A stretch of DNA of 64,000 nucleotides from Burkholderiaceae bacterium (lineage in GTDB: Bacteria > Pseudomonadota > Gammaproteobacteria > Burkholderiales > Burkholderiaceae_E): assembly GCA_027493945.1 (NCBI GenBank), contig JAOSJU010000001.1:682001-746000 (forward strand), read 5' to 3'. This document shows, piece after piece, positions 1 through 64,000 of the stretch (its first letter is position 1; every line of letters starts with the position of its first letter). Under the pieces are notes generated by a model. That model had not been told where the DNA came from. It made no database searches and saw only the letters and a program-made list of their open reading frames with translations. A program made the translations under genes and the position numbers.

Positions 1-633
1 ATCTATGGCGACTGGACCCAGCCGCAGCTCGGCAGCTGGAAGAAGATCCTGCTCGAGCACTCGATCGTCCCGGTGCAGCAGTTCGGCTACACGAAGGGCA
101 AGAACGCGACCGACAGCTCGCTGATCATCGACGCGATGGACCTGCTCTACACCGGGCGCTTCGACGGTTTCTGCCCGGTGTCGAGCGACAGCGACTTCAC
201 GCGCCTGGCTTCGCGCCTGCGCGAGCAGGGGCTGCTCGTCTACGGCTTCGGCGAGCGCAAAACCCCCGAGCCGTTCGTCGCCGCCTGCGACAAGTTCGTC
301 TACACCGAAGTGCTGCGGGCGATGCCCGAGAAGGCCGCCGCGCCGGCGGGCCAGGCGCGCGGCTCGAAGGTGACCGACGACCGCGCCGCGCTGGTCGAGC
401 TGATCGCCGACGCGATCGACGCCGTCTCCGAGGAGAGCGGCTGGGCGCAGCTCGGGTCGGTCGGCAGCAACATCACCAAGCTGCGCCCGGACTTCGACGC
501 CCGCCTCTACGGGCACCGCAAGTTCAGCGACCTGGTGAAGTCGCTGCCCGAGCACTTCGAGATCGACGAGCAGGCGGTCGCAGGCAGTCGCGGCAAGGCC
601 ATCCATGTCCGGAATGTCCGCCGCTCGCGCTGA
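1..633 (+). CDS. NYN-domain putative RNase with LOTUS domain (5' partial)
   Basis: The reading frame is open from base 1, so the start lies before the window; 210 residues are visible. The first ~100 residues are the C-terminal part of a NYN (LabA/DUF88) PIN-like nuclease domain, with the conserved acidic segments DAMDLL and SSDSDF. A linker rich in Ala and Pro follows, then an OST-HTH/LOTUS domain from about residue 120 to the end. Proteins of this architecture are thought to be metal-dependent RNases or RNA-binding proteins; no substrate can be inferred. The 3' end overlaps the likely start of arnT by 29 bases. Family call is firm, function is not. Confidence 0.8.
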   Translation: MYGDWTQPQLGSWKKILLEHSIVPVQQFGYTKGKNATDSSLIIDAMDLLYTGRFDGFCPVSSDSDFTRLASRLREQGLLVYGFGERKTPEPFVAACDKFVYTEVLRAMPEKAAAPAGQARGSKVTDDRAALVELIADAIDAVSEESGWAQLGSVGSNITKLRPDFDARLYGHRKFSDLVKSLPEHFEIDEQAVAGSRGKAIHVRNVRRSR

Positions 634-2300
634 GTTCGGCCTCACGCGCGCGCTCGACGCGGCCTGTAGCGGGACGGCCCGCAAGGCGCTGTGCTGGGCG
701 CTGCTCGCGCTCGCCTGGTTCGCCCCGCTCGGCGACCGGGCGCTGCTCACGCCCGACGAGGGGCGCTACGCGACGATCGCGCTCGAGATGATGCGCAGCG
801 GCGACTGGATCACGCCGCGCCTGAACGGCTTTCTCTACTTCGAGAAGCCGGCGCTGCAGTACTGGATGGGCGCGCTCGCCTTCCGTCTGTTCGGCGTCAA
901 CGATTTCGCCGCGCGGCTGTGGCCCGGCCTGACCGGCTTCCTGACGGTGGTCGCGGTCGCGTACACCGCGCGCCGGCTCTGGGGGCAGGCGGCCGGCGCG
1001 CACGCGGCGATGGTGGCGGCCGGCACCACCTGGATCGTCGTCAACTCGCACTTCCTCAGCCTCGACATGGGGCTCACGTTCTTCCTGACGCTCGCGCTGT
1101 GCGCGTTCGTGCTCGCGCAGCGCGACGGCGCCGGCGACGACGAGCGGCGCCTGGCGATGTGGGTCACCTGGGCCGCGATGGCCGGCGCGACGCTGTCCAA
1201 GGGGCTGGTCGGCGTGCTGATCCCGGGCGCGACGCTGGTGCTCTACAGCCTGGTCAACCGGCAATGGGCGTTCTGGCGGCGCATGCACTGGGGCACGGGG
1301 CTGCCGCTGTTCCTCGCGCTCGCCGCGCCCTGGTTCGTCGCGGTGTCGCTGCGCAACCCCGACTTCGCCGGGTTCTTCTTCATTCACGAGCACCTCCAGC
1401 GCTACCTGACCGACGAGGGGCAGCGCCTCGGCACGCCCCCGGTATTTCGTGCCGTTCCTGCTGGTCGGCTTCCTGCCGTGGACGACGACACTGCCGGCGC
1501 TCGCGCGGCTGGGCGCGCGTCGCGACGAATCGCAGTCGTTCCAGCCGCTGCGCCTCCTGCTGATCTGGGCGGCGTTCGTCTTCGTGTTCTTCAGCGTCTC
1601 GCGCTCGAAGCTGCCTTCGTACATCCTGCCGATGTTCCCGGCGCTCGCGCTGCTGGCCGCCGCGTGGCTCGAGCGCGTCGATGCGTCGCGGCTGTCGCGG
1701 CACCTGCTGCTGCCGGTCGTCGGCTGCGTCGCGATGATCGCCGTCGCGCCCTTCGCCGGCCGCTTCGCCACCCACGACACGCCGGCGGAGATCCTGCGGC
1801 CGATGGCGCTCCTGATGGCGGTCGGCGCAGCGCTGTTCGTCGCGGCCGCGGCGCTGGCGTGGCGCGCGCTGCGTCGCGGCCGCAAGAACGCCGCGACGCT
1901 GATCGTCGCGGCCGGCAGCCTGTTGGCGGCCACGCTCGGCATGAGCGGCCACGACAGCCATGGAAGGCTCAAGAGCAGCGAGGAGGCCGTCGCGGCGCTC
2001 GCGCCCGAGCTCGGCCCCTCCGACCCCGTGTTCTCGGTGGAGATGTACGACCAGACGCTGCCCTACTACCTTCGCCGCGACGTGACGCTGGTCGCCTGGT
2101 CGGGCGAGCTCGCCTTCGGCCAGAGCCGCGACCCGCAGCGCTGGATCCCGACGCTCGGGCAGTTCGAAGCGCGATGGCGCGCGCTCTCCGGTGGGGCCGC
2201 GATGATGCCGCGCGCGGTCTACCTCGGCCTGCAGCAGGCGGGCCTGCCGATGCGCGTCGTCTACGAGGACCCGCGCCGGGTCGTCGTCGTCCGGTCCTGA
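605..2300 (+). CDS. arnT: ArnT-like lipid A aminoarabinose transferase (one frameshift)
   Basis: Glycosyltransferase family 39 membrane enzyme, expected to move 4-amino-4-deoxy-L-arabinose from undecaprenyl phosphate to lipid A at the periplasmic face. The N-terminal half carries the signature TPDEGRYA and DWITPRLNG, then many hydrophobic helices; the C-terminal part has FVFFSVSRSKLPSYILPMFP, typical of the family. The frame changes near base 1440 in a run of five C (one extra C, or two bases missing). Joined, the protein is about 565 residues, the normal size. It heads the arnTBCAD cluster, which supports ArnT over a generic GT39 mannosyltransferase. Start 605 is chosen because it gives the complete first helix; 614 is an alternative. 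Confidence 0.8.
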
Positions 2301-2304
2301 TCCG

Positions 2305-3435
2305 ATGCAGTTCCTCCCCTTCACCCGCCCCAGCATCGACGAGGACGCGATCGACGCGGTCGCCGCGGTGTTGCGCTCGGGCTGGCTCACCACCGGCCCC
2401 CGCTGCCGCGAGTTCGAGGCCGAGCTGTCGGCCTGGACCGGGGGTCGGCCGGTGCGACTGGTCAGTTCGGCCACTGCCGCGCTCGAGCTCGCGCTGCGAA
2501 TCGCAGGCATCGGCCCCGGCGACGAAGTGATCACCACGCCGCTGAGCTGGATCGCCACCGCCAACGTCGTGCTCGGCGTCGGGGCCACGCCGGTCTTCGT
2601 CGACGTCGATCCGTCGACCCGCAACATCGACCTGTCGCGCACCGAGAAGGCGATCACGCCGCGCACCCGCATGCTGCTGCCGGTCGATCTCGCCGGGCTG
2701 CCGGTCGACCGCACGCGCCTGTACGAAATCGCCGGCCGCCACGGCTTGCGCGTGCTCGAAGACGCCGCGCAGTCGATGGGAGCGCGCTGGGCGGACCGGC
2801 GCATCGGCAGCTTCGGCGACCTCGTCTCGTTCAGCTTCCACGCGAACAAGAACATCACCACCGGCGAAGGCGGCTGCCTGGTGATGAACGACGAGCACGA
2901 GGCGCGCCTGTTCGAGAAGCTGCGGCTGCAGGGCGTCACGCGCTTCGCCGACGGCTCGATGGACGTCGACGTGCCGGGCGCGAAGGCCAACCTCACCGAC
3001 ATCGCCGCGGCGATCGGCTCGAGCCAGTTGCGCCGCCTCGACGCCTTCAACGAGCGCCGCCGCCGGCTGGCCGCGCTGTACTTCGAACACTTCGATCGTT
3101 CGCTGGGCTTCGAGCTGCCTGTCGAAGATTTCGAGACCGGCAACTGGCACATGTTCCAGCCGCTGCTGCCGCTGGCCCGGATGAGCATCGACCGCGGCGG
3201 CTTCATCGAAGCGATGAAGCGCGAAGGCATCGGCGTCGGCGTGCACTATCCGGCGATGCACCTGTTCACGCTGTTCCGCCGCCGGGGGTTCCGCGACGGC
3301 GACTTCCCCGTGGCCGAAAACATCGGCCGGCGCACCGTCACGCTGCCGCTGTTCCCGGCGATGCGCGACGACGACGTGCCTCGCGTGTGCGAGGCGGTCA
3401 GCCGCGTCGTGAAGGCCGCGCTTCGCCGGGACTAG
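2305..3435 (+). CDS. arnB: UDP-4-amino-4-deoxy-L-arabinose aminotransferase ArnB
   Basis: PLP-dependent aminotransferase of the DegT/DnrJ/EryC1/StrS fold, 376 residues. In the pathway it aminates UDP-L-Ara4-ketose using glutamate. The cofactor lysine is Lys182 in SFHANKNITTGEGG; the sugar-aminotransferase start motif (SGWLTTGP) and the VEDAAQ-like motif (LEDAAQSMGA) are present. It starts 4 bases after arnT and is followed with no gap by arnC. Context with ArnC and ArnD makes ArnB more likely than another sugar aminotransferase. Confidence 0.88.
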   Translation: MQFLPFTRPSIDEDAIDAVAAVLRSGWLTTGPRCREFEAELSAWTGGRPVRLVSSATAALELALRIAGIGPGDEVITTPLSWIATANVVLGVGATPVFVDVDPSTRNIDLSRTEKAITPRTRMLLPVDLAGLPVDRTRLYEIAGRHGLRVLEDAAQSMGARWADRRIGSFGDLVSFSFHANKNITTGEGGCLVMNDEHEARLFEKLRLQGVTRFADGSMDVDVPGAKANLTDIAAAIGSSQLRRLDAFNERRRRLAALYFEHFDRSLGFELPVEDFETGNWHMFQPLLPLARMSIDRGGFIEAMKREGIGVGVHYPAMHLFTLFRRRGFRDGDFPVAENIGRRTVTLPLFPAMRDDDVPRVCEAVSRVVKAALRRD

Positions 3436-4383
3436 ATGGCCGCCTCCGTCGAGCTGTCGGTCGTCATCCCGGTCTACGACGAGGAAGCGGTCCTCGCCGC
3501 GCTGTTCGAACGGCTCTACCCGGCACTCGACGCGCTGGGCGTCGCCTACGAGGTCGTGTTCGTCAACGACGGCAGCCGCGACCGTTCGGCGGCACTGCTG
3601 ACCGACCAGTTCCATCGCCGCCCCGAGGTCACGCGGGTCGTGATGTTCGACGGCAATTTCGGCCAGCACCGCGCGATCCTCGCGGGCTTCGAGCACGCCC
3701 GCGGGGAGCGCATCGTGACGCTCGATGCCGACCTGCAGAACCCGCCCGAGGACATCCACCTGCTGCTCGGGCAGATGGATGCCGGCCACGACTACGTCGG
3801 CTCGATCCGCCGCCTGCGCGACGACCCGCTGTGGCGCCGCCTGGCCTCGCGCGCGATGAACCGGCTGCGCGAGCGCACCACGGGCATCAGGATGACCGAC
3901 CAGGGCTGCATGATGCGCGCCTACAGCCGCCGCATCGCCGACACGATCAACCGCTGCAACGAGCTGCACACCTTCATCCCCGCGCTCGCCTGGCAGTTCG
4001 CGCGCAATCCCACCGAGGTCGTCGTCGGCCACGAAGAGCGGTTCGCCGGCGAGTCGAAGTACTCGCTGTTCAGCCTCATCCGGCTGAACTTCGACCTGAT
4101 GACCGGCTTCAGCGTGATGCCACTGCATCTGTTGTCGCTGGTCGGCATGCTGCTGTCGATCCTCTCGGGCGTGCTGGTCGTCGTGCTGGTCGTCCGGCGC
4201 CTCGCGATCGGCCCGGAGGAAGGCGGGCTGTTCACGCTGTTCGCGATCGAGTTCCTGCTGATGGGCATCACGCTGTTCGGCATCGGGCTTCTCGGCGAAT
4301 ACATCGGCCGCATCTACCAGGAGGTGCGCCAGCGGCCGCGTTACATGATCTCGGCGGTGCTGGAAAAGCGCGACGAACCATGA
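3436..4383 (+). CDS. arnC: Undecaprenyl-phosphate Ara4FN transferase ArnC
   Basis: Family 2 glycosyltransferase, 315 residues, expected to attach UDP-Ara4-formyl-N to undecaprenyl phosphate at the inner face of the inner membrane. The N-terminal GT-A domain has VVIPVYDE and VNDGSRD, and the metal-binding DAD at residues 97-99 followed by LQNPPED. Two hydrophobic segments at about 230-255 and 265-285 anchor the C-terminus, as in ArnC/DPM1-like enzymes. The start ATG follows the arnB stop directly, and the end overlaps arnA by ATGA. Confidence 0.88.
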   Translation: MAASVELSVVIPVYDEEAVLAALFERLYPALDALGVAYEVVFVNDGSRDRSAALLTDQFHRRPEVTRVVMFDGNFGQHRAILAGFEHARGERIVTLDADLQNPPEDIHLLLGQMDAGHDYVGSIRRLRDDPLWRRLASRAMNRLRERTTGIRMTDQGCMMRAYSRRIADTINRCNELHTFIPALAWQFARNPTEVVVGHEERFAGESKYSLFSLIRLNFDLMTGFSVMPLHLLSLVGMLLSILSGVLVVVLVVRRLAIGPEEGGLFTLFAIEFLLMGITLFGIGLLGEYIGRIYQEVRQRPRYMISAVLEKRDEP

Positions 4384-5669
4384 GCGTGGCGGTCGTTTTC
4401 GCCTATCACGACGTCGGCGTGCGCTGCCTGAAGACGCTGCTGGCGCGCGGCGTCGAGGTCGCGCTGGTGGTCACGCACGACGACCGTCCCGGCGAGGAAA
4501 TCTGGTTCGACAGCGTCCGGAGAACCGCCGAAGACTACCGGATCCCGGTGATCGCCCCCGAGGACCCGAACACCGAAGCGGTGCTCGCGCGCGTGCGCGC
4601 CGCGCGCCCCGATTTCCTGTTCTCGTTCTGCTACCGGTCGATGCTCGGCGCGGCGCTGCTGGCAGTGCCCACGCGCGGCGCCTACAACGTGCACGGATCG
4701 CTGCTGCCGAAGTACCGCGGCCGGGTGCCGGTGAACTGGGCGGTGATCGAAGGCGAGACCGAGACCGGCGCGACGCTGCACCTGATGAACGAAAAACCCG
4801 ACAACGGCGCGATCGTCGACCAGTTCGCGTTGCCGATCCTGCCCGACGACACCGCCCGCGAGGTCTTCGACAAGGTGCGCGTGGCCGCCGAGCTGGTGCT
4901 GTGGCGCAGCCTGCCGGCGCTGCTCGACGGCAGCGCACGCCCGGTGCCGCAGGAGCTCTCGCGCGGGCGCTACTACGGCGGGCGGGGTCCCGAAGACGGC
5001 CGCATCCCCGCCGGCATCGGCGCGCGCCGACTGCACGACCTGGTGCGCGCGCTCGCACGGCCCTACCCCGGCGCGTGCGCCAAGCAGCTGATGGACCGCG
5101 TGATCCACGCCTACGGGATGGAGCAGGGCCTGCTGTACACGCTGTTCCGCCCGTTCAACTGGATCGGCGGCGGACTGGACAGCATCCACACGCCGAAGGA
5201 GGGCTCGAGCCGCGTGATCACGCAGTTCTTCGGCCACATCGTGCGCGGCGAGCCGATCCGGCTGGTCGACGGGGGTCACCAGAAGCGCGCCTTCACCTAC
5301 GTGGACGACGGCATCGCCGCGCTGATGAAGATCATCGAGAACCGCGACGGCAGGGCGTCGGGGCGCATCTACAACATCGGCAACCCGGCGAACAACTATT
5401 CGATCCGCGATCTCGCGGCGATGATGCCCGCGCTGGCGGCCGAGTACCCCGAGTACCGCGAGCAGGCGGCACGGGCCAGGGTCGAGGAGACGACCTCCGA
5501 CGCCTACTACGGCAAGGGGTACAAGGACGTGCAGAACCGCGTGCCGAAGATCGACAACACGATGGCCGACCTCGACTGGAAGCCGGAAGTCGCGATGCCC
5601 GAAGCGCTGCGGCGGATCTTCGACCACTACCGCACCCGGATCGTGGCCGCGCACCGCCTGGGCGACTGA
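4380..5669 (+). CDS. arnA: ArnA with internal deletion: formyltransferase joined to half a decarboxylase
   Basis: ArnA is normally about 660 residues with an N-terminal formyltransferase and a C-terminal NAD-dependent UDP-glucuronate decarboxylase. Here the open frame gives 429. Residues 1 to about 229 are a good formyltransferase: HGSLLPKYRG with Asn103 and His105, and Asp141 as the third catalytic residue. At ALARPYPGA the sequence jumps straight to CAKQLMDRVIHAYG, which matches the middle of the decarboxylase. Roughly 225 residues are gone, including the end of the formyltransferase, the NAD-binding GxxGxxG and the catalytic Tyr of YxxxK; only the Lys remains. The frame is kept. As written the decarboxylase cannot work, so either the pathway is broken or the assembly dropped about 680 bases. 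Confidence 0.85.
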   Translation: MSVAVVFAYHDVGVRCLKTLLARGVEVALVVTHDDRPGEEIWFDSVRRTAEDYRIPVIAPEDPNTEAVLARVRAARPDFLFSFCYRSMLGAALLAVPTRGAYNVHGSLLPKYRGRVPVNWAVIEGETETGATLHLMNEKPDNGAIVDQFALPILPDDTAREVFDKVRVAAELVLWRSLPALLDGSARPVPQELSRGRYYGGRGPEDGRIPAGIGARRLHDLVRALARPYPGACAKQLMDRVIHAYGMEQGLLYTLFRPFNWIGGGLDSIHTPKEGSSRVITQFFGHIVRGEPIRLVDGGHQKRAFTYVDDGIAALMKIIENRDGRASGRIYNIGNPANNYSIRDLAAMMPALAAEYPEYREQAARARVEETTSDAYYGKGYKDVQNRVPKIDNTMADLDWKPEVAMPEALRRIFDHYRTRIVAAHRLGD

Positions 5670-5682
5670 GCGAACGCAGCCG

Positions 5683-6591
5683 ATGGCATTGCTCGCGCTG
5701 AAGGTCGACGTCGACACCTGGCGCGGCACGCGCGAGGGCGTCCCGCACCTGGTGCGACTGCTCGAGCGCCACGGCGCCGGCGCCACCTTCCTCTTCAGCC
5801 TCGGCCCCGACCACACCGGCCGCGCGATCCGGCGCGTGTTCCGGCGCGGCTTCCTGCAGAAGGTATCGCGCACCTCGGTCGTCGAGCACTACGGGATCCG
5901 CACGCTGCTCTACGGCACGCTGCTTCCCGGCCCCGACATCGGCGCGCGCGAGGCGCCGCTGATGCGCTCGGTGCGCGAACGCGGCTTCGAGGCCGGCATC
6001 CACACCTGGGACCACATCCGCTGGCAGGACCACGTCGCCGATGCGAGCCCGCAGTGGACGCGCAACGAGATGCGCAAGGCGGTCGAGCGCTATGCCGACG
6101 TGTTCGGCGCCGCCCCGCGAACCCACGGCGCGGCCGGCTGGCAGATGAACGAGGCCGCCTACGCACTCGAGCGCGAGTTCGGCTTCGATTACGCATCCGA
6201 CGGCCGCGGCACCCATCCGTTCCAGCCGGTCGACGCGCACGGCGAGCCGTTCGGCGTACCTCAGTTGCCGACCACGCTGCCCACGCTCGACGAGTTGATC
6301 GGCCTGGACGGACTCGACCCCGGCAACGTCCACGAGCGCGTGCTGGCGCTCGCCGATGCGCCGCCGCCGCAGGGCCACGTCTACACGCTGCACGCCGAAC
6401 TCGAAGGAATGCGGCTGGCCGGCGCGTTCGAGCGACTGCTCGCCGGCTGGAAGGCGCAGGGCTACCGGCTGGTCTCGATGCGCACGATGTTCGACGCCGT
6501 CGGTCGCGCCGGGCTGCCGCGGCACCGGGTCGGTAGCGGCGAAATCGCCGGACGCAGCGGCACGCTGGCGATCCAGGGTCCCCGCGCATGA
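5683..6591 (+). CDS. arnD: Ara4FN-phosphoundecaprenol deformylase ArnD
   Basis: NodB-type polysaccharide deacetylase, 302 residues, expected to remove the formyl group from the lipid-linked sugar. Metal and catalytic motifs are visible: KVDVDTWRGTREG near the start, the HTWDH histidines, and HAELEG near the C-terminus. It lies 13 bases after arnA. Specific ArnD motifs (HTWDH, THGAAGWQMN) separate it from generic NodB deacetylases. No arnE or arnF flippase gene follows; the next gene is on the other strand. Confidence 0.87.
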   Translation: MALLALKVDVDTWRGTREGVPHLVRLLERHGAGATFLFSLGPDHTGRAIRRVFRRGFLQKVSRTSVVEHYGIRTLLYGTLLPGPDIGAREAPLMRSVRERGFEAGIHTWDHIRWQDHVADASPQWTRNEMRKAVERYADVFGAAPRTHGAAGWQMNEAAYALEREFGFDYASDGRGTHPFQPVDAHGEPFGVPQLPTTLPTLDELIGLDGLDPGNVHERVLALADAPPPQGHVYTLHAELEGMRLAGAFERLLAGWKAQGYRLVSMRTMFDAVGRAGLPRHRVGSGEIAGRSGTLAIQGPRA

Positions 6592-6596
6592 CCGGT

Positions 6597-6614
6597 GGCG
6601 CCCGGCCGGGCGCC
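6597..6614. terminator. GC-rich palindrome between convergent genes
   Basis: A perfect 18-base palindrome (GGCGCCCGGCCGGGCGCC) begins 5 bases after the arnD stop and lies before the end of the convergent folE2. It can fold into a stable hairpin in RNA from either strand. There is no T-run, so it is only a candidate shared terminator. Confidence 0.4.
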
Positions 6615-6649
6615 CCGGCCGCGCACGCCGTGCGGCGCCGCCGACGCGC

Positions 6650-7463
6650 TCAACCCTCGATGCGCGCGTACGCCGAGTGGTTGTGGATCGACTCGAAGTT
6701 TTCGGCCTCGACCACGAAGCGGCGCACGCGCGTATCGCGGCGCAGCGCGGTGGCGACGTCGCGCACGAGATCCTCGACGAACTTGGGGTTGTCGTAGGCG
6801 CGCTCGGTGACGTGCTTCTCGTCGACCCGCTTGAGCAGCCCGTAGATCTCGCTGGAAGCCTGCGCCTCGGCCAGCACGATCAGCTCCTCCGGGCTCGATC
6901 GCGGCGTCGGCCACGACCGAAACGGTGAGGTGCGAGCGCTGGTTGTGCGCGCCGTAATCGGAGATCGTCTTCGAACACGGGCACAGGCTGGTGCACGGCA
7001 CGACCACGGTCAGCGTCGTGACCACGTCGCGCGCCCCGCCCTCGACCACGATCGACAGGTCGTAGTCCATCAGGCTCTGCACCTGCGAGACCGGCGCGGT
7101 CTTGCGCACGAACAGTGGCATCGCCAGCTCGATGCGGCCGCTGTCGGCCTCGAGCAGCCCGAGCATCTCGACGAACATCGCGCGCATTCCGGCCGCGTCG
7201 AGCGCCGGGCGGCCGTCAGCCAGGCGCGCCTCGAGCAGCGCGACGAAACGCGACATGTGCGTGCCCTTCTGCTCGGCGGGCAGCGCGACATACAGGCCGA
7301 ACTGGCCGACGCTGGGCTGGTCGGCGCCGGCGCTGCGCCAGCGCAGCGGATAGCGCAGGCCCTTGACGCCGACGCGCTGGATCGGCAGCTCGCGCGCGTC
7401 GGGGCTGCCCTGCACGTCGGCCATCACGCCGGCCAGCAGCGCTCCGGTGTCGCGGATGTTCAT
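6650..7463 (-). CDS. folE2: GTP cyclohydrolase FolE2 (one frameshift)
   Basis: Type IB GTP cyclohydrolase, the first step from GTP to tetrahydrofolate, independent of the zinc FolE. The protein shows [38 protein letters not shown] and, after the break, [21 protein letters not shown] and [10 protein letters not shown], all family hallmarks. An extra base near 6895 (GAGCCCGGAGGAG where GAGCCGGAGGAG is expected) splits the frame; joined length is 270 residues. Start ATG 7463 has GGAGAA upstream; a TTG at 7487 is also in frame. It lies 31 bases downstream of dxs and is probably in the same transcript. Confidence 0.88.
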
Positions 7464-7494
7464 CGGCTGTTCTCCGTCGGTATCCAATTTTTCT

Positions 7495-9459
7495 TCAGCT
7501 GGCGCGGCGCATCACCAGTCGCGGCCCGCCGCCGCCGGCAAGCAGCTCGTCGAATCGTTCGCGCACCGAGCGCTCGATGCCTTCGCCGTCGAGCCCTTCG
7601 AGCCGCAGCAGCAGCGCCTGCTCGCCATGGTCGACGCAGCGGTCGGGCAGGCCGAGCTGCAGCAGCGGGCGCACGATCCCGGCCGCCGCGAGCGCTTCGG
7701 CCACCGCGCTGCCAGCGCCACCCATCACCACGTGTTCCTCGATCGTGACGAAGGCCTCGTGCGAGCGCGCCAGTTCGGCCAGCAGCGCCTCGTCGACCGG
7801 CTTGACGAAGCGCATGTTGACGACCGTCGCGTCGAGCGCCTCGCCCGCCGCGAGCGCCGGCGCCAGCATCGTGCCGAAGGCGAGCAGCGCGACGCGCCGC
7901 CCCTGGCGACAGACCTGGCCGCGGCCGATCGGCAGCGCGGTGAGATCCTTCGACACCGCGACCCCGGTACCGGCGCCGCGCGGATAGCGCACCGCGGCAG
8001 GCCCGTCGTGCCGGAACGCGGTGTAGAGCATCTGGCGGCACTCGTTCTCGTCGGAGGGCGCCATCACGACCATGTTCGGCAGGCAGCGCAGGCAGGCGAA
8101 GTCGTAGGCGCCGGCATGCGTGGCGCCGTCGGCGCCGACGACGCCGGCGCGGTCGAGCGCGAACACCACCGGCAGGTTCTGCAGCGCGACGTCGTGCACC
8201 AGCTGGTCGTAGCCGCGCTGCAGGAAGGTGCTGTAGATCGCGACCACCGGCTTCATCCCCTCGCAGGCGAGCCCCGCCGCGAAGGTGACCGCGTGCTGCT
8301 CGGCGATGCCGACGTCGAAGTAGCGCTGCGGAAAGCGCCGCTCGAACTCGACCAGCCCCGAGCCCTCGCGCATCGCCGGCGTGATCGCCACCAGCCGATC
8401 GTCGAGCGCGGCCATGTCGCAGACCCAGTCGGAGAACACTTGGGTATAGGTGGGCCGCGGCGGCGTGGCCGGCTTCAGGATGCCTTCCCGCGGATCGAAG
8501 CGGCCCGGCCCGTGATAGAGCACCGGATCGGCCTCGGCGAGCTTGTAGCCCTGCCCCTTGCGGGTGACGATGTGCAGGAACTGGGGGCCGCGCAGCTCGC
8601 GCAGGTTCTGCAGCGTCGGAATCAGGCTGTCGAGGTCGTGGCCGTCGATCGGCCCCACGTAGTTGAAGCCGAACGCCCCGAACATCGTGCCCCCCGGAAC
8701 GACCATGCCCTTGGCGTGCTCCTCGATCCGGCGCGCGAGCTCGAACAGCGGCGGCACGTTCGACAGCATTGCGCGGCCGACGTCGCGCGCCTTGGTGTAG
8801 AAGCGCCCCGACAGCAGCCGCGCCAGGTAGCGGTTCAGCGCACCCACCGGCGGCGAGATCGACATGTCGTTGTCGTTGAGCACCACCAGCAGGTCGATGT
8901 CGGACGTCACGCCGGCGTTGTTCATCGCCTCGAAGGCCATCCCCGCCGTCATCGCACCGTCGCCGATCACCGCCACGTGGCGCCGCCGTTTGGGGCCCTG
9001 GTTCTCGCCCTTGTTGCGCGAGGCTACCGCCATGCCGAGCGCGGCCGAGATCGAGGTGGACGAGTGCGCGGTGCCGAACGCGTCGTACTCGCTCTCGCTG
9101 CGCTTCGGGAAACCCGAGATGCCGCCGTACTGGCGCAGCCCGGCCATGCGGTCGCGGCGTCCGGTGAGGATCTTGTGCGGATAGCTCTGGTGCCCGACGT
9201 CCCAGATCAGCCGGTCGCGCGGCGTGTCGAACACGTAGTGCAGCGCGATCGCCAGCTCGACCGTGCCCAGGTTCGACGACAGGTGTCCGCCGGTGCGCGA
9301 CACCGAATCGAGCACGAAGCCGCGCAGCTCGCGCGCCAGCTGCGCGAGCTGGCCGCGTTCGAGGGCTCGCAGCTCGGCCGGCGCGTCGATCGCGCCGAGC
9401 AGCGGCCAGGCGCCGGACTCGACGCCGCCCGTGCCGCCGGGTTGCACCACGCCGCTCAC
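7495..9459 (-). CDS. dxs: 1-deoxy-D-xylulose-5-phosphate synthase
   Basis: Thiamine-diphosphate transketolase-like enzyme, 654 residues, joining pyruvate and glyceraldehyde 3-phosphate in the first step of the MEP isoprenoid pathway. Visible motifs are [31 protein letters not shown], the ThDP motif [18 protein letters not shown] with NDNDMSI, and [16 protein letters not shown]. The GTG start at 9459 overlaps the ispA TGA by GTGA and has GAGGAA in front. It is translationally coupled to ispA, and both products feed prenyl diphosphate synthesis. Confidence 0.95.
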
Positions 9460-10406
9460 GATTTCCTCGCCACGATCAGGTCGGCGAGGCACGCCAGGCT
9501 GTGCGCCGCTTCGCCCAGCGGCGCGATGGCCGCGTGCGCCTGCTCGCGCAGCTGGCCGGCCAGCCGGCGCGCGCCATCGAGACCGAGCGCCGACACGTAG
9601 GTCGGCTTGTTGTGCCGCGCGTCCTTGCCGGCGGTCTTGCCGAGCGTGGCGGCGTCGCCTTCGACGTCGAGGATGTCGTCGATCACCTGGAACGCCAGGC
9701 CGACCGCTTCGGCGTAATGGTCGAGCGCCTGCATGCGGCGCGCGGGCGCCTCGGCTGCCGCCCCGGCATCGGGCGCGCACAGGGCGCCCATCCGCACCGA
9801 CGCGCGCAGCAGCGCACCGGTCTTGCGTCGATGCATGTCTTCGAGCGCCTCGCGCCCGAGCGCGGCGCCGACCGACGCGAGGTCGATCGCCTGGCCGCCG
9901 GCCATGCCGATGGAGCCGGCCGCGTGCGCCAGCTCGACGACCATCGCCGTGGTGGCGGCCGCGGCCGCGCCGTGCGCGGCCGCCGCCGCCAGCACCTCGA
10001 AGGCCAACGCCTGCAGCGCGTCGCCCACCAGCATCGCCAGCGCCTCTCCGTACCTGACGTGCACCGTCGGCCGCCCGCGGCGCAGCACGTCGTCGTCCAT
10101 GCACGGCAGGTCGTCGTGCACCAGCGAATAGGCGTGCACCAGTTCGACCGCGCAGGCCGCGCAGTCGAGCGCCGCCGCCGGCGCGCCGCCCGCTTCGCCG
10201 GCCGCGTGCACCAGCAGCGGACGCACGCGCTTGCCGCCGCCGAGCACCGCGTAGCGCATCGCCTCGTGCAGCCGCGCCGGATGCGTGGCCGCCGCCGGCA
10301 ACACGCGCTCGAGCGCCTGCTCGGTGCGCTGGCCGCGGCTGGCGAGCCAGCGCTCGAACGACATGGAGTTCGCCGCCGGCGCGGCGGCGGTGGTCGCGTG
10401 ACTCAT
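9456..10406 (-). CDS. ispA: Farnesyl (geranyl) diphosphate synthase
   Basis: Trans-isoprenyl diphosphate synthase, 316 residues, condensing IPP with DMAPP/GPP. Both aspartate-rich motifs are present: DDLPCMDDD (first) and DDILD (second), with GGKRVRP and [10 protein letters not shown] typical of bacterial IspA. The N-terminus is extended by an Ala-rich stretch. Its ATG overlaps the xseB TGA (TGATG). Middle gene of xseB-ispA-dxs. Confidence 0.94.
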
Positions 10407-10717
10407 CAGGATTCTTCGGTCTCGTCGGGCTCGAACGGACGCAGCAGGTCGGCCTCGAGGATGCGCACCTGCTGCTGGACTTCCGACAGCGACTTGCGGC
10501 ACCAGGCGATCAGCGCCGCGCCGCGGCGGTAATCGGCCAGCGATTGCTCGAGCGACAGCGCACCGCCTTCCATCCGCTGCACGATGCTCTCGAGCTCGCC
10601 CAGCGCGAGCTCGAAGGACTCGGGCGCAGTGCCTTCGGCCTGCGGCGGCGGTGCGGCAGGTGCGTCCGGCGCAGCCGCGGCGGGGTCGCCGGGCGCCCGG
10701 CTGGAAGACTTGGACAT
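10406..10717 (-). CDS. xseB: Exodeoxyribonuclease VII small subunit
   Basis: Small subunit that binds XseA to form exonuclease VII, a single-strand DNA exonuclease. The 103-residue protein has a low-complexity Ala/Pro N-terminus (about 35 residues) and then the family core [32 protein letters not shown] and [14 protein letters not shown]. First gene of the xseB-ispA-dxs operon; 243 bases separate it from the divergent Rieske gene, so the promoter is expected there (a TAAAAT -10-like element is at 10759-10764 on the minus strand). Confidence 0.92.
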
Positions 10718-10960
10718 CGATGGGGATCCGGAGCCTGACGCAGCAGGTCAAAGCGTTGATTTTACTTTTGTTTTGCCCGGTCTGCCCCGAAGGCCCGGAT
10801 TTCGGGATGCGCGCCCCTTCCCGGGCCCCTGGGCGGGCTTGCCTTGCCTGCCAATCGGGGTATCCTTCGCCCTCCCAGAGCGCACCTGCCCTGGTTGGCC
10901 GTCCCGGGGGCTCCCGAGGCCGGGCTTGGTTCCGTCCTTCGACTGGCATGGAGGGTCAGG

Positions 10961-12061
10961 ATGTCGGATCTGGGTCGACGCGAATTCCTCGTACCCGCAC
11001 GCACGCAACTCCCTGTCTCCGCCTATTTCGACGAAGCGCTGTTCCGGCGCGAGCTCGACACGCTGTTCCGCCAGGGCCCCGGCTACGTCGGGCACCAGCT
11101 GATGGTGCCCGAGGCGGGCGACTACCACGTGCTCCCGGCCGGCAACGAGGGCCGCGTGCTGGTGCGCAGCGCCGAGGCCGTCGAGCTGCTGTCGAACGTC
11201 TGCCGCCACCGCCAGGCGCTGATGCTCGAGGGCCGCGGCCACGCCGAAAACATCGTCTGCCCGCTGCATCGCTGGACCTACGACCTGTCGGGCAACCTTC
11301 TGGGGGCGCCTCACTTCGACCCGCAGCCCTGCGTGAAGCTAGGAGCCACGCCGTTGCAGAACTGGCGTGGGCTGCTGTTCGAGGGCCGGCGCGACGTGGC
11401 GCGCGACCTCGCCGCACTGGGCATCGAGCGCGAGTTCGATTTCGACGGATACGTGCTCGACCACGTCGAGATCCACGAGTGCGCGTACAACTGGAAGACC
11501 TTCATCGAGGTCTACCTCGAGGACTACCACGTCGTGCCGTTCCACCCCGGGCTCGGCCACTTCGTCTCCTGCGACGACCTGCGCTGGGAGTTCGGCGAGT
11601 GGTACTCGGTGCAGACCGTCGGCATCTACCAGGGGCTGCGCAAGCCGGGAACGCCGGTTTACGAACGCTGGCACGAACAGGTGCTGCGCTTCGGCGGTGG
11701 CGAGCTGCCCGCCCACGGCGCGGTCTGGCTCACCTACTACCCGAACGTGATGGTGGAGTGGTACCCGCACGTGCTCGTCGTCTCGACGCTGGTGCCGCGC
11801 GGGCCGCAGCAGACCACGAACGTCGTCGAGTTCTACTATCCCGAGGAGATCGCGCTGTTCGAGCGCGACTTCGTCGAGGCCGAGCGCGCCGCCTACATGG
11901 AGACCGCGATCGAGGACGACGAGATCGCGCTGCGGATGGACGCCGGCCGGCGTGCGCTGCTCGAGCGCGGCGAAGACGATGCCGGCCCGTACCAGAGCCC
12001 GATGGAAGACGGGATGCAGCACTTCCACGAGTTCCTGCGTCGCCAGCCCGGGCTTGTCTGA
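10961..12061 (+). CDS. Rieske non-heme iron oxygenase alpha subunit
   Basis: Aromatic-ring-hydroxylating-dioxygenase-type protein, 366 residues. The Rieske cluster ligands are Cys81, His83, Cys100 and His103 (CRH and CPLHRW). The catalytic iron site is in the EDYHVVPFHPGL segment, with two His in the usual spacing. The start ATG 10961 has GAGGG upstream. No ferredoxin, reductase or beta-subunit gene is beside it, so the electron donor must be elsewhere. Substrate unknown; close relatives are found as orphan genes next to sulfurtransferase genes in Burkholderiales, as here. Confidence 0.85.
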   Translation: MSDLGRREFLVPARTQLPVSAYFDEALFRRELDTLFRQGPGYVGHQLMVPEAGDYHVLPAGNEGRVLVRSAEAVELLSNVCRHRQALMLEGRGHAENIVCPLHRWTYDLSGNLLGAPHFDPQPCVKLGATPLQNWRGLLFEGRRDVARDLAALGIEREFDFDGYVLDHVEIHECAYNWKTFIEVYLEDYHVVPFHPGLGHFVSCDDLRWEFGEWYSVQTVGIYQGLRKPGTPVYERWHEQVLRFGGGELPAHGAVWLTYYPNVMVEWYPHVLVVSTLVPRGPQQTTNVVEFYYPEEIALFERDFVEAERAAYMETAIEDDEIALRMDAGRRALLERGEDDAGPYQSPMEDGMQHFHEFLRRQPGLV

Positions 12062-12121
12062 ACCTGCCAAGACTTCGCCGGCGGCTGCGGTCCGGTCACC
12101 GGCGCCTGCGGAGAATCGCCG

Positions 12122-12970
12122 ATGAGCTGGACCACGATCGTCAGCGCCGACGAACTGGCCGCCCGCATCGACCAGTGCGTGGTGGTCGATTGCCGCCATG
12201 ACCTGACCGATCCCGACAGCGGCCCCGCCGCCTACGCGGTGGGCCACCTGCCGGGCGCGTTCTTCCTGCACCAGGACTTCGATCTCGCCGGCCCGAGGAC
12301 CGGCCGCAACGGCCGGCATCCGCTGCCCGAGCGCGAGGCGCTGCGGCGCAGGCTCGAGTCGATCGGCCTGTCCGACGGGCGCCCGCTGGTCGCCTACGAC
12401 GACAGCGGCGGTGCCTACGCGGTGCGCCTGTGGTGGCTGGCGCGCTGGCTCGGCCACGCCGAGGCAGCGGTGCTCGACGGCGGTATCCAGGCGTGGCGCA
12501 AGGCCGGCTACCCGGTGAGCCGCGAGCCGGCAGTCGCGCGGCCGGGCGCGTTGAGCCCGCGCGAACCGCTGGCCGAAAAGGCGGACACCGAGGCCGTCCT
12601 CGCGGTGCTGGACCGCAGCGACCGCCTGCTCCTCGACGCGCGCACGCCCGAGCGCTTTCGCGGCGAAGTGGAGCCCTTCGACCCGGTGGCGGGGCACATC
12701 CCGGGCGCGGTGAACCGGCCGCTGCAGCGCAACCTGCGGCCCGACGGCCGCTTCAAGCCGGCCGAGGTGCTGCGCGAGGAATACCTCGCGTTGCTGGCCG
12801 GACGCGCGCCGGCCGCGGTGATTCATCACTGCGGGTCCGGAGTCACCGCCTGCCACAACCTGCTTGCAATGGAGATGGCCGGCCTTCCCGGCGGGCTGCT
12901 GTACCCGGGTTCGTGGAGCGAATGGTGCGCCGACCCGGCGCGCCCGGTGGCGCTCGGCGACGCCGGCTGA
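12122..12970 (+). CDS. sseA: 3-mercaptopyruvate/thiosulfate sulfurtransferase
   Basis: Two-domain rhodanese, 282 residues. The first domain (about 1-140) has DCRHDLTDPDSG and lacks the catalytic Cys, as usual. The second carries the active loop HHCGSGVTACHN, where CGSGVTA is the mercaptopyruvate sulfurtransferase form. It moves sulfane sulfur to cyanide or thiols. It lies 60 bases after the Rieske gene and could be cotranscribed. Confidence 0.88.
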   Translation: MSWTTIVSADELAARIDQCVVVDCRHDLTDPDSGPAAYAVGHLPGAFFLHQDFDLAGPRTGRNGRHPLPEREALRRRLESIGLSDGRPLVAYDDSGGAYAVRLWWLARWLGHAEAAVLDGGIQAWRKAGYPVSREPAVARPGALSPREPLAEKADTEAVLAVLDRSDRLLLDARTPERFRGEVEPFDPVAGHIPGAVNRPLQRNLRPDGRFKPAEVLREEYLALLAGRAPAAVIHHCGSGVTACHNLLAMEMAGLPGGLLYPGSWSEWCADPARPVALGDAG

Positions 12971-12984
12971 CGCGGGGCCCCACG

Positions 12985-13560
12985 ATGGCGCGGCTCGTCT
13001 TCATCGCCGGCCATGCCGGCACCGGCAAGACGACGCTGGCGCGGCGCGCGGTGCCGCTGCTGCACGCGCGCACCGGCGAGAGCTTCTGCGTGCTCGACAA
13101 GGACACGGTCTACGGCGCCTACAGCGCGAAGGTGATGGGCCTGCTCACCGGGGATCCCGACGACCGCGACAGCCCCACCTACCTGGAGCACCTGCGCGAC
13201 CAGGAGTACCACGGGCTGGTCGAGGTCGCGGCCGAGAACCTGGCGCTCGGCGTGAATGTCGTCCTGGTGGGACCCTTCTCGCGCGAGGTGAAGTCGAAGC
13301 GGGTGTTCGACCCGCTGGCGCTCGGCGTGCCGGCCGACACCCGCATCCGGGTGGTCTGGGTGGCGCTCGACGAGGCCACCGCGAAGGCGCGCATCGTCGC
13401 GCGCGGCGACCCGCGCGATCGCTACAAGCTCGCGCACTGGGACGAATACCGCAAGCGGCGCTTCGAGCCCGACCCCGCGGAATTCCCGGGGCTGCTGCGC
13501 TTCGACAACGCGGAGTTCGACGAAGCGGCGTTCGCCCGCATGATCGACGCGATCTGCTGA
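12985..13560 (+). CDS. P-loop AAA/kinase-like ATPase of unknown substrate
   Basis: 191 residues with a Walker A motif GHAGTGKTT at residues 9-17, a conserved LDKDTVYGAYS region, and a C-terminal DPRDRYKLAHWDEYRKRRFEPD segment typical of small zeta-toxin/shikimate-kinase-like phosphotransferases (AAA_33). ATG 12985 follows sseA by 14 bases. It probably phosphorylates a small molecule; nothing here says which. Confidence 0.75.
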   Translation: MARLVFIAGHAGTGKTTLARRAVPLLHARTGESFCVLDKDTVYGAYSAKVMGLLTGDPDDRDSPTYLEHLRDQEYHGLVEVAAENLALGVNVVLVGPFSREVKSKRVFDPLALGVPADTRIRVVWVALDEATAKARIVARGDPRDRYKLAHWDEYRKRRFEPDPAEFPGLLRFDNAEFDEAAFARMIDAIC

Positions 13561-13573
13561 ACCGCGGGCCCGA

Positions 13574-14359
13574 TCAGTGCCCGTGCAGCGTGGCGGTGGT
13601 GAACGCGATCACCGCGATGCCCGCCATCATCAGCGCGAACTGCCAGAACCACTCGCCGCGGCGGCGCGTCTCGCGGTGCAGGTCGGGAATCAGGTCGGCG
13701 AGCGCGACGTAGATGAAGCTCGCCGCGGCGAGCACCAGCACGTACGGCAGCAGGCCCTGGGCGTGCGACAGGGACACGTAGCCGAGCACGCCGCCCGCGA
13801 CCGCCGACAGCCCGCTCAGGACGTTGTAGACCAGCGCCCGCGCGCGCGTGTAGCCGGCGTTGATCAGGATGATGAAGTCGCCGATCTCCTGCGGGATCTC
13901 GTGGGCCGCGATCGCCGCGGTGGTCAGCCAGCCGAGCGCGGGATCGGCGATGAACGCCGCGGCGATCATCACGCCGTCGGCGAAGTTGTGGATGCCGTCG
14001 CCGACCAGGATCAGCATGCCGCCGGGGCCGGCCTCCGCGCGATCGTGCCCGTGGTGGTGCTGGTGCCCGTCGCCTTCGTGATGGTGGCTGTGCCGCAGCA
14101 CCGAGAGCTTCTCGAGCACGAAGAAGCCGATCAGCCCCAGCAGCAGCGTCCAGGCGAGCGCGCGGATGTCGGCATGCGACTCGAAGGCCTCCGGAATCAG
14201 GTTGAGCAGCGCCGAGCCCAGCAGCAGGCCCGCCGACACGCTGACCATCCGGCTCACCAGCCCGGCGAGCAGGCGCAGCGACAGCCACGCAGCAGCGAGC
14301 ACGCTGGCCGCGCCGGCCAGCAGCGTCGCGGCGATCGTCATCAGCAGCGTCGAGGTCAC
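13574..14359 (-). CDS. ZIP-family divalent metal transporter
   Basis: 261 residues and about eight hydrophobic segments. The hallmark is a His-rich cytoplasmic loop (SHHHEGDGHQHHHGHD) between the third and fourth helices, followed by the metal-site helices GDGIHNFADG and AAHEIPQEIGDF. These fit the ZIP (ZupT-like) family for zinc or related metals. The GTG start at 14359 lies 2 bases after the polA stop, so it is probably cotranscribed with polA. Metal specificity is not resolvable. Confidence 0.87.
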   Translation of the reverse strand: MTSTLLMTIAATLLAGAASVLAAAWLSLRLLAGLVSRMVSVSAGLLLGSALLNLIPEAFESHADIRALAWTLLLGLIGFFVLEKLSVLRHSHHHEGDGHQHHHGHDRAEAGPGGMLILVGDGIHNFADGVMIAAAFIADPALGWLTTAAIAAHEIPQEIGDFIILINAGYTRARALVYNVLSGLSAVAGGVLGYVSLSHAQGLLPYVLVLAAASFIYVALADLIPDLHRETRRRGEWFWQFALMMAGIAVIAFTTATLHGH

Positions 14360-14361
14360 CG

Positions 14362-17117
14362 TCAGTGCGCCTGTTCCCAGTTGGCCCCGACGCCGCACTC
14401 GACCTCGAGCGGCACCGACAGGCTCGCGACGCCGGTCATCAGTCGCGGCAACTCCGAGCGCACCTCGTCGAGCTCGGCCCGCGGCACCTCGAGCACCAGT
14501 TCGTCGTGCACCTGCATGATCAGCTTCGAGGCCATCCGGCGCTCGTCGAGCCAGCGCTGCACCGCGATCATCGCCATCTTGATCAGGTCGGCCGCGGTGC
14601 CCTGCATCGGCGCGTTGATCGCCGCCCGTTCGGCGGCGGAGCGCCGCGGGCCGTTCGGGCTGTTGATCTCGGACAGCCACAGGCGCCTGCCGAACACCGT
14701 CTCGACGTAACCCTGGCTGCGCGCCAGCGCACGCGTTTCGTCCATGTACCGGGCCACGCCCGGATAGCGCGCGAAATAGCGCTCGATGTAGTTCTTCGCC
14801 GCGTCGCGCTCGATGCCCAGGTTCGCGGCCAGACCATAGGCGCTCATCCCGTAGATCAGCCCGAAGTTGATCACCTTCGCGTAGCGGCGCTGCTCGGCGC
14901 TCACGTCGGCGGGCGCGATGCCGAAGATTTCGCTCGCGGTGGCGCGGTGCACGTCGAGCCCCTGCTCGAAGGCGCGCAGCAGGCTCTCGTCGCCCGAGAT
15001 GTGCGCCATGATGCGCAACTCGATCTGCGAGTAGTCGGCCGAGACGATGCTCGACCCCGGCGGCGCGACGAAGGCTTCGCGGATGCGCCGTCCCTCGGGC
15101 GTGCGCACCGGAATGTTCTGCAGGTTCGGGTCGCTCGATGCGAGCCGGCCGGTGACCGCGACCGCCTGCGAATAGCTGGTGTGCACGCGCCCGCTGCGCG
15201 GATCGACCATCTTCGGCAGCTTGTCGGTGTAGGTGCTCTTGAGCTTGGCGAGCGCGCGCCATTCGAGCACGATGCGCGGCAGCGGATAGTCTTCGGCAAG
15301 CTTCGCCAGCACCTCCTCGTCGGTGGACGGAGCGCCGCTGGCGGTCTTGCGCACCACCGGCAGGCCGAGCCGGCCGAACAGGATTTCTCCGAGCTGCTTC
15401 GGCGAATTCAGGTTGAACGGCTGGCCCGCGGCCTCGACCGCGCGCCGCTCGAAATCGAGCATCTTGCGGCCCAGCTCGTCGGACTGCCGCACCAGCGCCG
15501 CGGCGTCGATCAGCACGCCGTTGCGCTCCATCCGCTGCAGCACGACCGAAACCGGGATCTCGATCTCGCGATAGATGCGCTCGAGCGCCTCGTGCGCGGC
15601 GATGCGCGGATACAGCGTGCGGTGCAGGTGCATTGTCACGTCGGCGTCCTCGGCCGCGTAGCGCGCTGCCTGCTCGATCGGCACCTGCTCGAAGCCGATC
15701 TGGCTCGCCCCTTTGCCCGCCACCTGGTGATAGGCGATCGTGCGCCGGCCCGGTGGCGCTCGGCGAGCGAGTCCATGTCGTGGTTGCGATGCGCCTCGAG
15801 CACGTAGCTTTCGAGCAGCGTGTCGTGCGCGATGCCGGCCGGGCGTACGCCGTGATTCTCGAGCACGTGCGTGTCGTACTTCAGGTTCTGACCGACCTTC
15901 GCGCGCGCCGGGTCTTCGAGCCAGCCGCGCAGCCGCTCGAGCACGTGCTCGCGCGCGAGCTGCGCGGGCGCACCGGCGTAGCGGTGCGCGACCGGCACGT
16001 AGCAGGCCTCCCAGGGCGCGACCGACAGCGACAGGCCGACCAGCTCGGCAGCCATCGGGTCGAGCGAGGTGGTCTCGGTGTCGAACGCGACCAGGTCGGC
16101 GGCCTCGATGCGCGCGATCCAGCGTTCGAGCGCCGCGTCGTCGAGCACCGTCTCGTAGGCCAGCGAGTCGGCGGGCGCGTGTGCGGCAGCGGTCGCAGGC
16201 TCCGTGGCACGCGCCGTGCCGGCCGCCTCGTCGATCTCGCGCAGCCAGCTGCGGAACTCGCAGCGGTCGAACAGCGCACGCAGCGCCGCCGGGTCTTCGT
16301 CGCCGAGGTCGAGCGACGCGTCGATCGACTCCACCTGCGGCCTGAGGTCGCAGTCGGTCTTCACGGTGACCAGCCTGCGCGCAACCGGCAGCCAGTCGAG
16401 CGCCTTGCGCAGGTTCTCGCCCACCACGCCGCCGATCGCGGCCGCGTGCTCGACGATCGCTTCGAGCGATCCGTACTGCTCGAGCCACTTCACCGCGGTC
16501 CTGGGGCCCACCTTGTCGACGCCGGGCACGTTGTCCACCGAATCGCCCACCAGCGTCAGCCAGTCGACGATGCGCTCGGGCGGCACGCCGAAGCGCGTCT
16601 TCACGCCGTCGCGGTCGAGCCGCTCGACCGGACCTCCCTCGCGGCTCGCCATCGTGTTCACCAGCACCACGCGATCGTCGACCAGCTGGGCGAGATCCTT
16701 GTCGCCGGTGGAGATCACGGTGTTCATGCCCTGGCGCGACGCCTCGGCGGCCAGCGTCGCGATCACGTCGTCGGCCTCGATGCCCTCGACCATCAGCAGC
16801 GGCCACCCGAGCGCGCGCACCATCTCGTGGATGACCGGGATCTGGCGCACCAGGTCTTCGGGCATCGCCTTGCGATTGGCCTTGTACTCGGCATACCAGT
16901 CGTCGCGGAAGGTCTTGCCGGGCGCGTCGAACACCACTGCACCGTGCGTCGCGCCGCCGCTCAATTTGCCGTCGGCACGCAGACGCCGTAGCATCGCGAC
17001 CATGCCGCGCACCGCGCCGGTCGGCTCGCCGCTGCCGGTGCGCAGATCCGGCATCGCGTGAAACGCGCGATACAGGAAACTCGAGCCGTCGACCAGCAGA
17101 AGCGTCTTTTCGGACAT
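14362..17117 (-). CDS. polA: DNA polymerase I (one frameshift)
   Basis: Joined length about 918 residues. The N-terminal 5'-3' exonuclease has LLVDGSSFLYRAFHAMP and GDKDLAQLV; the 3'-5' exonuclease domain keeps VAFDTETTSLDP; the polymerase shows motif A (SADYSQIELR), motif B (KVINFGLIYGMSAYGLA) and motif C (MQVHDELVLEVP). The frame breaks near 15755: reading CACCGGGCC where CACCTGGGCC restores HLGRRTIAYHQ, so one T of a CCTGG is missing. For a gene this important I take that as a sequencing error. Its ATG overlaps the divergent LOG-gene ATG (shared ACATGT). Confidence 0.93.
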
Positions 17118-17850
17118 GTCCAGCAGCAAGCAGGTGCCGCAGTTGCGCGCGATCGCGAGCCAGGAGCGCTCGACGTCGCTGAAAGCGCGCGAGTCCTGGC
17201 ATATCTTCGGAATTATCTCAGAGTTCGTCGAGGCGACCGAACGCCTCGCCGAGATCCGTCCCGCGGTGTCGATTTTCGGCAGCGCGCGCGTGAGCCCCGG
17301 ACATCGCTGGTACGACACCACCGTCGACCTGGCGCGACGCCTGTCCGACGCCGGTTTTGCGATCGTCTCCGGCGGCGGCCCCGGCATCATGGAAGCGGCC
17401 AACCGCGGCGGCTACGCGGGCAAGTCGGCCTCGGTCGGGCTGAACATCCAGCTGCCGATGGAGCAGACCGGCAACGGCTACCAGGACATCTCGCTCACCT
17501 TCCGGCACTTCTTCGCGCGCAAGGTGGCATTCGCCAAGTACGCGACCGCCTTCGTCGCGCTGCCCGGGGGCTTCGGCACGCTCGACGAACTGTGCGAGAT
17601 GCTCACGATGGTGCAGACGCGGATGGGCCGGCGCATCCCGATCATCCTGATGGACACCGCATTCTGGTCGGGCCTCGTCGACTGGATGCGCGAGCAACTG
17701 CTCGGCAACGGGCTGATCTCCGAGGGCGACATCGAGCTGATCCAGCTGATCGACGAGCCGTCCCGGGTCGTCGAGGCGATCTTCGACCATTACCAGACGC
17801 GCGGCTTCGTGCCCACGGCCGACGAGCACGAGCGGATGCTCTACCTGTAG
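17116..17850 (+). CDS. LOG-family (TIGR00730) nucleotide phosphoribohydrolase-like protein
   Basis: 244 residues with the two family motifs GGGPGIMEAANRG and PGGFGTLDE. LOG proteins cleave cytokinin or nucleoside monophosphates, but this longer bacterial type is poorly characterised. The first ATG (17116) overlaps the polA start on the other strand, so the two genes share three bases at their 5' ends. An internal start is possible because the conserved part begins near residue 25 (KARESWHIFGI). It is followed by thrB after 22 bases. Confidence 0.85.
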   Translation: MSSSKQVPQLRAIASQERSTSLKARESWHIFGIISEFVEATERLAEIRPAVSIFGSARVSPGHRWYDTTVDLARRLSDAGFAIVSGGGPGIMEAANRGGYAGKSASVGLNIQLPMEQTGNGYQDISLTFRHFFARKVAFAKYATAFVALPGGFGTLDELCEMLTMVQTRMGRRIPIILMDTAFWSGLVDWMREQLLGNGLISEGDIELIQLIDEPSRVVEAIFDHYQTRGFVPTADEHERMLYL

Positions 17851-17872
17851 GAGCGTGGGCTGCTCCCCCGAC

Positions 17873-18842
17873 ATGGCCGTCTTCACGCCCGTCACGCGCG
17901 AGTCGCTCGCGCACTGGCTCGAAGCGCTACGACCTCGGCGAGTTGCGCGGGTTCGAGGGCATCGCCTCGGGCATCGAGAACAGCAACTTCTTCGTCACGA
18001 CCGGTTCCGGGCGCTTCGTGCTCACGCTGTTCGAGCGCCTTCGGTTCGACGAGCTGCCGTTCTACCTGGGCCTGATGCACCACCTGGCCGCCCGCGGCAT
18101 TCCCTGCCCCGACCCGGTCGCCGATCGCGAAGGCGTCTCGCTCGGCTGGCTCGAAGGCAAGCCGGCGGCGCTGGTCACGCGCCCGGCCGGACAGGCGGTC
18201 ATGCAGCCGCGGCCCGCGCATTGCGCGCAGGTGGGCGCGCTGCTCGCCCGGATGCATCGCGCGGCGCTCGGCTACGAGGGCAGCTTGCCGAACCCCCGCG
18301 GCATCGACTGGAAGGCGGGCGCCGCGCCCGAGGTGCTGCCCTTCCTCGATCGCGATCAGGCGGCGCTGCTGACGGACGAACTCGCGCAGCAGCGCGCCTT
18401 CGCCGCGTCGACGCTGCGCGCGGCGCTGCCCGCCAGCGCGGTGCACGCCGACCTGTTCCGCGACAACGTGCTGTTCGAGTCCGCAGCCGACGGCTCTCCG
18501 CGACTCGGCGGCGTGATCGACTTCTACTTCGCGGGCGTCGACACCTGGATGTTCGACCTCGCGGTCGCGGCCAACGACTGGTGCATCGACGACGCGACCG
18601 GCGCCTTCGACCCCGCGCGCGGCGACGCGCTCGCGCGCGCCTATGCGGCCGAGCGCCCGCTGCTGGAAGCCGAGCGCGCCGCATGGCCGATGATGCTTCG
18701 CGCCGGGGCGCTGCGCTTCTGGCTGTCGCGGCTGCACGACCTGCACTTGCCGCGGCCCGCCGAGATGGTCACTCCGAAAGACCCCACGCACTTCGAGCGC
18801 ATCCTGCGCACGCGCCGGCTCGGCGTGCTCCCGCTTCCATGA
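17873..18842 (+). CDS. thrB: Homoserine kinase, APH-fold (one frameshift)
   Basis: Type found in Betaproteobacteria and Pseudomonas, related to aminoglycoside phosphotransferases; it phosphorylates homoserine in threonine synthesis. Motifs: FTPVTRESLAHWL at the start, GIASGIENSNFFV, the catalytic HADLFRDNVLF, and VIDFYFAGVDTWMFDLAV. One extra base near 17926 (GAAGCGCTACGAC) breaks the frame after residue 17; joined length is 322. ATG 17873 is the family start (MAVFTPV). Confidence 0.9.
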
Positions 18843-18860
18843 CCACCGCCCCCCGACACG

Positions 18861-19658
18861 ATGCGCATCCGCGTGCTCCCGGCCGTCACCGGCTGGCGCT
18901 GGGTCATCGACGGCTTCAGGCTGCTGCGACGCCAGCCGATCGCGCTGCTCGCGATCGTCTTCATGAACCTGCTGCTGCTGTCCGTGTCGGTGCTGGTCCC
19001 CGTGGTGGGCTCGATCGCGCCGCTGGTGCTCACCCCGGCGCTGATGGTCGGTGTGATGCACGCGATCCGCGCCACCGACCGCGGCCAGATGCCCACGCCG
19101 CTGATGCTGCTGGCCGCTTTCAGGGATTACGACGGTCGCGCCTGGCGGCCGCTGATCGTGCTCGGCGCGGTCAGCGCGGCGTGCACCGTCACGGCACTGG
19201 CGCTGTCGGCGCTCGCCGACGGCACGCTGATGCAGCTCGCCACCGGACGTATCGGCAACGAGGACACGACGGTGTCCGAGGGCGCGCTGATGACTTCCGC
19301 AGTCCTGTTCCTGCTGGTCTACGCGCCGACGCAGGCGGCGATGTGGTACGCGCCGCTGTTCGTCGCCTGGCACCGCACGCCGGTGGCGCAGTCGCTGTTC
19401 TTCAGCCTGGTCGCCGTCTGGCGCAACCGCCGCGCCTTTGTCGTCTACGCCATCGGCTGGTTCGCGATCGCGCTGGCCGCATCGCTGGCGATCCGCCTGC
19501 TGCAGCTGACGCTCGGCCCCAGCCCGGTCGTGCTGTCGATGCTGCTCTCGCCGCTGTCGCTGATCCTGATCACCGCGGTCTACTGCTCGTTCTGGTCCAC
19601 CTACCGCGACGCGGTCGACGTCGACACCGCCCCGACTCCCCCAGCGTCGGTGACGTAG
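18861..19658 (+). CDS. BPSS1780-family membrane protein
   Basis: 265 residues with about six hydrophobic segments, starting MRIRVLPAVTGWRWVIDGFRLLRRQP, which is the conserved start of this Burkholderiales membrane family. Conserved YAPTQAAMWYAPLFVAW lies near the middle. Function is unknown. Its stop codon is at the outer edge of the long palindrome that follows. Confidence 0.8.
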   Translation: MRIRVLPAVTGWRWVIDGFRLLRRQPIALLAIVFMNLLLLSVSVLVPVVGSIAPLVLTPALMVGVMHAIRATDRGQMPTPLMLLAAFRDYDGRAWRPLIVLGAVSAACTVTALALSALADGTLMQLATGRIGNEDTTVSEGALMTSAVLFLLVYAPTQAAMWYAPLFVAWHRTPVAQSLFFSLVAVWRNRRAFVVYAIGWFAIALAASLAIRLLQLTLGPSPVVLSMLLSPLSLILITAVYCSFWSTYRDAVDVDTAPTPPASVT

Positions 19659-20130
19659 CTCGAGCCGAGCGGCTGAGCGCCTGGCGTGGCGGCGGCCCGG
19701 CCGGCGTGCCCGGGCGGCATGGGGCGATGCGGCCGGGCGGCGAACGGGGATGTGGCCAGGCGGCGAGCGGCGGGGGCGGCCGGATGGCCGCGCAACGGGG
19801 GCGCCGCCGAATACGGGCGCGTAGGCGCTGGCGCGGGAGCGCAGCGAAGACCGGACGCGCGAAGCGCGAGTCGGCCCCTGTCTGAGGCCCCGCAGGGGCC
19901 GAGTTGGGGCCGACGGTCCGGGCTTCGCGTCCGCGCGACCAAGCGTTTCCGCAGGGACAGCGCCTTCGTGCCCGTATTCGGCGGCGCCCCCGTTGCGCGG
20001 CCATCCGGCCGCCCCCGCCGCTCGCCCCCGGGCCACATCCCCGTTCGCCGCCCGGCCGCATCGCCCCATGCCGCCCGGGCACGCCGGCCGGGCCGCCGCC
20101 ACGCCAGGCGCTCAGCCGCTCGGCTCGAGC
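19658..20130. repeat. 473-bp near-perfect palindrome between convergent genes
   Basis: Left arm 19658-19829 and right arm 19959-20130 are reverse complements over about 172 bases with only a handful of mismatches. The loop (19830-19958) holds a smaller hairpin (GGCCCC-GC-GGGGCC type). The right arm begins inside the last codons of uvrD (VARLEPSG-stop), so the left arm contains an inverted copy of the uvrD 3' end. The stretch has no gene of its own; long frames across it are palindromic shadows. It may act as a bidirectional terminator or be a genome-specific repeat. Confidence 0.85.
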
Positions 20131-22500
20131 CGCGCCACCGACAGCGCGAGCCACTTCAGGCCTTCGCGGCCGAAGTTCACCTGCACCCGCGCGTCGTCGC
20201 CGCTGCCTTCGATCCCGACGATCACCCCCTCGCCGAAGCGCGCATGCGCCACGCCCTGGCCGACGCGAAACGCCGTGCCGCGGTCGAACTTCTGCGCGGC
20301 GCGCTGTTCGGCGCCCGACAGGCGCCCGATGTCGGCGTCGCCCGCGCGCGCGCCCGTGAGGCGGCCCCCGCCGGCCGCACCTTGGCGGCCGAAGCCCTCC
20401 CCGGCACCGCCCCAGCCTTCGCGATAGCCGGCCGAGACGGCCGGCAGCGCGCGCGGCGTCAGCCACTTCAGCAGCGCCGGCGGCAATTCGTCGAGAAAGC
20501 GCGAGCGCACGCTGTAGCGGGTCTGCCCGTGCAGCATCCGGGTCTGCGAGAACGACAGATACAGGCGCTGGCGCGCGCGCGTGATCGCCACGTACATCAG
20601 CCGGCGTTCTTCCTCGAGCCCTTCGGGTTCGGCCATCGAGTTCTCGTGCGGAAACAGCCCCTCCTCGAGCCCGGTGACCATCACCGCGTCGAATTCCAGT
20701 CCCTTGGCCGCGTGCACCGTCATCAGCTGCACGGCATCGCTGCCTTCGCCGGCCTGGTTTTCGCCGGCCTCGAGCGACGCGTGAGCGAGGAAGGTGGCCA
20801 GCGGAGCGGCCTGCGGCTCCTGCGTCGTGCCGCCGATGGACGCGCCCGGGCTTTCGGGCGCGTCGCTCGCGGCGCCGACCGCGTCGGCGGCACCACCGCG
20901 TGCCGCATCGGCAAGGCCCGAGACGCCGAAGCTGGCCGGCACGTCTCGCCCGATGCCCTCGTCGGCGAGGACGGCGGCCGCGGCGTTGACCAGTTCGCGC
21001 AGGTTCTCGATGCGGTCCTGGCCCTCGCGCTCGGTCTGGTAATGGGCGATCAGGCCGCTGCGGTCGACCACGTGCTCGACCAGCTCGGTGAGCGGCATCG
21101 CGCGGGTGTCGGCGCGCAGGCGCTCGACGAGCTGCGCGAACGCGCCGAGCTTGCCCGCGGCTGCGCCGCCGATCGATGGCAGCGCCGCGAACAGGCTGCA
21201 CCCGCGGGCGCGCGCGGCGTCCTGCAGCGCCTCGAGCGTGCGCGCGCCGATGCCGCGCGCGGGGAAGTTGACCACTCTCAGGAACGCGCCGTCGTCGTCG
21301 GGGTTCTCGAGCAGGCGCAGGTAGGCGAGCGCGTGCTTGATCTCGGCGCGCTCGAAGAAGCGCAGCCCGCCGTAGACGCGGTAGGCGATGCCGGCCGAGA
21401 ACAGCGCGTGTTCGATCACCCGGGACTGTGCGTTCGAGCGGTACAGCACCGCGATCGCGCTTCGCAACCAGCCTTCGCCGACCAGTCCGCGGATCTCCTC
21501 GACCAGCCACTGCGCTTCCTGCGAGTCGGTCAGGGACTCGTGAATGCGCACCGGCTCGCCCTCGCCGGCGTCGGTCCAGAGGTTCTTTCCGAGCCGGCGA
21601 CTGTTGTGCGCGATCAGCGCGTTCGCGCACGCGAGGATGTTGCCGTGCGAACGGTAGTTCTGCTCGAGCCTGATCAGGTTGGCAACGCGCAGTTCGCGCT
21701 CGAACGCCGCCATGTTGGCGACCCCGGCGCCGCGAAACGCATAGATGCTCTGGTCGTCGTCGCCCACTGCGAAGATCACCGCCGAATCGCCCGCAAGCAG
21801 CCGCAACCATCGGTACTGGAGCGCGTTGGTGTCCTGGAATTCGTCGACCAGGATATGCCTGAAGCGCGCCCTGGTAGTGCTCGCGCAGCAACTGGTTGCG
21901 CACGAGCAGTTCGTAGCTGCGCAACAGCAGCTCGGCGAAATCGACGACACCCTCGCGCTGGCACTGCTCGTCGTAGGCCGCGTAGAGCTCGACCAGGTGT
22001 CGCGTGTAGTCGTCGCCGGCCTCGACGTCGGCGGCGCGCCGTGCCTCTTCCTTGGCGCCGTTGATGAAGTGCTGCAGGTTCTTCGGCGGGAACTTCTCGT
22101 CGTCGACGTTGAGCGCACGCAGCAGCCGCTTGATCGCCGCGAGCTGGTCCTGCGAGTCGAGAATCTGGAAGGTGTGCGGCAACCCGGCGTCGCGGTGATG
22201 CGCGCGCAGCATCCGGTTGGCCAGGCCGTGGAAGGTGCCGATCCACATGCCGCGCGTGTTCACCGGCAGCATCGCCGACAGCCGCGCGTGCATCTCGCGC
22301 GCCGCCTTGTTCGTGAAGGTGACGGCGAGCAGCCCCTGCGGGCTCACCTGCCCGGTCGAGACCAGCCACGCGATCCGCGTGGTGAGCACGCGCGTCTTGC
22401 CGCTGCCGGCTCCAGCGAGGACCAGTGCGTGCTGCGTCGGCAGCGTGACGGCCGCGAGCTGCTGCTCGTTCAGGTGCGCCAGGAGATTCGGAGTCGACAT
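20112..22500 (-). CDS. uvrD: UvrD/Rep-family DNA helicase (one frameshift)
   Basis: Superfamily 1A 3'-5' helicase, about 795 residues joined. Motifs: LNEQQLAAVTLP (Q motif), Walker A AGAGSGKTRVLTTR, FTNKAAREM, DEFQDTNALQY (motif II), GDDDQSIYAFRGA (III), QNYRSH (IV), LMTVHAAKGLEFDAVMVTG (V) and VAITRARQRLYLS (VI). The C-terminus has the UvrD-type GTAFRVGQGVAHARFGEGVI domain. One extra G after a CCAGG near 21870 breaks the frame just before motif II. It acts in nucleotide excision and mismatch repair. Confidence 0.9.
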
Positions 22501-22561
22501 GCTGACTGGCACAGGGCGCGCGGCGCGCGCAACTGCCGCGACGCGCGCAATTGCGATGGAC

Positions 22562-23062
22562 CTAGCGCTTTGCCGTCTTGCGAACCCGCTGCGACCAGAC
22601 CGGCTGGCGCGGCGCGAGCCCGCCGTGGCGGATCTCGACGCAGCGGTTGATCCAGCGCGAGGATTCGTCGGCGAGGTCGACCACCGGCGCGTTGGCCCCG
22701 TGGCTGACGCGCACGATACGGTGGCTCTGCACGCCGAACTGCTCGAGCAGCGCTGCCACCGCCTGCGTACGGTGCATGCTCAACTGGACCGCCGCCTCGG
22801 GCTGGTCGACCGAGTTGGCGTGCCCCGACACGATGAGGGTGCCGCCCGGGCCCCCGTTGAAGCGCACGGCCTGCTCGCGGATGAGGTCGTGGTACTGCTG
22901 CGCCACGCAGGTGGAGTCGCCGTCGAAATAGATCCGGGTGGAGTCCGGCTCCTGCGCCTTGTCGGAAGCGCTCGGCGCGGCACTGCCACCGACGATCTCG
23001 AGTTTCGGCCTGGGCGACGCGGCGGCCACTGAATTCACGGTCGAACGAAGCTTTTCCTGCAT
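22562..23062 (-). CDS. OmpA-like peptidoglycan-binding domain protein
   Basis: 166 residues. From about residue 40 to 150 it resembles an OmpA C-terminal domain: TRIYFDGDST, LIVSGHANSVDQPEAAVQLS, RTQAVAALLEQFGV and SSRWINRCVEI. No signal peptide or beta-barrel is seen; the N-terminus is a short polar stretch followed by Ala-rich sequence. The C-terminus is basic. In Burkholderiales such small proteins are common and mostly unstudied. Start ATG 23062. Confidence 0.7.
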   Translation of the reverse strand: MQEKLRSTVNSVAAASPRPKLEIVGGSAAPSASDKAQEPDSTRIYFDGDSTCVAQQYHDLIREQAVRFNGGPGGTLIVSGHANSVDQPEAAVQLSMHRTQAVAALLEQFGVQSHRIVRVSHGANAPVVDLADESSRWINRCVEIRHGGLAPRQPVWSQRVRKTAKR

Positions 23063-23226
23063 GCACGATCTCCTGACTGGCGTGGCGCGGGCGAGCGAAG
23101 CTCGGGCGCCGGAGCTGGCGCGGCGCGCCCGGATCGGTAAGGGGGGAACGGGCATTTTACCAAATCGACGCGGGCGGCGCCGAGTACCCCGCCACGACGG
23201 ACACGGTGCGCGCCCGCGCAGGGTGT

Positions 23227-24513
23227 TCAGTGCTTCGGCGTCATCAGCTTCGAGAGCACGACGTGCACCACGAGCCCGCCGAGGATCGCCCATTCGAGCG
23301 GGATCGTGACCACCAGCGCGAACGTCGCCGCCATCACGATCGCGTCGCGGCGACTGTGCCGCGCGATGTGGCGGATGTCGCGCACGTCGATGAGCCCCAC
23401 CGCGACCATCAGCAGGATGCCCGCGACCGACGCCAGGGGCAGGTAATGCGACAGCGGCGCGACGAACGCCAGCAGGACCAGCAGGAACCCTGCGGCCGCC
23501 ACCGCCGACATCGGCGTGCGCGCCCCGGCCGCGACGTTGACGCCCGAGCGGTTGAACGACCCACTGGCCGGGTAGGAGGAGAAGAACGAGCCGACCACGT
23601 TCGCCATCCCCTGCCCGATGACCTCCCGGTTGCCTTCGAGCTGGTCGCCGCTCTTCACCGCGATCGCGCGAGCGATCGACACCGCCTCGGCCAGCGCCAG
23701 CACCGTCATGATCATCGACGGCACCAGCAGCATCTCGAGCGCGCCGAACGACAGCGTCGGCACCGAAAGCGGCGGAATCGCGCTCGGCAACTGCTCGACG
23801 GCCTTCACCGCGTACTCGGGCGAGATGGCCGCCAGCAGCGCCGCGATCGCGCCGCCGGCCAGCACGCCGACCAGCATGTAGGGCACGCGGTGGTTCCACG
23901 GCCGCGCGAGCAGGCAGGCCGCGACGGTGCCGAAAGCCACGACCGCGGTCGGCCAGTGCGTGAGCCCGATGTCGCGCCCCAGCCGCCAGAGCGTCTGCCA
24001 CACCGACATGCCTCGCTGCCAGTCGAAACCGAACAGGTTGCGCACCTGCGAGTTCACGATCAGCACGGCGGCGCCTGCGGTGAAGCCGACGATCACGCTG
24101 TGCGGCACCCGGTCGACCGCGCGGCCCAGCCCTGCAAGGCCGATCGCGAGCTGCCAGAAACCGACCATGAACGTCAGCGTGATCACCAGCTGCACGTAGT
24201 CGGGCGAGCCCGGCGTCGCCAGCGGCGCGATCAGGCCGAGCACCGTGAGCGAGATCGCGTTCGCCGGGCCGGTCACCATCAGGCGGCTGGCGCCGAACAG
24301 TGCCGCGATCACGCACGGGACCATCGCGCTGTACAGACCGTATTCCGGCGGCATTCCGGCCAGCGTCGCGAAGGCCACGCCCTGCGGCAGCACCACCACC
24401 GCGCCGGTCAATCCCGCGAGCAGGTCGGCGCGCAGCGTCGCCCGGTCTTTCACCAGCGGCAGCCAGACGAGGAACGGGAAGAAGCGTTCGAGAGTGCGTC
24501 GATCAGTTATCAT
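23227..24513 (-). CDS. SulP-family anion permease lacking a STAS domain
   Basis: 428 residues with the SulP N-terminal signature (LPLVKDRATLRADLLAGLTG, PQGVAFATLAGMPPEYGLYSA) and about ten to twelve helices, ending shortly after the last helix. Typical SulP proteins are 500-600 residues and end in a cytoplasmic STAS domain, which is absent here. The natural stop follows SKLMTPKH. It should carry sulfate, bicarbonate or another anion. ATG 24513 is used; a TTG at 24522 also fits. It is divergent from the EamA gene, with almost no space between. Confidence 0.85.
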   Translation of the reverse strand: MITDRRTLERFFPFLVWLPLVKDRATLRADLLAGLTGAVVVLPQGVAFATLAGMPPEYGLYSAMVPCVIAALFGASRLMVTGPANAISLTVLGLIAPLATPGSPDYVQLVITLTFMVGFWQLAIGLAGLGRAVDRVPHSVIVGFTAGAAVLIVNSQVRNLFGFDWQRGMSVWQTLWRLGRDIGLTHWPTAVVAFGTVAACLLARPWNHRVPYMLVGVLAGGAIAALLAAISPEYAVKAVEQLPSAIPPLSVPTLSFGALEMLLVPSMIMTVLALAEAVSIARAIAVKSGDQLEGNREVIGQGMANVVGSFFSSYPASGSFNRSGVNVAAGARTPMSAVAAAGFLLVLLAFVAPLSHYLPLASVAGILLMVAVGLIDVRDIRHIARHSRRDAIVMAATFALVVTIPLEWAILGGLVVHVVLSKLMTPKH

Positions 24514-24524
24514 GTATAGCAATC

Positions 24525-25535
24525 ATGCAAGGGCCGGTTCCACCCCACGGGCGCGAGCGCGAAATGCAGGCCCTCGTGGTCGCGCTCGCGGTCATCGCCG
24601 TGTGGGGCGCGAACTTCTCGGTGCAGAAGGCCCTGTTCGCGGCGATCACGCCGACCGGGTTCCTGTTCGCGCGCTACCTGATCATGCCGGTGTGCGCGCT
24701 GGCGCTGCTGCTGCACACCTACGGCACCCGCTTTCCGGCGGTCTCCAGGCGCGACCTCATCGCGCTGGCGAAGCTCGGCTTCGTCGGCCACGTGCTCCAC
24801 GTGGGGATGGTGACGCACGGCATCGACTGGTCGACCGCGTTCTCGAGCTCGCTGATCCTGGCCTGCGGGCCGATCTTCACGCTGCTGATCCTGCGCTGGT
24901 CCGGAATCGAGCGGCTGAACGGCGCGCAGGTCGCGGGCGTGGCGGTCGCCTGCGCGGGCGTCCTGGTGTTCCTGTCGGACAAGCTGCTCGCCGGCCGCTG
25001 GCTGGCCGGTGGCGGCGACCTGTTCCTGCTGGTCGCGGCGAGCTTCTTCTCGTACTACACCGTGGCCTCGAAGCCGCTGATCGAACGCCATGGTGGAATC
25101 GTCGTGATGGCCTACGCGACGCTGCTGGGCAGCGTGCCGGTCGTGGCGCTGTCGATGCCGGTGGGCGTGGGCATCGAGTGGTCGAAGCTCTCGCCGCTTC
25201 TCTGGCTGGGCCTGCTGTGGGCGGTGATCGTTTCGGCCTTCGTCGGCTGGCTCGCCTGGGGGTGGGCGAACGCGGTGCGCGGCGTGGGCCGCACGGCTCC
25301 GCTCATGTACCTGATGCCGCCGGTCGCCGGAGCGGTCGCGTGGGTGGCGTCGGACGAGCGCTTCACCGCAGCGAAGCTGCTCGGCGCGGCGATCACGCTG
25401 GGCGGCGTCGCGCTGGCGCAGTTCGCCGGCAGAAGCCGCGCGCGCGAAGTGCCGGCCCCTGGTCGACTGAAGCCGGCTCCCGGGGCCGCGCCGGGGGCGT
25501 GGTCCATGCTGCGTGCATCCAGCATTCTAGCTTGA
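24525..25535 (+). CDS. EamA/DMT-family transporter
   Basis: Drug/metabolite transporter superfamily protein with ten predicted helices in two EamA repeats (about 15-140 and 165-300). Seen as ALAVIAVWGANFSVQKALF at the start and LGAAITLGGVALAQF near the end. It could export an amino acid or metabolite. Start is uncertain: 24525 or 24564 (MQALVVAL), the second being closer to the first helix. Confidence 0.82.
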   Translation: MQGPVPPHGREREMQALVVALAVIAVWGANFSVQKALFAAITPTGFLFARYLIMPVCALALLLHTYGTRFPAVSRRDLIALAKLGFVGHVLHVGMVTHGIDWSTAFSSSLILACGPIFTLLILRWSGIERLNGAQVAGVAVACAGVLVFLSDKLLAGRWLAGGGDLFLLVAASFFSYYTVASKPLIERHGGIVVMAYATLLGSVPVVALSMPVGVGIEWSKLSPLLWLGLLWAVIVSAFVGWLAWGWANAVRGVGRTAPLMYLMPPVAGAVAWVASDERFTAAKLLGAAITLGGVALAQFAGRSRAREVPAPGRLKPAPGAAPGAWSMLRASSILA

Positions 25536-25691
25536 CGCATTCATCTGAAAAACCGGGAAATTCTTGACCGGGACATTCGCGAATCCGATGATTCGGCCAT
25601 GCCTTCCAGAACCCGACCGGGTATCCGGGTCCGCGAGCGCCCCGGCATCCACGCCGATGCAGCGCCCGCGCCGCGCGTGGCTCGCGCCCGG

Positions 25692-26601
25692 ATGACGCTC
25701 AGGCAGCTCGAGGCGTTCTGCGCGGTCGCGATCGCCGGCAGCGTCTCGGCCGGCGCGCAGCGGCTCGCGCGCACGCAATCGGCGGTGAGCCCGGCCTTGC
25801 AGGAACTCGAATCGGCACTGGGCGTGCGCCTGTTCGAACGCGCCGGGCGCGGCTCGAGGCAAACCGAGGCGGCGCGCCGTCTGCTGCCGAAGGCGATCGA
25901 GATCGTCGAACGCGCCATCGAGCTGCCGACGATCGCGATCGACGAAGCGGCGCCCGCACGGCGCCCTGGCGATCGGGGCCACGCGCACGATCGGGCCGTT
26001 CCTGATGCCAGGGCTGCTGGCCGACTTCGCCGGCCGCCACCCGAAGCTGATGGCGAACGTGTCGGTGGACCTGGCGATCGAGAACACCGAGACGCTGGTG
26101 GCGCGGATCCACGACCTGACGCTCGACCTGGCGTTCATCGAAGGCGAGGTGCTCGAGCCGGGGCTGTCGGTTCAGGCCTGGCTCGACGACGAGGTCTGCC
26201 TGTTCGCGCGCGCCGACCACCCGGCGCCGCGGGCGCTCGCGGCGGGCCGCTGGGTGCTGCGCGAGCGCGGCTCGGGAACCCGCGAAACCTTCCTGCGCGC
26301 GATGCAGCCGCTGATCGGCATGCCCGCGATCGCGATCGAGGTCAGCGATTCGCTGGCGCTCAAGAGGCTGGTCGCCGCCGGCGACTGGTTCGGCTGCCTG
26401 AGCCGGATGGCGATCGCCGACGAGCTGCGCGACGGCACGCTGCGCGACATCACGCCGCGTTCGCCCGGGCTGCGCCGCGCGCTGACCCGTTCGTTCTGGC
26501 TGGTGTCGCATCCGCAGCGCTATCGCTCCGCACTGGCCGACGCGCTGCTTGCGCATGCGCGCGCGGCGGCGGGCACTCGGGCGGGCAGGCGGCCGCGGTA
26601 A
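25692..26601 (+). CDS. LysR-family transcriptional regulator (one frameshift)
   Basis: About 302 residues joined. The N-terminal winged helix is MTLRQLEAFCAVAIAGSVSAGAQRL...TQSAVSPALQELE, and the effector domain follows from ALAIGATRTIGPFLMP. An extra C near 25955 (GCGCCCGCACGGC) breaks the frame in the linker. ATG 25692 is the standard LysR start. The effector is unknown; it may control the upstream EamA gene, which ends 157 bases before. Confidence 0.83.
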
Positions 26602-26632
26602 CGTCGTTGTCTCGTCGCGATGTCTGCGCATC

Positions 26633-27017
26633 GCGGCAGGTGGCAGTGGACCGGAGTCAGGCTTGGGGCGCCAGGCGGCGTGCGGGTTCCCCTGGCGGCG
26701 CGCCATGGCGGGGTGGCGCTGCGCCGGGCGGGCCGATGGCTGCAGCGGTCGGTGCTTCGCACCGACTCCCCTCCGCGGCTCGCCTCGGGGTCGTGCGGCG
26801 CAACTCGCTGCGCTCGCTTCGCGAGCTCCGCTCAGACAGGGCGCCGCAAGTCAGAAGTACGAAGCGCGCTTCGCGCGCCGACCCCGAGGCTGCGCTGCTC
26901 GGCGCCGCAGACATCGGCCCGCCCGGCGCAGCGCCACCCCGCCATGGCGCGCCGCCAGGGGAACCCGCACGCCGCCTGGCGCCCCAAGCCTGACCCCGGC
27001 CCACTGCCACCTGCCGC
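26633..27017. repeat. 385-bp inverted repeat, 106-bp arms
   Basis: Arms 26633-26738 and 26912-27017 are reverse complements with about two mismatches in 106 bases. The stretch 26602-27417 has no gene and separates the lysR end from the convergent end of glk. A second pair of 31-base arms (26804-26834 and 27196-27226, one mismatch) lies partly inside, so the repeats are nested or overlapping. Confidence 0.85.
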
Positions 27018-27086
27018 TCAGGCAACGTCGGCGGCATCCGAATCGAAGACGGGGCTCCTGCTCGCGACCACCACGACGGTATCGAC

Positions 27087-27322
27087 AAAGGCGCGGGCCG
27101 GGCGTTGCGGGCGCGCCTTGTGCGCAGCCGAGAAGCGCAGCAGCACCGGCGGCGCGCGCAGCGCGCATCGTCCATCATTCTCGCGGCGATCTGTTTGAGC
27201 GGAGCTCGCGCAGCGAGCGCAGCGAGTTTCGCCGCGCCAGCCGGTGATGCGAGCATCGCAGGGCACCCCCGCGAAGCGGGGGCAAGCACCCGGCGCGCCC
27301 GCAACGCCCGGCCCGCGCCTTT
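27087..27322. repeat. 236-bp inverted repeat, 31-bp perfect arms
   Basis: Arms 27087-27117 and 27292-27322 are perfect 31-base reverse complements. Between them lie the second copy of the 31-base element (27196-27226) and a small hairpin near 27265 (CCCCCGC-GAA-GCGGGGG). It completes the gene-free 816-base stretch before glk. Confidence 0.8.
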
Positions 27323-27417
27323 GCTTGCGCAGACCTTTGCGCGCGTCAACCGTTCGCACGCAGCGCTTCGCGGATCGCGGCGCGCACGATCGGCGTTGCA
27401 GCGGTCTGGATTAAAAA

Positions 27418-28393
27418 TCAGGCAGCGTCCGACAGGCGCAGCAGCGGCGCGCGGCAGGCACCGTCGACGATGCGTGCCAGGCCGCGGAACGCGAGGTCGC
27501 CGGCGAGCACGCGGCGCACCGGCACTGCGCGCTGGCTGGCCGCGTAGCGGCCCTTGTCGTCGAACGCGTCGAGGAACGCCGCGGCGTCGAAGGTCTCGGC
27601 CAAGGCCGTCGAGCACGCCTCCGGTGAGCCAGACGCCGGCGTCGGCGCCGAAGGCCGGGCACAGGTCGCCCGCGAAGGCGCCGAGCAGCCGCGAGAACCA
27701 CTGCACGGCTTCGCGCGCGGCGCGCTCGCCCTGTGCCGCACGCGAGGCGACCTCGGGCGCAGGCGTCGGCGTCGCGGCTGCGTTGCGCCAGGCGTGCAGC
27801 CAGCCCAGCCCTTCGCCGCTCAACAGGCGTTCCCACGACAGGCGGCCCCAGCGCGCACGCCCGAGCGCGTGCAGCGCGTCGAACTCGGCGCCCTGCCAGG
27901 CAAGCCCCATGTGGCCGGCCTCGCTGGCGAGCACGCGCTCGTCGTCGCCGCCCGCTCCGATCAGCGCGGCCACGCCCAGTCCGGTTCCCGGGCCGATCAG
28001 CAGCTGGCTGCCCGTCCCCGGAGTACCCGCGCGCAGCGCGAGGCTGTCGCCGTCGCCCAGCGCCGGCACGCCGGCGCCGGCGGCGACGAAGTCGTTGACC
28101 ACGCACAGCGTGCGCAGGTGCAGCGTGGCGCGCAGGCTCTCCGGGTCGAGGACCCAGTCGCGGTTGGTCATGCGCAGCGGTCCGCTGCGCACCGGCAACG
28201 CGATCGCGAGCGCGGCGTGCACGGCGGGTTGCGCCTGAATGCGCTCGAAGGCGAGCAGCGCTTCGGCGACGCCCGCGCTCTCGTCGGCGCGCATCCGCGC
28301 GATGGCGCCGGCGCCGCTCTCGCGGCCCCAGCGGCAGAGGCGCACGTTGGTGCCGCCGATGTCGCCGAACAGCCAGTCGCGCGCTGCGGGCAC
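27418..28393 (-). CDS. glk: Glucokinase (one frameshift)
   Basis: ROK-unrelated bacterial glucokinase (Pfam Glucokinase), about 324 residues joined; phosphorylates glucose with ATP. Motifs: LFGDIGGTNVRLCRW (phosphate 1), SLALRAG...GPGTGLGVAALI (phosphate 2), LASEAGHMGLAWQ and LTGGVLDGL. One extra T in a CCTGG (read as CCTTGG) near 27600 breaks the frame before AETFDAAAFLDAFDDKGRYA. The GTG start at 28393 lies 5 bases after the MarR-family gene, suggesting cotranscription. Confidence 0.88.
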
Positions 28394-28398
28394 GGCCC

Positions 28399-28938
28399 CT
28401 ACAGGTCGGACAGTGGCAGGTGCCGCGCGCTGCGGTCGGCGCTGCGCATCGACTTCACGACCTCGTCGAGCAGGCGGTTCAGCGTGGCGAGGCGCTTCGG
28501 ATCGAAGCGCGACAGCACGTCGGCGAGCATGCCCACCAGGGGCTTGGGCGCACGAGCGATCACCTCTTCGCCCGCCGCGGTCGGATGCAGCTGCACGATG
28601 CGCTGGTCGGCGCTTTCGCGAGCGCGTCGGATCAATCCCTGGCGCGCCAGCTGCTCGACGAGGTTGCTGGCGGTGGACTGCTGCACCGCCATCGAACGGG
28701 CGAGGTCCTTGACGCGGATGCCCGGCGACTGAACGACCACCGCCAGCGCCCAGAGTTGCGAGCCGCTGATCCCGCAGTGCTCCTCGACCTCGTGGAAGTG
28801 ACGCCGGACCGCCCGGAAAATGACGCGGAAGTTCTGCAGCGCCTCGATCGCGTCCGCGGACTGCCCGGGCGGCAGCGAAGGGCGATCGGCGGGGGCACGC
28901 GTGCCCGAGGGCGTTTCGACGACGGCGGCGCGGTTCAT
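28399..28938 (-). CDS. MarR-family transcriptional regulator
   Basis: 179 residues. The winged-helix core runs from about residue 50 to 130: SGSQLWALAVV, IRVKDLARSMAVQQSTASNLVEQL and RRARESADQRIVQLHPT. A polar tail of about 30 residues precedes it. It is upstream of glk and divergent from nnrS; a role in either is possible. Confidence 0.83.
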   Translation of the reverse strand: MNRAAVVETPSGTRAPADRPSLPPGQSADAIEALQNFRVIFRAVRRHFHEVEEHCGISGSQLWALAVVVQSPGIRVKDLARSMAVQQSTASNLVEQLARQGLIRRARESADQRIVQLHPTAAGEEVIARAPKPLVGMLADVLSRFDPKRLATLNRLLDEVVKSMRSADRSARHLPLSDL

Positions 28939-29042
28939 CGATGTCCGGTGTGCTACGGTTGACGATCCCGAAATTATGCTGATCGCTGCCCCTTTGCGCG
29001 ACGGGCTTTTCGGCCGGCAACCCCACCGCACATACATTCCGC

Positions 29043-29056
29043 TTGATATGACGCAA
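29043..29056. promoter_or_regulatory. FNR/DNR-like half-conserved box before nnrS
   Basis: TTGAT-ATGA-CGCAA matches the FNR/DNR consensus TTGAT-N4-ATCAA in the left half and in the last three bases of the right half. nnrS genes are often under NNR/DNR or FNR control, which makes it worth noting, but it sits close to the start codon. Confidence 0.3.
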
Positions 29057-29100
29057 GGCGCGTGCGGATTGCGCCGCCTACATTCGATCGTCGGTTCTCC

Positions 29101-30405
29101 GTGACGCGCAGCCGCCCTTCCGTGCCTTCCGTCCACGCCGCCGGCCGGCCGGGGCGTTCCGCGCGACGCGACGCCCCGCCCGCACCGTGGCGACCCGCCG
29201 GCCTGCTCGATGCGCCGCATCGCCTCGGATTCTTCGTCGGCTCGGCCATGGTCTCCACGAGCGCGCTCTGGTGGCTCGCGACGCTGGCGGTACAACTCGT
29301 CGCGCACCGGCCGATCCGCTGGGCCGTCGCGCCGGCCCACGCCCATGCGCTGCTGATGAGCTTCTCGTTCATGCCGATGTTCTTCGCCGGCTTCCTGTTC
29401 ACCGCCGGCCCGCGATGGCTGGCCCTGCCGGCGCTGCCGGGGCGCAGCCTTCTGCCCGTCGCGGCCGTCTGGCTCGCCGGCTGGGGAATCTTTTTGGCCG
29501 GAGTGCACCTCGACCCGAAGCTCGCCGCTGCCGGCCTCGCCACGGTCGCGGCCGGCTGGACGCTGTTCGTCTGGCGCCTCGCACGGCTGCTCCGGCGCGG
29601 CAAGGTCTCCGACCGCACTCACCTCAGGGTCATCGGCTGCGCCTGCGGCATCGGCGCGGCCACGCTCTGGACCGCCGCTGCCGGCCTGGCCGCCGGCGCG
29701 GCGGCAACGGTGGGCGCCGCGCTCGCCGTCGGGCTGTGGGGGTTCCTTTCGCCGGTCTTCGCCACCGCGATGCACCGGATGGTGCCGTTCTTCGGGGTCG
29801 CCGCACCGCGACTCGACGAGCGCTACCCCGAATGGCTGCTCTGGACGCTGTTGGTCCTGGTCGGCCTGCAGGTGCCGCTTGCGTCGGGGCTGCTCGCCAA
29901 TCCCCTGTTCAGCGCATTGGCATTCGTCGTCGATGCCGCTGGTGCGGCACTCGTGCTGGGCCTCGCGCTGCGCTGGCGGGCCACGCAGAACCTGCGCATC
30001 CGGCTGCTGGCGATGCTCAACCTCGGCTTCGTCTGGCTCGGGCTCGCGCTGGCGCTTCAGGCCGCATCGGCCGCGCAGGCCTGGTGGGCAGGCGAGCCGA
30101 TTCAGCCGTCGATCGCGAGCCTGCATGCGCTCGGCATGGGCTTCTTCGGCTCGATCCAGTTCGCGTTCGTGACTCGCGTCAGCGCAGGCCAGGACGGGCG
30201 CGCGCAGGCGATCGACGGCATCGCCTGGGGTCTGTTCCTCGTTCTGCAGGCCGCGGTCGCGGTGCGCATCGCCGCGGCCTGGCTGCCCTCGATGCCGACC
30301 CTGCTGCTGGCGGCGGCTGCGCTGTGGGCGATCGCGATGCTCGCATGGGCCGCCCGACATGCCCGCTGGTACGGGCGGCCGCGCAGCGACGGGCGGCCGG
30401 GATGA
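29101..30405 (+). CDS. nnrS: NnrS-family heme-copper membrane protein
   Basis: About 434 residues and twelve hydrophobic helices. Conserved motifs: LLDAPHRLGFFVGS, HAHALLMSFSFMPMFFAGFLFTAGPRW (in part), AMHRMVPFF and LHALGMGFFGS, with conserved histidines likely binding heme. NnrS proteins protect against nitric oxide in denitrifiers. The start is uncertain: GTG 29101 is used, GTG 29062 is also in frame. Neighbouring ubiUVT point to life with little oxygen. Confidence 0.8.
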   Translation: MTRSRPSVPSVHAAGRPGRSARRDAPPAPWRPAGLLDAPHRLGFFVGSAMVSTSALWWLATLAVQLVAHRPIRWAVAPAHAHALLMSFSFMPMFFAGFLFTAGPRWLALPALPGRSLLPVAAVWLAGWGIFLAGVHLDPKLAAAGLATVAAGWTLFVWRLARLLRRGKVSDRTHLRVIGCACGIGAATLWTAAAGLAAGAAATVGAALAVGLWGFLSPVFATAMHRMVPFFGVAAPRLDERYPEWLLWTLLVLVGLQVPLASGLLANPLFSALAFVVDAAGAALVLGLALRWRATQNLRIRLLAMLNLGFVWLGLALALQAASAAQAWWAGEPIQPSIASLHALGMGFFGSIQFAFVTRVSAGQDGRAQAIDGIAWGLFLVLQAAVAVRIAAAWLPSMPTLLLAAAALWAIAMLAWAARHARWYGRPRSDGRPG

Positions 30406-30472
30406 TCGCCGCACAGTCACGTACCGCTCACACCAGGGCGCCGCGCCGGCGCCCGCTCCGGAGGAATGTCCG

Positions 30473-31501
30473 ATGAACGAACGACGAAGCGCTGCACCGC
30501 GCAAGCCCGATCTCGTCTGCCCTGCCGGCTCGCTGCGCGCACTCGAGCGCGCGGTCGACGCCGGCGCCGACGCCGTCTACATGGGCCTGAAAGACGCGAC
30601 CAATGCGCGCAACTTCGCCGGCCTGAACTTCGACCTCGACCAGGCACGCGAAGGCATCGCCTACGCGCACGCGCGCGACGCCCGCGTGCTGATGGCGCTG
30701 AACACCTTCGCCGACGCGCGTGAACCGCAACGCTGGTGGAACGCGGTCGACGTGGCGGCGGGGCTGGGCGCCGATGCGCTGATCTGCGCCGACACCGCCG
30801 TGCTCGCCTACGCGCGCGACCACCATCCGCAACTGCGGCTGCACCTGTCGGTGCAGGCCTCGGCCACCACCTACGAGGCGATCGAGTTCTACCGCGAACG
30901 CTACGGCATCCAGCGCGCGGTGCTGCCGCGCGTGCTCACGCTGTCGCAGGTCGGGCACGTCTGCCGCCACACCGACGCCGAAATCGAGGTCTTCGGCTTC
31001 GGCAGCCTGTGCGTGATGGTGGAGGGACGCTGCGCGCTGTCGTCGTACGCGACCGGCCAGTCGCCCAACACCGCGGGCGTGTGCTCGCCGCCTTCGGCGG
31101 TACGCTGGGAGGACGCCGCCGACGGCGTGCGCGCGCGCCTGAACGAGGTGCTGATCGACAGCTACGCGCCCGACGAGCCGCGTGGCTATCCGACGCTGTG
31201 CAAGGGCCGGTTCCACGTGGAAGGAGTGCGCGACTACGCGCTCGAGGAACCGACCAGCCTGAACACGCTGGCGGTGCTGCCGCAACTGATGGAGTTCGGC
31301 ATCGCCGCGATCAAGATCGAGGGCCGCCAGCGCAGCCCCGCCTACGTCGAGCAGGTGACGCGCGTCTGGCGCGCTGCGATCGACCAGTGCGCGGCGCAGC
31401 CCTCGCGCTTCGCGGTGCAGCCGCAGTGGGTGGCCGCGCTCGGGCGCTGGTCCGAAGGCCAGCAGCACACGCTGGGCGCATACAATCGCCCGTGGCGCTG
31501 A
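30473..31501 (+). CDS. ubiU: UbiU, O2-independent ubiquinone hydroxylation subunit
   Basis: Peptidase-U32-family protein, 342 residues. With UbiV it forms a heterodimer that hydroxylates the ubiquinone ring without O2, using prephenate as oxygen donor. The four [4Fe-4S] cysteines are visible: Cys180 and Cys187 (CVMVEGRC), Cys204 (AGVCSPP) and the one in PTLCKGRF. Start ATG 30473 has GGAGGA upstream. It is followed by ubiV and ubiT. Confidence 0.92.
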   Translation: MNERRSAAPRKPDLVCPAGSLRALERAVDAGADAVYMGLKDATNARNFAGLNFDLDQAREGIAYAHARDARVLMALNTFADAREPQRWWNAVDVAAGLGADALICADTAVLAYARDHHPQLRLHLSVQASATTYEAIEFYRERYGIQRAVLPRVLTLSQVGHVCRHTDAEIEVFGFGSLCVMVEGRCALSSYATGQSPNTAGVCSPPSAVRWEDAADGVRARLNEVLIDSYAPDEPRGYPTLCKGRFHVEGVRDYALEEPTSLNTLAVLPQLMEFGIAAIKIEGRQRSPAYVEQVTRVWRAAIDQCAAQPSRFAVQPQWVAALGRWSEGQQHTLGAYNRPWR

Positions 31502-31515
31502 CAGGAGGCATCGTC

Positions 31516-32445
31516 ATGAATCCGCGCATCCGGCTCACCGTCGGCCCGGTTCTCTACTACTGGCCGCGCAAGACGCTGATCGACTTCTATGGGCAGGTCG
31601 CCGACTCGCCCGCCGACACGGTGGTGCTGGGCGAAGTGGTCTGCTCGCGGCGCCACGAAATGAAGCTCGACGACTGGCTCGCGCTGGCGCGCGACCTCGC
31701 CGGCTGCGGCAAGGAGGTCGTGCTGGCCAGCCAGGCGCTGCTCGAATCCGAATCCGACCTGCGCGACATGCGCCGCGTGGCCGCGCAGGACGAGTTCATG
31801 GTCGAAGCCGGTGACGCCTCGGCGTTGCGCGCGCTCGCCGGCCGCGCATTCGTGCTCGGGCCGCACGTCAACGTCTACAGCCGTCCCGCACTCGAAGAGC
31901 ACGCCGCGCTCGGCGCGGTGCGCTGGGTGGCGCCGGTCGAGTTGAGCCTCGAGGCGATCGGGCTGGTCAATCCTGCCGAAGCGCCGGTCGCCGGCGGCCC
32001 GGGCGCCGGTACGCCGATCGCCACCGAGTTGTTCGCCTTCGGCAGGCTGCCGCTGGCCTTCTCGGCGCGCTGCTTCACCGCGCGCCACTACCACCTGAAC
32101 AAGGACGAGTGCGAGTTTCGTTGCATCGAGCACCCCGACGGCCTGCTGCTGTCCACGGGCGAGGGCGCGCCGTTCCTCACGCTGAACGGCATCCAGACGC
32201 AATCGGCCGGGCAGCAGTGCCTCATCGGAGAAGCCGACGCGATGCGCGCCGCGGGCGTGAGCCGCGTGCGGCTCTCGCCGGTGGCGCAGCGCTTCGGCGA
32301 AGTGCTGGCGAGCTACGAGCGCGTGCTCAACGGCGCCGGCGACGCCGCCGAAGAACGCGCCGCGCTGGCCGCGATGAGCCTGCCGGGCGGGCTGGTCGAC
32401 GGCTTCGCGCATCGCCGTCCCGGACTCGAACGGAGCTGGACCTGA
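31516..32445 (+). CDS. ubiV: UbiV, O2-independent ubiquinone hydroxylation subunit
   Basis: 309 residues, U32 family. Cysteines match the UbiV cluster: Cys43 in GEVVCSRRHE and three in ARCFTARHYHLNKDECEFRC. The start at 31516 has an AGGAGG site and lies 14 bases after ubiU. Works as UbiUV with UbiT. Confidence 0.92.
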   Translation: MNPRIRLTVGPVLYYWPRKTLIDFYGQVADSPADTVVLGEVVCSRRHEMKLDDWLALARDLAGCGKEVVLASQALLESESDLRDMRRVAAQDEFMVEAGDASALRALAGRAFVLGPHVNVYSRPALEEHAALGAVRWVAPVELSLEAIGLVNPAEAPVAGGPGAGTPIATELFAFGRLPLAFSARCFTARHYHLNKDECEFRCIEHPDGLLLSTGEGAPFLTLNGIQTQSAGQQCLIGEADAMRAAGVSRVRLSPVAQRFGEVLASYERVLNGAGDAAEERAALAAMSLPGGLVDGFAHRRPGLERSWT

Positions 32446-32456
32446 AGGAGCCTCTC

Positions 32457-32894
32457 ATGCCCCCACACCGCAACACCGGCCTGCCCGTGCCCGAGCCGCT
32501 TCGGCGCTTCGTCTCGCGGCTTCCGATCCGCCCGCCCTCGGTCGTCCTGGCGCTCGCGCTCGATCGCCTGCTGCGCCCGCAGCTCCCGGCCGATGCCGCG
32601 CAGCAGCTGGCCGGCAGGGTCGTCGAGATCGAGGTCCGCGATCTCGGCATCCGCTGCCGCCTGATGCTCGACGCCAACGGCTTTCATGCGGCGCCCGACG
32701 GCGGCACGGTCGCGCTGCGCGTGGCCGCCGACGCATCGAGCTACCTGCGCCTGCTGCGCGGCGAGGAAGACGCCGACCGGCTGTTCTTCGAGCGCGCGCT
32801 GGTGATGGAAGGCGACACCGAGTACGGGCTGATCCTGAAGAACACGCTCGACGCGATCGGACCGCTGCTGCGCTGGCCGGCGCGCGCGGCGTAG
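32457..32894 (+). CDS. ubiT: UbiT, SCP2-domain accessory factor
   Basis: 145 residues with an SCP2 lipid-binding domain (LPADAAQQLAGRVVEIEVRD to the end), preceded by PLRRFVSRLPIRPPSVVLALALD as in UbiT. It is the anaerobic counterpart of UbiJ and binds hydrophobic ubiquinone precursors. Located 11 bases after ubiV, with AAGGAG in front. Confidence 0.9.
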   Translation: MPPHRNTGLPVPEPLRRFVSRLPIRPPSVVLALALDRLLRPQLPADAAQQLAGRVVEIEVRDLGIRCRLMLDANGFHAAPDGGTVALRVAADASSYLRLLRGEEDADRLFFERALVMEGDTEYGLILKNTLDAIGPLLRWPARAA

Positions 32895-32919
32895 GCGCGC
32901 GGCATCGATCCGGACTTCC

Positions 32920-33774
32920 ATGAACGACGGCTTCGTCCTCACGCTCTCATGCCCGGATCGCCCGGGCATCGTCCATGCGGTCTCGGGCTTCCTGCTCGGG
33001 CACGGCGGCAACATCCTCGAGGCGGCGCAATACGACGACCGCGATACGGGGCTGTTCTTCATGCGCGTGCACTTCGAGTCTGCCGACGCCGGCGCGTCGG
33101 TCGGCGCGCTGCAGCGCGCGTTCGAGCCGGTGGGCGAGAGCTTTCGCATGCGCTGGGCGTTCCACGACGCCGCCCGGCCGGCGCCGACGCTGATCCTCGT
33201 CTCGAAGCTCGGCCATTGCCTGAACGACCTGCTGTTCCGGCATCGCTCGGGGCTGCTGCCGATCGACATCCGCGCCGTGGTGTCGAACCATCGCGACTTC
33301 TACCAGCTCGCCGCCTCCTGCGACATCCCGTTCCATCACGTGCCGGTCGCCGCGGCCACCAAGGCGCAGGCCGAAGCGCGACTGATGGAGATCGCCACCG
33401 CCGAAGGCGTGGAGCTGGTGGTGCTGGCGCGCTACATGCAGGTGCTGTCCGAAGACCTGTGCCGCAGCCTCGAAGGCCGGGCGATCAACATCCATCACTC
33501 GTTCCTGCCGAGCTTCAAGGGCGCGCGGCCCTACGGGCAGGCGCACGAGCGCGGCGTCAAGCTGATCGGCGCGACCGCGCACTACGTGACCACCGCCCTC
33601 GACGAGGGGCCGATCATCGAGCAGGACGTCGCGCGCGTCGATCACTCGATGGACGCCGCCACTCTCACCGCGATCGGCCGCGACGTCGAGAACGTGGTGC
33701 TCGCGCGCGCCGTGAAGTGGCACGCCGAGCACCGCATCCTGCTGAACGGCGGCAAGACGGTCGTGTTCCGCTAG
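32920..33774 (+). CDS. purU: Formyltetrahydrofolate deformylase
   Basis: 284 residues. An N-terminal ACT domain (LTLSCPDRPGIVHAVSGFL) is followed by a formyltransferase-fold hydrolase with INIHHSFLPSFKGARPY and GATAHYVTTALDEGPIIEQD. It releases formate from 10-formyl-THF, keeping the C1 pool in balance. It follows ubiT by 25 bases and may be cotranscribed. Confidence 0.93.
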   Translation: MNDGFVLTLSCPDRPGIVHAVSGFLLGHGGNILEAAQYDDRDTGLFFMRVHFESADAGASVGALQRAFEPVGESFRMRWAFHDAARPAPTLILVSKLGHCLNDLLFRHRSGLLPIDIRAVVSNHRDFYQLAASCDIPFHHVPVAAATKAQAEARLMEIATAEGVELVVLARYMQVLSEDLCRSLEGRAINIHHSFLPSFKGARPYGQAHERGVKLIGATAHYVTTALDEGPIIEQDVARVDHSMDAATLTAIGRDVENVVLARAVKWHAEHRILLNGGKTVVFR

Positions 33775-33801
33775 CCGGCGCCGCGGTGCGCGTACGCCGG
33801 C
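33774..33801. terminator. Candidate hairpin between purU and GMC gene
   Basis: A 7-bp stem (GCCGGCG at 33774-33780 with CGCCGGC at 33795-33801) lies in the 30-base space between convergent genes. No T-run is present. Confidence 0.3.
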
Positions 33802-33804
33802 GCT

Positions 33805-35460
33805 TCAGCGCGCGTCGGCGAGCACGAACGCGGCGGCGCGCTCGGCCATCATCACGACGGGCACGTTGGTGTTGCCCGAAACCAGCGTCGGCATCACCGA
33901 GCAGTCGACCACGCGCAGGCCGACCACACCGCGCACCCGCAGATGCTGGTCGACCACCGCGAGCGCGTCGTCGCCCATCCGGCAGGTGCCGCTCGGGTGG
34001 AAGATCGTCCCCGCGTGGTTGCGCACGAACTCGAGCAGGTCGGCGTCGCTCGCCGCCCGGGCCCCCGGCGCATATTCGCCGACCACGAAGGGCGCGAGCG
34101 CCCGCGTCGCGGCGAGCCGGCGCGCGAGCTTCACGCCGTCCACCGCGGCGCGTCGGTCGTTCTCGGTCGACAGGTAAAACGGCTGCATCGAAGGCGGCTC
34201 GAGCGGATCGGTCGAGCGGATGCGCACGTGGCCGCGCGATTCCGGGCGCAGCTGGCACACCGACATCGTGAAACCGGAGTGCGAGTGCACCGGCGAACCG
34301 GCCATGTCCGACGACAGCGTCGCGACGTGAAACTGCACGTCGGGCCGCGTCAGCTCGGGACGCGTGCGCGCGAAGATGCCGCCCTGGTTGATGCCGATCG
34401 CCATCGGGCCGCCGCGCATGAAGACGTACTCCATGCCGATGCGCAGCTTGCCCCACAGCGAAGCGAGCTGGTCGTTGGTGGTGATCGGCCGGCTGCACCG
34501 GAACATGATCCGCGCCTGCAGGTGATCCTGCAGGTTCTCGCCGACGCCGGCCAGCTCGTGCACGACCGGAATACCGAACGAGCCAAGCAGCTCCGCCGGA
34601 CCGACGCCGGAGAGCTGCAGCAGCTGCGGCGACTGCAGCGCGCCCGCGCACAGGATCACCTCGCGGCGCGCTCGCACCCGTACCGGCGGCCCCGCCTCGA
34701 CGGTGACGCCCGAGGCCTTCGCGGTGCCGGCGTCGCGCCGGTCTGCACGCGCCCCGGGCCGGTACTCGACGCCCACCGCGCGCCGACCCTCGAAGACGAT
34801 GCGCGTCGTCTGCGCGCGCGTGAGCACCCGCAGGTTCGGGCGCCTGCGCGCCGGCCGCAGATAGGCCACCGCGGTGCTGCAGCGAAAGCCGTTGCGCGTG
34901 CTGAGCTGGTAGTAGCCGGCGCCCTCCTGCCGCGCGCCGTTGAAGTCGGGGTTGCGGGGAATGCCGGCCTCCTCGCAGGCGTCGATGACCGCGTCGATCA
35001 GCGGATGGCGCACGCGGATGTGCGAGGACCACAATGGCCCGCCGGTGCCGCGCCATTCGTCGGCGCCCAGCGTGTTGTGCTCGAGCCGGCGAAACCACGG
35101 CAGCACCTGTTCGTACGACCACTCGGGGTTGCCCTGCGCTGCCCAGTCGTCGTAGTCCTCGGCCTGCCCGCGGATGAAGATCAGGCCGTTGATCGCGCTC
35201 GATCCGCCCAGCGTCTTGCCGCGCGGCCAGTAGACCTGGCGCCGGTTCATTCCCGGGTCGGGGTCGGTGCGGAACATCCAGTTCAGCACCGGATTGAACA
35301 TCGTCTTCGCGTATCCGATCGGAACGTGGATCCACGGATAGCGGTCCTCGGGACCGGCTTCGAGCAGCAGCACGCGGTGACGCCCGTCCTCGCTCAGCCG
35401 CGCCGCCATCACGCAGCCCGCCGATCCCGCCCCCACCACGATGTAGTCGTATTCGTCCAT
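33805..35460 (-). CDS. GMC-family FAD oxidoreductase (choline dehydrogenase-like)
   Basis: 551 residues. The ADP-binding motif is VVGAGSAGCVMAARLSE near the N-terminus; GMC signature 1 is in PRGKTLGGSSAINGLIFIRG; signature 2 is in the AGALQSPQLLQLSGVGP stretch. The C-terminal catalytic region has HPSGTCRMG and NTNVPVVMMAERAA. Members oxidise alcohols such as choline or alkanols; substrate unknown here. It is divergent from the TRAP transporter operon and may act on what that imports. Confidence 0.87.
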   Translation of the reverse strand: MDEYDYIVVGAGSAGCVMAARLSEDGRHRVLLLEAGPEDRYPWIHVPIGYAKTMFNPVLNWMFRTDPDPGMNRRQVYWPRGKTLGGSSAINGLIFIRGQAEDYDDWAAQGNPEWSYEQVLPWFRRLEHNTLGADEWRGTGGPLWSSHIRVRHPLIDAVIDACEEAGIPRNPDFNGARQEGAGYYQLSTRNGFRCSTAVAYLRPARRRPNLRVLTRAQTTRIVFEGRRAVGVEYRPGARADRRDAGTAKASGVTVEAGPPVRVRARREVILCAGALQSPQLLQLSGVGPAELLGSFGIPVVHELAGVGENLQDHLQARIMFRCSRPITTNDQLASLWGKLRIGMEYVFMRGGPMAIGINQGGIFARTRPELTRPDVQFHVATLSSDMAGSPVHSHSGFTMSVCQLRPESRGHVRIRSTDPLEPPSMQPFYLSTENDRRAAVDGVKLARRLAATRALAPFVVGEYAPGARAASDADLLEFVRNHAGTIFHPSGTCRMGDDALAVVDQHLRVRGVVGLRVVDCSVMPTLVSGNTNVPVVMMAERAAAFVLADAR

Positions 35461-35516
35461 TGGCCCGCCCGTGCCGGTTGGCCGTGCGTGCGGATCCGTC
35501 GCGCGGCGTGACGGGA

Positions 35517-35563
35517 ATTGAATCGGAAGCGCCGGGAGGATTCAATCCTGCGAAATCCGGATT
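35517..35563. promoter_or_regulatory. Candidate operators between GMC gene and TRAP operon
   Basis: ATTGAATC (35517-35524) and GATTCAAT (35539-35546) form an 8-bp inverted repeat with a 14-base spacer. A perfect 10-bp palindrome AATCCGGATT follows at 35554-35563. They lie in the 251-base divergent space and are plausible sites for the IclR regulator encoded at the end of the TRAP operon. Confidence 0.4.
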
Positions 35564-35711
35564 ATCGTTTTTCGGAACGCCTGGCCGGCCGCAGGCGTTG
35601 TCGGCGCGATGCGCCGGGTGTTAGCGTCTGCCGTGCTCCGGGTCGTCGCGTGCGGCACTGGCGGAAACACGGCGCACCAGAACAACCGAATCCATACAAC
35701 GTGGAGGAGAC

Positions 35712-36818
35712 ATGAAACCCTGGCTTCGCAAGCTCGCCGCGACGGTGCTCGCCGTCGGCGGCCTCACGATCGCGAGCGGCGTATCGGCGCAGCAGAAGAT
35801 CCGCATCCAGACCGCCGTCCCGACGGCGAGCATCTACTTCGAACTGATGAAGCGCTACGCCGACCGCGTCGACAGGATGTCCGGCGGCAAGCTCAGGATC
35901 GACGTTCTCCCCGACGGTGCCGTCGTGCCCGCGTTCGAGGTTCTCGACGCGGTCGACAAGGGGATCGTCGAGGGCGGTTTCGCCTGGACCCACTACTGGT
36001 CCGGCAAGCACGCCGCTGCCGGCCTGTTCTCGAACCCGATGGCTGGCGCCGGTGCCGGCCTGGACCAGCTCTCGCACATGGCGTGGCTCGCCGAGGGGGG
36101 CGGCCAGGCGCTCTATGACAAGCTCTACACCGACGTGCTCAAGGTCAAGGTCGTGGGCTTCATGCTGCAGCCGATGGGCCCCGATCCGCTGGGCTGGTTC
36201 AAGCAGCCGATCACCAGCGTCGAGGACTTCAAGAAGATGAAGTACCGCTCGCCCCCCGGCATCACCGGCGAGATCTTCAAGGAGATGGGCGTCTCGGCGG
36301 TCGCGTTGCCTGGCGGCGAGATCGTCCCGGCGGCGCAGCGCGGCGTGATCGACGCCGCCGAATGGATCGGGCCGGCCGACGACGTGAATCTCGGGCTGCA
36401 CCGGGTCTGGAAGCACTACTACCTGCAGGGCCTGCACCAGTCGACCGACGTCGGCGAAGTGCTGTTCAACAAGACCTGGTTCGACAAGCAGTCGCCCGAG
36501 ATCAAGGAGATGCTGCGCACCGCCGCCATGGCGACCTCCGCAGAGACCTACGTCTTCAACATCGCACGCAACGCCGCCGCGCTCGAGAAACTGAAGAAAG
36601 ACTCCCGGGTCGTCGTGCACGACACGCCAGCCGACTTCTTCCCGGCGTTCATCAAGGCGACCAACGCGGTGCTCGACCGGCACGCCGCGAAGGACGCGTT
36701 CTTCAAGGAAGTGCTCGATTCGCAGCGCACCTTCGCGAAGACGGTCGTGCCGTACTGGACGAAGATCAACGCGCTGTACACCAACATGGGCAACGCCGCG
36801 CTGCAAGACAGGAAATGA
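35712..36818 (+). CDS. TRAP transporter solute-binding protein (DctP family)
   Basis: 368 residues with a clear signal peptide (KPWLRKLAATVLAVGGLTIASGVSAQQ, cut after SAQ). The fold markers are FEVLDAVDKGIVEGGF, VEDFKKMKYRSPPGITGEIFKEMG and AAQRGVIDAAEWIGPADD. DctP proteins of this type (TAXI-unrelated, mannitol/organic-acid group) bind carboxylates in the periplasm. An AGGAG site precedes ATG 35712. First gene of a three-gene TRAP operon. Confidence 0.9.
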   Translation: MKPWLRKLAATVLAVGGLTIASGVSAQQKIRIQTAVPTASIYFELMKRYADRVDRMSGGKLRIDVLPDGAVVPAFEVLDAVDKGIVEGGFAWTHYWSGKHAAAGLFSNPMAGAGAGLDQLSHMAWLAEGGGQALYDKLYTDVLKVKVVGFMLQPMGPDPLGWFKQPITSVEDFKKMKYRSPPGITGEIFKEMGVSAVALPGGEIVPAAQRGVIDAAEWIGPADDVNLGLHRVWKHYYLQGLHQSTDVGEVLFNKTWFDKQSPEIKEMLRTAAMATSAETYVFNIARNAAALEKLKKDSRVVVHDTPADFFPAFIKATNAVLDRHAAKDAFFKEVLDSQRTFAKTVVPYWTKINALYTNMGNAALQDRK

Positions 36819-37351
36819 GCGACACGCCCGCCGGCACGGGGCGGGTCGCCCGCCTCGTCGCCGCCATCGACGCCGTCGCGCTCTGGTCGGGGCGCGCGGT
36901 GTCCTGGATGCTGATCCCCATGGTCGCGAGCCTCGTCTACGAAGTCGGGGCGCGCTACCTGTTCGACGCCCCGACCACCTGGGCGTACGACATGACCTAC
37001 ATGCTGTACGGCAGCTTCTTCATGCTCGGCTCGGCCTACACGCTGATGCGCAAGGGACACATCCGAACCGACATGTTCTACGCCAACTGGTCGGTGCGCA
37101 CGCAGGGCACGGTCGACGCCGCCTGCTACCTGCTGTTCTTCTTCCCGGCGATGATCGCCTTCCTGATGGTCGGCTGGGACTTCTTCTGGACTTCCTGGGT
37201 GCGCGAGGAACGCATGGTCACCAGCCCCTGGATGCCGATCGTCTGGCCGTTCAAGCTTTCGATCCCGGTTGCCACCGCGCTGATGCTGCTGCAGGGCGTC
37301 TCCGAGTTCATCAAGAGCGTGGTTGCGGCGCGCCGGGGCGTGTGGCCGTGA
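36815..37351 (+). CDS. TRAP transporter small permease (DctQ family)
   Basis: 178 residues with four hydrophobic helices and the family features YEVGARYLFDAPTTWAYDMTYMLYG and RKGHIRTDMFY. It partners with the large subunit. The ATG overlaps the DctP stop (ATGA). Confidence 0.9.
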   Translation: MSDTPAGTGRVARLVAAIDAVALWSGRAVSWMLIPMVASLVYEVGARYLFDAPTTWAYDMTYMLYGSFFMLGSAYTLMRKGHIRTDMFYANWSVRTQGTVDAACYLLFFFPAMIAFLMVGWDFFWTSWVREERMVTSPWMPIVWPFKLSIPVATALMLLQGVSEFIKSVVAARRGVWP

Positions 37352-38658
37352 GCCCGGAGATCATCGGGCTCGTCGCCCTGGCCATCCTCTTCGTCGCGAT
37401 CTTCATCGGCTTTCCGATCGCCTTCACGCTAATTGCCATCGCGCTGGGCGTCGGGCAGTTCGCGCTCGGCGACGTCGCGATCCACCTGATGACGCTGCAG
37501 GTGTTCTCGGTGATGCGCGACCCGACGCTGGCGGCCGTGCCCTTCTTCCTCTTCATGGGCTACCTGCTCGAGGAGTCGGGGCTGATCCAGCGGCTGTTCC
37601 GCGGCGTGCAGCTGCTGCTGGCCGGCGTCAACGGGTCGCTCTACCTGGCGGTGATCATCACCGCGACGATCTTCGCCGCGGCCACCGGCATCGTCGGCTC
37701 GTCGGTCACGCTGCTCGGCGTGATGGCCGCCCCGGCGATGATGAAGAGCGGCTACGACGTGCGCATGAGCGCCGGCGCGATCACGGCCGGCGGCACGTTG
37801 GGAATCCTGATTCCGCCGTCGGTCATGCTGATCGTGATGGGCCCGGTGGTGGGGGTTCCGGCCACCGACCTGTTCGCCGCCGCGGTGTTCCCCGGGCTGC
37901 TGTTGTCGGGCTTGTTCATCGTCTACACGCTCGCGCGCAGCTACTGGAACCCGAAGCTCGGGCCGGCGCTGCCGATGTCGGAGCGGCGGCCGTTGCCGGA
38001 AGTGCTTCGCGAGCTGGCGATCGGCGCGGTGCCGGTGGTGCTGGTCATCATGGCCACGCTCGGCGTGATCCTGGCCGGCATCGCCACGCCCACCGACGCC
38101 GGCGCGGTGGGCGCGTTCGCGACGCTGCTGCTCACGTTCGCCTACCGCCGGATGACCTGGCCGGGCCTGCGCCGCGCGATGATGTCCACTGTCGAAGTCT
38201 CGTGCATGATCCTGCTGCTGGTGGCCGCGTCGAACTACTTCGGCTCGGTCTTCTCGCGGCTGGGCAGCGCCGACTGGATCGCCAACCTGCTGCTTGGGTT
38301 CGAGTTCAGCCCCACCATCATGCTGCTTCTGATGCTCGCACTCATTTTCGTGCTGGGCTGGCCGCTCGAGTGGGTGCCGATCGTACTGGTGGTCGTGCCG
38401 ATCTTCCTGCCGATCGTGAACAAGCTGGGCATCGACCTGGTCTGGTTCTGCACGCTGGTCGCGGTATGCCTGCAGACGGCGTGGATGTCGCCGCCGGTCG
38501 CGCTGTCGGCCTACTTCCTCAGGGGCGTAGTGCCGCAGTGGGACCTGGGCGACATCTACGCCGGCATGATGCAGTTCATGGTGCTGCAGGTGATCGGCCT
38601 GCTGCTCGTGCTGTACTTCCCGTCGATCGCGCTGTGGCTGCCCGGCGTGCTGCGGTAG
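37348..38658 (+). CDS. TRAP transporter large permease (DctM family)
   Basis: 436 residues and about twelve helices. Family motifs: AAATGIVGSSVTLLGVMAAPAM, SAGAITAGGTLGILIPPSVMLI and GLDLVWF-like DLVWFCTLVAVCLQTAWMSPP. Sodium-driven import channel. GTG 37348 overlaps the DctQ stop (GTGA); GTG 37342 is an alternative. Confidence 0.9.
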   Translation: MSPEIIGLVALAILFVAIFIGFPIAFTLIAIALGVGQFALGDVAIHLMTLQVFSVMRDPTLAAVPFFLFMGYLLEESGLIQRLFRGVQLLLAGVNGSLYLAVIITATIFAAATGIVGSSVTLLGVMAAPAMMKSGYDVRMSAGAITAGGTLGILIPPSVMLIVMGPVVGVPATDLFAAAVFPGLLLSGLFIVYTLARSYWNPKLGPALPMSERRPLPEVLRELAIGAVPVVLVIMATLGVILAGIATPTDAGAVGAFATLLLTFAYRRMTWPGLRRAMMSTVEVSCMILLLVAASNYFGSVFSRLGSADWIANLLLGFEFSPTIMLLLMLALIFVLGWPLEWVPIVLVVVPIFLPIVNKLGIDLVWFCTLVAVCLQTAWMSPPVALSAYFLRGVVPQWDLGDIYAGMMQFMVLQVIGLLLVLYFPSIALWLPGVLR

Positions 38659-39491
38659 CGAAGGCCGCCGCGAGAAAGCCCGCCGCGCCGCGTGCGGCGA
38701 CGCCCCGGCCCGTGCCGCCGCAGGCCGACGCAGACGCGCGGCACGCCGGCTCGGTCACCCTGCGCGCGCTGGCGTTGCTGTCGGAGCTCGCGCAACACCC
38801 GGAAGGCGTGTCGCTGCACCGGATCACGCAGCAACTGGGCTGGCCGAAGCCGTCGGTGCACCGGTTGTGCGCCCATCTCGAGCAGGCCGGATGGCTGCTG
38901 CGCAGCAGCAGCGAGCGCAACCTGAGCCTGGGCCCGGCGGCGCTGAAGTTCGCGCTGGCCGCGCTGCATCACGATGCCGCCAACGCCGAGCGCCGCGCGA
39001 TCCTGCGTGCGCTGGTCGACCGAGTCGGCGAGACCTGCAACCTGACGATGCTCGCCGGCGCCGAGGTCCTCTACGTCGATCGCGTCGAGTCGGCGTGGCC
39101 GTTGCGGCTGCACCTCGAACCCGGCTCGCGGGTGCCGCTGCACTGCACCGCCAGCGGCAAGCTGTTCCTCGCGCACATGCCGGCTGCGCAGCGCGCCCGC
39201 GTGCTGGCGACGCTTGCGCTGCGGTCGGCCACCCCGAAGTCCCTCACCGACGCGGCGGCGATCGAGAAGGAGGCGCGCACGATCCTGCGTCGCGGCTACA
39301 GCCTCGATCGCGAAGAGTTCCTGGTCGGCCTGGTGGCGATCGCCGTCCCGGTGCCCGGCCCCGACGGACGGCCCGTGGCCGCGCTGGCGGTGCACGGACC
39401 GATCGGACGCCTGTCGCTGAAGCGGGCGGTGGCCCTGCGCCCGGTACTCGAAGCGGCCGCCGCCGCGCTGGCAGCGGTTGTGTCCGCGTGA
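38634..39491 (+). CDS. IclR-family transcriptional regulator of the TRAP operon
   Basis: About 285 residues. The N-terminal 40 are a basic Ala/Lys/Pro-rich tail; the winged helix is TLRALALLSELAQHPEGVSLHRITQQLGWPKPSVHRL (in part), and the effector domain has CNLTMLAGAEVLYVDRVES and PLHCTASGKLFLA. No ATG is in frame before the domain, so GTG 38634 inside the end of dctM is taken; GTG 38711 is possible. The overlap places it in the TRAP operon. Confidence 0.8.
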   Translation: MAARRAAVAKAAARKPAAPRAATPRPVPPQADADARHAGSVTLRALALLSELAQHPEGVSLHRITQQLGWPKPSVHRLCAHLEQAGWLLRSSSERNLSLGPAALKFALAALHHDAANAERRAILRALVDRVGETCNLTMLAGAEVLYVDRVESAWPLRLHLEPGSRVPLHCTASGKLFLAHMPAAQRARVLATLALRSATPKSLTDAAAIEKEARTILRRGYSLDREEFLVGLVAIAVPVPGPDGRPVAALAVHGPIGRLSLKRAVALRPVLEAAAAALAAVVSA

Positions 39492-39552
39492 TTCCGGGCG
39501 ACGGGGCTGCCGACGCCCCCCCGAGGAAACGGTGATGGTTGCCGTGACCCGA

Positions 39553-40290
39553 TCACGTCTCCGATGCACTCGCGGTCGCGCGACGCGATTTCGGCAAGGA
39601 GGGGGCTGTCGAGCCGCCGATGGAGTCGCCTGCAGTCGTGCGCTCCTCGTTGCGCATACTGATGACCAACGCTGCCGACTCGCGACCGTTGCGCACATGC
39701 GTACGCATCGCTGCCTCCACGGCCTCGGCATCGCGACGGGCGAGCGCATCGACGATTCGCGTGTTTTCCTCGAGGATCTCCTGGGCCCGTGAAAGTTTGT
39801 GACGCACCATGAGCGCACCGATGATCCGGATACGGTCGGTGATTCTCGAAATCATGTCCTGTAGCAGCTTGTTGCCCGTCATCTGCGCGATGAACGCGGT
39901 GACGCTGCGAATGATCCGGATGAATTCCGTGTACGACCGTGTTTCCATTGCATCCGCAGCACGGCGCAACAGGTCGCGCAGCATGGCGATATGCACGTCG
40001 TCGGCGGCGGCAACCGCCTGGAGCGCCGCCTCGACCTCGAGGATCTCGCGCACCCGGTAGAGATCCATGAGGTCCTTGAACTCGATGGACTTGACGACGT
40101 AGCCCCAGCCCGACTCCCGCACCACCATGTCTTCCTGCTCGAGGCGGCTGAGCGCCTCTCGCACCGGCGTGCGGCTCAAGCCGATCCCGCTTGCCAGTTC
40201 CATGGCGACCAGCCGCTGACCCGGCTCCAGCTCGCAGCTGAGTATTTGAGACTTGATGTGGTTGTACGCCACTTCCTGGGCAGTCGACAT
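39553..40290 (-). CDS. GntR/FadR-type (FCD) transcriptional regulator
   Basis: 245 residues. The HTH (residues 1-70) has ILSCELEPGQRLVAMELASGIGLSRTPVREALSRLE; the FCD ligand domain follows with the metal/ligand helix residues in LMDLYRVREILEVEAA and RIVDALARRDAEAVEAAMRTHV. It is divergent from the desaturase-fold oxygenase gene, and an 18-bp operator lies 4 bases before its start. The same operator at two other promoters suggests it controls all three units. Ligand unknown, likely a carboxylic acid. Confidence 0.87.
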   Translation of the reverse strand: MSTAQEVAYNHIKSQILSCELEPGQRLVAMELASGIGLSRTPVREALSRLEQEDMVVRESGWGYVVKSIEFKDLMDLYRVREILEVEAALQAVAAADDVHIAMLRDLLRRAADAMETRSYTEFIRIIRSVTAFIAQMTGNKLLQDMISRITDRIRIIGALMVRHKLSRAQEILEENTRIVDALARRDAEAVEAAMRTHVRNGRESAALVISMRNEERTTAGDSIGGSTAPSLPKSRRATASASET

Positions 40291-40293
40291 GAT

Positions 40294-40311
40294 TGAATTC
40301 AGGTGTATTCA
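40294..40311. promoter_or_regulatory. 18-bp operator, copy 1
   Basis: TGAATTCA-GG-TGTATTCA, an imperfect palindrome (TGAATNCA opposite TGNATTCA). It lies 4 bases from the gntR start and 77 bases before the oxygenase ATG; a GGATACACT element follows at 40327. Copies 2 and 3 are at 50375 and 60010. Spacing and symmetry fit a GntR/FadR-type dimer site. Confidence 0.65.
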
Positions 40312-40387
40312 AATGGTTGAACTTCGGATACACTATCGCACAGTTCCCCTTTCGACGACACGCAAATTCCTGCGCGGGAGGCCGCTG

Positions 40388-41374
40388 ATGCACACGATCG
40401 ACCTGGAAACCGCCCGACGGGCGAACAACGAACTGCTGCGCCAGCAACACGAAATCATCTCGAAGGAAGATCTCAAGCAGTTCCGGAAGAGGAACGACTC
40501 CGCAGGCCTGATCCGTATTTCCGTTCATCTCGGAACGATCCTCGCCACCGGGTACCTGCTCTATCTCTCGCTGGGCACCCCATGGATGTGGCCTGCCTTC
40601 ATCGTGCACGGGATCTTCCTCAACCACCTGTTCGCGCCGGTGCACGAATACTCACATGGCACCGCCTTCAAGACGCGTTGGATCAACGAGGCGGTCTTGT
40701 GGTTCTGCGGGCTGGTGACGATCTGGCCGCCGATGTACTTTCGCTACGACCATGCCGCACACCACACGTTCGCACAGGTGCAGGGCGCGGACCCGGAGCA
40801 GATCTTTCCGCCCCCGCGCACGCTGTTGGGCTACTTCTACGTCCTGCTGGGGCTGCAGCTGTGGGTGCGCACCTTCGGCTGGCTGTTCAACCACGCGATC
40901 GGTCGCATCGCACCGTTCAACCGGCAATTCGTACCCGAGTCGGAGCGCCGCATCGTCTATTGGGAAGCGCGCTTCATGCTCGGCGTCTACGCCGCAGTGA
41001 TCGGTATTTCGGTATGGTTGCAGTCTTGGAATGCACTCATCTTCTGGGCCGGCCCCCTGTTCCTGGTGAGCCCCATGGCGCGTGCGCTGCGCCTTGCCGA
41101 TCACACCGGATGCGCCGACAAGATGGACTTGCGCAATCTGGCCCGTACCGTGAAGACCGACCCTGTCACCCAGTACTTCTGCTGGAACATGAACTTTCAC
41201 TGCGAGCACCATCTCACGAGCGCCGTGCCGTTCCACGCACTTCCCGCGCTTCACGAGAAAGTGGGCCACAAGCTGAACCCGACGTCCAAGGGCTACCTCG
41301 CAGTCCAGTGGGAGATCGTGACGCGCCACGTCTCGGGCTTCCTCAGGAAGGCTGCCGGCCAGCCCTCCACGTAA
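40388..41374 (+). CDS. Diiron membrane oxygenase of the fatty-acid desaturase family
   Basis: 328 residues. Three histidine boxes bind two irons: HEYSH (86-90), HAAHH (122-126) and HCEHH (271-275). Hydrophobic stretches lie at about 45-85, 103-117, 150-165 and 200-235. The family includes desaturases, hydroxylases and demethylating oxygenases. The next two genes encode a Rieske ferredoxin and a flavin reductase, so this is the terminal oxygenase of a three-component system. Its substrate is not known. ATG 40388 has GGGAGG upstream. Confidence 0.85.
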   Translation: MHTIDLETARRANNELLRQQHEIISKEDLKQFRKRNDSAGLIRISVHLGTILATGYLLYLSLGTPWMWPAFIVHGIFLNHLFAPVHEYSHGTAFKTRWINEAVLWFCGLVTIWPPMYFRYDHAAHHTFAQVQGADPEQIFPPPRTLLGYFYVLLGLQLWVRTFGWLFNHAIGRIAPFNRQFVPESERRIVYWEARFMLGVYAAVIGISVWLQSWNALIFWAGPLFLVSPMARALRLADHTGCADKMDLRNLARTVKTDPVTQYFCWNMNFHCEHHLTSAVPFHALPALHEKVGHKLNPTSKGYLAVQWEIVTRHVSGFLRKAAGQPST

Positions 41375-41388
41375 GGGCTTCGAACACC

Positions 41389-41712
41389 ATGGTCATGCAA
41401 TGGCGCTATGCAGTCGACGCCTCCGCCGTCGATGAGGAAGACGTGGTCCAGGTCGTCATCGAGAATCGCGAACTGGCGGTCTACCGGCTCGGTGAAGAGT
41501 TCTATGCAACCGAGGATGCCTGCACGCACGGACAGGCATCGCTTTCCGAAGGGGTGGTCATCAACGGCGTGATCGAGTGCCCCCTGCACCAGGGGCGCTT
41601 CTGCATCCGCACCGGCAAGCCCAGGGGCGGACCAGTGAGCGTGCCGCTGCGAACGTTCCCTACCCAGCAGGAGGGCGGCAAGGTGTTCATCCGGATCGAC
41701 GCGGAGACCTGA
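41389..41712 (+). CDS. Rieske-type [2Fe-2S] ferredoxin
   Basis: 107 residues; cluster ligands Cys45, His47, Cys64 and His67 (CTH and CPLH). Homologous to the ferredoxins of three-component oxygenases. It should carry electrons from the reductase encoded next to the diiron oxygenase upstream. Spacing to the oxygenase gene is 14 bases. Confidence 0.9.
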   Translation: MVMQWRYAVDASAVDEEDVVQVVIENRELAVYRLGEEFYATEDACTHGQASLSEGVVINGVIECPLHQGRFCIRTGKPRGGPVSVPLRTFPTQQEGGKVFIRIDAET

Positions 41713-41732
41713 GCTTGTCCTGCGCTTCGCGC

Positions 41733-42209
41733 ATGATCCGCGTCGATCTGAACACGAAGCGCGACAGCGCCGGCTTCGAGGCAGAAGTCGGCGAGCGGCT
41801 GCTGTTCGCGGGGCTGCGCGCGGGCCTCGACCTGCCCTATGAATGCGTCTCGGGCGCCTGCGGCTCGTGCCAGGCGCAACTGCTGAGTGCAGCGCCCGAA
41901 GCCGTATGCAACCTCTACCCCGATGCGCCGGCCGCGACGGACCTCGCGGCAGGCCGTTTGCTGATGTGCCAGACGGCCTGCGCGGCAGACGTCGAGTTGC
42001 GCCTCTTTGCCCGTCTCAGGAACTTGCCGGAGGGGCAACCGCGGCCACGATACGTCGAGGGCGACGTACGCTCGCTGCAGCAGATCGCTCGGGATACCTA
42101 TGCCCTGTCGGTCGGCACGGCCGAACGCCTGCCCTATCAGGCAGGCCAGTTCGCGATGCTCTCGGTGGACGGCGTCCCCGGCTACCGCGCATACAGCATG
42201 ACCGCCTCA
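41733..42209 (+). pseudogene. Ferredoxin/flavin reductase, 5' part (split by IS110 element)
   Basis: 159 codons. A plant-type [2Fe-2S] domain comes first (Cys38, Cys43, Cys46 in CVSGACGSC, and the last Cys in LLMCQTAC), then the FAD-binding domain ending at RAYSMTAS. The gene stops at the insertion site; its second half resumes at 43836 in frame as PRIDGPLEF. Joined, the protein would be 347 residues, normal for NAD(P)H reductases of Rieske systems. Confidence 0.88.
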
Positions 42210-42238
42210 CGAGAAACAAAACAGGTTGAGGGGCGTTT

Positions 42239-43567
42239 TCATGCGGGCGTCGCGGTCGTTGGCATGACTGCGAAGCCGAGTGCGGCGGCGCGACGTTTGA
42301 GCGCCGCGATGCTGCGCTCGCGCTGCTGGGCTTCGTAGTTCTGCTGGCCCTGATCGACATAGGCTTCGCCGCGGGTCAGCATGAAGTAGACCATGCGGGC
42401 GAGCTTGTGGGCCGTGGCGGTGTTGGCACGTGGCTTGTCCATGCGCGCACACATTCGGCGGTAGAACGCGCCGAGCGCCGAATCGCTGTGCGACAGGCTC
42501 ATGGCGGCCATCTTCAGCGCCTGACGCACCCGGTTGGCCGATCGTTTGGTCTTGGCCGACAGCACCTTGCCGCCGCTGATCTTGGTGCCCGGGCACAAGC
42601 CCAGCCACGAGCAGAAGTGCTTGACGTTGGCAAAGCGGCTCAGGTCGGGGCCGATCTCCGAGAGAATCTTCATCACCGCCGCCAGCCCCAGGCCGTTGAT
42701 GCGCGTGAGATCGACGCCAGCCCAGTTGGCCAGGATCTGTCGCTGGTCGAACTGCGCGCGCGTCTTGCTGCCCGCGCGCGGCGCCTGGCCGAGATCGACC
42801 CGGGCCGAACCGAGCTGGCTCAGCAGCGCTTGCAGCTTGGCGTCGCACTCGCCCAGGTGGCGCGCGATGTCGTCGTACATCGCCAGTGCCTGGCGCAGCA
42901 CGAACAGGTGCTCGTCGCGCCAGTTGCCGGTGAGCGCCTTGGCGATGTCGTGCTCGCTGGCCTTCACGCGGCTGTGGCGGTGCCGCGCCAGGATCTGCGC
43001 GTCGCGCTCGCCGGCGACGATGGCGCGGATGATGGCCTGCCCGGTCGTGCCCATCACGTCGGTGAGCACCTCGGTGAGCTGGATGTTCATCTGGACCAGC
43101 GCCTTTTGCATGCGCTGCACCCAACTGGCCTGCTCGACCAGGAGCACGTCGCGCTGGCGCGCCACCGCGCGCACCACACAGACCTCGTCGGTCGGGCGGA
43201 ATGCCGCGCGCAGGTAGCCCTGGCTCATCAGGCGCTGCAGCCACTGGCAGTCCTGCACGTCGCTCTTGCGCCCGGGCACGTACTTCATCTGCCGCGCATC
43301 GACCAGGAAGACCTTCAGACCGCGCTGCTCCAAGACCTCGTACACCGGGATCCAATACACCCCAGTGGACTCCAGCGCCACCGTATCGACACCGCACGCC
43401 AGCAGCCAGTCGGCCATCGCGTTCAGGTCGTCGGTCATCGCACCGAACTCGCGTACCGGCTCCTCACACGTGTGTCGAGGGACCGCCACCCAGTGGCTCG
43501 ATCCTCCCACGTCGATCCCCGCCGCGTTGGGAAACACCAGATCATCGTCGCGCTTGCGCATCGCCAT
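42239..43567 (-). CDS. IS110-family DEDD transposase
   Basis: 442 residues. The N-terminal RuvC-like domain has AAGIDVGGSSHWVAV, ALESTGVYW and the VPGRKSDVQDCQWLQRL acidic pair; the C-terminal Transposase_20 domain has INGLGLAAVMKILSEIG and LCPGTKISGGK with the conserved Ser. Intact, so the element may be recent or active. ATG 43567. Confidence 0.9.
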   Translation of the reverse strand: MAMRKRDDDLVFPNAAGIDVGGSSHWVAVPRHTCEEPVREFGAMTDDLNAMADWLLACGVDTVALESTGVYWIPVYEVLEQRGLKVFLVDARQMKYVPGRKSDVQDCQWLQRLMSQGYLRAAFRPTDEVCVVRAVARQRDVLLVEQASWVQRMQKALVQMNIQLTEVLTDVMGTTGQAIIRAIVAGERDAQILARHRHSRVKASEHDIAKALTGNWRDEHLFVLRQALAMYDDIARHLGECDAKLQALLSQLGSARVDLGQAPRAGSKTRAQFDQRQILANWAGVDLTRINGLGLAAVMKILSEIGPDLSRFANVKHFCSWLGLCPGTKISGGKVLSAKTKRSANRVRQALKMAAMSLSHSDSALGAFYRRMCARMDKPRANTATAHKLARMVYFMLTRGEAYVDQGQQNYEAQQRERSIAALKRRAAALGFAVMPTTATPA

Positions 43568-43835
43568 CGTTCGCTCCAAGATAGTCGTCGAACGGCAGCG
43601 CCATGGGAGTCGTCGAATTCGACTCGATCTCATGAACGGGATGCACATCACTGTGCTCACCACTGTCGCCGACGATCCCCGGACCATGCTCTCAGGCGGG
43701 CTCGCACTGCAGCGGCGGTCACCGCTGCAGGCTCGCACCAATGCGTATTCGGTCATCTCGGCGCTGCCGTTCCCCTTGTAGCGCAAAATTGTTTCTCCGC
43801 GAACGCCGCGCCCCGACGGGGGCCTGGGATGCTCT
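43568..43835 (-). ncRNA. Candidate bridge-RNA region of the IS110 element
   Basis: The 268 bases upstream of the transposase are non-coding and include hairpins: CTGCAGCGG pairing with CCGCTGCAG near 43707-43730, and the palindrome GTCGAATTCGAC near 43612. In IS110-group elements this position encodes the bridge RNA that pairs with target and donor DNA. No covariance check was possible. Confidence 0.4.
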
Positions 43836-44402
43836 CCACGGATCGACGGCCCTCTCGAGTTCGTCATCAAGACCAGGAACGGGGGCGCCTTCTCGGACTG
43901 GCTTTGCCGACGTGCGCAGCCGGGATCACCGGTGCGCGTCTTCGGCCCGCTCGGTCGCGCCGTCCTGCCGCAGACGCCAAGGCGCCTGTTCGCCATCGCT
44001 GCCGGCACCGGGATCGCAGGCATCCTCTCGGTCTTCGAGGAGGCCATCCTCCGCGGCGACCTGACCAGCGCGGGCGCGACACTGGTCTTCGGCGTACGCA
44101 CCGAAGCCGACGCCTTCGCGCTGGAGCGACTTTCGGAGTGGGCGCACCTCGCACAGGAGCGAGTTGCGATCGCGGTCGCCCTCTCCGAGGGACACGCGGC
44201 GGCCGCGGCACGATACCCGACGCTGACATTCGCATCTGGGCTCGTCCTCGATGTCGCGCGGGCACGACTCGAGCAGGATCATCACGAAGGCGCCTGCTTC
44301 TTCGTCGCCGGCCCGCCACCTGTCGTCGATGGCGCGCTCGCGATGCTCACCGACCACTTCGGAGTGCCGCGCAACGATGTCCGCTTTGACCGCTTCCAGT
44401 GA
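43836..44402 (+). pseudogene. Ferredoxin/flavin reductase, 3' part
   Basis: 188 codons in the same frame as the 5' part once the insertion is removed. It begins PRIDGPLEFVIKTRNGGAFSDWL and continues with the NAD-binding domain (LFAIAAGTGIAGILSVFEEA, TLVFGVRTEADAF, FFVAGPPPVVDGALAML). It ends 26 bases into the hydrolase gene. Without its start and iron-sulfur domain it is not functional as a separate protein. Confidence 0.85.
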
Positions 44403-45417
44403 CCCGGATTCCGTACACACGATCTTCGAGGCCGGAGATGTGCGCCTGCAATCAGGGGCAACGCTCCCGGATGCGCGGCTGGCATACAAGACGCTCGGCC
44501 GGCTCAACAACACACGCAGCAACGCGGTCGTACTGACGACGCCTTTCGGCGCCCAGCACACCGACATCGAATGGATGGTGGGCCCCGGCCGCGCGATCGA
44601 TCCGCAGCGCTACTTCGTTGTGCTGATGAATCTCTTCGGCAATGGCCTCTCGTCGTCACCCAGCGACGCTGGCTCCGCCCATGTCGGCGAGGACTGGCCC
44701 GGGTGCACGATTGCAGACAACGTGCGTGTCCAGGAACGGCTGCTGCGCGAGGTGTTCGGCATCGAGCAGATCGAACTCGCCTGCGGATTCTCGATGGGCG
44801 GCATCCAGGCGTATCACTGGGCAGCGCTGTTCCCGGACCGCGTACGCCGGTTCGCAGCGATCTGCGGTGCGGCGCGATGCTCCGCTCACAACCATGTCTT
44901 CCTCGAAGGCGTGAAAGCGGCGCTGACTGCCGGCATGCAAGTCGAGAACGGACGGATGGCTGGCGCCGAGCGCGGCCTGCGGGCGGTCGGGCGGATCTTC
45001 GCCGGATGGGCCGTGTCGCAGGCCTTCTACCGGGAGGAGCTCTGGCGCTCGCTCGGCTGCGCTTCGGTCGAGCGCTACATCACCGACGTCTGGGAGGCCA
45101 ACTTCCTGCGTCGCGATGCGCGTAACCTGCTCGCGCAGATCTGGACCTGGCAGCACGCCGACATCAGTGACAACGATTTGTACCGCAAGGACCTCGATCA
45201 CGCGCTCGGAGACATCCGCGCGCAGGGACTGATAATGCCGAGCGAATCGGATCTCTACGTGCACACAGAGGACTGCAGGCGCGAAGCCGAGCGCGTCCCC
45301 GGGGCGCGCTTCCGGCCGATTCCGTCGAAGTGGGGACACCGGGCCGGGGCGCGCGGCCCGGGAACCCACGAGGACCGGTTCATCGAGCAGGGGTTGAGGG
45401 AGCTGCTCGCTTCCTGA
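44377..45417 (+). CDS. Alpha/beta hydrolase of the MetX-like group
   Basis: 346 residues, homologous to homoserine O-acetyltransferase-like serine hydrolases. The nucleophile elbow is GFSMGGIQAYHW; LAYKTLGRLNNTRSNAVVLTTPFGA at the start is family-typical; the acid and His lie in ESDLYV and KWGHRAG, though the region near the last His is diverged. It overlaps the reductase end by 26 bases, so it belongs to the oxygenase operon. The substrate is probably an ester or acyl thioester from that pathway. Confidence 0.8.
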   Translation: MSALTASSDPDSVHTIFEAGDVRLQSGATLPDARLAYKTLGRLNNTRSNAVVLTTPFGAQHTDIEWMVGPGRAIDPQRYFVVLMNLFGNGLSSSPSDAGSAHVGEDWPGCTIADNVRVQERLLREVFGIEQIELACGFSMGGIQAYHWAALFPDRVRRFAAICGAARCSAHNHVFLEGVKAALTAGMQVENGRMAGAERGLRAVGRIFAGWAVSQAFYREELWRSLGCASVERYITDVWEANFLRRDARNLLAQIWTWQHADISDNDLYRKDLDHALGDIRAQGLIMPSESDLYVHTEDCRREAERVPGARFRPIPSKWGHRAGARGPGTHEDRFIEQGLRELLAS

Positions 45418-45431
45418 ACCTGACACGCAGC

Positions 45432-45447
45432 CTCCGGGCAACCGGAG
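45432..45447. terminator. Hairpin between hydrolase and ABC operon
   Basis: CTCCGG-GCAA-CCGGAG, a 6-bp stem with a GCAA tetraloop, in the 69-base gap between convergent genes. No T-run follows. Confidence 0.45.
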
Positions 45448-45486
45448 CGCCTTCGTGCGCCGGCGCCGATCCGGACAAAGCAGCGA

Positions 45487-46232
45487 TCAGTCGGCCCCGA
45501 TCAGCTCGCTCAGCTTCTTGCGCAACGCGAGGAAGCCCGGATGCGCGTAGTCGCGCGGGCGTGGCAAGTCCACCACGAAGTCTCCCTTGATCGTCGTGGG
45601 CTTGTCACTCAGTACGATGATCCGCTCGGCCGGTAGATCGATTCCTCGAGGCTGTGCGTGATGAACATGACCGTGTGCTTGCGCTGCTCCCAGATTCGAA
45701 GCACTTCGGCCTGCATTTTCTGGCGCGTCTGCGCATCGAGGGCGGCGAACGGTTCGTCCATCAGGATGAGGTCGGCGTCGACCGAAAACGCCCGCGCGAT
45801 CGCCACGCGCTGTTTCATCCCGCCGGAGATCTGATAGGGGTAGTAGTTCTCGAACCCTTTCAGGCCAACCAGTTCGGTCATCTCCGCCATGCGCTGCTCG
45901 ACGACGTCGGGCGGAACCTTCTTGATCTCCATGCCGATGCGGATGTTGTCGCGCACGTTCCGCCAGGGCCACAGCGAAGGTTCCTGGAAGACGAAGGCGA
46001 GTTCGTGCCGCTTGGGGTCGACCGGCACGTCGTCGATGGAAATGGCTCCCTCGGTGGGTTTGAGGAGACCGGTCATCAGGTTGGCGAGTGTCGTCTTGCC
46101 GCAGCCGCTGCGGCCGAGAATGCAGAGGAACTCGTTTTCGGCGACGGTGTACTTGAGGTTCTGGAACACCGTCAGCGCGTCGAAGCGCTGGGTGATATCG
46201 ACCTTGATCTTCGCGTTCGCAACCGCGCTCAC
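45487..46232 (-). CDS. ABC transporter ATPase, NitT/TauT/SsuB type (one frameshift)
   Basis: About 248 residues joined. Walker A is GRSGCGKTTLANL, the signature ISGGMKQRVAIARAF, Walker B DLILMDEPFAALD and the H-loop ITHSLEE. A missing T in a CCTGG near 45637 breaks the frame after SLEESIY; the rest is AERIIVLSDKPTTIKG to the end. The GTG start 46232 overlaps the permease stop. Third gene of the SBP-permease-ATPase operon. Confidence 0.88.
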
Positions 46233-47071
46233 AGCTTGACCTCCCAACGCCAGCGGAACAGGTGCCGCTCGAAGGCGAGCAGGATCTCGTTCATGATCAG
46301 GCCGAGCAGACCGATCACGATCATGCCTGCGACGATCTCCGACATGCGCAGCATCTCGGCATACTTCAGGATCAGCTTGCCCAAGCCCAGCGAGTCGCCG
46401 CCGATCATCTCGGCAGCCACGATGCACATCCACCCGACCCCGAGGCCCACGCGCATGCCGCCGAAGATATCCGGGAGGATCGACGGAATGACCACCTTGC
46501 GCACGATCCAGCCCTTGCTCGCCCCGTGCACCATCGCCACGTTCTTGTGCAGGATCTCGACCCTGGGCACGCCGACCAGCGTCGCGACGAAGATCGGGAA
46601 GAATGCACCGAGCCAGATGATGAAGACGTACCGGCTGAAACCCGTCATCGTGACGAGCGCGATCGGAATCCACGCGAGCGGCGGAATGAAGCGCAGCGGC
46701 TCGGAAAGGCTGCGCGTCCCCTGGTAGAGGGACGGATAGAGTCCCATCAGCAGGCCGAGCGGAACACCCATCACGACCGCGGCCGCGAAACCGGCCAGCA
46801 CCCGCACGAGGCTCGCCTGGGTGTGCGCCCACATGGTGTGGCCGTTCACGTCGCCCTTGACGGTCAGGCGCTCCAGCGCGAGCCATACGTCATACGGTTT
46901 GGGAATGAACGGAGAGTCGTAGATCACCGCAGCGACATGCCACAGGACCACGAACGCAGCCAGCATGAGGAGGTTGTTGATCCACGTCCGGCCCCGGCGC
47001 GACAGGCGCGAACGGCGCCGCCCGAGGCGCGCAGAACCCGGCGCCTGCGCGGCGGCGATAGTTGTCAGCAT
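46229..47071 (-). CDS. ABC transporter permease, NitT/TauT/SsuC type
   Basis: 280 residues with six helices and the EAA-type loop (VHGASKGWIVRKVVIPSILPDIFGGMRVGLG, in part) that contacts the ATPase. It starts 17 bases after the substrate-binding gene stop. Import substrate unknown; families include aliphatic sulfonates, taurine, nitrate and thiamine precursors. Confidence 0.9.
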   Translation of the reverse strand: MLTTIAAAQAPGSARLGRRRSRLSRRGRTWINNLLMLAAFVVLWHVAAVIYDSPFIPKPYDVWLALERLTVKGDVNGHTMWAHTQASLVRVLAGFAAAVVMGVPLGLLMGLYPSLYQGTRSLSEPLRFIPPLAWIPIALVTMTGFSRYVFIIWLGAFFPIFVATLVGVPRVEILHKNVAMVHGASKGWIVRKVVIPSILPDIFGGMRVGLGVGWMCIVAAEMIGGDSLGLGKLILKYAEMLRMSEIVAGMIVIGLLGLIMNEILLAFERHLFRWRWEVKL

Positions 47072-47087
47072 CGTTCCGGGGCCCCTG

Positions 47088-48122
47088 TCATACCGCGAGG
47101 CTCTTGACCAACCGGTTGTCGAGCAGGTCCTCGACGAACTTCCTGGGGTCGGGCACCTGTCGGCGCTCGAGCTTGCCGCTGGCCAGCAGCGAGTCGACCA
47201 CGGTTGCCACGTCCGCCGGGTCGTTGATCGGCGGATACGCGTACTTCACGTTGGCCAGCGCAAGGCGCGCCGTGTCCTCGTCGAGTCCGTCGCGCTTCGC
47301 CACGACAGGCACCAGTTCGGCCGGATGTTCCACCACGTACTTCAGCCCCTGGGCGAACGTCTTAACCAACCGCTGGGCGCCGTCCGGATCGTCGCGGAGA
47401 AACTTGCCACTCGCCACCAGCGCGCAGCATTCGTGGCCCGGGCTGATGTCGTGCGAGGTCGCCAACACGCGGCCGCCGCCCATCTTGAGACCGGCATGAC
47501 CCGTGACCTCCCAGACGATGTAGCCGGCGATCTCCTTGTTGCGCAGCATCGTCGGCATGTCGGTGACCTTCATGAACACATGCTCGGTCTTGACGCCGTG
47601 CTTCTGCTCGTACCGGAGCATGAGCGTGTCCTGGATCGCCGCCACGCCCGGCGTACCGACCTTGCGCCCATTGAGGTCACTCGGGCTCTTGATGTCGGGA
47701 CCGACGACCAGGACCGAACCCTCCATGTTCGAGCGGCCCACGATCTTCACGTCCAGACCCCGGGCTTTCGCGAGAATCGTCGGATTGTTGCCGCAGGTAC
47801 CGGCAATGACTTCGCCGGCAGCGATGGCCTGCAACAGAAACGCCCCCGCGTTGTACTCCTTGCGGTCGATGACGAGCCCGTTGGCCTTGTCGAAGCCCTT
47901 CGCCTGGGCCATCTCCATGCCGGCGTTGTGCGCGGCCGCGCCGACCAGGCCCCCAAGCGGCAACGTCTTCATCGAACCCTGCGCGCGAGCAACTCCGCTC
48001 ATCGCGCCGGATACGGCCACCGCGGCCGCGCCGGCACCCATCGTGCCGAGGAACGCGCGCCGCGAAATCGATGCGCTCGGGATGGGGTCACAGCACGGGC
48101 AGAAAGATTGGAACTTGTTCAT
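47088..48122 (-). CDS. ABC transporter substrate-binding protein (NMT1/SsuA-like)
   Basis: 344 residues. The N-terminus carries a twin-arginine signal (SRRAFLGTMGAGAAAVAVSG), so it is exported folded by Tat. The mature part has QAIAAGEVIAGTCGNNPTILAKA, VGTPGVAAIQDTLML and ATSHDISPGHECCALVAS, as in SsuA/NMT1 proteins. Two neighbouring Cys (ECC) and further Cys in the leader are unusual. AGGAGGAGAC lies before ATG 48122. Divergent from an IclR regulator gene. Confidence 0.85.
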   Translation of the reverse strand: MNKFQSFCPCCDPIPSASISRRAFLGTMGAGAAAVAVSGAMSGVARAQGSMKTLPLGGLVGAAAHNAGMEMAQAKGFDKANGLVIDRKEYNAGAFLLQAIAAGEVIAGTCGNNPTILAKARGLDVKIVGRSNMEGSVLVVGPDIKSPSDLNGRKVGTPGVAAIQDTLMLRYEQKHGVKTEHVFMKVTDMPTMLRNKEIAGYIVWEVTGHAGLKMGGGRVLATSHDISPGHECCALVASGKFLRDDPDGAQRLVKTFAQGLKYVVEHPAELVPVVAKRDGLDEDTARLALANVKYAYPPINDPADVATVVDSLLASGKLERRQVPDPRKFVEDLLDNRLVKSLAV

Positions 48123-48224
48123 CGTCTCCTCCTGGGTTCGCAATGTTGCGATGCGGGTCACGCTTTCGATCGAACATAGGCGGCTGAAATTTGGATGTCA
48201 ACCGCCCTCGGGGAGATTCCCGTT

Positions 48225-48235
48225 CCATTAAATGG
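48225..48235. promoter_or_regulatory. Candidate IclR operator
   Basis: CCATT-A-AATGG, a perfect 11-base palindrome inside TTCCATTAAATGGTG, lies in the 152-base divergent space between the ABC and iclR genes. IclR proteins bind palindromes of this form. Confidence 0.45.
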
Positions 48236-48274
48236 TGTTCTAATCTCCGAAGTTCACCCATCACGCGATCGCCC

Positions 48275-49198
48275 ATGGACCGGAAAGAGACCCGCACCGT
48301 CGAACGCAAGCACTCCGCCATTCGCAGCCGGCAGACCCCCGGCAAGCGGCCTGCTCTCGAGGGCCGCATCGGACCGCCGACCGCGCCGCGAGGTGCGCCC
48401 GAGCGCACGCTGCGCCTGCTGCAGATCCTGATCGAGGTTCCAGGACCCGCCACGCTCGCGAGCATTGCCCTGGCAAGCGGACTCGAGCCCAATACCGCCC
48501 ATCGCCTGCTCGAGCGACTCGTCGAGACCGGGTATGCACGCAAGTGCGACGCCACGCGGCGCTACAGCGCGGCCGCGCGGGCGCTCTATCCGATGAGCCT
48601 TCACCACCCGTTGAACCGCCTACGCCTCGAGTCCCGCGAGCAGTTGCGCCACCTGCGCGAACGCCACGACCAGAGCGTGTGCCTGATCGTGTTCGTAGGC
48701 CACCAGCGGGTGATCATCGATTTCGTGCCCGGCCGCGAACCGCTGAGCCCACTCTATGGAACGTGGCTCAGCAATCCGCTGAACGCCTCGGCGGCCGGCA
48801 TCGTCCTGTTGAGCAACCTGTCACGCGATGAACGGCGCAAGCTGCTCGGCGACGAGCCATTGCCCGCTCCGACCCCGCATGCGGCCACGACTTACGCCGC
48901 ACTCGAGGCGGAGATCCAAGCACTTGCCTCCCGCGGCTATGCACTGGCCCGGCTGAGCACGTTCATCGGCATCTACGCGGTCGCGGCCCCCATTCGCGGG
49001 CCGCAAGGATTCATCGGCTGCCTTGCCTTCACGGGAAGCGTCCATGGCATCGACGAGGACGTCCTTGCCATGCTGGGCGGGGCGCTGCGCGACGCTGCCA
49101 ACCTGATTTCTGGGGCGCCCCCGTCCATCAAGGCAGTCTCGGATTTCGTCGGGAACCACGCACCCGATGGCGAGACGTACCTGAACGGGAGGATCTGA
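48275..49198 (+). CDS. IclR-family transcriptional regulator
   Basis: 307 residues with a 45-residue basic N-terminal tail, then the winged helix (RTLRLLQILIEVPGPATLASIALASGLEPNTAHRLLERL, in part) and an IclR effector domain (CLIVFVGHQRVIIDFVPG, NASAAGIVLLSNLS). It is divergent from the ABC importer and directly upstream of the alcohol dehydrogenase. Likely controls one or both. Confidence 0.87.
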   Translation: MDRKETRTVERKHSAIRSRQTPGKRPALEGRIGPPTAPRGAPERTLRLLQILIEVPGPATLASIALASGLEPNTAHRLLERLVETGYARKCDATRRYSAAARALYPMSLHHPLNRLRLESREQLRHLRERHDQSVCLIVFVGHQRVIIDFVPGREPLSPLYGTWLSNPLNASAAGIVLLSNLSRDERRKLLGDEPLPAPTPHAATTYAALEAEIQALASRGYALARLSTFIGIYAVAAPIRGPQGFIGCLAFTGSVHGIDEDVLAMLGGALRDAANLISGAPPSIKAVSDFVGNHAPDGETYLNGRI

Positions 49199-50290
49199 AT
49201 GGCGGTCATCCATGGACGAGGCGTCGTCGCCCGGCAGCCCGGATCTCCGGCCGGGGTGGAAGACATCACGATCGAGGACCCGGGCCCGGGCGAGGTTCGG
49301 GTCAAGATGCTGACCAGTGGCGTCTGCCACACCGACCTGTTCGCGAAGGAAGGGAAGTTCGGTGCCGCCTTGCCCTACCTGCTGGGCCATGAAGCGACGG
49401 GTATCGTAGAATCGGTCGGCGACCATGTGAGCCGTCCCACAGCCGGTCAGACAGTTACGCTGTCATGGCGTGCTCCGTGCGGCGTCTGCCGTTTCTGCGT
49501 GCGCGGCGATTCGCAGGTGTGCCCGAGCGCGCTGACTGCCCAGCCGCGCATGAAGACCCACGACGGGATCACGCTCGGCCGCGTGCTGGGGCTGGGCACG
49601 TTCGCCGACTACACGGTCGTCGCTGCGGACCAGGCCATCCCCATGAAGGAGACCCTCGATCCGGCGGCGACCTGCCTTGTCGGCTGCGCCGTCGGCACGG
49701 GCGTTGGCGCTGCGCTCTATTCAGGCAAGGCGACACCGGGTTCGACGGTCGCCGTATTCGGCTGCGGCGCAGTCGGCATTTCGGTGATCCAGGGCGCACG
49801 GATCGCGCACGCCTCCCGCATCATCGGTGTGGACATCGCGCCGTCGAAGCTGGAATGGGCGAAGGCGTTCGGCGCCACCGACACGGTGGACGCAAGAGAG
49901 GGTGACCCTGTCGAAGCGATCAGGATGCTCACCGACGGCCTCGGCGTCGACTTCGCATTCGAAGCGGTCGGTACACCCCAGGCGGTCGAGCAGACGATCG
50001 CGAGTTGCGACATCGCGGGAACGGCGGTCCTGATCGGCGTTCCCGCCCAGAACAGCCAGATCACCCTGCCGCTGGCCAAGTTCTTCTTCAACCGCGGACG
50101 GCTGCGCGCAACGAGCTACGGCGACATCGTCGCCGGGCGCGACTTCCCGCTGTTCGCCTCGCTCTACCAGCGCGGCGATCTCGCCCTGGACAAGATGGTG
50201 TCGGAGCGAATCGGGCTCGACGACGTCGAGGACGCGTTCGCCGCGATGCAGCGGGGTGAGACGATCCGATCGGTCATCGTTTTCGACTGA
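49199..50290 (+). CDS. Zinc-dependent alcohol/formaldehyde-type dehydrogenase
   Basis: 363 residues, medium-chain dehydrogenase. Catalytic zinc ligands are Cys in SGVCHTD and His in LLGHEATG; the structural zinc site is CGVCRFCVRGDSQVC. The Rossmann motif is VFGCGAVGISVIQ and a following Asp (GVDIAPSKLEW) suggests NAD preference. It resembles S-(hydroxymethyl)thiol dehydrogenases, which would fit formaldehyde from demethylation, but that is inference. ATG starts one base after the iclR stop. Confidence 0.85.
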   Translation: MAVIHGRGVVARQPGSPAGVEDITIEDPGPGEVRVKMLTSGVCHTDLFAKEGKFGAALPYLLGHEATGIVESVGDHVSRPTAGQTVTLSWRAPCGVCRFCVRGDSQVCPSALTAQPRMKTHDGITLGRVLGLGTFADYTVVAADQAIPMKETLDPAATCLVGCAVGTGVGAALYSGKATPGSTVAVFGCGAVGISVIQGARIAHASRIIGVDIAPSKLEWAKAFGATDTVDAREGDPVEAIRMLTDGLGVDFAFEAVGTPQAVEQTIASCDIAGTAVLIGVPAQNSQITLPLAKFFFNRGRLRATSYGDIVAGRDFPLFASLYQRGDLALDKMVSERIGLDDVEDAFAAMQRGETIRSVIVFD

Positions 50291-50296
50291 CCCCGG

Positions 50297-50310
50297 TTGA
50301 TATGGATCAA
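50297..50310. promoter_or_regulatory. Perfect FNR/ANR box
   Basis: TTGAT-ATGG-ATCAA matches the FNR/ANR consensus in all ten positions. It begins 7 bases after the dehydrogenase stop and 143 bases before the first gene of the corrinoid operon, so a promoter activated at low oxygen is predicted near 50345. Confidence 0.7.
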
Positions 50311-50374
50311 GCGCATGCGAAGCCGGGACGCGCCTGTCACCTCCTTATCGTCTAAGCTGTTCTCAGCATTCAAC

Positions 50375-50392
50375 TGAATTCATCTGTATTCG
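50375..50392. promoter_or_regulatory. 18-bp operator, copy 2
   Basis: TGAATTCA-TC-TGTATTCG differs from copy 1 only in the two spacer bases and the last base. It lies downstream of the FNR box and 61 bases before the small CxxC gene, in position to block transcription of the corrinoid operon. Confidence 0.65.
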
Positions 50393-50452
50393 TACGGCTC
50401 AGGGCCGGGGTCGCTGCACCCCGCATCGTCGGCCAACCGTGAGGTGTCGCAA

Positions 50453-50656
50453 ATGTTCGGTCTTGCCCGCTCCAAATCCGACCAGCGCGTCGTCCAGAAC
50501 GGGCGCGTTGCCTGTCCCAACCGTGGCGGCGACGTGGACATCGACGTCTGTGCAACCTGCGAATGGCTGCGCGGTATCGACGACGACGGCGGCTTTCGCT
50601 TCGCCCGCTGCCGGATCGACGTGCTCCGGTCGCTTCCCGGTTACCCGCCCTGCTGA
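50453..50656 (+). CDS. Small cysteine-rich (zinc-ribbon-like) protein
   Basis: 67 residues with Cys21, Cys33, Cys36, Cys53 and Cys67; the CPNRGGDVDIDVCATC part looks like half of a metal-binding ribbon. I do not recognise a function. It opens the corrinoid operon, 101 bases before the methyltransferase. ATG 50453 follows a weak AGG; GTG 50444 is also in frame. Confidence 0.6.
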   Translation: MFGLARSKSDQRVVQNGRVACPNRGGDVDIDVCATCEWLRGIDDDGGFRFARCRIDVLRSLPGYPPC

Positions 50657-50757
50657 CGCATCCGCAGACAAGGTGACTCCGCCCGGTCCGGTGCGGCGCA
50701 CGCCCGAAACCGGCGAGCGCGTTCCCGCGTCAGTGCCCATCGTAGGGATGTTCGAAC

Positions 50758-51746
50758 ATGAAAGAGCGCATTCTCGGCGCATTGCGCGGTAAAAGGCAGG
50801 AAGGGCGCCTGGTGTGGGTGCCCACGGTCGGCGTCACCGTCGAGGCGATGAAGCAGGTCGACGCCTCGTGGCCGCAGGCTCACCGCGATCCGCGAAAGCT
50901 CGCGCGACTCGCCGCGTCGACCTTCGAGCTCACCGGCGTCCCGTGCTGCACGGTGCCGTTCTGCCTGACGCTGGAGGGCGAGGCACTCGGATGCCCGGTG
51001 GAATGGGGCTCGCAGGCTACACAGCCGCAGATCATGGAACACCTCGAGTCTTCGTTCGACGACTTCGCGGTACCCGGCGACATCCTCTCGCGCGGACGCA
51101 TCCCGGCACTCCTCGAGGCGATCTCGCTGCTGGCGGCGAGCCAGCGCGACGTCCAGCCGGTCAACATGAAAGTCGTCGGACCCTTGACCCTCGCCTGCAC
51201 GCTGTTCGGCGCCGAGCGCATCCTGCTCGCCACCATCGAGGAGCCCGATGCGGTCAAACGATTGCTGGACGTGCTCGCGCAGTTCGCCATCGAGCTGTCG
51301 CGCGCGGCCATCCAGGCCGGCGCAGACACGATCACGCTCGCGGACCCCGCTGCCAGCGGCGACCTCCTGAGCGCCGATCAGTTCGTCGAGTTCGCGCTGC
51401 CCTACGAGGCCCGGTGTTCGCTACCGTCCCGGTGCCGACCGCACTGCACATTTGCGGTTACACAATCGATCTGATGCCGCACATCGGCGCGACCGGAGCG
51501 CTCGCATTCTCGTTCGAGGAGAAAGTCGAAGTGAAGGATGCACGGCGGCTTCTGGGCGACGTGGTGTCGATCGGCAACGTGGCGCCGGTGCGCACGCTGC
51601 TGAACGGCGACCCCGACGACGTCCTGCGCGAAGCGCGCAAATGTTTCGCCGACGGCGTCGACGTGCTTGCCCCCGGGTGCGCCGTGCCACCATTGACCCG
51701 GCTCGAGAACCTGCGTGCGATGGCCGCCGCTGCGACGACGAACTGA
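50758..51746 (+). CDS. MtaA/CmuA-type cobalamin methyltransferase (one frameshift)
   Basis: Uroporphyrinogen-decarboxylase-fold enzyme (COG0407), about 329 residues joined. Zinc ligands match MtaA: His231 and Cys233 (ALHICGYTID) and Cys308 (APGCAVPP). PTVGVTVEAMKQVDASWPQAH and VPFCLTLEGEALGCPVEWG are typical of the methyl-transferring branch. A missing G near 51412 breaks the frame before VFATVPVP. The family either demethylates a substrate onto a corrinoid (O-demethylases, chloromethane) or moves methyl from corrinoid to a thiol (MtaA). No other methyl donor enzyme is visible, so either role is open. Confidence 0.85.
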
Positions 51747-51753
51747 GCCAGCG

Positions 51754-52445
51754 ATGAGCGACACGACCCCCAGCATGAATGGCGCGCCGGCGAGCGAGCG
51801 AGAGGCGATTCTGGCCGGACTGGCCAACGCCGTCGTGAAGCTCGACCCGGCATTGGCCGCCGAGTTCGCCCAGCGTGCGATCACAACAGGCCCGGACGCC
51901 TACGAGGCGATCAACGACGGCCTCGCCCGGGGCATGACAGTGGTAAGCGGCAAGTTCGAACGCCGCGAGTACTTCGTCCCCGAACTGCTGCGTGCCGCCA
52001 AGGCGATGAACACAGGCATCGGCCTCCTCGAGCCGCATCTGAAGGTCGATGCCGGAATGCACAAAGGGACGGTGGTCATCGCGACGGTCAAAGGCGACAT
52101 TCACCAAATCGGGAAGAACCTGGTGGCATTGATGCTGCGCACGGCCGGCTTCACGGTGCACGACCGGGGGTCAACTGCCCGGTCGAGACGTTCCTAGCCA
52201 AGGCGCGCGAGGAGAACGCCGACATCATCGCGATGTCGGCGCTGATGAGCACGACCATGCTCTACATGGAGACGGTCACCCAGGCGGTGGACAAGGAATC
52301 CATGCGCGGGCAGCTCCGCCTGATGGTCGGCGGAGCGCCGGTGAGCGAGAGCTTCGCCCGGCAAGTCGGCGCCGATGCCCGGGCGAGCCATGCCGCGATG
52401 GCCGTGGACGTGGCCAGGGGACTGGTGGCGCAAAAGGCCCGGTAG
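51754..52445 (+). CDS. Methyl-carrying corrinoid protein (one frameshift)
   Basis: About 230 residues joined, MtaC/MtmC type. An N-terminal helical cap (about 20-100) is followed by the B12-binding domain with GDIHQIGKN, where His117 is the cobalt ligand, then SALMSTT and GGAPVSE. A missing T in a CCTGG near 52170 breaks the frame (GVNCPVETF follows). It shuttles the methyl group between two methyltransferases. Confidence 0.9.
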
Positions 52446-54263
52446 TGGGTCTCACCATTCTTCCCCAGGGGCTCACGGTCGACGTCGACCCCGGCGTCAC
52501 CGTGCTCGAAGCCTGCCGGCAGCACGACATCGACCTGCCGGGCATCTGCGGCGGACGCGGTCGGTGCCGGGAATGCCGCGTCATCGTCGTCGACGGCGAA
52601 GCCGCGCCCAGTGCGCTGGATCACTCGCTGCTCGAGCCTGGAGACGTGGCGCGCGGCTGGAGGTTGTCTTGCCAGCTGCAGGTCGACACCCCACTGACGA
52701 TCGAACTGCCGCCGGTCTCGCTGAAGCTGCTCGATCCGGCCGTTGTGCTGCCTCAGCTTGCCTCGATCGAACCAGTCATCCAGGACGTGACGGTGGATCT
52801 CTCCGGCACGCCGGCGGACAGTGATCGCGCGGCAGTCGAGCTGCTCGACGACGCGCTCGAGGCGAGCGGCGTTGCGGTTCGCCGCTCGTCGGTGGCGGCA
52901 TTGCGCGGGCTTGGGCTCGCGCTGGCTCGACACGAGACCGTACTGCGCTGCCTGGTGCATGACCACATGCTGCTCGACGTGCGCCCGCGATCTTCGTCGC
53001 CCCTCCTGTACGGCCTGGCCATCGACATCGGCACGAGCACGGTGTCGATGGCGCTGCTCGACCTCGCCGATCGCGCGATGCTGTCGGTCGAGACCGAGCG
53101 CAATCCGCAGGGCGCGTACGGCGGCGACTTCATGTCGCGTATCGCCTTCGCCATGGAGAAGGACGACAACCTGCGCGAGCTGCAGCGCAAGATCGTCAGC
53201 GGCGTCAACAGGATGGTCGAGCGGCTGCTGTCGAGCTACGGCATCGCGCGGCACGATATCGCCCTCGTCACCGTCGTCGGCAATCCGGTCATGCACCATT
53301 TGTTTCTCGGGCTCGACGTCAAGACACTCGGCGGCTTTCCGTTCCGTCCGGTGCTCGATGCGCGGATGACGGTTCCTGCGGCCGAGCTCGCGCTGCGGCT
53401 CGAGCCGGCGACACCCGTCGTCAACCTGCCCCTGATCTCCGGCTATATCGGCGCCGACGCGGTCGGGGTGGCGATTGCCCTCGACCTGCTCGGCCGGTCG
53501 GACACCGCGATGGCCGTCGACGTGGGTACCAACGCCGAGGTTGCGCTCGTCCACCGTGGACGTCTGTATGTGTGCTCGGCGCCGGCTGGTCCGGCGTTCG
53601 AGGGCGCACAGATGGCCTGCGGCACACAGGCGCGCCCCGGAGCGATCACCAGGATCGCGATCGACGAGGCGCGCCAGCAGCTACGTCTCGACACGGTGGA
53701 CGAGAAGCCGCCGTTCGGCATCGCCGGTACGGGTATCGTCGATGCGGTGGCGGAGCTCGTTCGGGTCGGCGTACTCGATGCGTCCGGGTTCATGCGTGAC
53801 ACCATGCATTGGCCGGCGTGGTTGCGCGAACGCGCGCATGCCGCAGGGGAGATGCGGGCCTTCGTCGTCGCACGCGACGCGGAAGGCCGGCCGCTCTATC
53901 TGCACCAGGGCGACGTCCGCGAGCTGCAGCTTGCGAAGGCAGCCACTGCGGCCGCGATCCACTATGTGATGCACGCGGCCGGAATCCGTGCTGCCGACCT
54001 CGACCATGTGTACGTCGCGGGCGCCTTTGGCAGCTATCTCGATCCGGTCAGCGTCCTGCGGATCGGACTGCTGCCCGACGTGCCGCTTCGAGCGCGTCGA
54101 GTTCGTCGGCAACGCGGCATTGGCCGGCGCGGTTCTGGCGACGTTGTCGCGCCGGCATCTCGAAGCGGCGGTGCGGGTGGCACGCGAGGCCGTGCGGGTC
54201 GACATGGCGACCGACGAATCCTTCCAGGAGGTGTTCGTCGACAAACTCCGCCTGGCCCACTAG
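52445..54263 (+). CDS. RACo-type corrinoid reactivating ATPase (one frameshift)
   Basis: About 605 residues joined. The N-terminal [2Fe-2S] domain has Cys35, Cys41 and Cys44 (CGGRGRCREC) and a fourth in RLSCQ. The ASKHA ATPase domain starts at GLAIDIGTSTVSMALLDLA and includes AVDVGTNAEVALV, CSAPAGPAFEGAQM and VAGAFGSYLDP. RACo reduces inactive Co(II) corrinoid to Co(I) with ATP. An extra T near 54086 (CGCTTCGAG) breaks the frame before ERVEFVGNAALAG. The GTG start overlaps the corrinoid gene stop. Its TAG stop lies in the target site of the following IS701 element. Confidence 0.9.
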
Positions 54264-55745
54264 TCATACTGTGTTAATAAAATCAGTCTACTATACGCGC
54301 ATCTTCAAGTGCAAGGTGCGAAGCGATGGACGAACTTGGCGAGCTCCAGCGATACATGGCGCATCTGAGTGAAGCGCTGGGTCACGCCGACCGGCATGCG
54401 GGGTTGCGCGGGTACTGTGCGGGGCTGATGTCGCCGCTGGCCCGAAAGAGCGTCGAGCCGATGGCCGCGGCGGTCGATCCGCAGCATGTTCGTTCTCGTC
54501 ATCAGTCGCTGCACCATTTCGTGGCGGATTCGGACTGGTCCGACGAGGCGCTGCGGCTGCGGGTGGCGCAATGGGTGGTGCCGCGGATGGACTTCTCCGA
54601 CGGCGGCTGGTGGATCATCGACGACACCGGCTTTCCGAAGGCGGGTCGTCATTCGGTGGGCGTGGCGCGCCAGTACTGCGGGATGCTGGGCAAGCAGGAC
54701 AATTGCCGGTAGCGGTGAGCGTGTCGCTCGCCTGTGAGGCAGCGAGCCTGCCGGTGGCCTGGCGGCTGTATCTGCCCGGGGAGTGGGCCGAGGACGAGGT
54801 CCGGCGCCGCAAGGCCGGCGTACCGGCCGAGATCGAGTTCGCGACCAAGCCGAACATCGCCCCGGGGCAGATCGAAGATCTGCTTGCGCAGGGCGCACCG
54901 CGCCATACGGTGCTGGCCGATGCGGGCTACGGGGTGGACACGGCGTTTCGCGAGCGGCTCACTGAACTGGGGCTGGCCTATGTGGCAGGCATCACCGGCA
55001 GTGTGACGGTCTGGGCGCCGCCGCGAGAACCCTTGGCGCCCGGGACCGACGCCGCGCGCGGGCCGCAGGGCAGGCGCTTGCGCCGGGGCCGGGCCGGCGA
55101 CGAGCAGCACCGCCCGCAATCGGTCAAGGAGGTCGCGCTCGCGCTCTCGCCGCTGGCCTGGTACCGGGCCAGTTGGCGTGAGGGCACGAACCAGACGCTG
55201 CGCTCGCGCTTTGCACGGCTCAGGGTACGAGCCGCGCATCGGGACCATCTGCGCAACGAACCACGCCCGCCCGAGTGGCTGCTCATCGAGTGGCCCGAGG
55301 ACGAAGCCGAGCCGACCAAGTACTGGCTCTCGACGCTGCCCGAGGCCGTAGCGCTTTCGAGCGCATGGTGTATGAAGCGAAGATGCGCTGGCGCATCGAG
55401 CGCGACTACCAGGAACTCAAGCAGGACCTGGGGCTGGGCCACTACGAGGGCCGAGGCTGGCGAGGATTCCATCACCATGCGAGCCTGAGCATCGCCGCCT
55501 ACGGATTCCTGCTTGGGCAGCGACTCAGCTATCCCGAGCAGGCCCGGGCAGAAAAAAAACGCCACTTCGCCGAGGAACCTGCCGTACCCACGCATTACGT
55601 CCCTCGAGGCGCCCCGCCGGGCGCAGCGCCACGTCCCCTGGTCGATCACGAGTTTGCGGCTGCGTATCGGCGCGCTGCTACTTCGTAGCTTCGCCCGATG
55701 TCCGTGCTGCTTCCAGGCCACGAGGCATTTATTAACACAGTATGA
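54264..55745 (+). mobile_element. IS701-family insertion sequence
   Basis: 1,482 bases with perfect 18-bp terminal inverted repeats (TCATACTGTGTTAATAAA at 54264-54281 and its complement at 55728-55745). It is flanked by a CTAG duplication (54260-54263 and 55746-55749), the 4-bp YTAR target typical of IS701. It is inserted at the stop codon of the RACo gene, separating it from the following two genes of the same pathway. Confidence 0.93.
54326..55688 (+). CDS. IS701-family transposase (two frameshifts)
   Basis: About 454 residues joined. DDE residues: Asp in [10 protein letters not shown], Asp in VLADAGYG and Glu in [22 protein letters not shown]. The first break is a missing A in a CCAGG near 54708 (giving a false stop after GKQDNC); the second is near 55347 in a T run. 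If both are sequencing errors, the transposase is intact. Confidence 0.85.
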
Positions 55746-55774
55746 CTAGGGTCAGACCTTCGAGCGGCAACCGG

Positions 55775-56434
55775 ATGCAGTGCATGGCCGCCGACGTGCA
55801 CGAACCCGCGCGACTGCGCGACCTGCCGGTCTCGGTTCGCGCCGAGCAGATCCTTCGGGCGCACTATCCCGACCTTGCCCGGGTAGCGCAGGGCGTTCGT
55901 ATGATCGCCGCGGCGATGGCTGCGCACGCACTCGAGGTCGCTGTCCCCGTGGCGTGGTTCCGCGAAGTGTCCATCCGCGAGGTCGGCGATGGATGCGTCG
56001 AACTCGAACCAGGCCTCATGCTCACCGGCACGGCACTTGCGGCCGCGCTGCGGGGCGCCCAGACAGCGACGCTGTTCGTGGTGACGATCGGGCCGCGGCT
56101 CGACGAGCGCGTGACCGAACTCTTCGAGGCGATGGACGGCGTGGAAGGTCTGTTCCTCGACACTGCGGGATGGGTGCTCGTGCAGTCGGCACTCAGCGCC
56201 GTGCGCCAGCGAATCGGCGCTCGTGCACGCGCTGGAAATCTTCGCGTGACGCGACGTCTCGGCCCCGGCTACTCGGACTGGCCACTGGAGCAAGCGACGA
56301 TGGTCATCGCCGCGCTCGCCGCCGGCGGGCAACTCCCAGGCATCGAGGTGCTGGAAAGCGGCGCCATCCTTCCGGAAAAGACGCTCATCGGACTCTATGG
56401 CCTCGTTCCGCTGGCCGGCGCCAGCAAGGAGTGA
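55775..56434 (+). CDS. MetH-activation-domain-like protein
   Basis: 219 residues. The C-terminal part has RLGPGYSDWPLEQ and ESGAILPEKTLIGLYG, which match the SAM-binding region of the B12-dependent methionine synthase activation domain. It is a free-standing version, as also seen in anaerobes that lack a full MetH. Possible role: reactivating or handling the corrinoid protein with SAM. ATG 55775 is used because an ATG at 55742 is inside the IS701 end; 55784 is also possible. Confidence 0.8.
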   Translation: MQCMAADVHEPARLRDLPVSVRAEQILRAHYPDLARVAQGVRMIAAAMAAHALEVAVPVAWFREVSIREVGDGCVELEPGLMLTGTALAAALRGAQTATLFVVTIGPRLDERVTELFEAMDGVEGLFLDTAGWVLVQSALSAVRQRIGARARAGNLRVTRRLGPGYSDWPLEQATMVIAALAAGGQLPGIEVLESGAILPEKTLIGLYGLVPLAGASKE

Positions 56435-56437
56435 AAA

Positions 56438-57430
56438 ATGCAGCAACGAGAGATTTTCCTCGAGCGCCTCGCGCGCGCCGACCAGCGCCCGATCCTTGCG
56501 GACAGCGCGACAGGCACTTGGTTCCAGAACCGCGTCGAGGACGAACCAGGCGCCTGCTGTGACGGCTACAACCTGACGCGGCCCGATGCCGTGCGGCAGA
56601 TGTATCGCGAGAAGCTCGAAGCGGGCGCCGAACTGGTCCTCACGAACACGTTCAACAGTTGCGTTCTGCGGCTGCCCGAGTTCGGTATCGACGCCGCCGA
56701 GGCTGATCGGCTCAACATCGAGGGCGTGCGGTTGCTGCGCCAGGCGATGGTCGACACCGGACGACACTGCTTCATCGGCGGAGATGTCGGCCCGACCGGC
56801 CTCATCGTGGGCGAGACTGGGACGTATCCCGACATACGTGACAGTTTCGCGCGCCAGATCCGCGCCCTCGTCCAGGCGGGCGTAGACGTGATCTGCGTCG
56901 AAACCCTGCTGCAGGCGCTGGAGGGACAGGCTGCCGCCGAGGCTGCACACGAGGTATTCGCCAAGGAGGGCGTGCAGCTTCCGTTGTACATGACAGTCGT
57001 GTTCACGGACCTCGCGCCCGGCCAGAGCGAGCACCGTACGTTCTTCGGCGATTCGGTGGCGGAGATGCTCGACGGCAAGCATGACGCGCTCGCCCAGCAG
57101 CACTTCGACGGCATGCTCGCACTCGGGTGCACGGTAATCGGGGCGAACTGCTCGGTAGGGCTGGACGACATGATCCCGATCGCGGCGCGCTTCCGGCAGC
57201 ACATCGACGCCCGCGGGCTCGCCGGCAAGGTGTTCGTGGCGGCGAAGCCGAACTCAGCCGTGATGTCGAGCCAGTCCTACGAGGGCCCCGATGTCGCCGT
57301 GGCACGGCTCCCGGCGCTGGTTCGCGCGGGCGCCCACGTCATCGGTTACTGCTGCGGCTCCTTGCCGGAGCACATCCGCGCCACCTCCGATGCACTGCAC
57401 AGGATTGCGGAGTCGCCCGCGCAGCGGTAG
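56438..57430 (+). CDS. Homocysteine S-methyltransferase-domain protein
   Basis: 330 residues, like the N-terminal module of MetH or BHMT. Zinc ligands Cys238 (GANCSVG), Cys305 and Cys306 (GYCCGS) match MetH. It should transfer methyl from the corrinoid protein to homocysteine, giving methionine, and would act as the second methyltransferase of the operon. It follows the activation-domain gene by 3 bases. Methyl donor is inferred from context. Confidence 0.85.
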   Translation: MQQREIFLERLARADQRPILADSATGTWFQNRVEDEPGACCDGYNLTRPDAVRQMYREKLEAGAELVLTNTFNSCVLRLPEFGIDAAEADRLNIEGVRLLRQAMVDTGRHCFIGGDVGPTGLIVGETGTYPDIRDSFARQIRALVQAGVDVICVETLLQALEGQAAAEAAHEVFAKEGVQLPLYMTVVFTDLAPGQSEHRTFFGDSVAEMLDGKHDALAQQHFDGMLALGCTVIGANCSVGLDDMIPIAARFRQHIDARGLAGKVFVAAKPNSAVMSSQSYEGPDVAVARLPALVRAGAHVIGYCCGSLPEHIRATSDALHRIAESPAQR

Positions 57431-57507
57431 TCGATACTCGCCGACCTGTGCTTCGTTTCTCGTGCCCATGAATACCGACCATGCACCCGTGCCTGCAGTA
57501 GTCCTCC

Positions 57508-57867
57508 GTGGCGGCAGTATCCGGGGAACGCGATGCGACGATCACGCGACTCGCCGAGCCGGAAGCTGCAGGTCGCCCGACCGCCGTCCTGCGCCTTGGA
57601 AGCGGCGTGTTTGGCAGCCAGTCGCTGCCGCTGACGCCGCACATCGTGATCAAGCAGGCCACGATCGGCTGCCCATGCTGCACCTCCACGGTCCTCTTTC
57701 GCATTGCCCTGGTGAAACTCCTGCGAACAAACCGGCCGGCACGCCTGATCATCGACCTGGGAGCGGGCGATCATGTGGCGGTGCTGGAGATGCAGCTGAA
57801 AGGCGAATCGCTTTGTCGCGTCGTGCGGATCGTCGACAGTGTCGACCTCGATACGGGCGGCCGATAG
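57508..57867 (+). CDS. Short CxCC protein resembling part of CobW/P47K GTPases
   Basis: 119 residues. TIGCPCCTSTVLFRIALVKLLRTNRPARLIID resembles the metal-binding GCxCC and following helix of CobW-family chaperones, but no Walker A motif or other GTPase motifs exist here. It could be a remnant or a minimal metal-binding protein. A stop lies shortly before the GTG start at 57508. Weak call. Confidence 0.45.
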   Translation: MAAVSGERDATITRLAEPEAAGRPTAVLRLGSGVFGSQSLPLTPHIVIKQATIGCPCCTSTVLFRIALVKLLRTNRPARLIIDLGAGDHVAVLEMQLKGESLCRVVRIVDSVDLDTGGR

Positions 57868-57924
57868 CATCGCCCTTGTCCGGCAACCTGCCGCCGCATC
57901 GACCGGCTCGCGGCGTGTCCGCCG

Positions 57925-58892
57925 TCAATCGACCCGTACCCCGGCCGTCTTCACCACCCCGGCCCACTTCTTCAGCTCCGAATCGACGAATCGCGCAAAT
58001 TCTCCGGGCGTGTTCGTCTCGACGTCGAGACCTTGCGCAACGAGTCGTTCGCGCACATCCGGCATGCGCAGAACGCTCCCGATTTCGGCACTGAGTCTCT
58101 GGACGATCGGGGCAGGAACTCCGGCGGGTGCGAAGAACCCGAGCCAGCCGATCACCTCGAAGCCCTGGCAATGCGGCCTCTGCGATCGTCGGAACATCCG
58201 GAAGCGCGCGCGACCGCTCCGCGCTGGTTACCGCGAGCGCTCTAAGCTTGCCGGCCTTGATATGCGGAAGGGATGCGGGGATGGCGTCGATCATCAGATG
58301 GACCCTTCCAGCCAGAAGATCCGCCATGGCCGGAGGACTACCCTTGTACGGAACGTGCATCATGTCGATCCCCGCCAGGGAGCTGAAAAGCACGGTGGAC
58401 AAGTGTCCCGAGGTCCCGTTGCCGAAGGAAGCGTAGTTCAGCTCTCCCGGCCGGGACCTGGCCAGGGAGATCAGTTCATCGACGGAATGTGCCGGCACCG
58501 AGGGGTGCACCTCGAGAACCAGCGGGGGTGGTTGCGGCGATCGTGATGGGAACGAAATCCCTGACCGGGTCATACGGCAGGCGTCGATAGAGGCTCGGAT
58601 TGATGCCATGCGTGGTGAGCCCGCCAAGGAGGATCGTGTACCCGTCTGGCGCCGACTTTGCCACGGCCTCGGCAGCGATGTTTCCGCTGGCACCCGGGCG
58701 ATTCTCGACGATCACGGGCTGGCCCCAGCTTTGGCGCAGCTTGTCCCCGACCGACCTGCCCAGGACGTCGGCCGCACCGCCGGCAGGAAAGATGACGACG
58801 ATGCGAATCGGCTTCTCGGGATAGCGTTGTGCCCGAACGTCGTGCACACCCAGGAGCACCATCGCCGCAAGTAGCGCGAAGGCGACCATGCG
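57925..58892 (-). CDS. Bug/TctC-family periplasmic binding protein (two frameshifts)
   Basis: About 321 residues joined, the normal size. A signal peptide (MVAFALLAAMVLLGVHDVRA) is followed by QRYPEKPIRIVVIFPAGGAAD, NRPGASGNIAAEAVAKSAPDGYT, GELNYASFGNGTSGH and HVPYKGSPPAMADLLAGRV, all Bug hallmarks. An extra C in a C run near 58528 and an extra G after CCAGG near 58168 break the frame. Bug proteins bind carboxylates or other small molecules. Upstream bases 58893-59072 keep the same frame and look like the start of another Bug protein. Confidence 0.85.
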
Positions 58893-59072
58893 ACTGACTC
58901 TCGCTCGGCCCGGAGCGAGTCCTCTGGACGACAAAAGCGACTCAACCGGGCGGTCGGGATATCCATCGTCGGTCGCGGCAGCCACCGTCAGGGGCATGTT
59001 GCCGGCGATGCCCGCACTCGCCATCGCGAGGACCGAACCTGTCCGGGTCAAGGACTTGCGGCGATCCACCAT
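58893..59072 (-). pseudogene. N-terminal remnant of a second Bug protein, in frame
   Basis: From an ATG at 59072 with a good AGGAGA site the frame reads MVDRRKSLTRTGSVLAMASAG, an export-like leader ending TVAAA, then DDGYPDRPV, the usual start of a mature Bug protein, and then runs on into the full gene. It looks as if two tctC-type genes recombined. The leader could supply translation for the full protein, but the second signal peptide would then be internal. Confidence 0.5.
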
Positions 59073-59110
59073 CGTCGTCTCCTGTTTTCGAACATAAGAT
59101 AGCTTTTAGT

Positions 59111-59124
59111 ATTAGTATACTAAT
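59111..59124. promoter_or_regulatory. Candidate TetR operator
   Basis: ATTAGTATACTAAT, a perfect 14-bp palindrome in an AT-rich patch between the divergent Bug and tetR genes. It is the right size and place for TetR-family autoregulation. Confidence 0.55.
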
Positions 59125-59244
59125 TGTAATTGACCAAAATTCGCTCGGTGTGTTGTTCCGGAAATTCGCAGATTGGAAGCCCTGAGAATTCTTGCGGCAA
59201 CGTCAGCTTCTGGCGGGCCCACGTTGGCATATGGCGCAGGTGAA

Positions 59245-59928
59245 ATGATGACGACCATGATTCAGGATGAGAGGCTGCAGGAATTGCGGCAGTGGATCGA
59301 TCAGGGGCACCTGCCAGAGGTCGCCCCCACCCGTCAGGAACGAAGTCTCCGAAGTGCCCTGGCCATGGTCGATGCGGGCCGGGAGATCATTCGCAAAAGC
59401 ACGTTCGCCGACCTGTCGGTCGAAGCCGTCTGTGACATGGCTGGCGTCACCGTCGGCAGTTTCTATTGCCGATTCCAGAGCAAGGAAAGCTTCTTCATCA
59501 CGCTGCAGCGACTGCAGACGTTCAGATCACAGGCAAAGCTGGCCGAGGTCATACGCCGTCACGGCAGCAGCAACTCGAACGTCGACGATCTCGTGGAAGA
59601 CATGGTGTCGCTACTGGTCAGCCAGTTTCGAGAGAACGTCGGAATGATGCGGGCGTCGTTGCAGCGCACGAAGGAAGGCATGTGGCAGGTCATCAAGGCG
59701 TCCGGCGACAGGCACCGTACCGAGTTCGCGAATGCCATGGTGCCGCTGCTGCCGTTACCCGAGGCGACGGCTCGCATGCGCGCCCTGTTTGCCTTCCAGG
59801 CACTTGCGGGCGTCCTCGTCCACGCGGTTCTGAACAACCCCGGACCGCTGGATCTCGAACATGAATCACTGATTCCCGAACTGAATCGCCTGCTGAAGTC
59901 CTACCTCTTCCCTGGTTCGCGCCATTGA
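59245..59928 (+). CDS. TetR-family transcriptional regulator
   Basis: 227 residues. The HTH lies at about 45-90: IIRKSTFADLSVEAVCDMAGVTVGSFYCRFQSKESFF. The ligand domain is unclassified. ATG 59245 has AGGTGA upstream. Divergent from the Bug gene and 160 bases before the Fe-S operon. Confidence 0.85.
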   Translation: MMTTMIQDERLQELRQWIDQGHLPEVAPTRQERSLRSALAMVDAGREIIRKSTFADLSVEAVCDMAGVTVGSFYCRFQSKESFFITLQRLQTFRSQAKLAEVIRRHGSSNSNVDDLVEDMVSLLVSQFRENVGMMRASLQRTKEGMWQVIKASGDRHRTEFANAMVPLLPLPEATARMRALFAFQALAGVLVHAVLNNPGPLDLEHESLIPELNRLLKSYLFPGSRH

Positions 59929-60009
59929 TGATGCGTCGTGCCGAATCGGGCCCAACCCTGCTCGATTCCGCGACGCCCCTTCCGCTCCCGGTTCAGTCAG
60001 GATACACTT

Positions 60010-60027
60010 TGCATTCACATGGATTCA
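60010..60027. promoter_or_regulatory. 18-bp operator, copy 3
   Basis: TGCATTCA-CA-TGGATTCA fits the consensus of copies 1 and 2 with two changes. It starts 2 bases after GGATACACT, a -10-like element also seen near copy 1, and 62 bases before the Fe-S gene. Position suits repression of the operon. Confidence 0.6.
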
Positions 60028-60088
60028 TTTAAATCGATAGCCGCGACCACCGGCAATGCCTTGCACCCGAACCGGAGCAGGAATCGTC

Positions 60089-61404
60089 ATGCACGTTGAT
60101 CTGTCGCCGGAACGGCTCGTATTCCCGGGCCGCGGCGAAGAGCACAGTTCTCTCGGCCAATGCATGGAGTGCGGTTTCTGCACGATCCGATGCCCGACTT
60201 TCGTCGTGCTGCGCGACGAGGGCGACAGCCCGCGAGGCCGGGTGCGAATCGCCGGGCAGATCCTCGAGCAGGGCGAACGCCCGTCGCGCAAGGCGCTCGA
60301 CCACCGGATCGCTGCCTGTCCTGTCTGTCGTGCACCAGCAGCTGTCCATATGGGGTCGACCACTCGGGGCTCTGGGATGCCGCACGCGCTGCGATCGAGA
60401 CGCGGAAGGTGCGCCCGCTCCCCGAGCGTCTCTGGCGGCGCACCATGGCGCGCACGCTGAGTTCGCCGCGGCTGTTCGCCACCGGAATGTCGGCGGCTTC
60501 CCTCGGCCGTGTCATGCGACCGATTCTTCCCGGAAGGCTGCGGCGCATGGTGGACCAGGCGCCGCGAACGCCTCCGGCCCCGAGCCCCGTCGCACGGCCG
60601 CGCGTCTATCCTGCCGAAGGCGAGCGGCGCAAGCGCGTGGCGCTGCTTTCCGGATGCGTTCAGCAGGTGCTCGGCGCATCGATCGACGCTGCGACGATCC
60701 GCCTGCTCACGCGGCACGGCTGCGAGGTCGTCGTTGCCGAAGGCGGTGGCTGCTGCGGAGCGGTCCCGCTGCACCTGGGCTTCGAGCATGCAGCGCGTGA
60801 ACATGCGAAGGCCAACATCGCGGCGTGGCTGCGCGCCGACGCCTCCAGCGGCATCGACGCGATCGTGATCAACGCGTCCGGTTGCGGCTCGACGGTGAAG
60901 GACTACGGCCGGATTCTCGCCGATGATCCACAGTGGGCCGACGAGGCGCGCCGCGTCGCGGCGATGACGATGGACGTCACCGAGCTCCTCTCCGACCTGC
61001 CGCTCCGGCTCACGAGAGAGGTCGATCGCATGCACGTGGCACTGCACCTGCCTTGCTCGATGCAACACGGCCAGGGTATCTCGATCGCTCCGCGCCGGCT
61101 GCTCGACGAGGCCGGCTTCGAGGTGAGCCTGGCACCCGAGAGCCACATGTGCTGCGGGGCGGCTGGAACCTACAACCTCATGCAACCGGTCATCTCGGAC
61201 CAGCTCGGCCAGCGCAAGGCGCAGGCACTCGAAAGTACGGGCGCCAAGGTGGTAGCGACCGGGAACATGGGCTGCATGCTGCACATCGGGCGCCTCGGTG
61301 CCCTGCCGGTCGTGCATACGGTTGAACTGCTCGATTGGGCCACCGGCGGCGAGATGCCCGCACGCCTGCGATCGCCCGGCGATCAGAAAGGCGGGGCCGC
61401 ATGA
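60089..61404 (+). CDS. GlcF/HdrD-like iron-sulfur protein with CCG domains (one frameshift)
   Basis: About 438 residues joined. Two [4Fe-4S] motifs come first (CMECGFCTIRCP and, after the break, CLSCLSCTSSCP), then two CCG domains with GGGCCGAVPLH and SHMCCGAAGTYNLMQ. A missing T in a CCTGG near 60318 breaks the frame. GlcF is normally with GlcD and GlcE, which are absent. In this operon it may pass electrons to or from the ferredoxin encoded next, perhaps to the corrinoid reactivator; that is inference. Confidence 0.85.
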
Positions 61405-61886
61405 AGCTTCATTTCACGAGCCGCCGGTTCAAGGGCGAGAGCTTCGATCCGCGGCAATGCCAGCCGGACGAACTCGTCATGCTGGTCGATCTCGATCGTT
61501 GCATCGGCTGCGGTGCCTGCGCGCTCGCCTGCGAGATCGAGCACGAAGGGGCATTGGGCGCCGGAGAGCCGATGCGTCCGATCCTCGCAGCGGCGAGCCC
61601 GGAGGCGCGCATGGTGTGCCTGCCGCTCACCTGCCGGCACTGCGAGACGCCGTGCGAATACCACAGCGCCTACAATTTCTGGGTGATGTGTCCTTCACAG
61701 CAGACACGCATCGCGACGCACGCGTTCTGCGACTCTTGCGCCCAGCGCGTGGGTGAAGATCTGTACCCGGCATGCGCGATGCGTTGCACGATGAAGACCA
61801 TCTACTTCGGCCGCCCTGCCGAAATGGCGCTGGTCCTCGCCGAAAAGCGGCTGCACGAGAAGGGCGACATGGAGTTCGAGGGCTGA
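61401..61886 (+). CDS. Dicluster 4Fe-4S ferredoxin
   Basis: 161 residues. CIGCGACALACEIEH, CRHCETPCEY and CDSCAQRV...CAMRC resemble the electron-transfer subunits of molybdenum oxidoreductases, with several [4Fe-4S] sites. ATG overlaps the previous stop (ATGA). Likely partner of the GlcF-like protein. Confidence 0.85.
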   Translation: MKLHFTSRRFKGESFDPRQCQPDELVMLVDLDRCIGCGACALACEIEHEGALGAGEPMRPILAAASPEARMVCLPLTCRHCETPCEYHSAYNFWVMCPSQQTRIATHAFCDSCAQRVGEDLYPACAMRCTMKTIYFGRPAEMALVLAEKRLHEKGDMEFEG

Positions 61887-61887
61887 C

Positions 61888-62622
61888 GTGGGCGCGAACC
61901 TCGCATACGAGTGGACGGCCGCCGACTATCGGCGCCTCGCGCGGCCGAACGACCTGGTGACCTTCGAGCTGCGCGTGAAGCAGACTGACATGCGGGTGTC
62001 AGCCGAAGCCGACCTGAGGGCCGAGGCGCTTGCGCTCGTCCTCGAAGCGCGCGCCCAGGTCGAGCGTCGCATCGCCCGCTGCCCCGAGTTCCTGCGGTCG
62101 CTGGTTCCGCTCGACGACGATCGTTCGGCCCCCGCCGTCATCGCGGCCATGCTCGACGCTGCGCGGCGCGCCAACGTTGGTCCCATGGCGGCGGTCGCGG
62201 GCGCGATCGCCGAGTTCGTCGGTCGAGGGCTCGGCACGAAAAGCCCCGAAGTAATCGTCGAGAACGGCGGCGATCTCTATCTGAGCTCGCGCCATCGGCG
62301 CGAGCTCACGCTGCTCGCGGAGAACACCGCGTTCGGCGGCATACGCATCACGGTCCCGCCCGCACCGGAGGGCGCAGGAATCGCGACATCGGCAGGGACG
62401 CTGGGCCATTCGCTGAGCTTCGGCAATGCGGACGCCGTGATGGTGGTCGCCGAGAGCGGCGCCCTGGCCGACGCACTGGCCACCGCGATCGGCAACATCG
62501 TGCAGCGCGAGGCTGATCTCGCGCCGGCACTCGCCCGCGCGCGCTCGATGGGTGCGCGCGCGGCGGTCATCGTCGCCGACGGACACCTCGCCGCCTTTGG
62601 CGACATCGAACTCACCGGATAG
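61888..62622 (+). CDS. UPF0280 family protein (COG2122)
   Basis: 244 residues of the ApbE-related fold. Motifs: GPMAAVAGAIAEFVG, ENGGDLYL and GIATSAGTLGHSLSFGNADAV. In Methanosarcina the COG2122 protein is needed for homocysteine synthesis together with DUF39. The GTG start follows the ferredoxin stop by 1 base. Its presence with a DUF39 gene repeats the archaeal pairing. Confidence 0.88.
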   Translation: MGANLAYEWTAADYRRLARPNDLVTFELRVKQTDMRVSAEADLRAEALALVLEARAQVERRIARCPEFLRSLVPLDDDRSAPAVIAAMLDAARRANVGPMAAVAGAIAEFVGRGLGTKSPEVIVENGGDLYLSSRHRRELTLLAENTAFGGIRITVPPAPEGAGIATSAGTLGHSLSFGNADAVMVVAESGALADALATAIGNIVQREADLAPALARARSMGARAAVIVADGHLAAFGDIELTG

Positions 62623-62635
62623 AGGAGCATTGTCC

Positions 62636-63936
62636 GTGCCCGCCCAGCGATCGATCGCGGAAATCAACGAGCGCCTCGCCCGGGGAGACGCGGTCGTGAT
62701 GACTGCCATGGAGTTCAAGCAGGAGGTCCGCAACGGCCGCCGGTTCAGGCTGGGCGATGTCGACGTCGTCACCACCGCCACGCGGGCGGTGATGTCGGGG
62801 ACTTCGGCCATCCTGGGCGTGCCGCTCGACAGCGGCGATCCGGCACGCCGCATCTGGGTCAACGGCCTGCCGTGCCTCGTCGCCGAGCAGGGCGACGGGC
62901 AGGTCGACGTCGTGGTCCAGGGGACCGCGGAGAGCAGGGACTTCCCGAACGGCTACGGCGGTGGCCACCTGCTGCGCGACCTGGTGTCCGGCAAGACCGC
63001 CGACGTCGAATGGGAGTCCGCCGACGGACGCACTCATCACCGGACGACGTCGCTGAAGGAGTTGCCCTTCGCACGGATCTACAGCTTCCGCAACGCGTAC
63101 CGCAACTACAGCGCGTTCACGAACGCCCGCAACCGCCGCTCCTACCGCGAGCATCCGAACACGATCTTCGCCAACCGGGCGCTGCCCTGGATGAAGGCCC
63201 TCACCGTCAGCGGCAGCGGCGAGCTCAATCCGCTCGAGAACGACCCGGAAGGACGCGTCATCCACCCCGGCACGCGCGTCCTCGTGAACAAGGCCGAGGG
63301 CGTGGTGATCGGCTCGGGCACGCGCGCCTCGCGCCATGGACCGAACCTTTCGCTCGCGGCCGACCTGCGCGGCATGGATCCGGAGTTCATGGGAGGGTTC
63401 AAGACGCGACACGGGATGGAGATCACCAACAGCGTCGCGATCCCGATTCCTGTGCTCGACGAAAGCGTCCTCGAGCGACTCTCGCAGGTTCTCGACGAGA
63501 ATGTCGAGATGGACATTGCTGACCTCGCCGACCGGGTTCCGTTCACCCGGGCGACCTACGCGGATGTCTGGGACGGCGCGGCGCTGTGGGTGGACTTCGA
63601 CGGCGACCGTTGCATCGTCTGTTCGTTCCAGTGTCCGGCGGAGTACTTCTGCCCGATGGGTGCGATCTCGTGGCGCGAGAAGCGCATCGACCAGACGCTT
63701 TGCGTCGCCTGCGGTGCGTGTACGGCGAACTGCCCGGGGGCGCCTTCTCTGGGCGGGGGCATGCGCCGCAGGGGCGGATCGGCGAACTTGCGATCGGCAA
63801 TCGCACGATGCCGATCACCTACCGTCTTTCGAACCGGAGACGCGTCATCGAACTCGCAGCCTACCTCAAGGAAAAACTGACTGAGCGCAGCTTCTTCCTC
63901 GCCGACGCCGGGCTGCCGCTCGAACTCACGCCATGA
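62636..63936 (+). CDS. DUF39 (COG1900) homocysteine-synthesis-like protein with ferredoxin tail (one frameshift)
   Basis: About 433 residues joined. The DUF39 core shows GDVDVVTTATRAVMSGTSAILG, YGGGHLLRDLVSGKTADVE, NAYRNYSAFTN, SGSGELNPLENDPE and GTRVLVNKAEGVVIGSGT. Two [4Fe-4S] sites follow (CIVCSFQCPAEYFCP and CVACGACTANCP). A missing G in a G run near 63738 breaks the frame before GAFSGRGHAPQGRIG. Canonical members have a Cys where TRAVMSGTS and GRTHHRTT stand here, so the catalysis may differ. GTG start 62636 with GAGGAG in front. Confidence 0.82.
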
Positions 63937-64000
63937 CCGCGATCCCGTTCGACCTTTCGCGTTTCGGGCTTTCGTTGCCCCCCTTCGGCGCACCCGCCGC
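63933..64000 (+). CDS. Start of an unidentified gene (3' partial)
   Basis: ATG overlaps the DUF39 stop (ATGA); 22 residues are visible, beginning MTAIPFDLSRFGLSLPPFG. Coupled translation puts it in the operon. Too short to identify. Confidence 0.5.
   Translation, partial: MTAIPFDLSRFGLSLPPFGAPA

Follow-up and report, generated by a model that had tools for sequence, protein, structure and literature searches.

The genomic island described here probably encodes the uptake and breakdown of coenzyme M (CoM, 2-mercaptoethanesulfonate), probably including its methylated form, methyl-CoM; judged from sequence alone, we give this reading a probability of about 0.55. The window, the whole stretch of 64,000 nucleotides analyzed from the genome G000, contains the left part of this island of approximately 29.4 kb, which extends from position 39473 to L004:8858, about 4.9 kb beyond the window end. 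The island is missing from the genus-mates G013, G008, and G014, in which the corresponding site holds just 53, 37, and 49 bases, and its GC content is 66.1%, compared to 70.8% and 69.8% in the flanks; the gene block was apparently acquired. All parts of the window set sit on this one island, and the set is larger than first described: a sulfonate-type ABC importer (45505-48161) lies on its left side, and it continues past the window end with a second COG1900 gene and a molybdopterin oxidoreductase gene (Table 1).

Table 1 Features of the island; positions refer to the window unless L004 is given.
Feature	Position	Strand	Basis
Genomic island portion	39473..64000	.	Absent from three genus-mates, lower GC
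ABC transporter ATPase, two frames, break near 45630	45505..46208	-	48% to G926 ATPase 1
ABC permease, sulfonate/taurine type	46229..47071	-	BPD_transp_1
Importer substrate-binding protein	47088..48161	-	NMT1; SsuA_fam 107 bits, below cutoff 163.5
IclR-type regulator	48191..49198	+	Named by eye
Zn-dependent alcohol dehydrogenase, S-(hydroxymethyl)mycothiol dehydrogenase-like	49199..50290	+	TIGR03451 404.6 bits, cutoff 512.9
MtaA-type methylcobamide:thiol methyltransferase, MtaA/UroD-type	50758..51746	+	Two frames, break near 51410-51432
Corrinoid protein, MtaC/MetH type	51715..52443	+	Two frames, break near 52165; B12-binding_2 and B12-binding
RACo, corrinoid reductive activator	52445..54277	+	RACo_C_ter, Raco_middle, Fer2
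Insertion sequence transposase, frameshifted	54326..55688	+	By eye; between RACo and MetH-reactivation-like gene
MetH-reactivation-like protein	55742..56434	+	Best PDB match 1j6r, METHIONINE SYNTHASE, E 3.6e-11
Homocysteine S-methyltransferase, MetH N-terminal type	56438..57430	+	S-methyl_trans E 4.6e-42
Bug/TTT-type solute receptor, frameshifted	57749..59072	-	Named by eye
TetR-type regulator	59173..59928	+	TetR_N and TetR_C_15
GlcF-like CCG iron-sulfur protein, 5' end in another frame	60056..61404	+	PRK11274 GlcF 326.6 bits, cutoff 333; CCG
DmsB-like ferredoxin	61401..61886	+	Fer4; 49% to G926 ferredoxin
COG2122/UPF0280 protein	61888..62622	+	NF003323 E 3.2e-72, 242.9 bits, cutoff 271; 52% to G926
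COG1900d protein, marker-16/CoM-synthase type with ferredoxin domain	62618..63936	+	Frame break near 63740
Second COG1900 protein (COG1900b), no ferredoxin domain	63933..64000; L004:3933-4883	+	PF01837; 34% to G926 COG1900b
Molybdopterin oxidoreductase	L004:4887-7032	+	After second COG1900; 50% and 41% to G926 molybdoenzyme

The original prediction named two gene sets; among the other genomes searched, one, G926, carries both within a single run of co-directional genes separated by short gaps. This run comprises genes for Xsc, a molybdoenzyme, a ferredoxin, COG2122, MMP16, a CCG protein, COG1900b, a substrate-binding protein (SBP), a permease, and two ATPases, and it continues with MtaA, a corrinoid protein, UroD2, a Trx-like protein, a G3E GTPase, a MetH-reactivation-like protein, RACo, and acetate kinase. 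Profile searches gave 753 bits for Xsc with NF005713 (cutoff 620), 668 bits with TIGR03457 (cutoff 676; the first 54 positions are lost at the contig end), 435 bits for acetate kinase (cutoff 293), and 311 bits for MtaA (cutoff 244), the latter being over subfamily cutoffs and under the equivalog cutoff (315 vs 400). The run contains no homocysteine methyltransferase, and the window shows no match to its G3E GTPase, UroD2, or Trx-like protein. Of seven genomes, two (that of the window and G926) have MtaA close to the COG1900 set; the 16 kb viewed of G562 showed no MtaA, and G686, G1228, and G1237 have contigs that end too soon for a decision.

Enzymes of sulfoacetaldehyde metabolism recurred near these genes. 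In G534, which gave no Xsc match, SauS (594.1 bits over positions 4-464 of 464; cutoff 600) follows COG1900b and is itself followed by the importer. The presence of two unrelated sulfoacetaldehyde enzymes, Xsc and SauS, in two lineages points to the same intermediate. In G000, Xsc was found in two pieces (656 and 401 bits, each alone below 676) at 0.27 Mb from the island; this genome also holds Pta, and an acetate kinase gene lies just outside the island. The importer, Xsc, and acetate kinase content of G926 favors breakdown of a thiol over its synthesis, as far as gene content can indicate. A sulfonate-type importer with Xsc, Pta, and acetate kinase downstream resembles taurine, isethionate, and sulfoacetate degradation (Xsc, SauS), but entry here would be via a thiol and COG1900 enzymes, not an amine, alcohol, or acid.

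Alignment of the COG1900d protein with TIGR03287 (methanogenesis marker 16) gave 343.9 bits over positions 1-346 of 391, with a cutoff of 363.95; the last 45 positions lie in another frame, and this break may explain the score below the cutoff. The protein is 56% and 44% identical to its G926 homologue. Relatives scored 396, 399, 415, 416, 378, and 362.7 bits, the last just below the cutoff, and in the order of G926 (39 genomes), three proteins reached 363-399 bits, while the others among the matches listed had at most 136. In the COG1900 tree, the window protein grouped with L063, L036, L095, and L096 (support 96/97), and 17 homocysteine-type rows were set apart (support 100/100). On these scores and this tree, the window protein is of the marker-16/CoM-synthase type and not of the homocysteine type. 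Because COG1900 together with COG2122 is readily taken for homocysteine synthesis, this assignment corrects an easy misreading.

In nine aligned MMP16-type rows, the ferredoxin part lies inside COG1900 and, judged by alignment length, no room remains for a CBS part. These features are shared with the MMP16/ComF CoM synthase of methanogens (COG1900d). The bacterial operon differs in adding a molybdoenzyme, ferredoxin, CCG protein, and COG2122, plus a second COG1900 where it is of the importer type; moreover, an importer and Xsc or SauS adjoin it in G926 and G534, and the bacterial rows are without the archaeal-type conserved cysteines. Cysteines at the Cys95 and Cys202 columns (M. acetivorans numbering) are absent in 7/7 bacterial rows, one of which has a cysteine one column off, and a shifted cysteine (NGxxC) occurs in 5/5 rows of the window's clade; column equivalence between bacterial and archaeal MMP16 was inferred through Lokiarchaeota rows. 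Cys200/202 were reported not to be required (PMC12068725). L-aspartate semialdehyde sulfurtransferase (HcyS; COG1900a with NIL/ferredoxin, and COG2122) likewise shares the COG1900 family and the COG2122 partner, but HcyS-type proteins form the separate, low-scoring clade, and the island has no CBS part and no NIL/ferredoxin gene seen by eye. COG2122 was recognized with NF003323, which we take to be the UPF0280/COG2122 model. COG2122, ferredoxin, the molybdoenzyme, the second COG1900, and the CCG protein recur as COG1900d partners in Desulfobacterota. The GlcF-like protein of the window is only 25% identical to the CCG protein of the G926 operon.

By its best matches, the window importer is of the same type as the importer in the relatives' COG1900 operons. 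Its ATPase is 55% identical to an L036 ATPase (TauB 40%, SsuB 33%), its permease 50-55% identical to permeases in these operons (TauC 34%, SsuC 28%), and its SBP matched the operon SBPs with 196-211 bits, compared to 54 for TauA and 52 for SsuA.

The predicted MtaA-like, MtaC-like corrinoid, RACo, MetH-activation-like, and homocysteine methyltransferase genes were all recovered by profile or PDB sequence matches, as were the GlcF-like, ferredoxin, COG2122, and COG1900 genes. The two frame pieces of MtaA scored 188.3 and 96.4 bits with NF004889 (positions 5-225 and 231-335 of 340; cutoff 244, each piece alone below it). The first piece matched MtaA in the PDB (4ay7, E 1.1e-39), and the motif LHICG...APGC fits the zinc site, which we take to be H-x-C ... 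C. This MtaA is nearer to a methanol-type MtaA of G534 (36% identity, support 92/89) than to that of G926, of which it is, by this comparison, no strict orthologue; MtaA-type proteins in bacteria may use acceptors other than CoM. The corrinoid protein carries a DIHQIG motif and is 48% and 35% identical to that of G926. RACo is 31% identical to its G926 counterpart, with the match stopping at 54085, and its C-terminal end is probably in another frame. The MetH-reactivation-like protein (27% to its G926 homologue, E 1.4e-7) had no Pfam match (E 0.001) and no NCBIfam match (E 0.1). For the homocysteine S-methyltransferase, which bears the cysteine motifs ANCSVG...GYCCGS, the best PDB matches were methionine synthase.

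The set shares MtaA, the zinc motif, the corrinoid protein, and RACo with the MtaA/MtaC methylcobamide:CoM methyltransferase system. It differs in that no MtaB was seen in the island, a MetH-type homocysteine methyltransferase takes the acceptor side, and the reaction is probably reversed. As in a split MetH, the homocysteine domain, corrinoid protein, and reactivation-like protein are separate genes. However, MtaA stands in place of the pterin domain: a MetH profile run against the island (E <= 1e-20) matched the homocysteine domain alone (positions 39-321). Since a full-length MetH is also encoded elsewhere in the genome (G000:C1:2073450-2077114), a split MetH does not fully explain the set, in agreement with the original prediction. 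No neighbor gene examined points to demethylation of methoxyaromatics, quaternary amines, or halomethanes.

Protein families, motifs, the island, its gene order, and the co-occurrence of genes are shown by the data above; from them we infer the substrate, direction, electron route, and joint action of the island as follows. The importer would bring in CoM or methyl-CoM, and MtaA would run its known reaction in reverse, transferring the methyl group of methyl-CoM to cob(I)alamin on the corrinoid protein. The homocysteine methyltransferase would then hand the methyl group to homocysteine to form methionine; this thioether-to-thioether exchange should be near energy-neutral, and RACo and the MetH-reactivation-like protein would restore the corrinoid after oxidation. 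In a reversal of the CoM-synthase reaction, the marker-16-type COG1900, the ferredoxin-less COG1900b, and COG2122 would oxidize free CoM to sulfoacetaldehyde, with release of sulfide and two electrons. The electrons would exit via the ferredoxin, molybdoenzyme, and GlcF/CCG protein, perhaps to quinone, and Xsc would turn sulfoacetaldehyde into sulfite and acetyl phosphate, the latter being passed to Pta or acetate kinase.

The main rival, which we consider unlikely, is that the island makes CoM: a sulfonate, either imported or derived from taurine, would yield sulfoacetaldehyde, the COG1900 complex would convert it to CoM, and CoM would be the methyl acceptor of MtaA in the corrinoid pathway. 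Synthesis is the only known direction of the MMP16 family, which makes CoM from sulfoacetaldehyde in Methanosarcina (PMC12068725), and this counts against breakdown. Xsc in G000 has a TRAP transporter gene (recognized by eye) and an FAD oxidoreductase gene close by; this genome therefore probably already provides for sulfoacetaldehyde from another sulfonate. In G534, SauS could supply it from sulfoacetyl-CoA. Yet Xsc and acetate kinase in the G926 run would drain the precursor, no use for CoM is apparent in G926, and the archaeal synthase is not known to need an importer or a molybdoenzyme/CCG redox set. ComA gave no match in the five COG1900b carriers (G000, G534, G926, G1228, G1237; some assemblies partly incomplete). 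Slightly less probable is that the island carries two modules with no joint job, a methionine-making corrinoid demethylase of unspecified methyl donor and a COG1900 sulfonate-thiol operon. The TetR gene and the reversed receptor gene separate the halves, and the window MtaA is not strictly orthologous to that of G926. In addition, two genomes of the same order, G1056 and G994, have MtaA, the corrinoid protein, and RACo but no COG1900 in the region viewed, and in G1056 an MtrH-like gene accompanies them. The MtaA genes of G534 are on other contigs; past the importer, its contig continues into a gene that matched neither MtaA nor any protein of G926. Against this separation, both halves share the single G926 run, and the same thiol is a known target of both the MtaA and MMP16 families.

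Quite improbably, the COG1900 set could break down or make a different sulfonated or C2/C3 thiol, the aldehyde being sulfoacetaldehyde or a near analogue; the non-archaeal cysteine pattern and the SBP scores under the SsuA_fam cutoff fit this, but the operon Xsc and SauS families are assigned to sulfoacetaldehyde. Homocysteine synthesis from aspartate semialdehyde, feeding the local methionine-forming methyl transfer, is very improbable, even though COG2122 participates in homocysteine formation in Desulfovibrio (PMC5764234) and the set includes a homocysteine methyltransferase: the COG1900 protein is of the other type without length for a CBS part, inspection by eye showed no NIL/ferredoxin gene, two homocysteine-type proteins occur separately in G926, and the neighbors include sulfoacetaldehyde enzymes. 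The earlier label "homocysteine-synthesis-like" is not supported. The two sets probably belong together, as predicted, with a thiol handled by the COG1900 side as the likely link (both sets share a run in one genome, G926); a thiol made by the module itself, however, was probably the wrong compound and the wrong direction. CoM is the most likely thiol, because COG1900 is of the CoM-synthase type and its relatives adjoin a sulfonate-type importer and sulfoacetaldehyde enzymes.

CoM is a methyl-carrying cofactor made by methanogens and must be set free at their death; no paper on bacterial CoM breakdown was found in the one open literature library searched. Beyond the island, we hold at slightly under even odds that bacteria own a dedicated pathway for eating CoM and methyl-CoM, combining reversed MtaA/corrinoid demethylation (in the window straight onto homocysteine) with a reversed CoM synthase leading into the sulfoacetaldehyde trunk. 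Its home would be a few anaerobic Desulfobacterota, and an island would have brought it to a proteobacterium of another phylum, with the methanogen cofactor as food and sulfur source. If true, CoM breakdown would fill a gap in organic sulfur cycling, add a catabolic branch to the COG1900 family, account in part for the MtaA-type proteins of bacteria that do not make methane, and provide enzymes for removing the methanogen cofactor.

Frame splits affect MtaA, the corrinoid protein, COG1900, the GlcF 5' end, the ABC ATPase, and the molybdoenzyme. Split genes amounted to 6/13 on the island and 8/22 among core genes (those with a match in G013). Because core genes are split too, and MetH lies in three frame pieces in G000 but is whole in three genus-mates, the island frameshifts are an assembly-wide feature.

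Open reading frames and profile matches found the genes named in the original prediction in place in the window, positions 682001-746000 of contig C1, and the second set was seen to continue beyond the window end (stretch L004) with a second COG1900 protein without the ferredoxin part (COG1900b) and a molybdopterin oxidoreductase (see table). MtaA contained LHICG...APGC, the homocysteine methyltransferase ANCSVG...GYCCGS, and the corrinoid protein DIHQIG, motifs that presumably have the functional roles assigned to them. The ABC importer encoded nearby appears, judging by sequence, to belong to the same system as the two sets.

Location of the features and their identity to homologues in the Desulfobacterota genome G926
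Feature	Location	Identity to G926 (%)	Remark
MtaA	window 50758-51746	33/43	
Corrinoid protein	window 51715-52443	48/35	
RACo	window 52445-54277	31	
MetH-reactivation-like protein	window 55742-56434	27	best PDB match 1j6r, E 3.6e-11
Homocysteine methyltransferase, MetH type	window 56438-57430		
Second set: GlcF-like protein, ferredoxin, COG2122, COG1900	window 60056-63936	ferredoxin 49; COG2122 52; marker-16 56/44; CCG only 25	
COG1900b	beyond window end	34	Gly-Ser repeat run at L004 4293-4334
Molybdoenzyme	beyond window end	50/41	
ABC importer	window 45505-48161	SBP 33; permease 57; ATPase 48	strand opposite to corrinoid and COG1900 sets, to their left
Acetate kinase	L004 8850-9935	36	right island edge, outside
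Xsc locus	L093 4841-15185	Xsc 59/45	0.27 Mb from island
Island	window 39473 to L004 8858		about 29.4 kb
Oxygenase/ferredoxin/reductase unit	window 40253-44402		NAD_binding_1 at 43932-44402
IS110-like transposase	window about 42239-43700		minus strand; by eye
MetX-like alpha/beta hydrolase	window 44251-45417		left end of importer
MtaA sets of G1056 and G994	L147 9369-14215; L148 6931-10808		
Lokiarchaeota marker-16 loci	L037 7924-13970; L038 10001-16005		

The COG1900 protein of the window matched TIGR03287, the model of the coenzyme M (CoM) synthase type (marker-16), with 343.9 bits against a cutoff of 363.95; the match covered positions 1-346 of 391, and the remaining positions were encoded in another frame. 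In the order of G926, 36 of 39 genomes had a TIGR03287 match at E <= 1e-30, three proteins scoring 362.7-399.1 bits and the others among the matches listed at most 136.2. The tree grouped the window protein with those of the Desulfobacterota genomes G926, G534, G1228, and G1237 (96/97), clustered the four second COG1900 proteins (100/99), and separated 17 homocysteine-type proteins from all marker-16, COG1900b, and Lokiarchaeota rows (100/100). The seven operon-type proteins formed one clade in 34% of bootstrap trees, with those of G562 and G686 branching apart and long branches flagged by the tree program. PMC12068725 describes the Methanosarcina marker-16 protein (methanogenesis marker 16) as the main CoM synthase, which turns the aldehyde of sulfoacetaldehyde into a thiol. 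In the alignment, the apparent equivalents of the archaeal-type cysteines are missing from the bacterial marker-16 proteins aligned. COG2122 has a part in homocysteine formation in Desulfovibrio, according to PMC5764234, and in these operons it accompanies the marker-16 type of COG1900. Homocysteine synthesis, which had been proposed for this half of the module, was rejected on the TIGR03287 scores, the tree, and the neighboring genes, among them sulfoacetaldehyde enzymes; the thiol handled by the COG1900 side is most likely CoM.

The two sets were found together again in G926, as a single co-directional run of 19 genes whose spacing ranges from -28 to 157 bases, with five of the starts placed by hand. 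The run began with Xsc (753 bits, cutoff 620), molybdoenzyme, ferredoxin, COG2122, marker-16, CCG protein, COG1900b, substrate-binding protein (SBP), permease, and two ATPases, and continued with MtaA (311 bits, cutoff 244; 315 against 400 in a stricter MtaA model), corrinoid protein, a second UroD protein (UroD2), a thioredoxin-like protein (named by eye, without NCBIfam match), G3E GTPase, MetH-reactivation-like protein, RACo, and acetate kinase (435 bits, cutoff 293). Fifteen of the 19 genes were matched within the island that holds the window set or at its edge, by 14 genes, as one ATPase matched both of G926; when the window, L004, and the Xsc stretch L093 were searched at E 1e-5, UroD2, the thioredoxin-like protein, and G3E remained unmatched. 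In G534, a SauS-like acylating sulfoacetaldehyde dehydrogenase (594 bits, cutoff 600) directly followed COG1900b and preceded the importer, and Xsc had no match at E <= 1e-60. Since two unrelated sulfoacetaldehyde enzymes occur in such runs, the COG1900 unit would handle sulfoacetaldehyde. Sequence comparison also marks the window importer as this operon's own type: its SBP scored 196-211 bits to operon SBPs vs 54 and 52 to Escherichia coli TauA and SsuA, its permease was 50-55% identical to operon permeases vs 34% and 28% for E. coli TauC and SsuC, and its ATPase was 46-55% identical to operon ATPases vs 40% and 33% for those of E. coli. Near the Xsc gene of the genome under study are a TRAP transporter (by eye), an FAD oxidoreductase, and Pta; this locus is probably a second, taurine-like sulfonate route.

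From the observed families, motifs, gene order, and island, we infer a substrate, a direction, an electron route, and a joint action of the set, all put forward as a hypothesis beyond gene content. The importer would bring in CoM or methyl-CoM, MtaA would shift the methyl group from methyl-CoM to cob(I)alamin, and the homocysteine methyltransferase would hand it to homocysteine, with RACo and the MetH-reactivation-like protein maintaining active corrinoid. Methyl exchange from methyl-CoM to homocysteine should be approximately energy-neutral. COG1900d, COG1900b, and COG2122 could then oxidize CoM to sulfoacetaldehyde and sulfide, the electrons leaving via ferredoxin, molybdoenzyme, and the GlcF/CCG protein, and sulfoacetaldehyde would be consumed by Xsc with Pta or acetate kinase. 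The two gene sets joined in the original prediction do occur together elsewhere; the thiol is most likely CoM instead of homocysteine, and its most likely fate is breakdown. Judged by title and opening of the abstract, no paper listed in searches of the open-access (PMC) literature describes bacterial CoM breakdown.

Breakdown is taken as the most likely direction on the strength of the importer, of the presence of Xsc and acetate kinase in the run of G926, and of the absent match to ComA in the genome under study, G534, G926, G1228, and G1237, whose assemblies are partly incomplete. ComA-family proteins occurred in the Desulfobacterota genomes G562 (five) and G686 (one), on stretches L113-L118, with neighbors that look unrelated to CoM by eye; both genomes carry the marker-16 operon, and the part of it inspected showed neither importer nor COG1900b. 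Synthesis is the only demonstrated direction of the marker-16 family, and sulfoacetaldehyde might have sources other than CoM. Counted against CoM breakdown were also the missing archaeal-type cysteines, the placement of MtaA, the contig separation in G534, and MtaA sets free of COG1900. The window MtaA fell in the MtaA clade with those of G926 and two of G534 (100/99), and its nearest relative was a methanol-type MtaA (36%, 92/89), so the tree did not support strict orthology to the G926 protein. The G534 MtaA genes lay on other contigs, one adjoining an MtaB-like protein (by eye), and the gene next to the importer gave no match with any G926 protein, MtaA included; two genomes, that of the window and G926, therefore show the two sets joined. 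At E <= 1e-25, 59 of 399 genomes of the same order matched the MtaA subfamily model NF004889, and two passed its cutoff (G1056 and G994). Both had a corrinoid protein and RACo beside MtaA and no COG1900 within the 20 kb viewed of each, and in G1056 an MtrH-like methyltransferase gene followed (207 bits, cutoff 259); these sets are putative corrinoid demethylation systems by sequence. A split MetH as the full explanation of the corrinoid set, named in the original prediction as a possible refutation, was rejected, because a full-length MetH, in three frame pieces, lies elsewhere in the genome.

The island was defined by alignment with three genus-mates, G013, G008, and G014 (main flank alignments 79-93% identical), which are continuous at the site with 53, 37, and 49 bases, respectively, instead. 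Its GC content was 66.1%, vs 70.8% and 69.8% in the flanks, and none of 17 genus-mates searched had a full-length marker-16 match. Contamination is unlikely, as the set is embedded in a contig of 3.73 Mb that is syntenic with genus-mates to its left and right (genome 4.28 Mb, four contigs, 88.8% complete). The broken frames are an assembly matter. Among the 13 genes of the island that have a homologue in G926, six were split (MtaA, corrinoid protein, COG1900, molybdoenzyme, ATPase, and CCG, read from the match table; 7/13 if RACo, taken as whole, has a shifted end), as were 8 of 22 core genes (28 ORFs of the genus-mate G013 sampled, the six without a match above 75% identity left out), and MetH, whole in three genus-mates, was in three pieces. 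With similar rates (Fisher p 0.72), the splits gave no hint of decay over and above the error rate, and pseudogene decay of the island was not supported; single island genes might still be decayed. The Gly-Ser run in COG1900b, missing in three aligned relatives, is either a low-complexity insertion or an assembly artefact.

The same island carries a fatty-acid-desaturase-type oxygenase (PF00487), a Rieske-type ferredoxin (by eye), and a Fer2/NAD reductase, named by eye save its NAD_binding_1 part and interrupted by the transposase. This unit, apparently oxygen-dependent, is adjoined by a GntR regulator. The MetX-like hydrolase scored 438.7 bits with PRK07581 (cutoff 332).

Searches of the order or phylum of this genome found no wider spread of the type, with 1/399 (TIGR03287) and 1/398 (PF01837) in samples that may overlap, both being the genome itself. 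At E <= 0.001 TIGR03287 hit 122 of 150 relatives, and among the matches listed those of other relatives covered the ferredoxin part only, with no E below 6e-7. Plasmids gave no match. A search of genome contigs with patterns from the window COG1900, one protein and hence close relatives only, returned a Desulfobacteraceae MAG (L036, from genome G534, 56%) and two Lokiarchaeota (36%). Four of 395 genomes of the G534 phylum carried the type, and combined with the G926-order search six carriers were found (G534, G562, G686, G926, G1228, and G1237). COG2122 preceded the marker-16 gene in all five contigs reaching that far, a CCG protein followed it in 6/6, COG1900b was present in four (G534, G926, G1228, and G1237), and the importer in all three contigs running past COG1900b (G534, G926, and G1228). 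In the Lokiarchaeota, marker-16 (477.5 bits in L038, above the TIGR03287 cutoff) had as neighbors a TPP enzyme resembling acetolactate synthase, an SDR, and a class III aminotransferase; in Asgard archaea this may be a route that makes CoM from a sulfonated amino acid.
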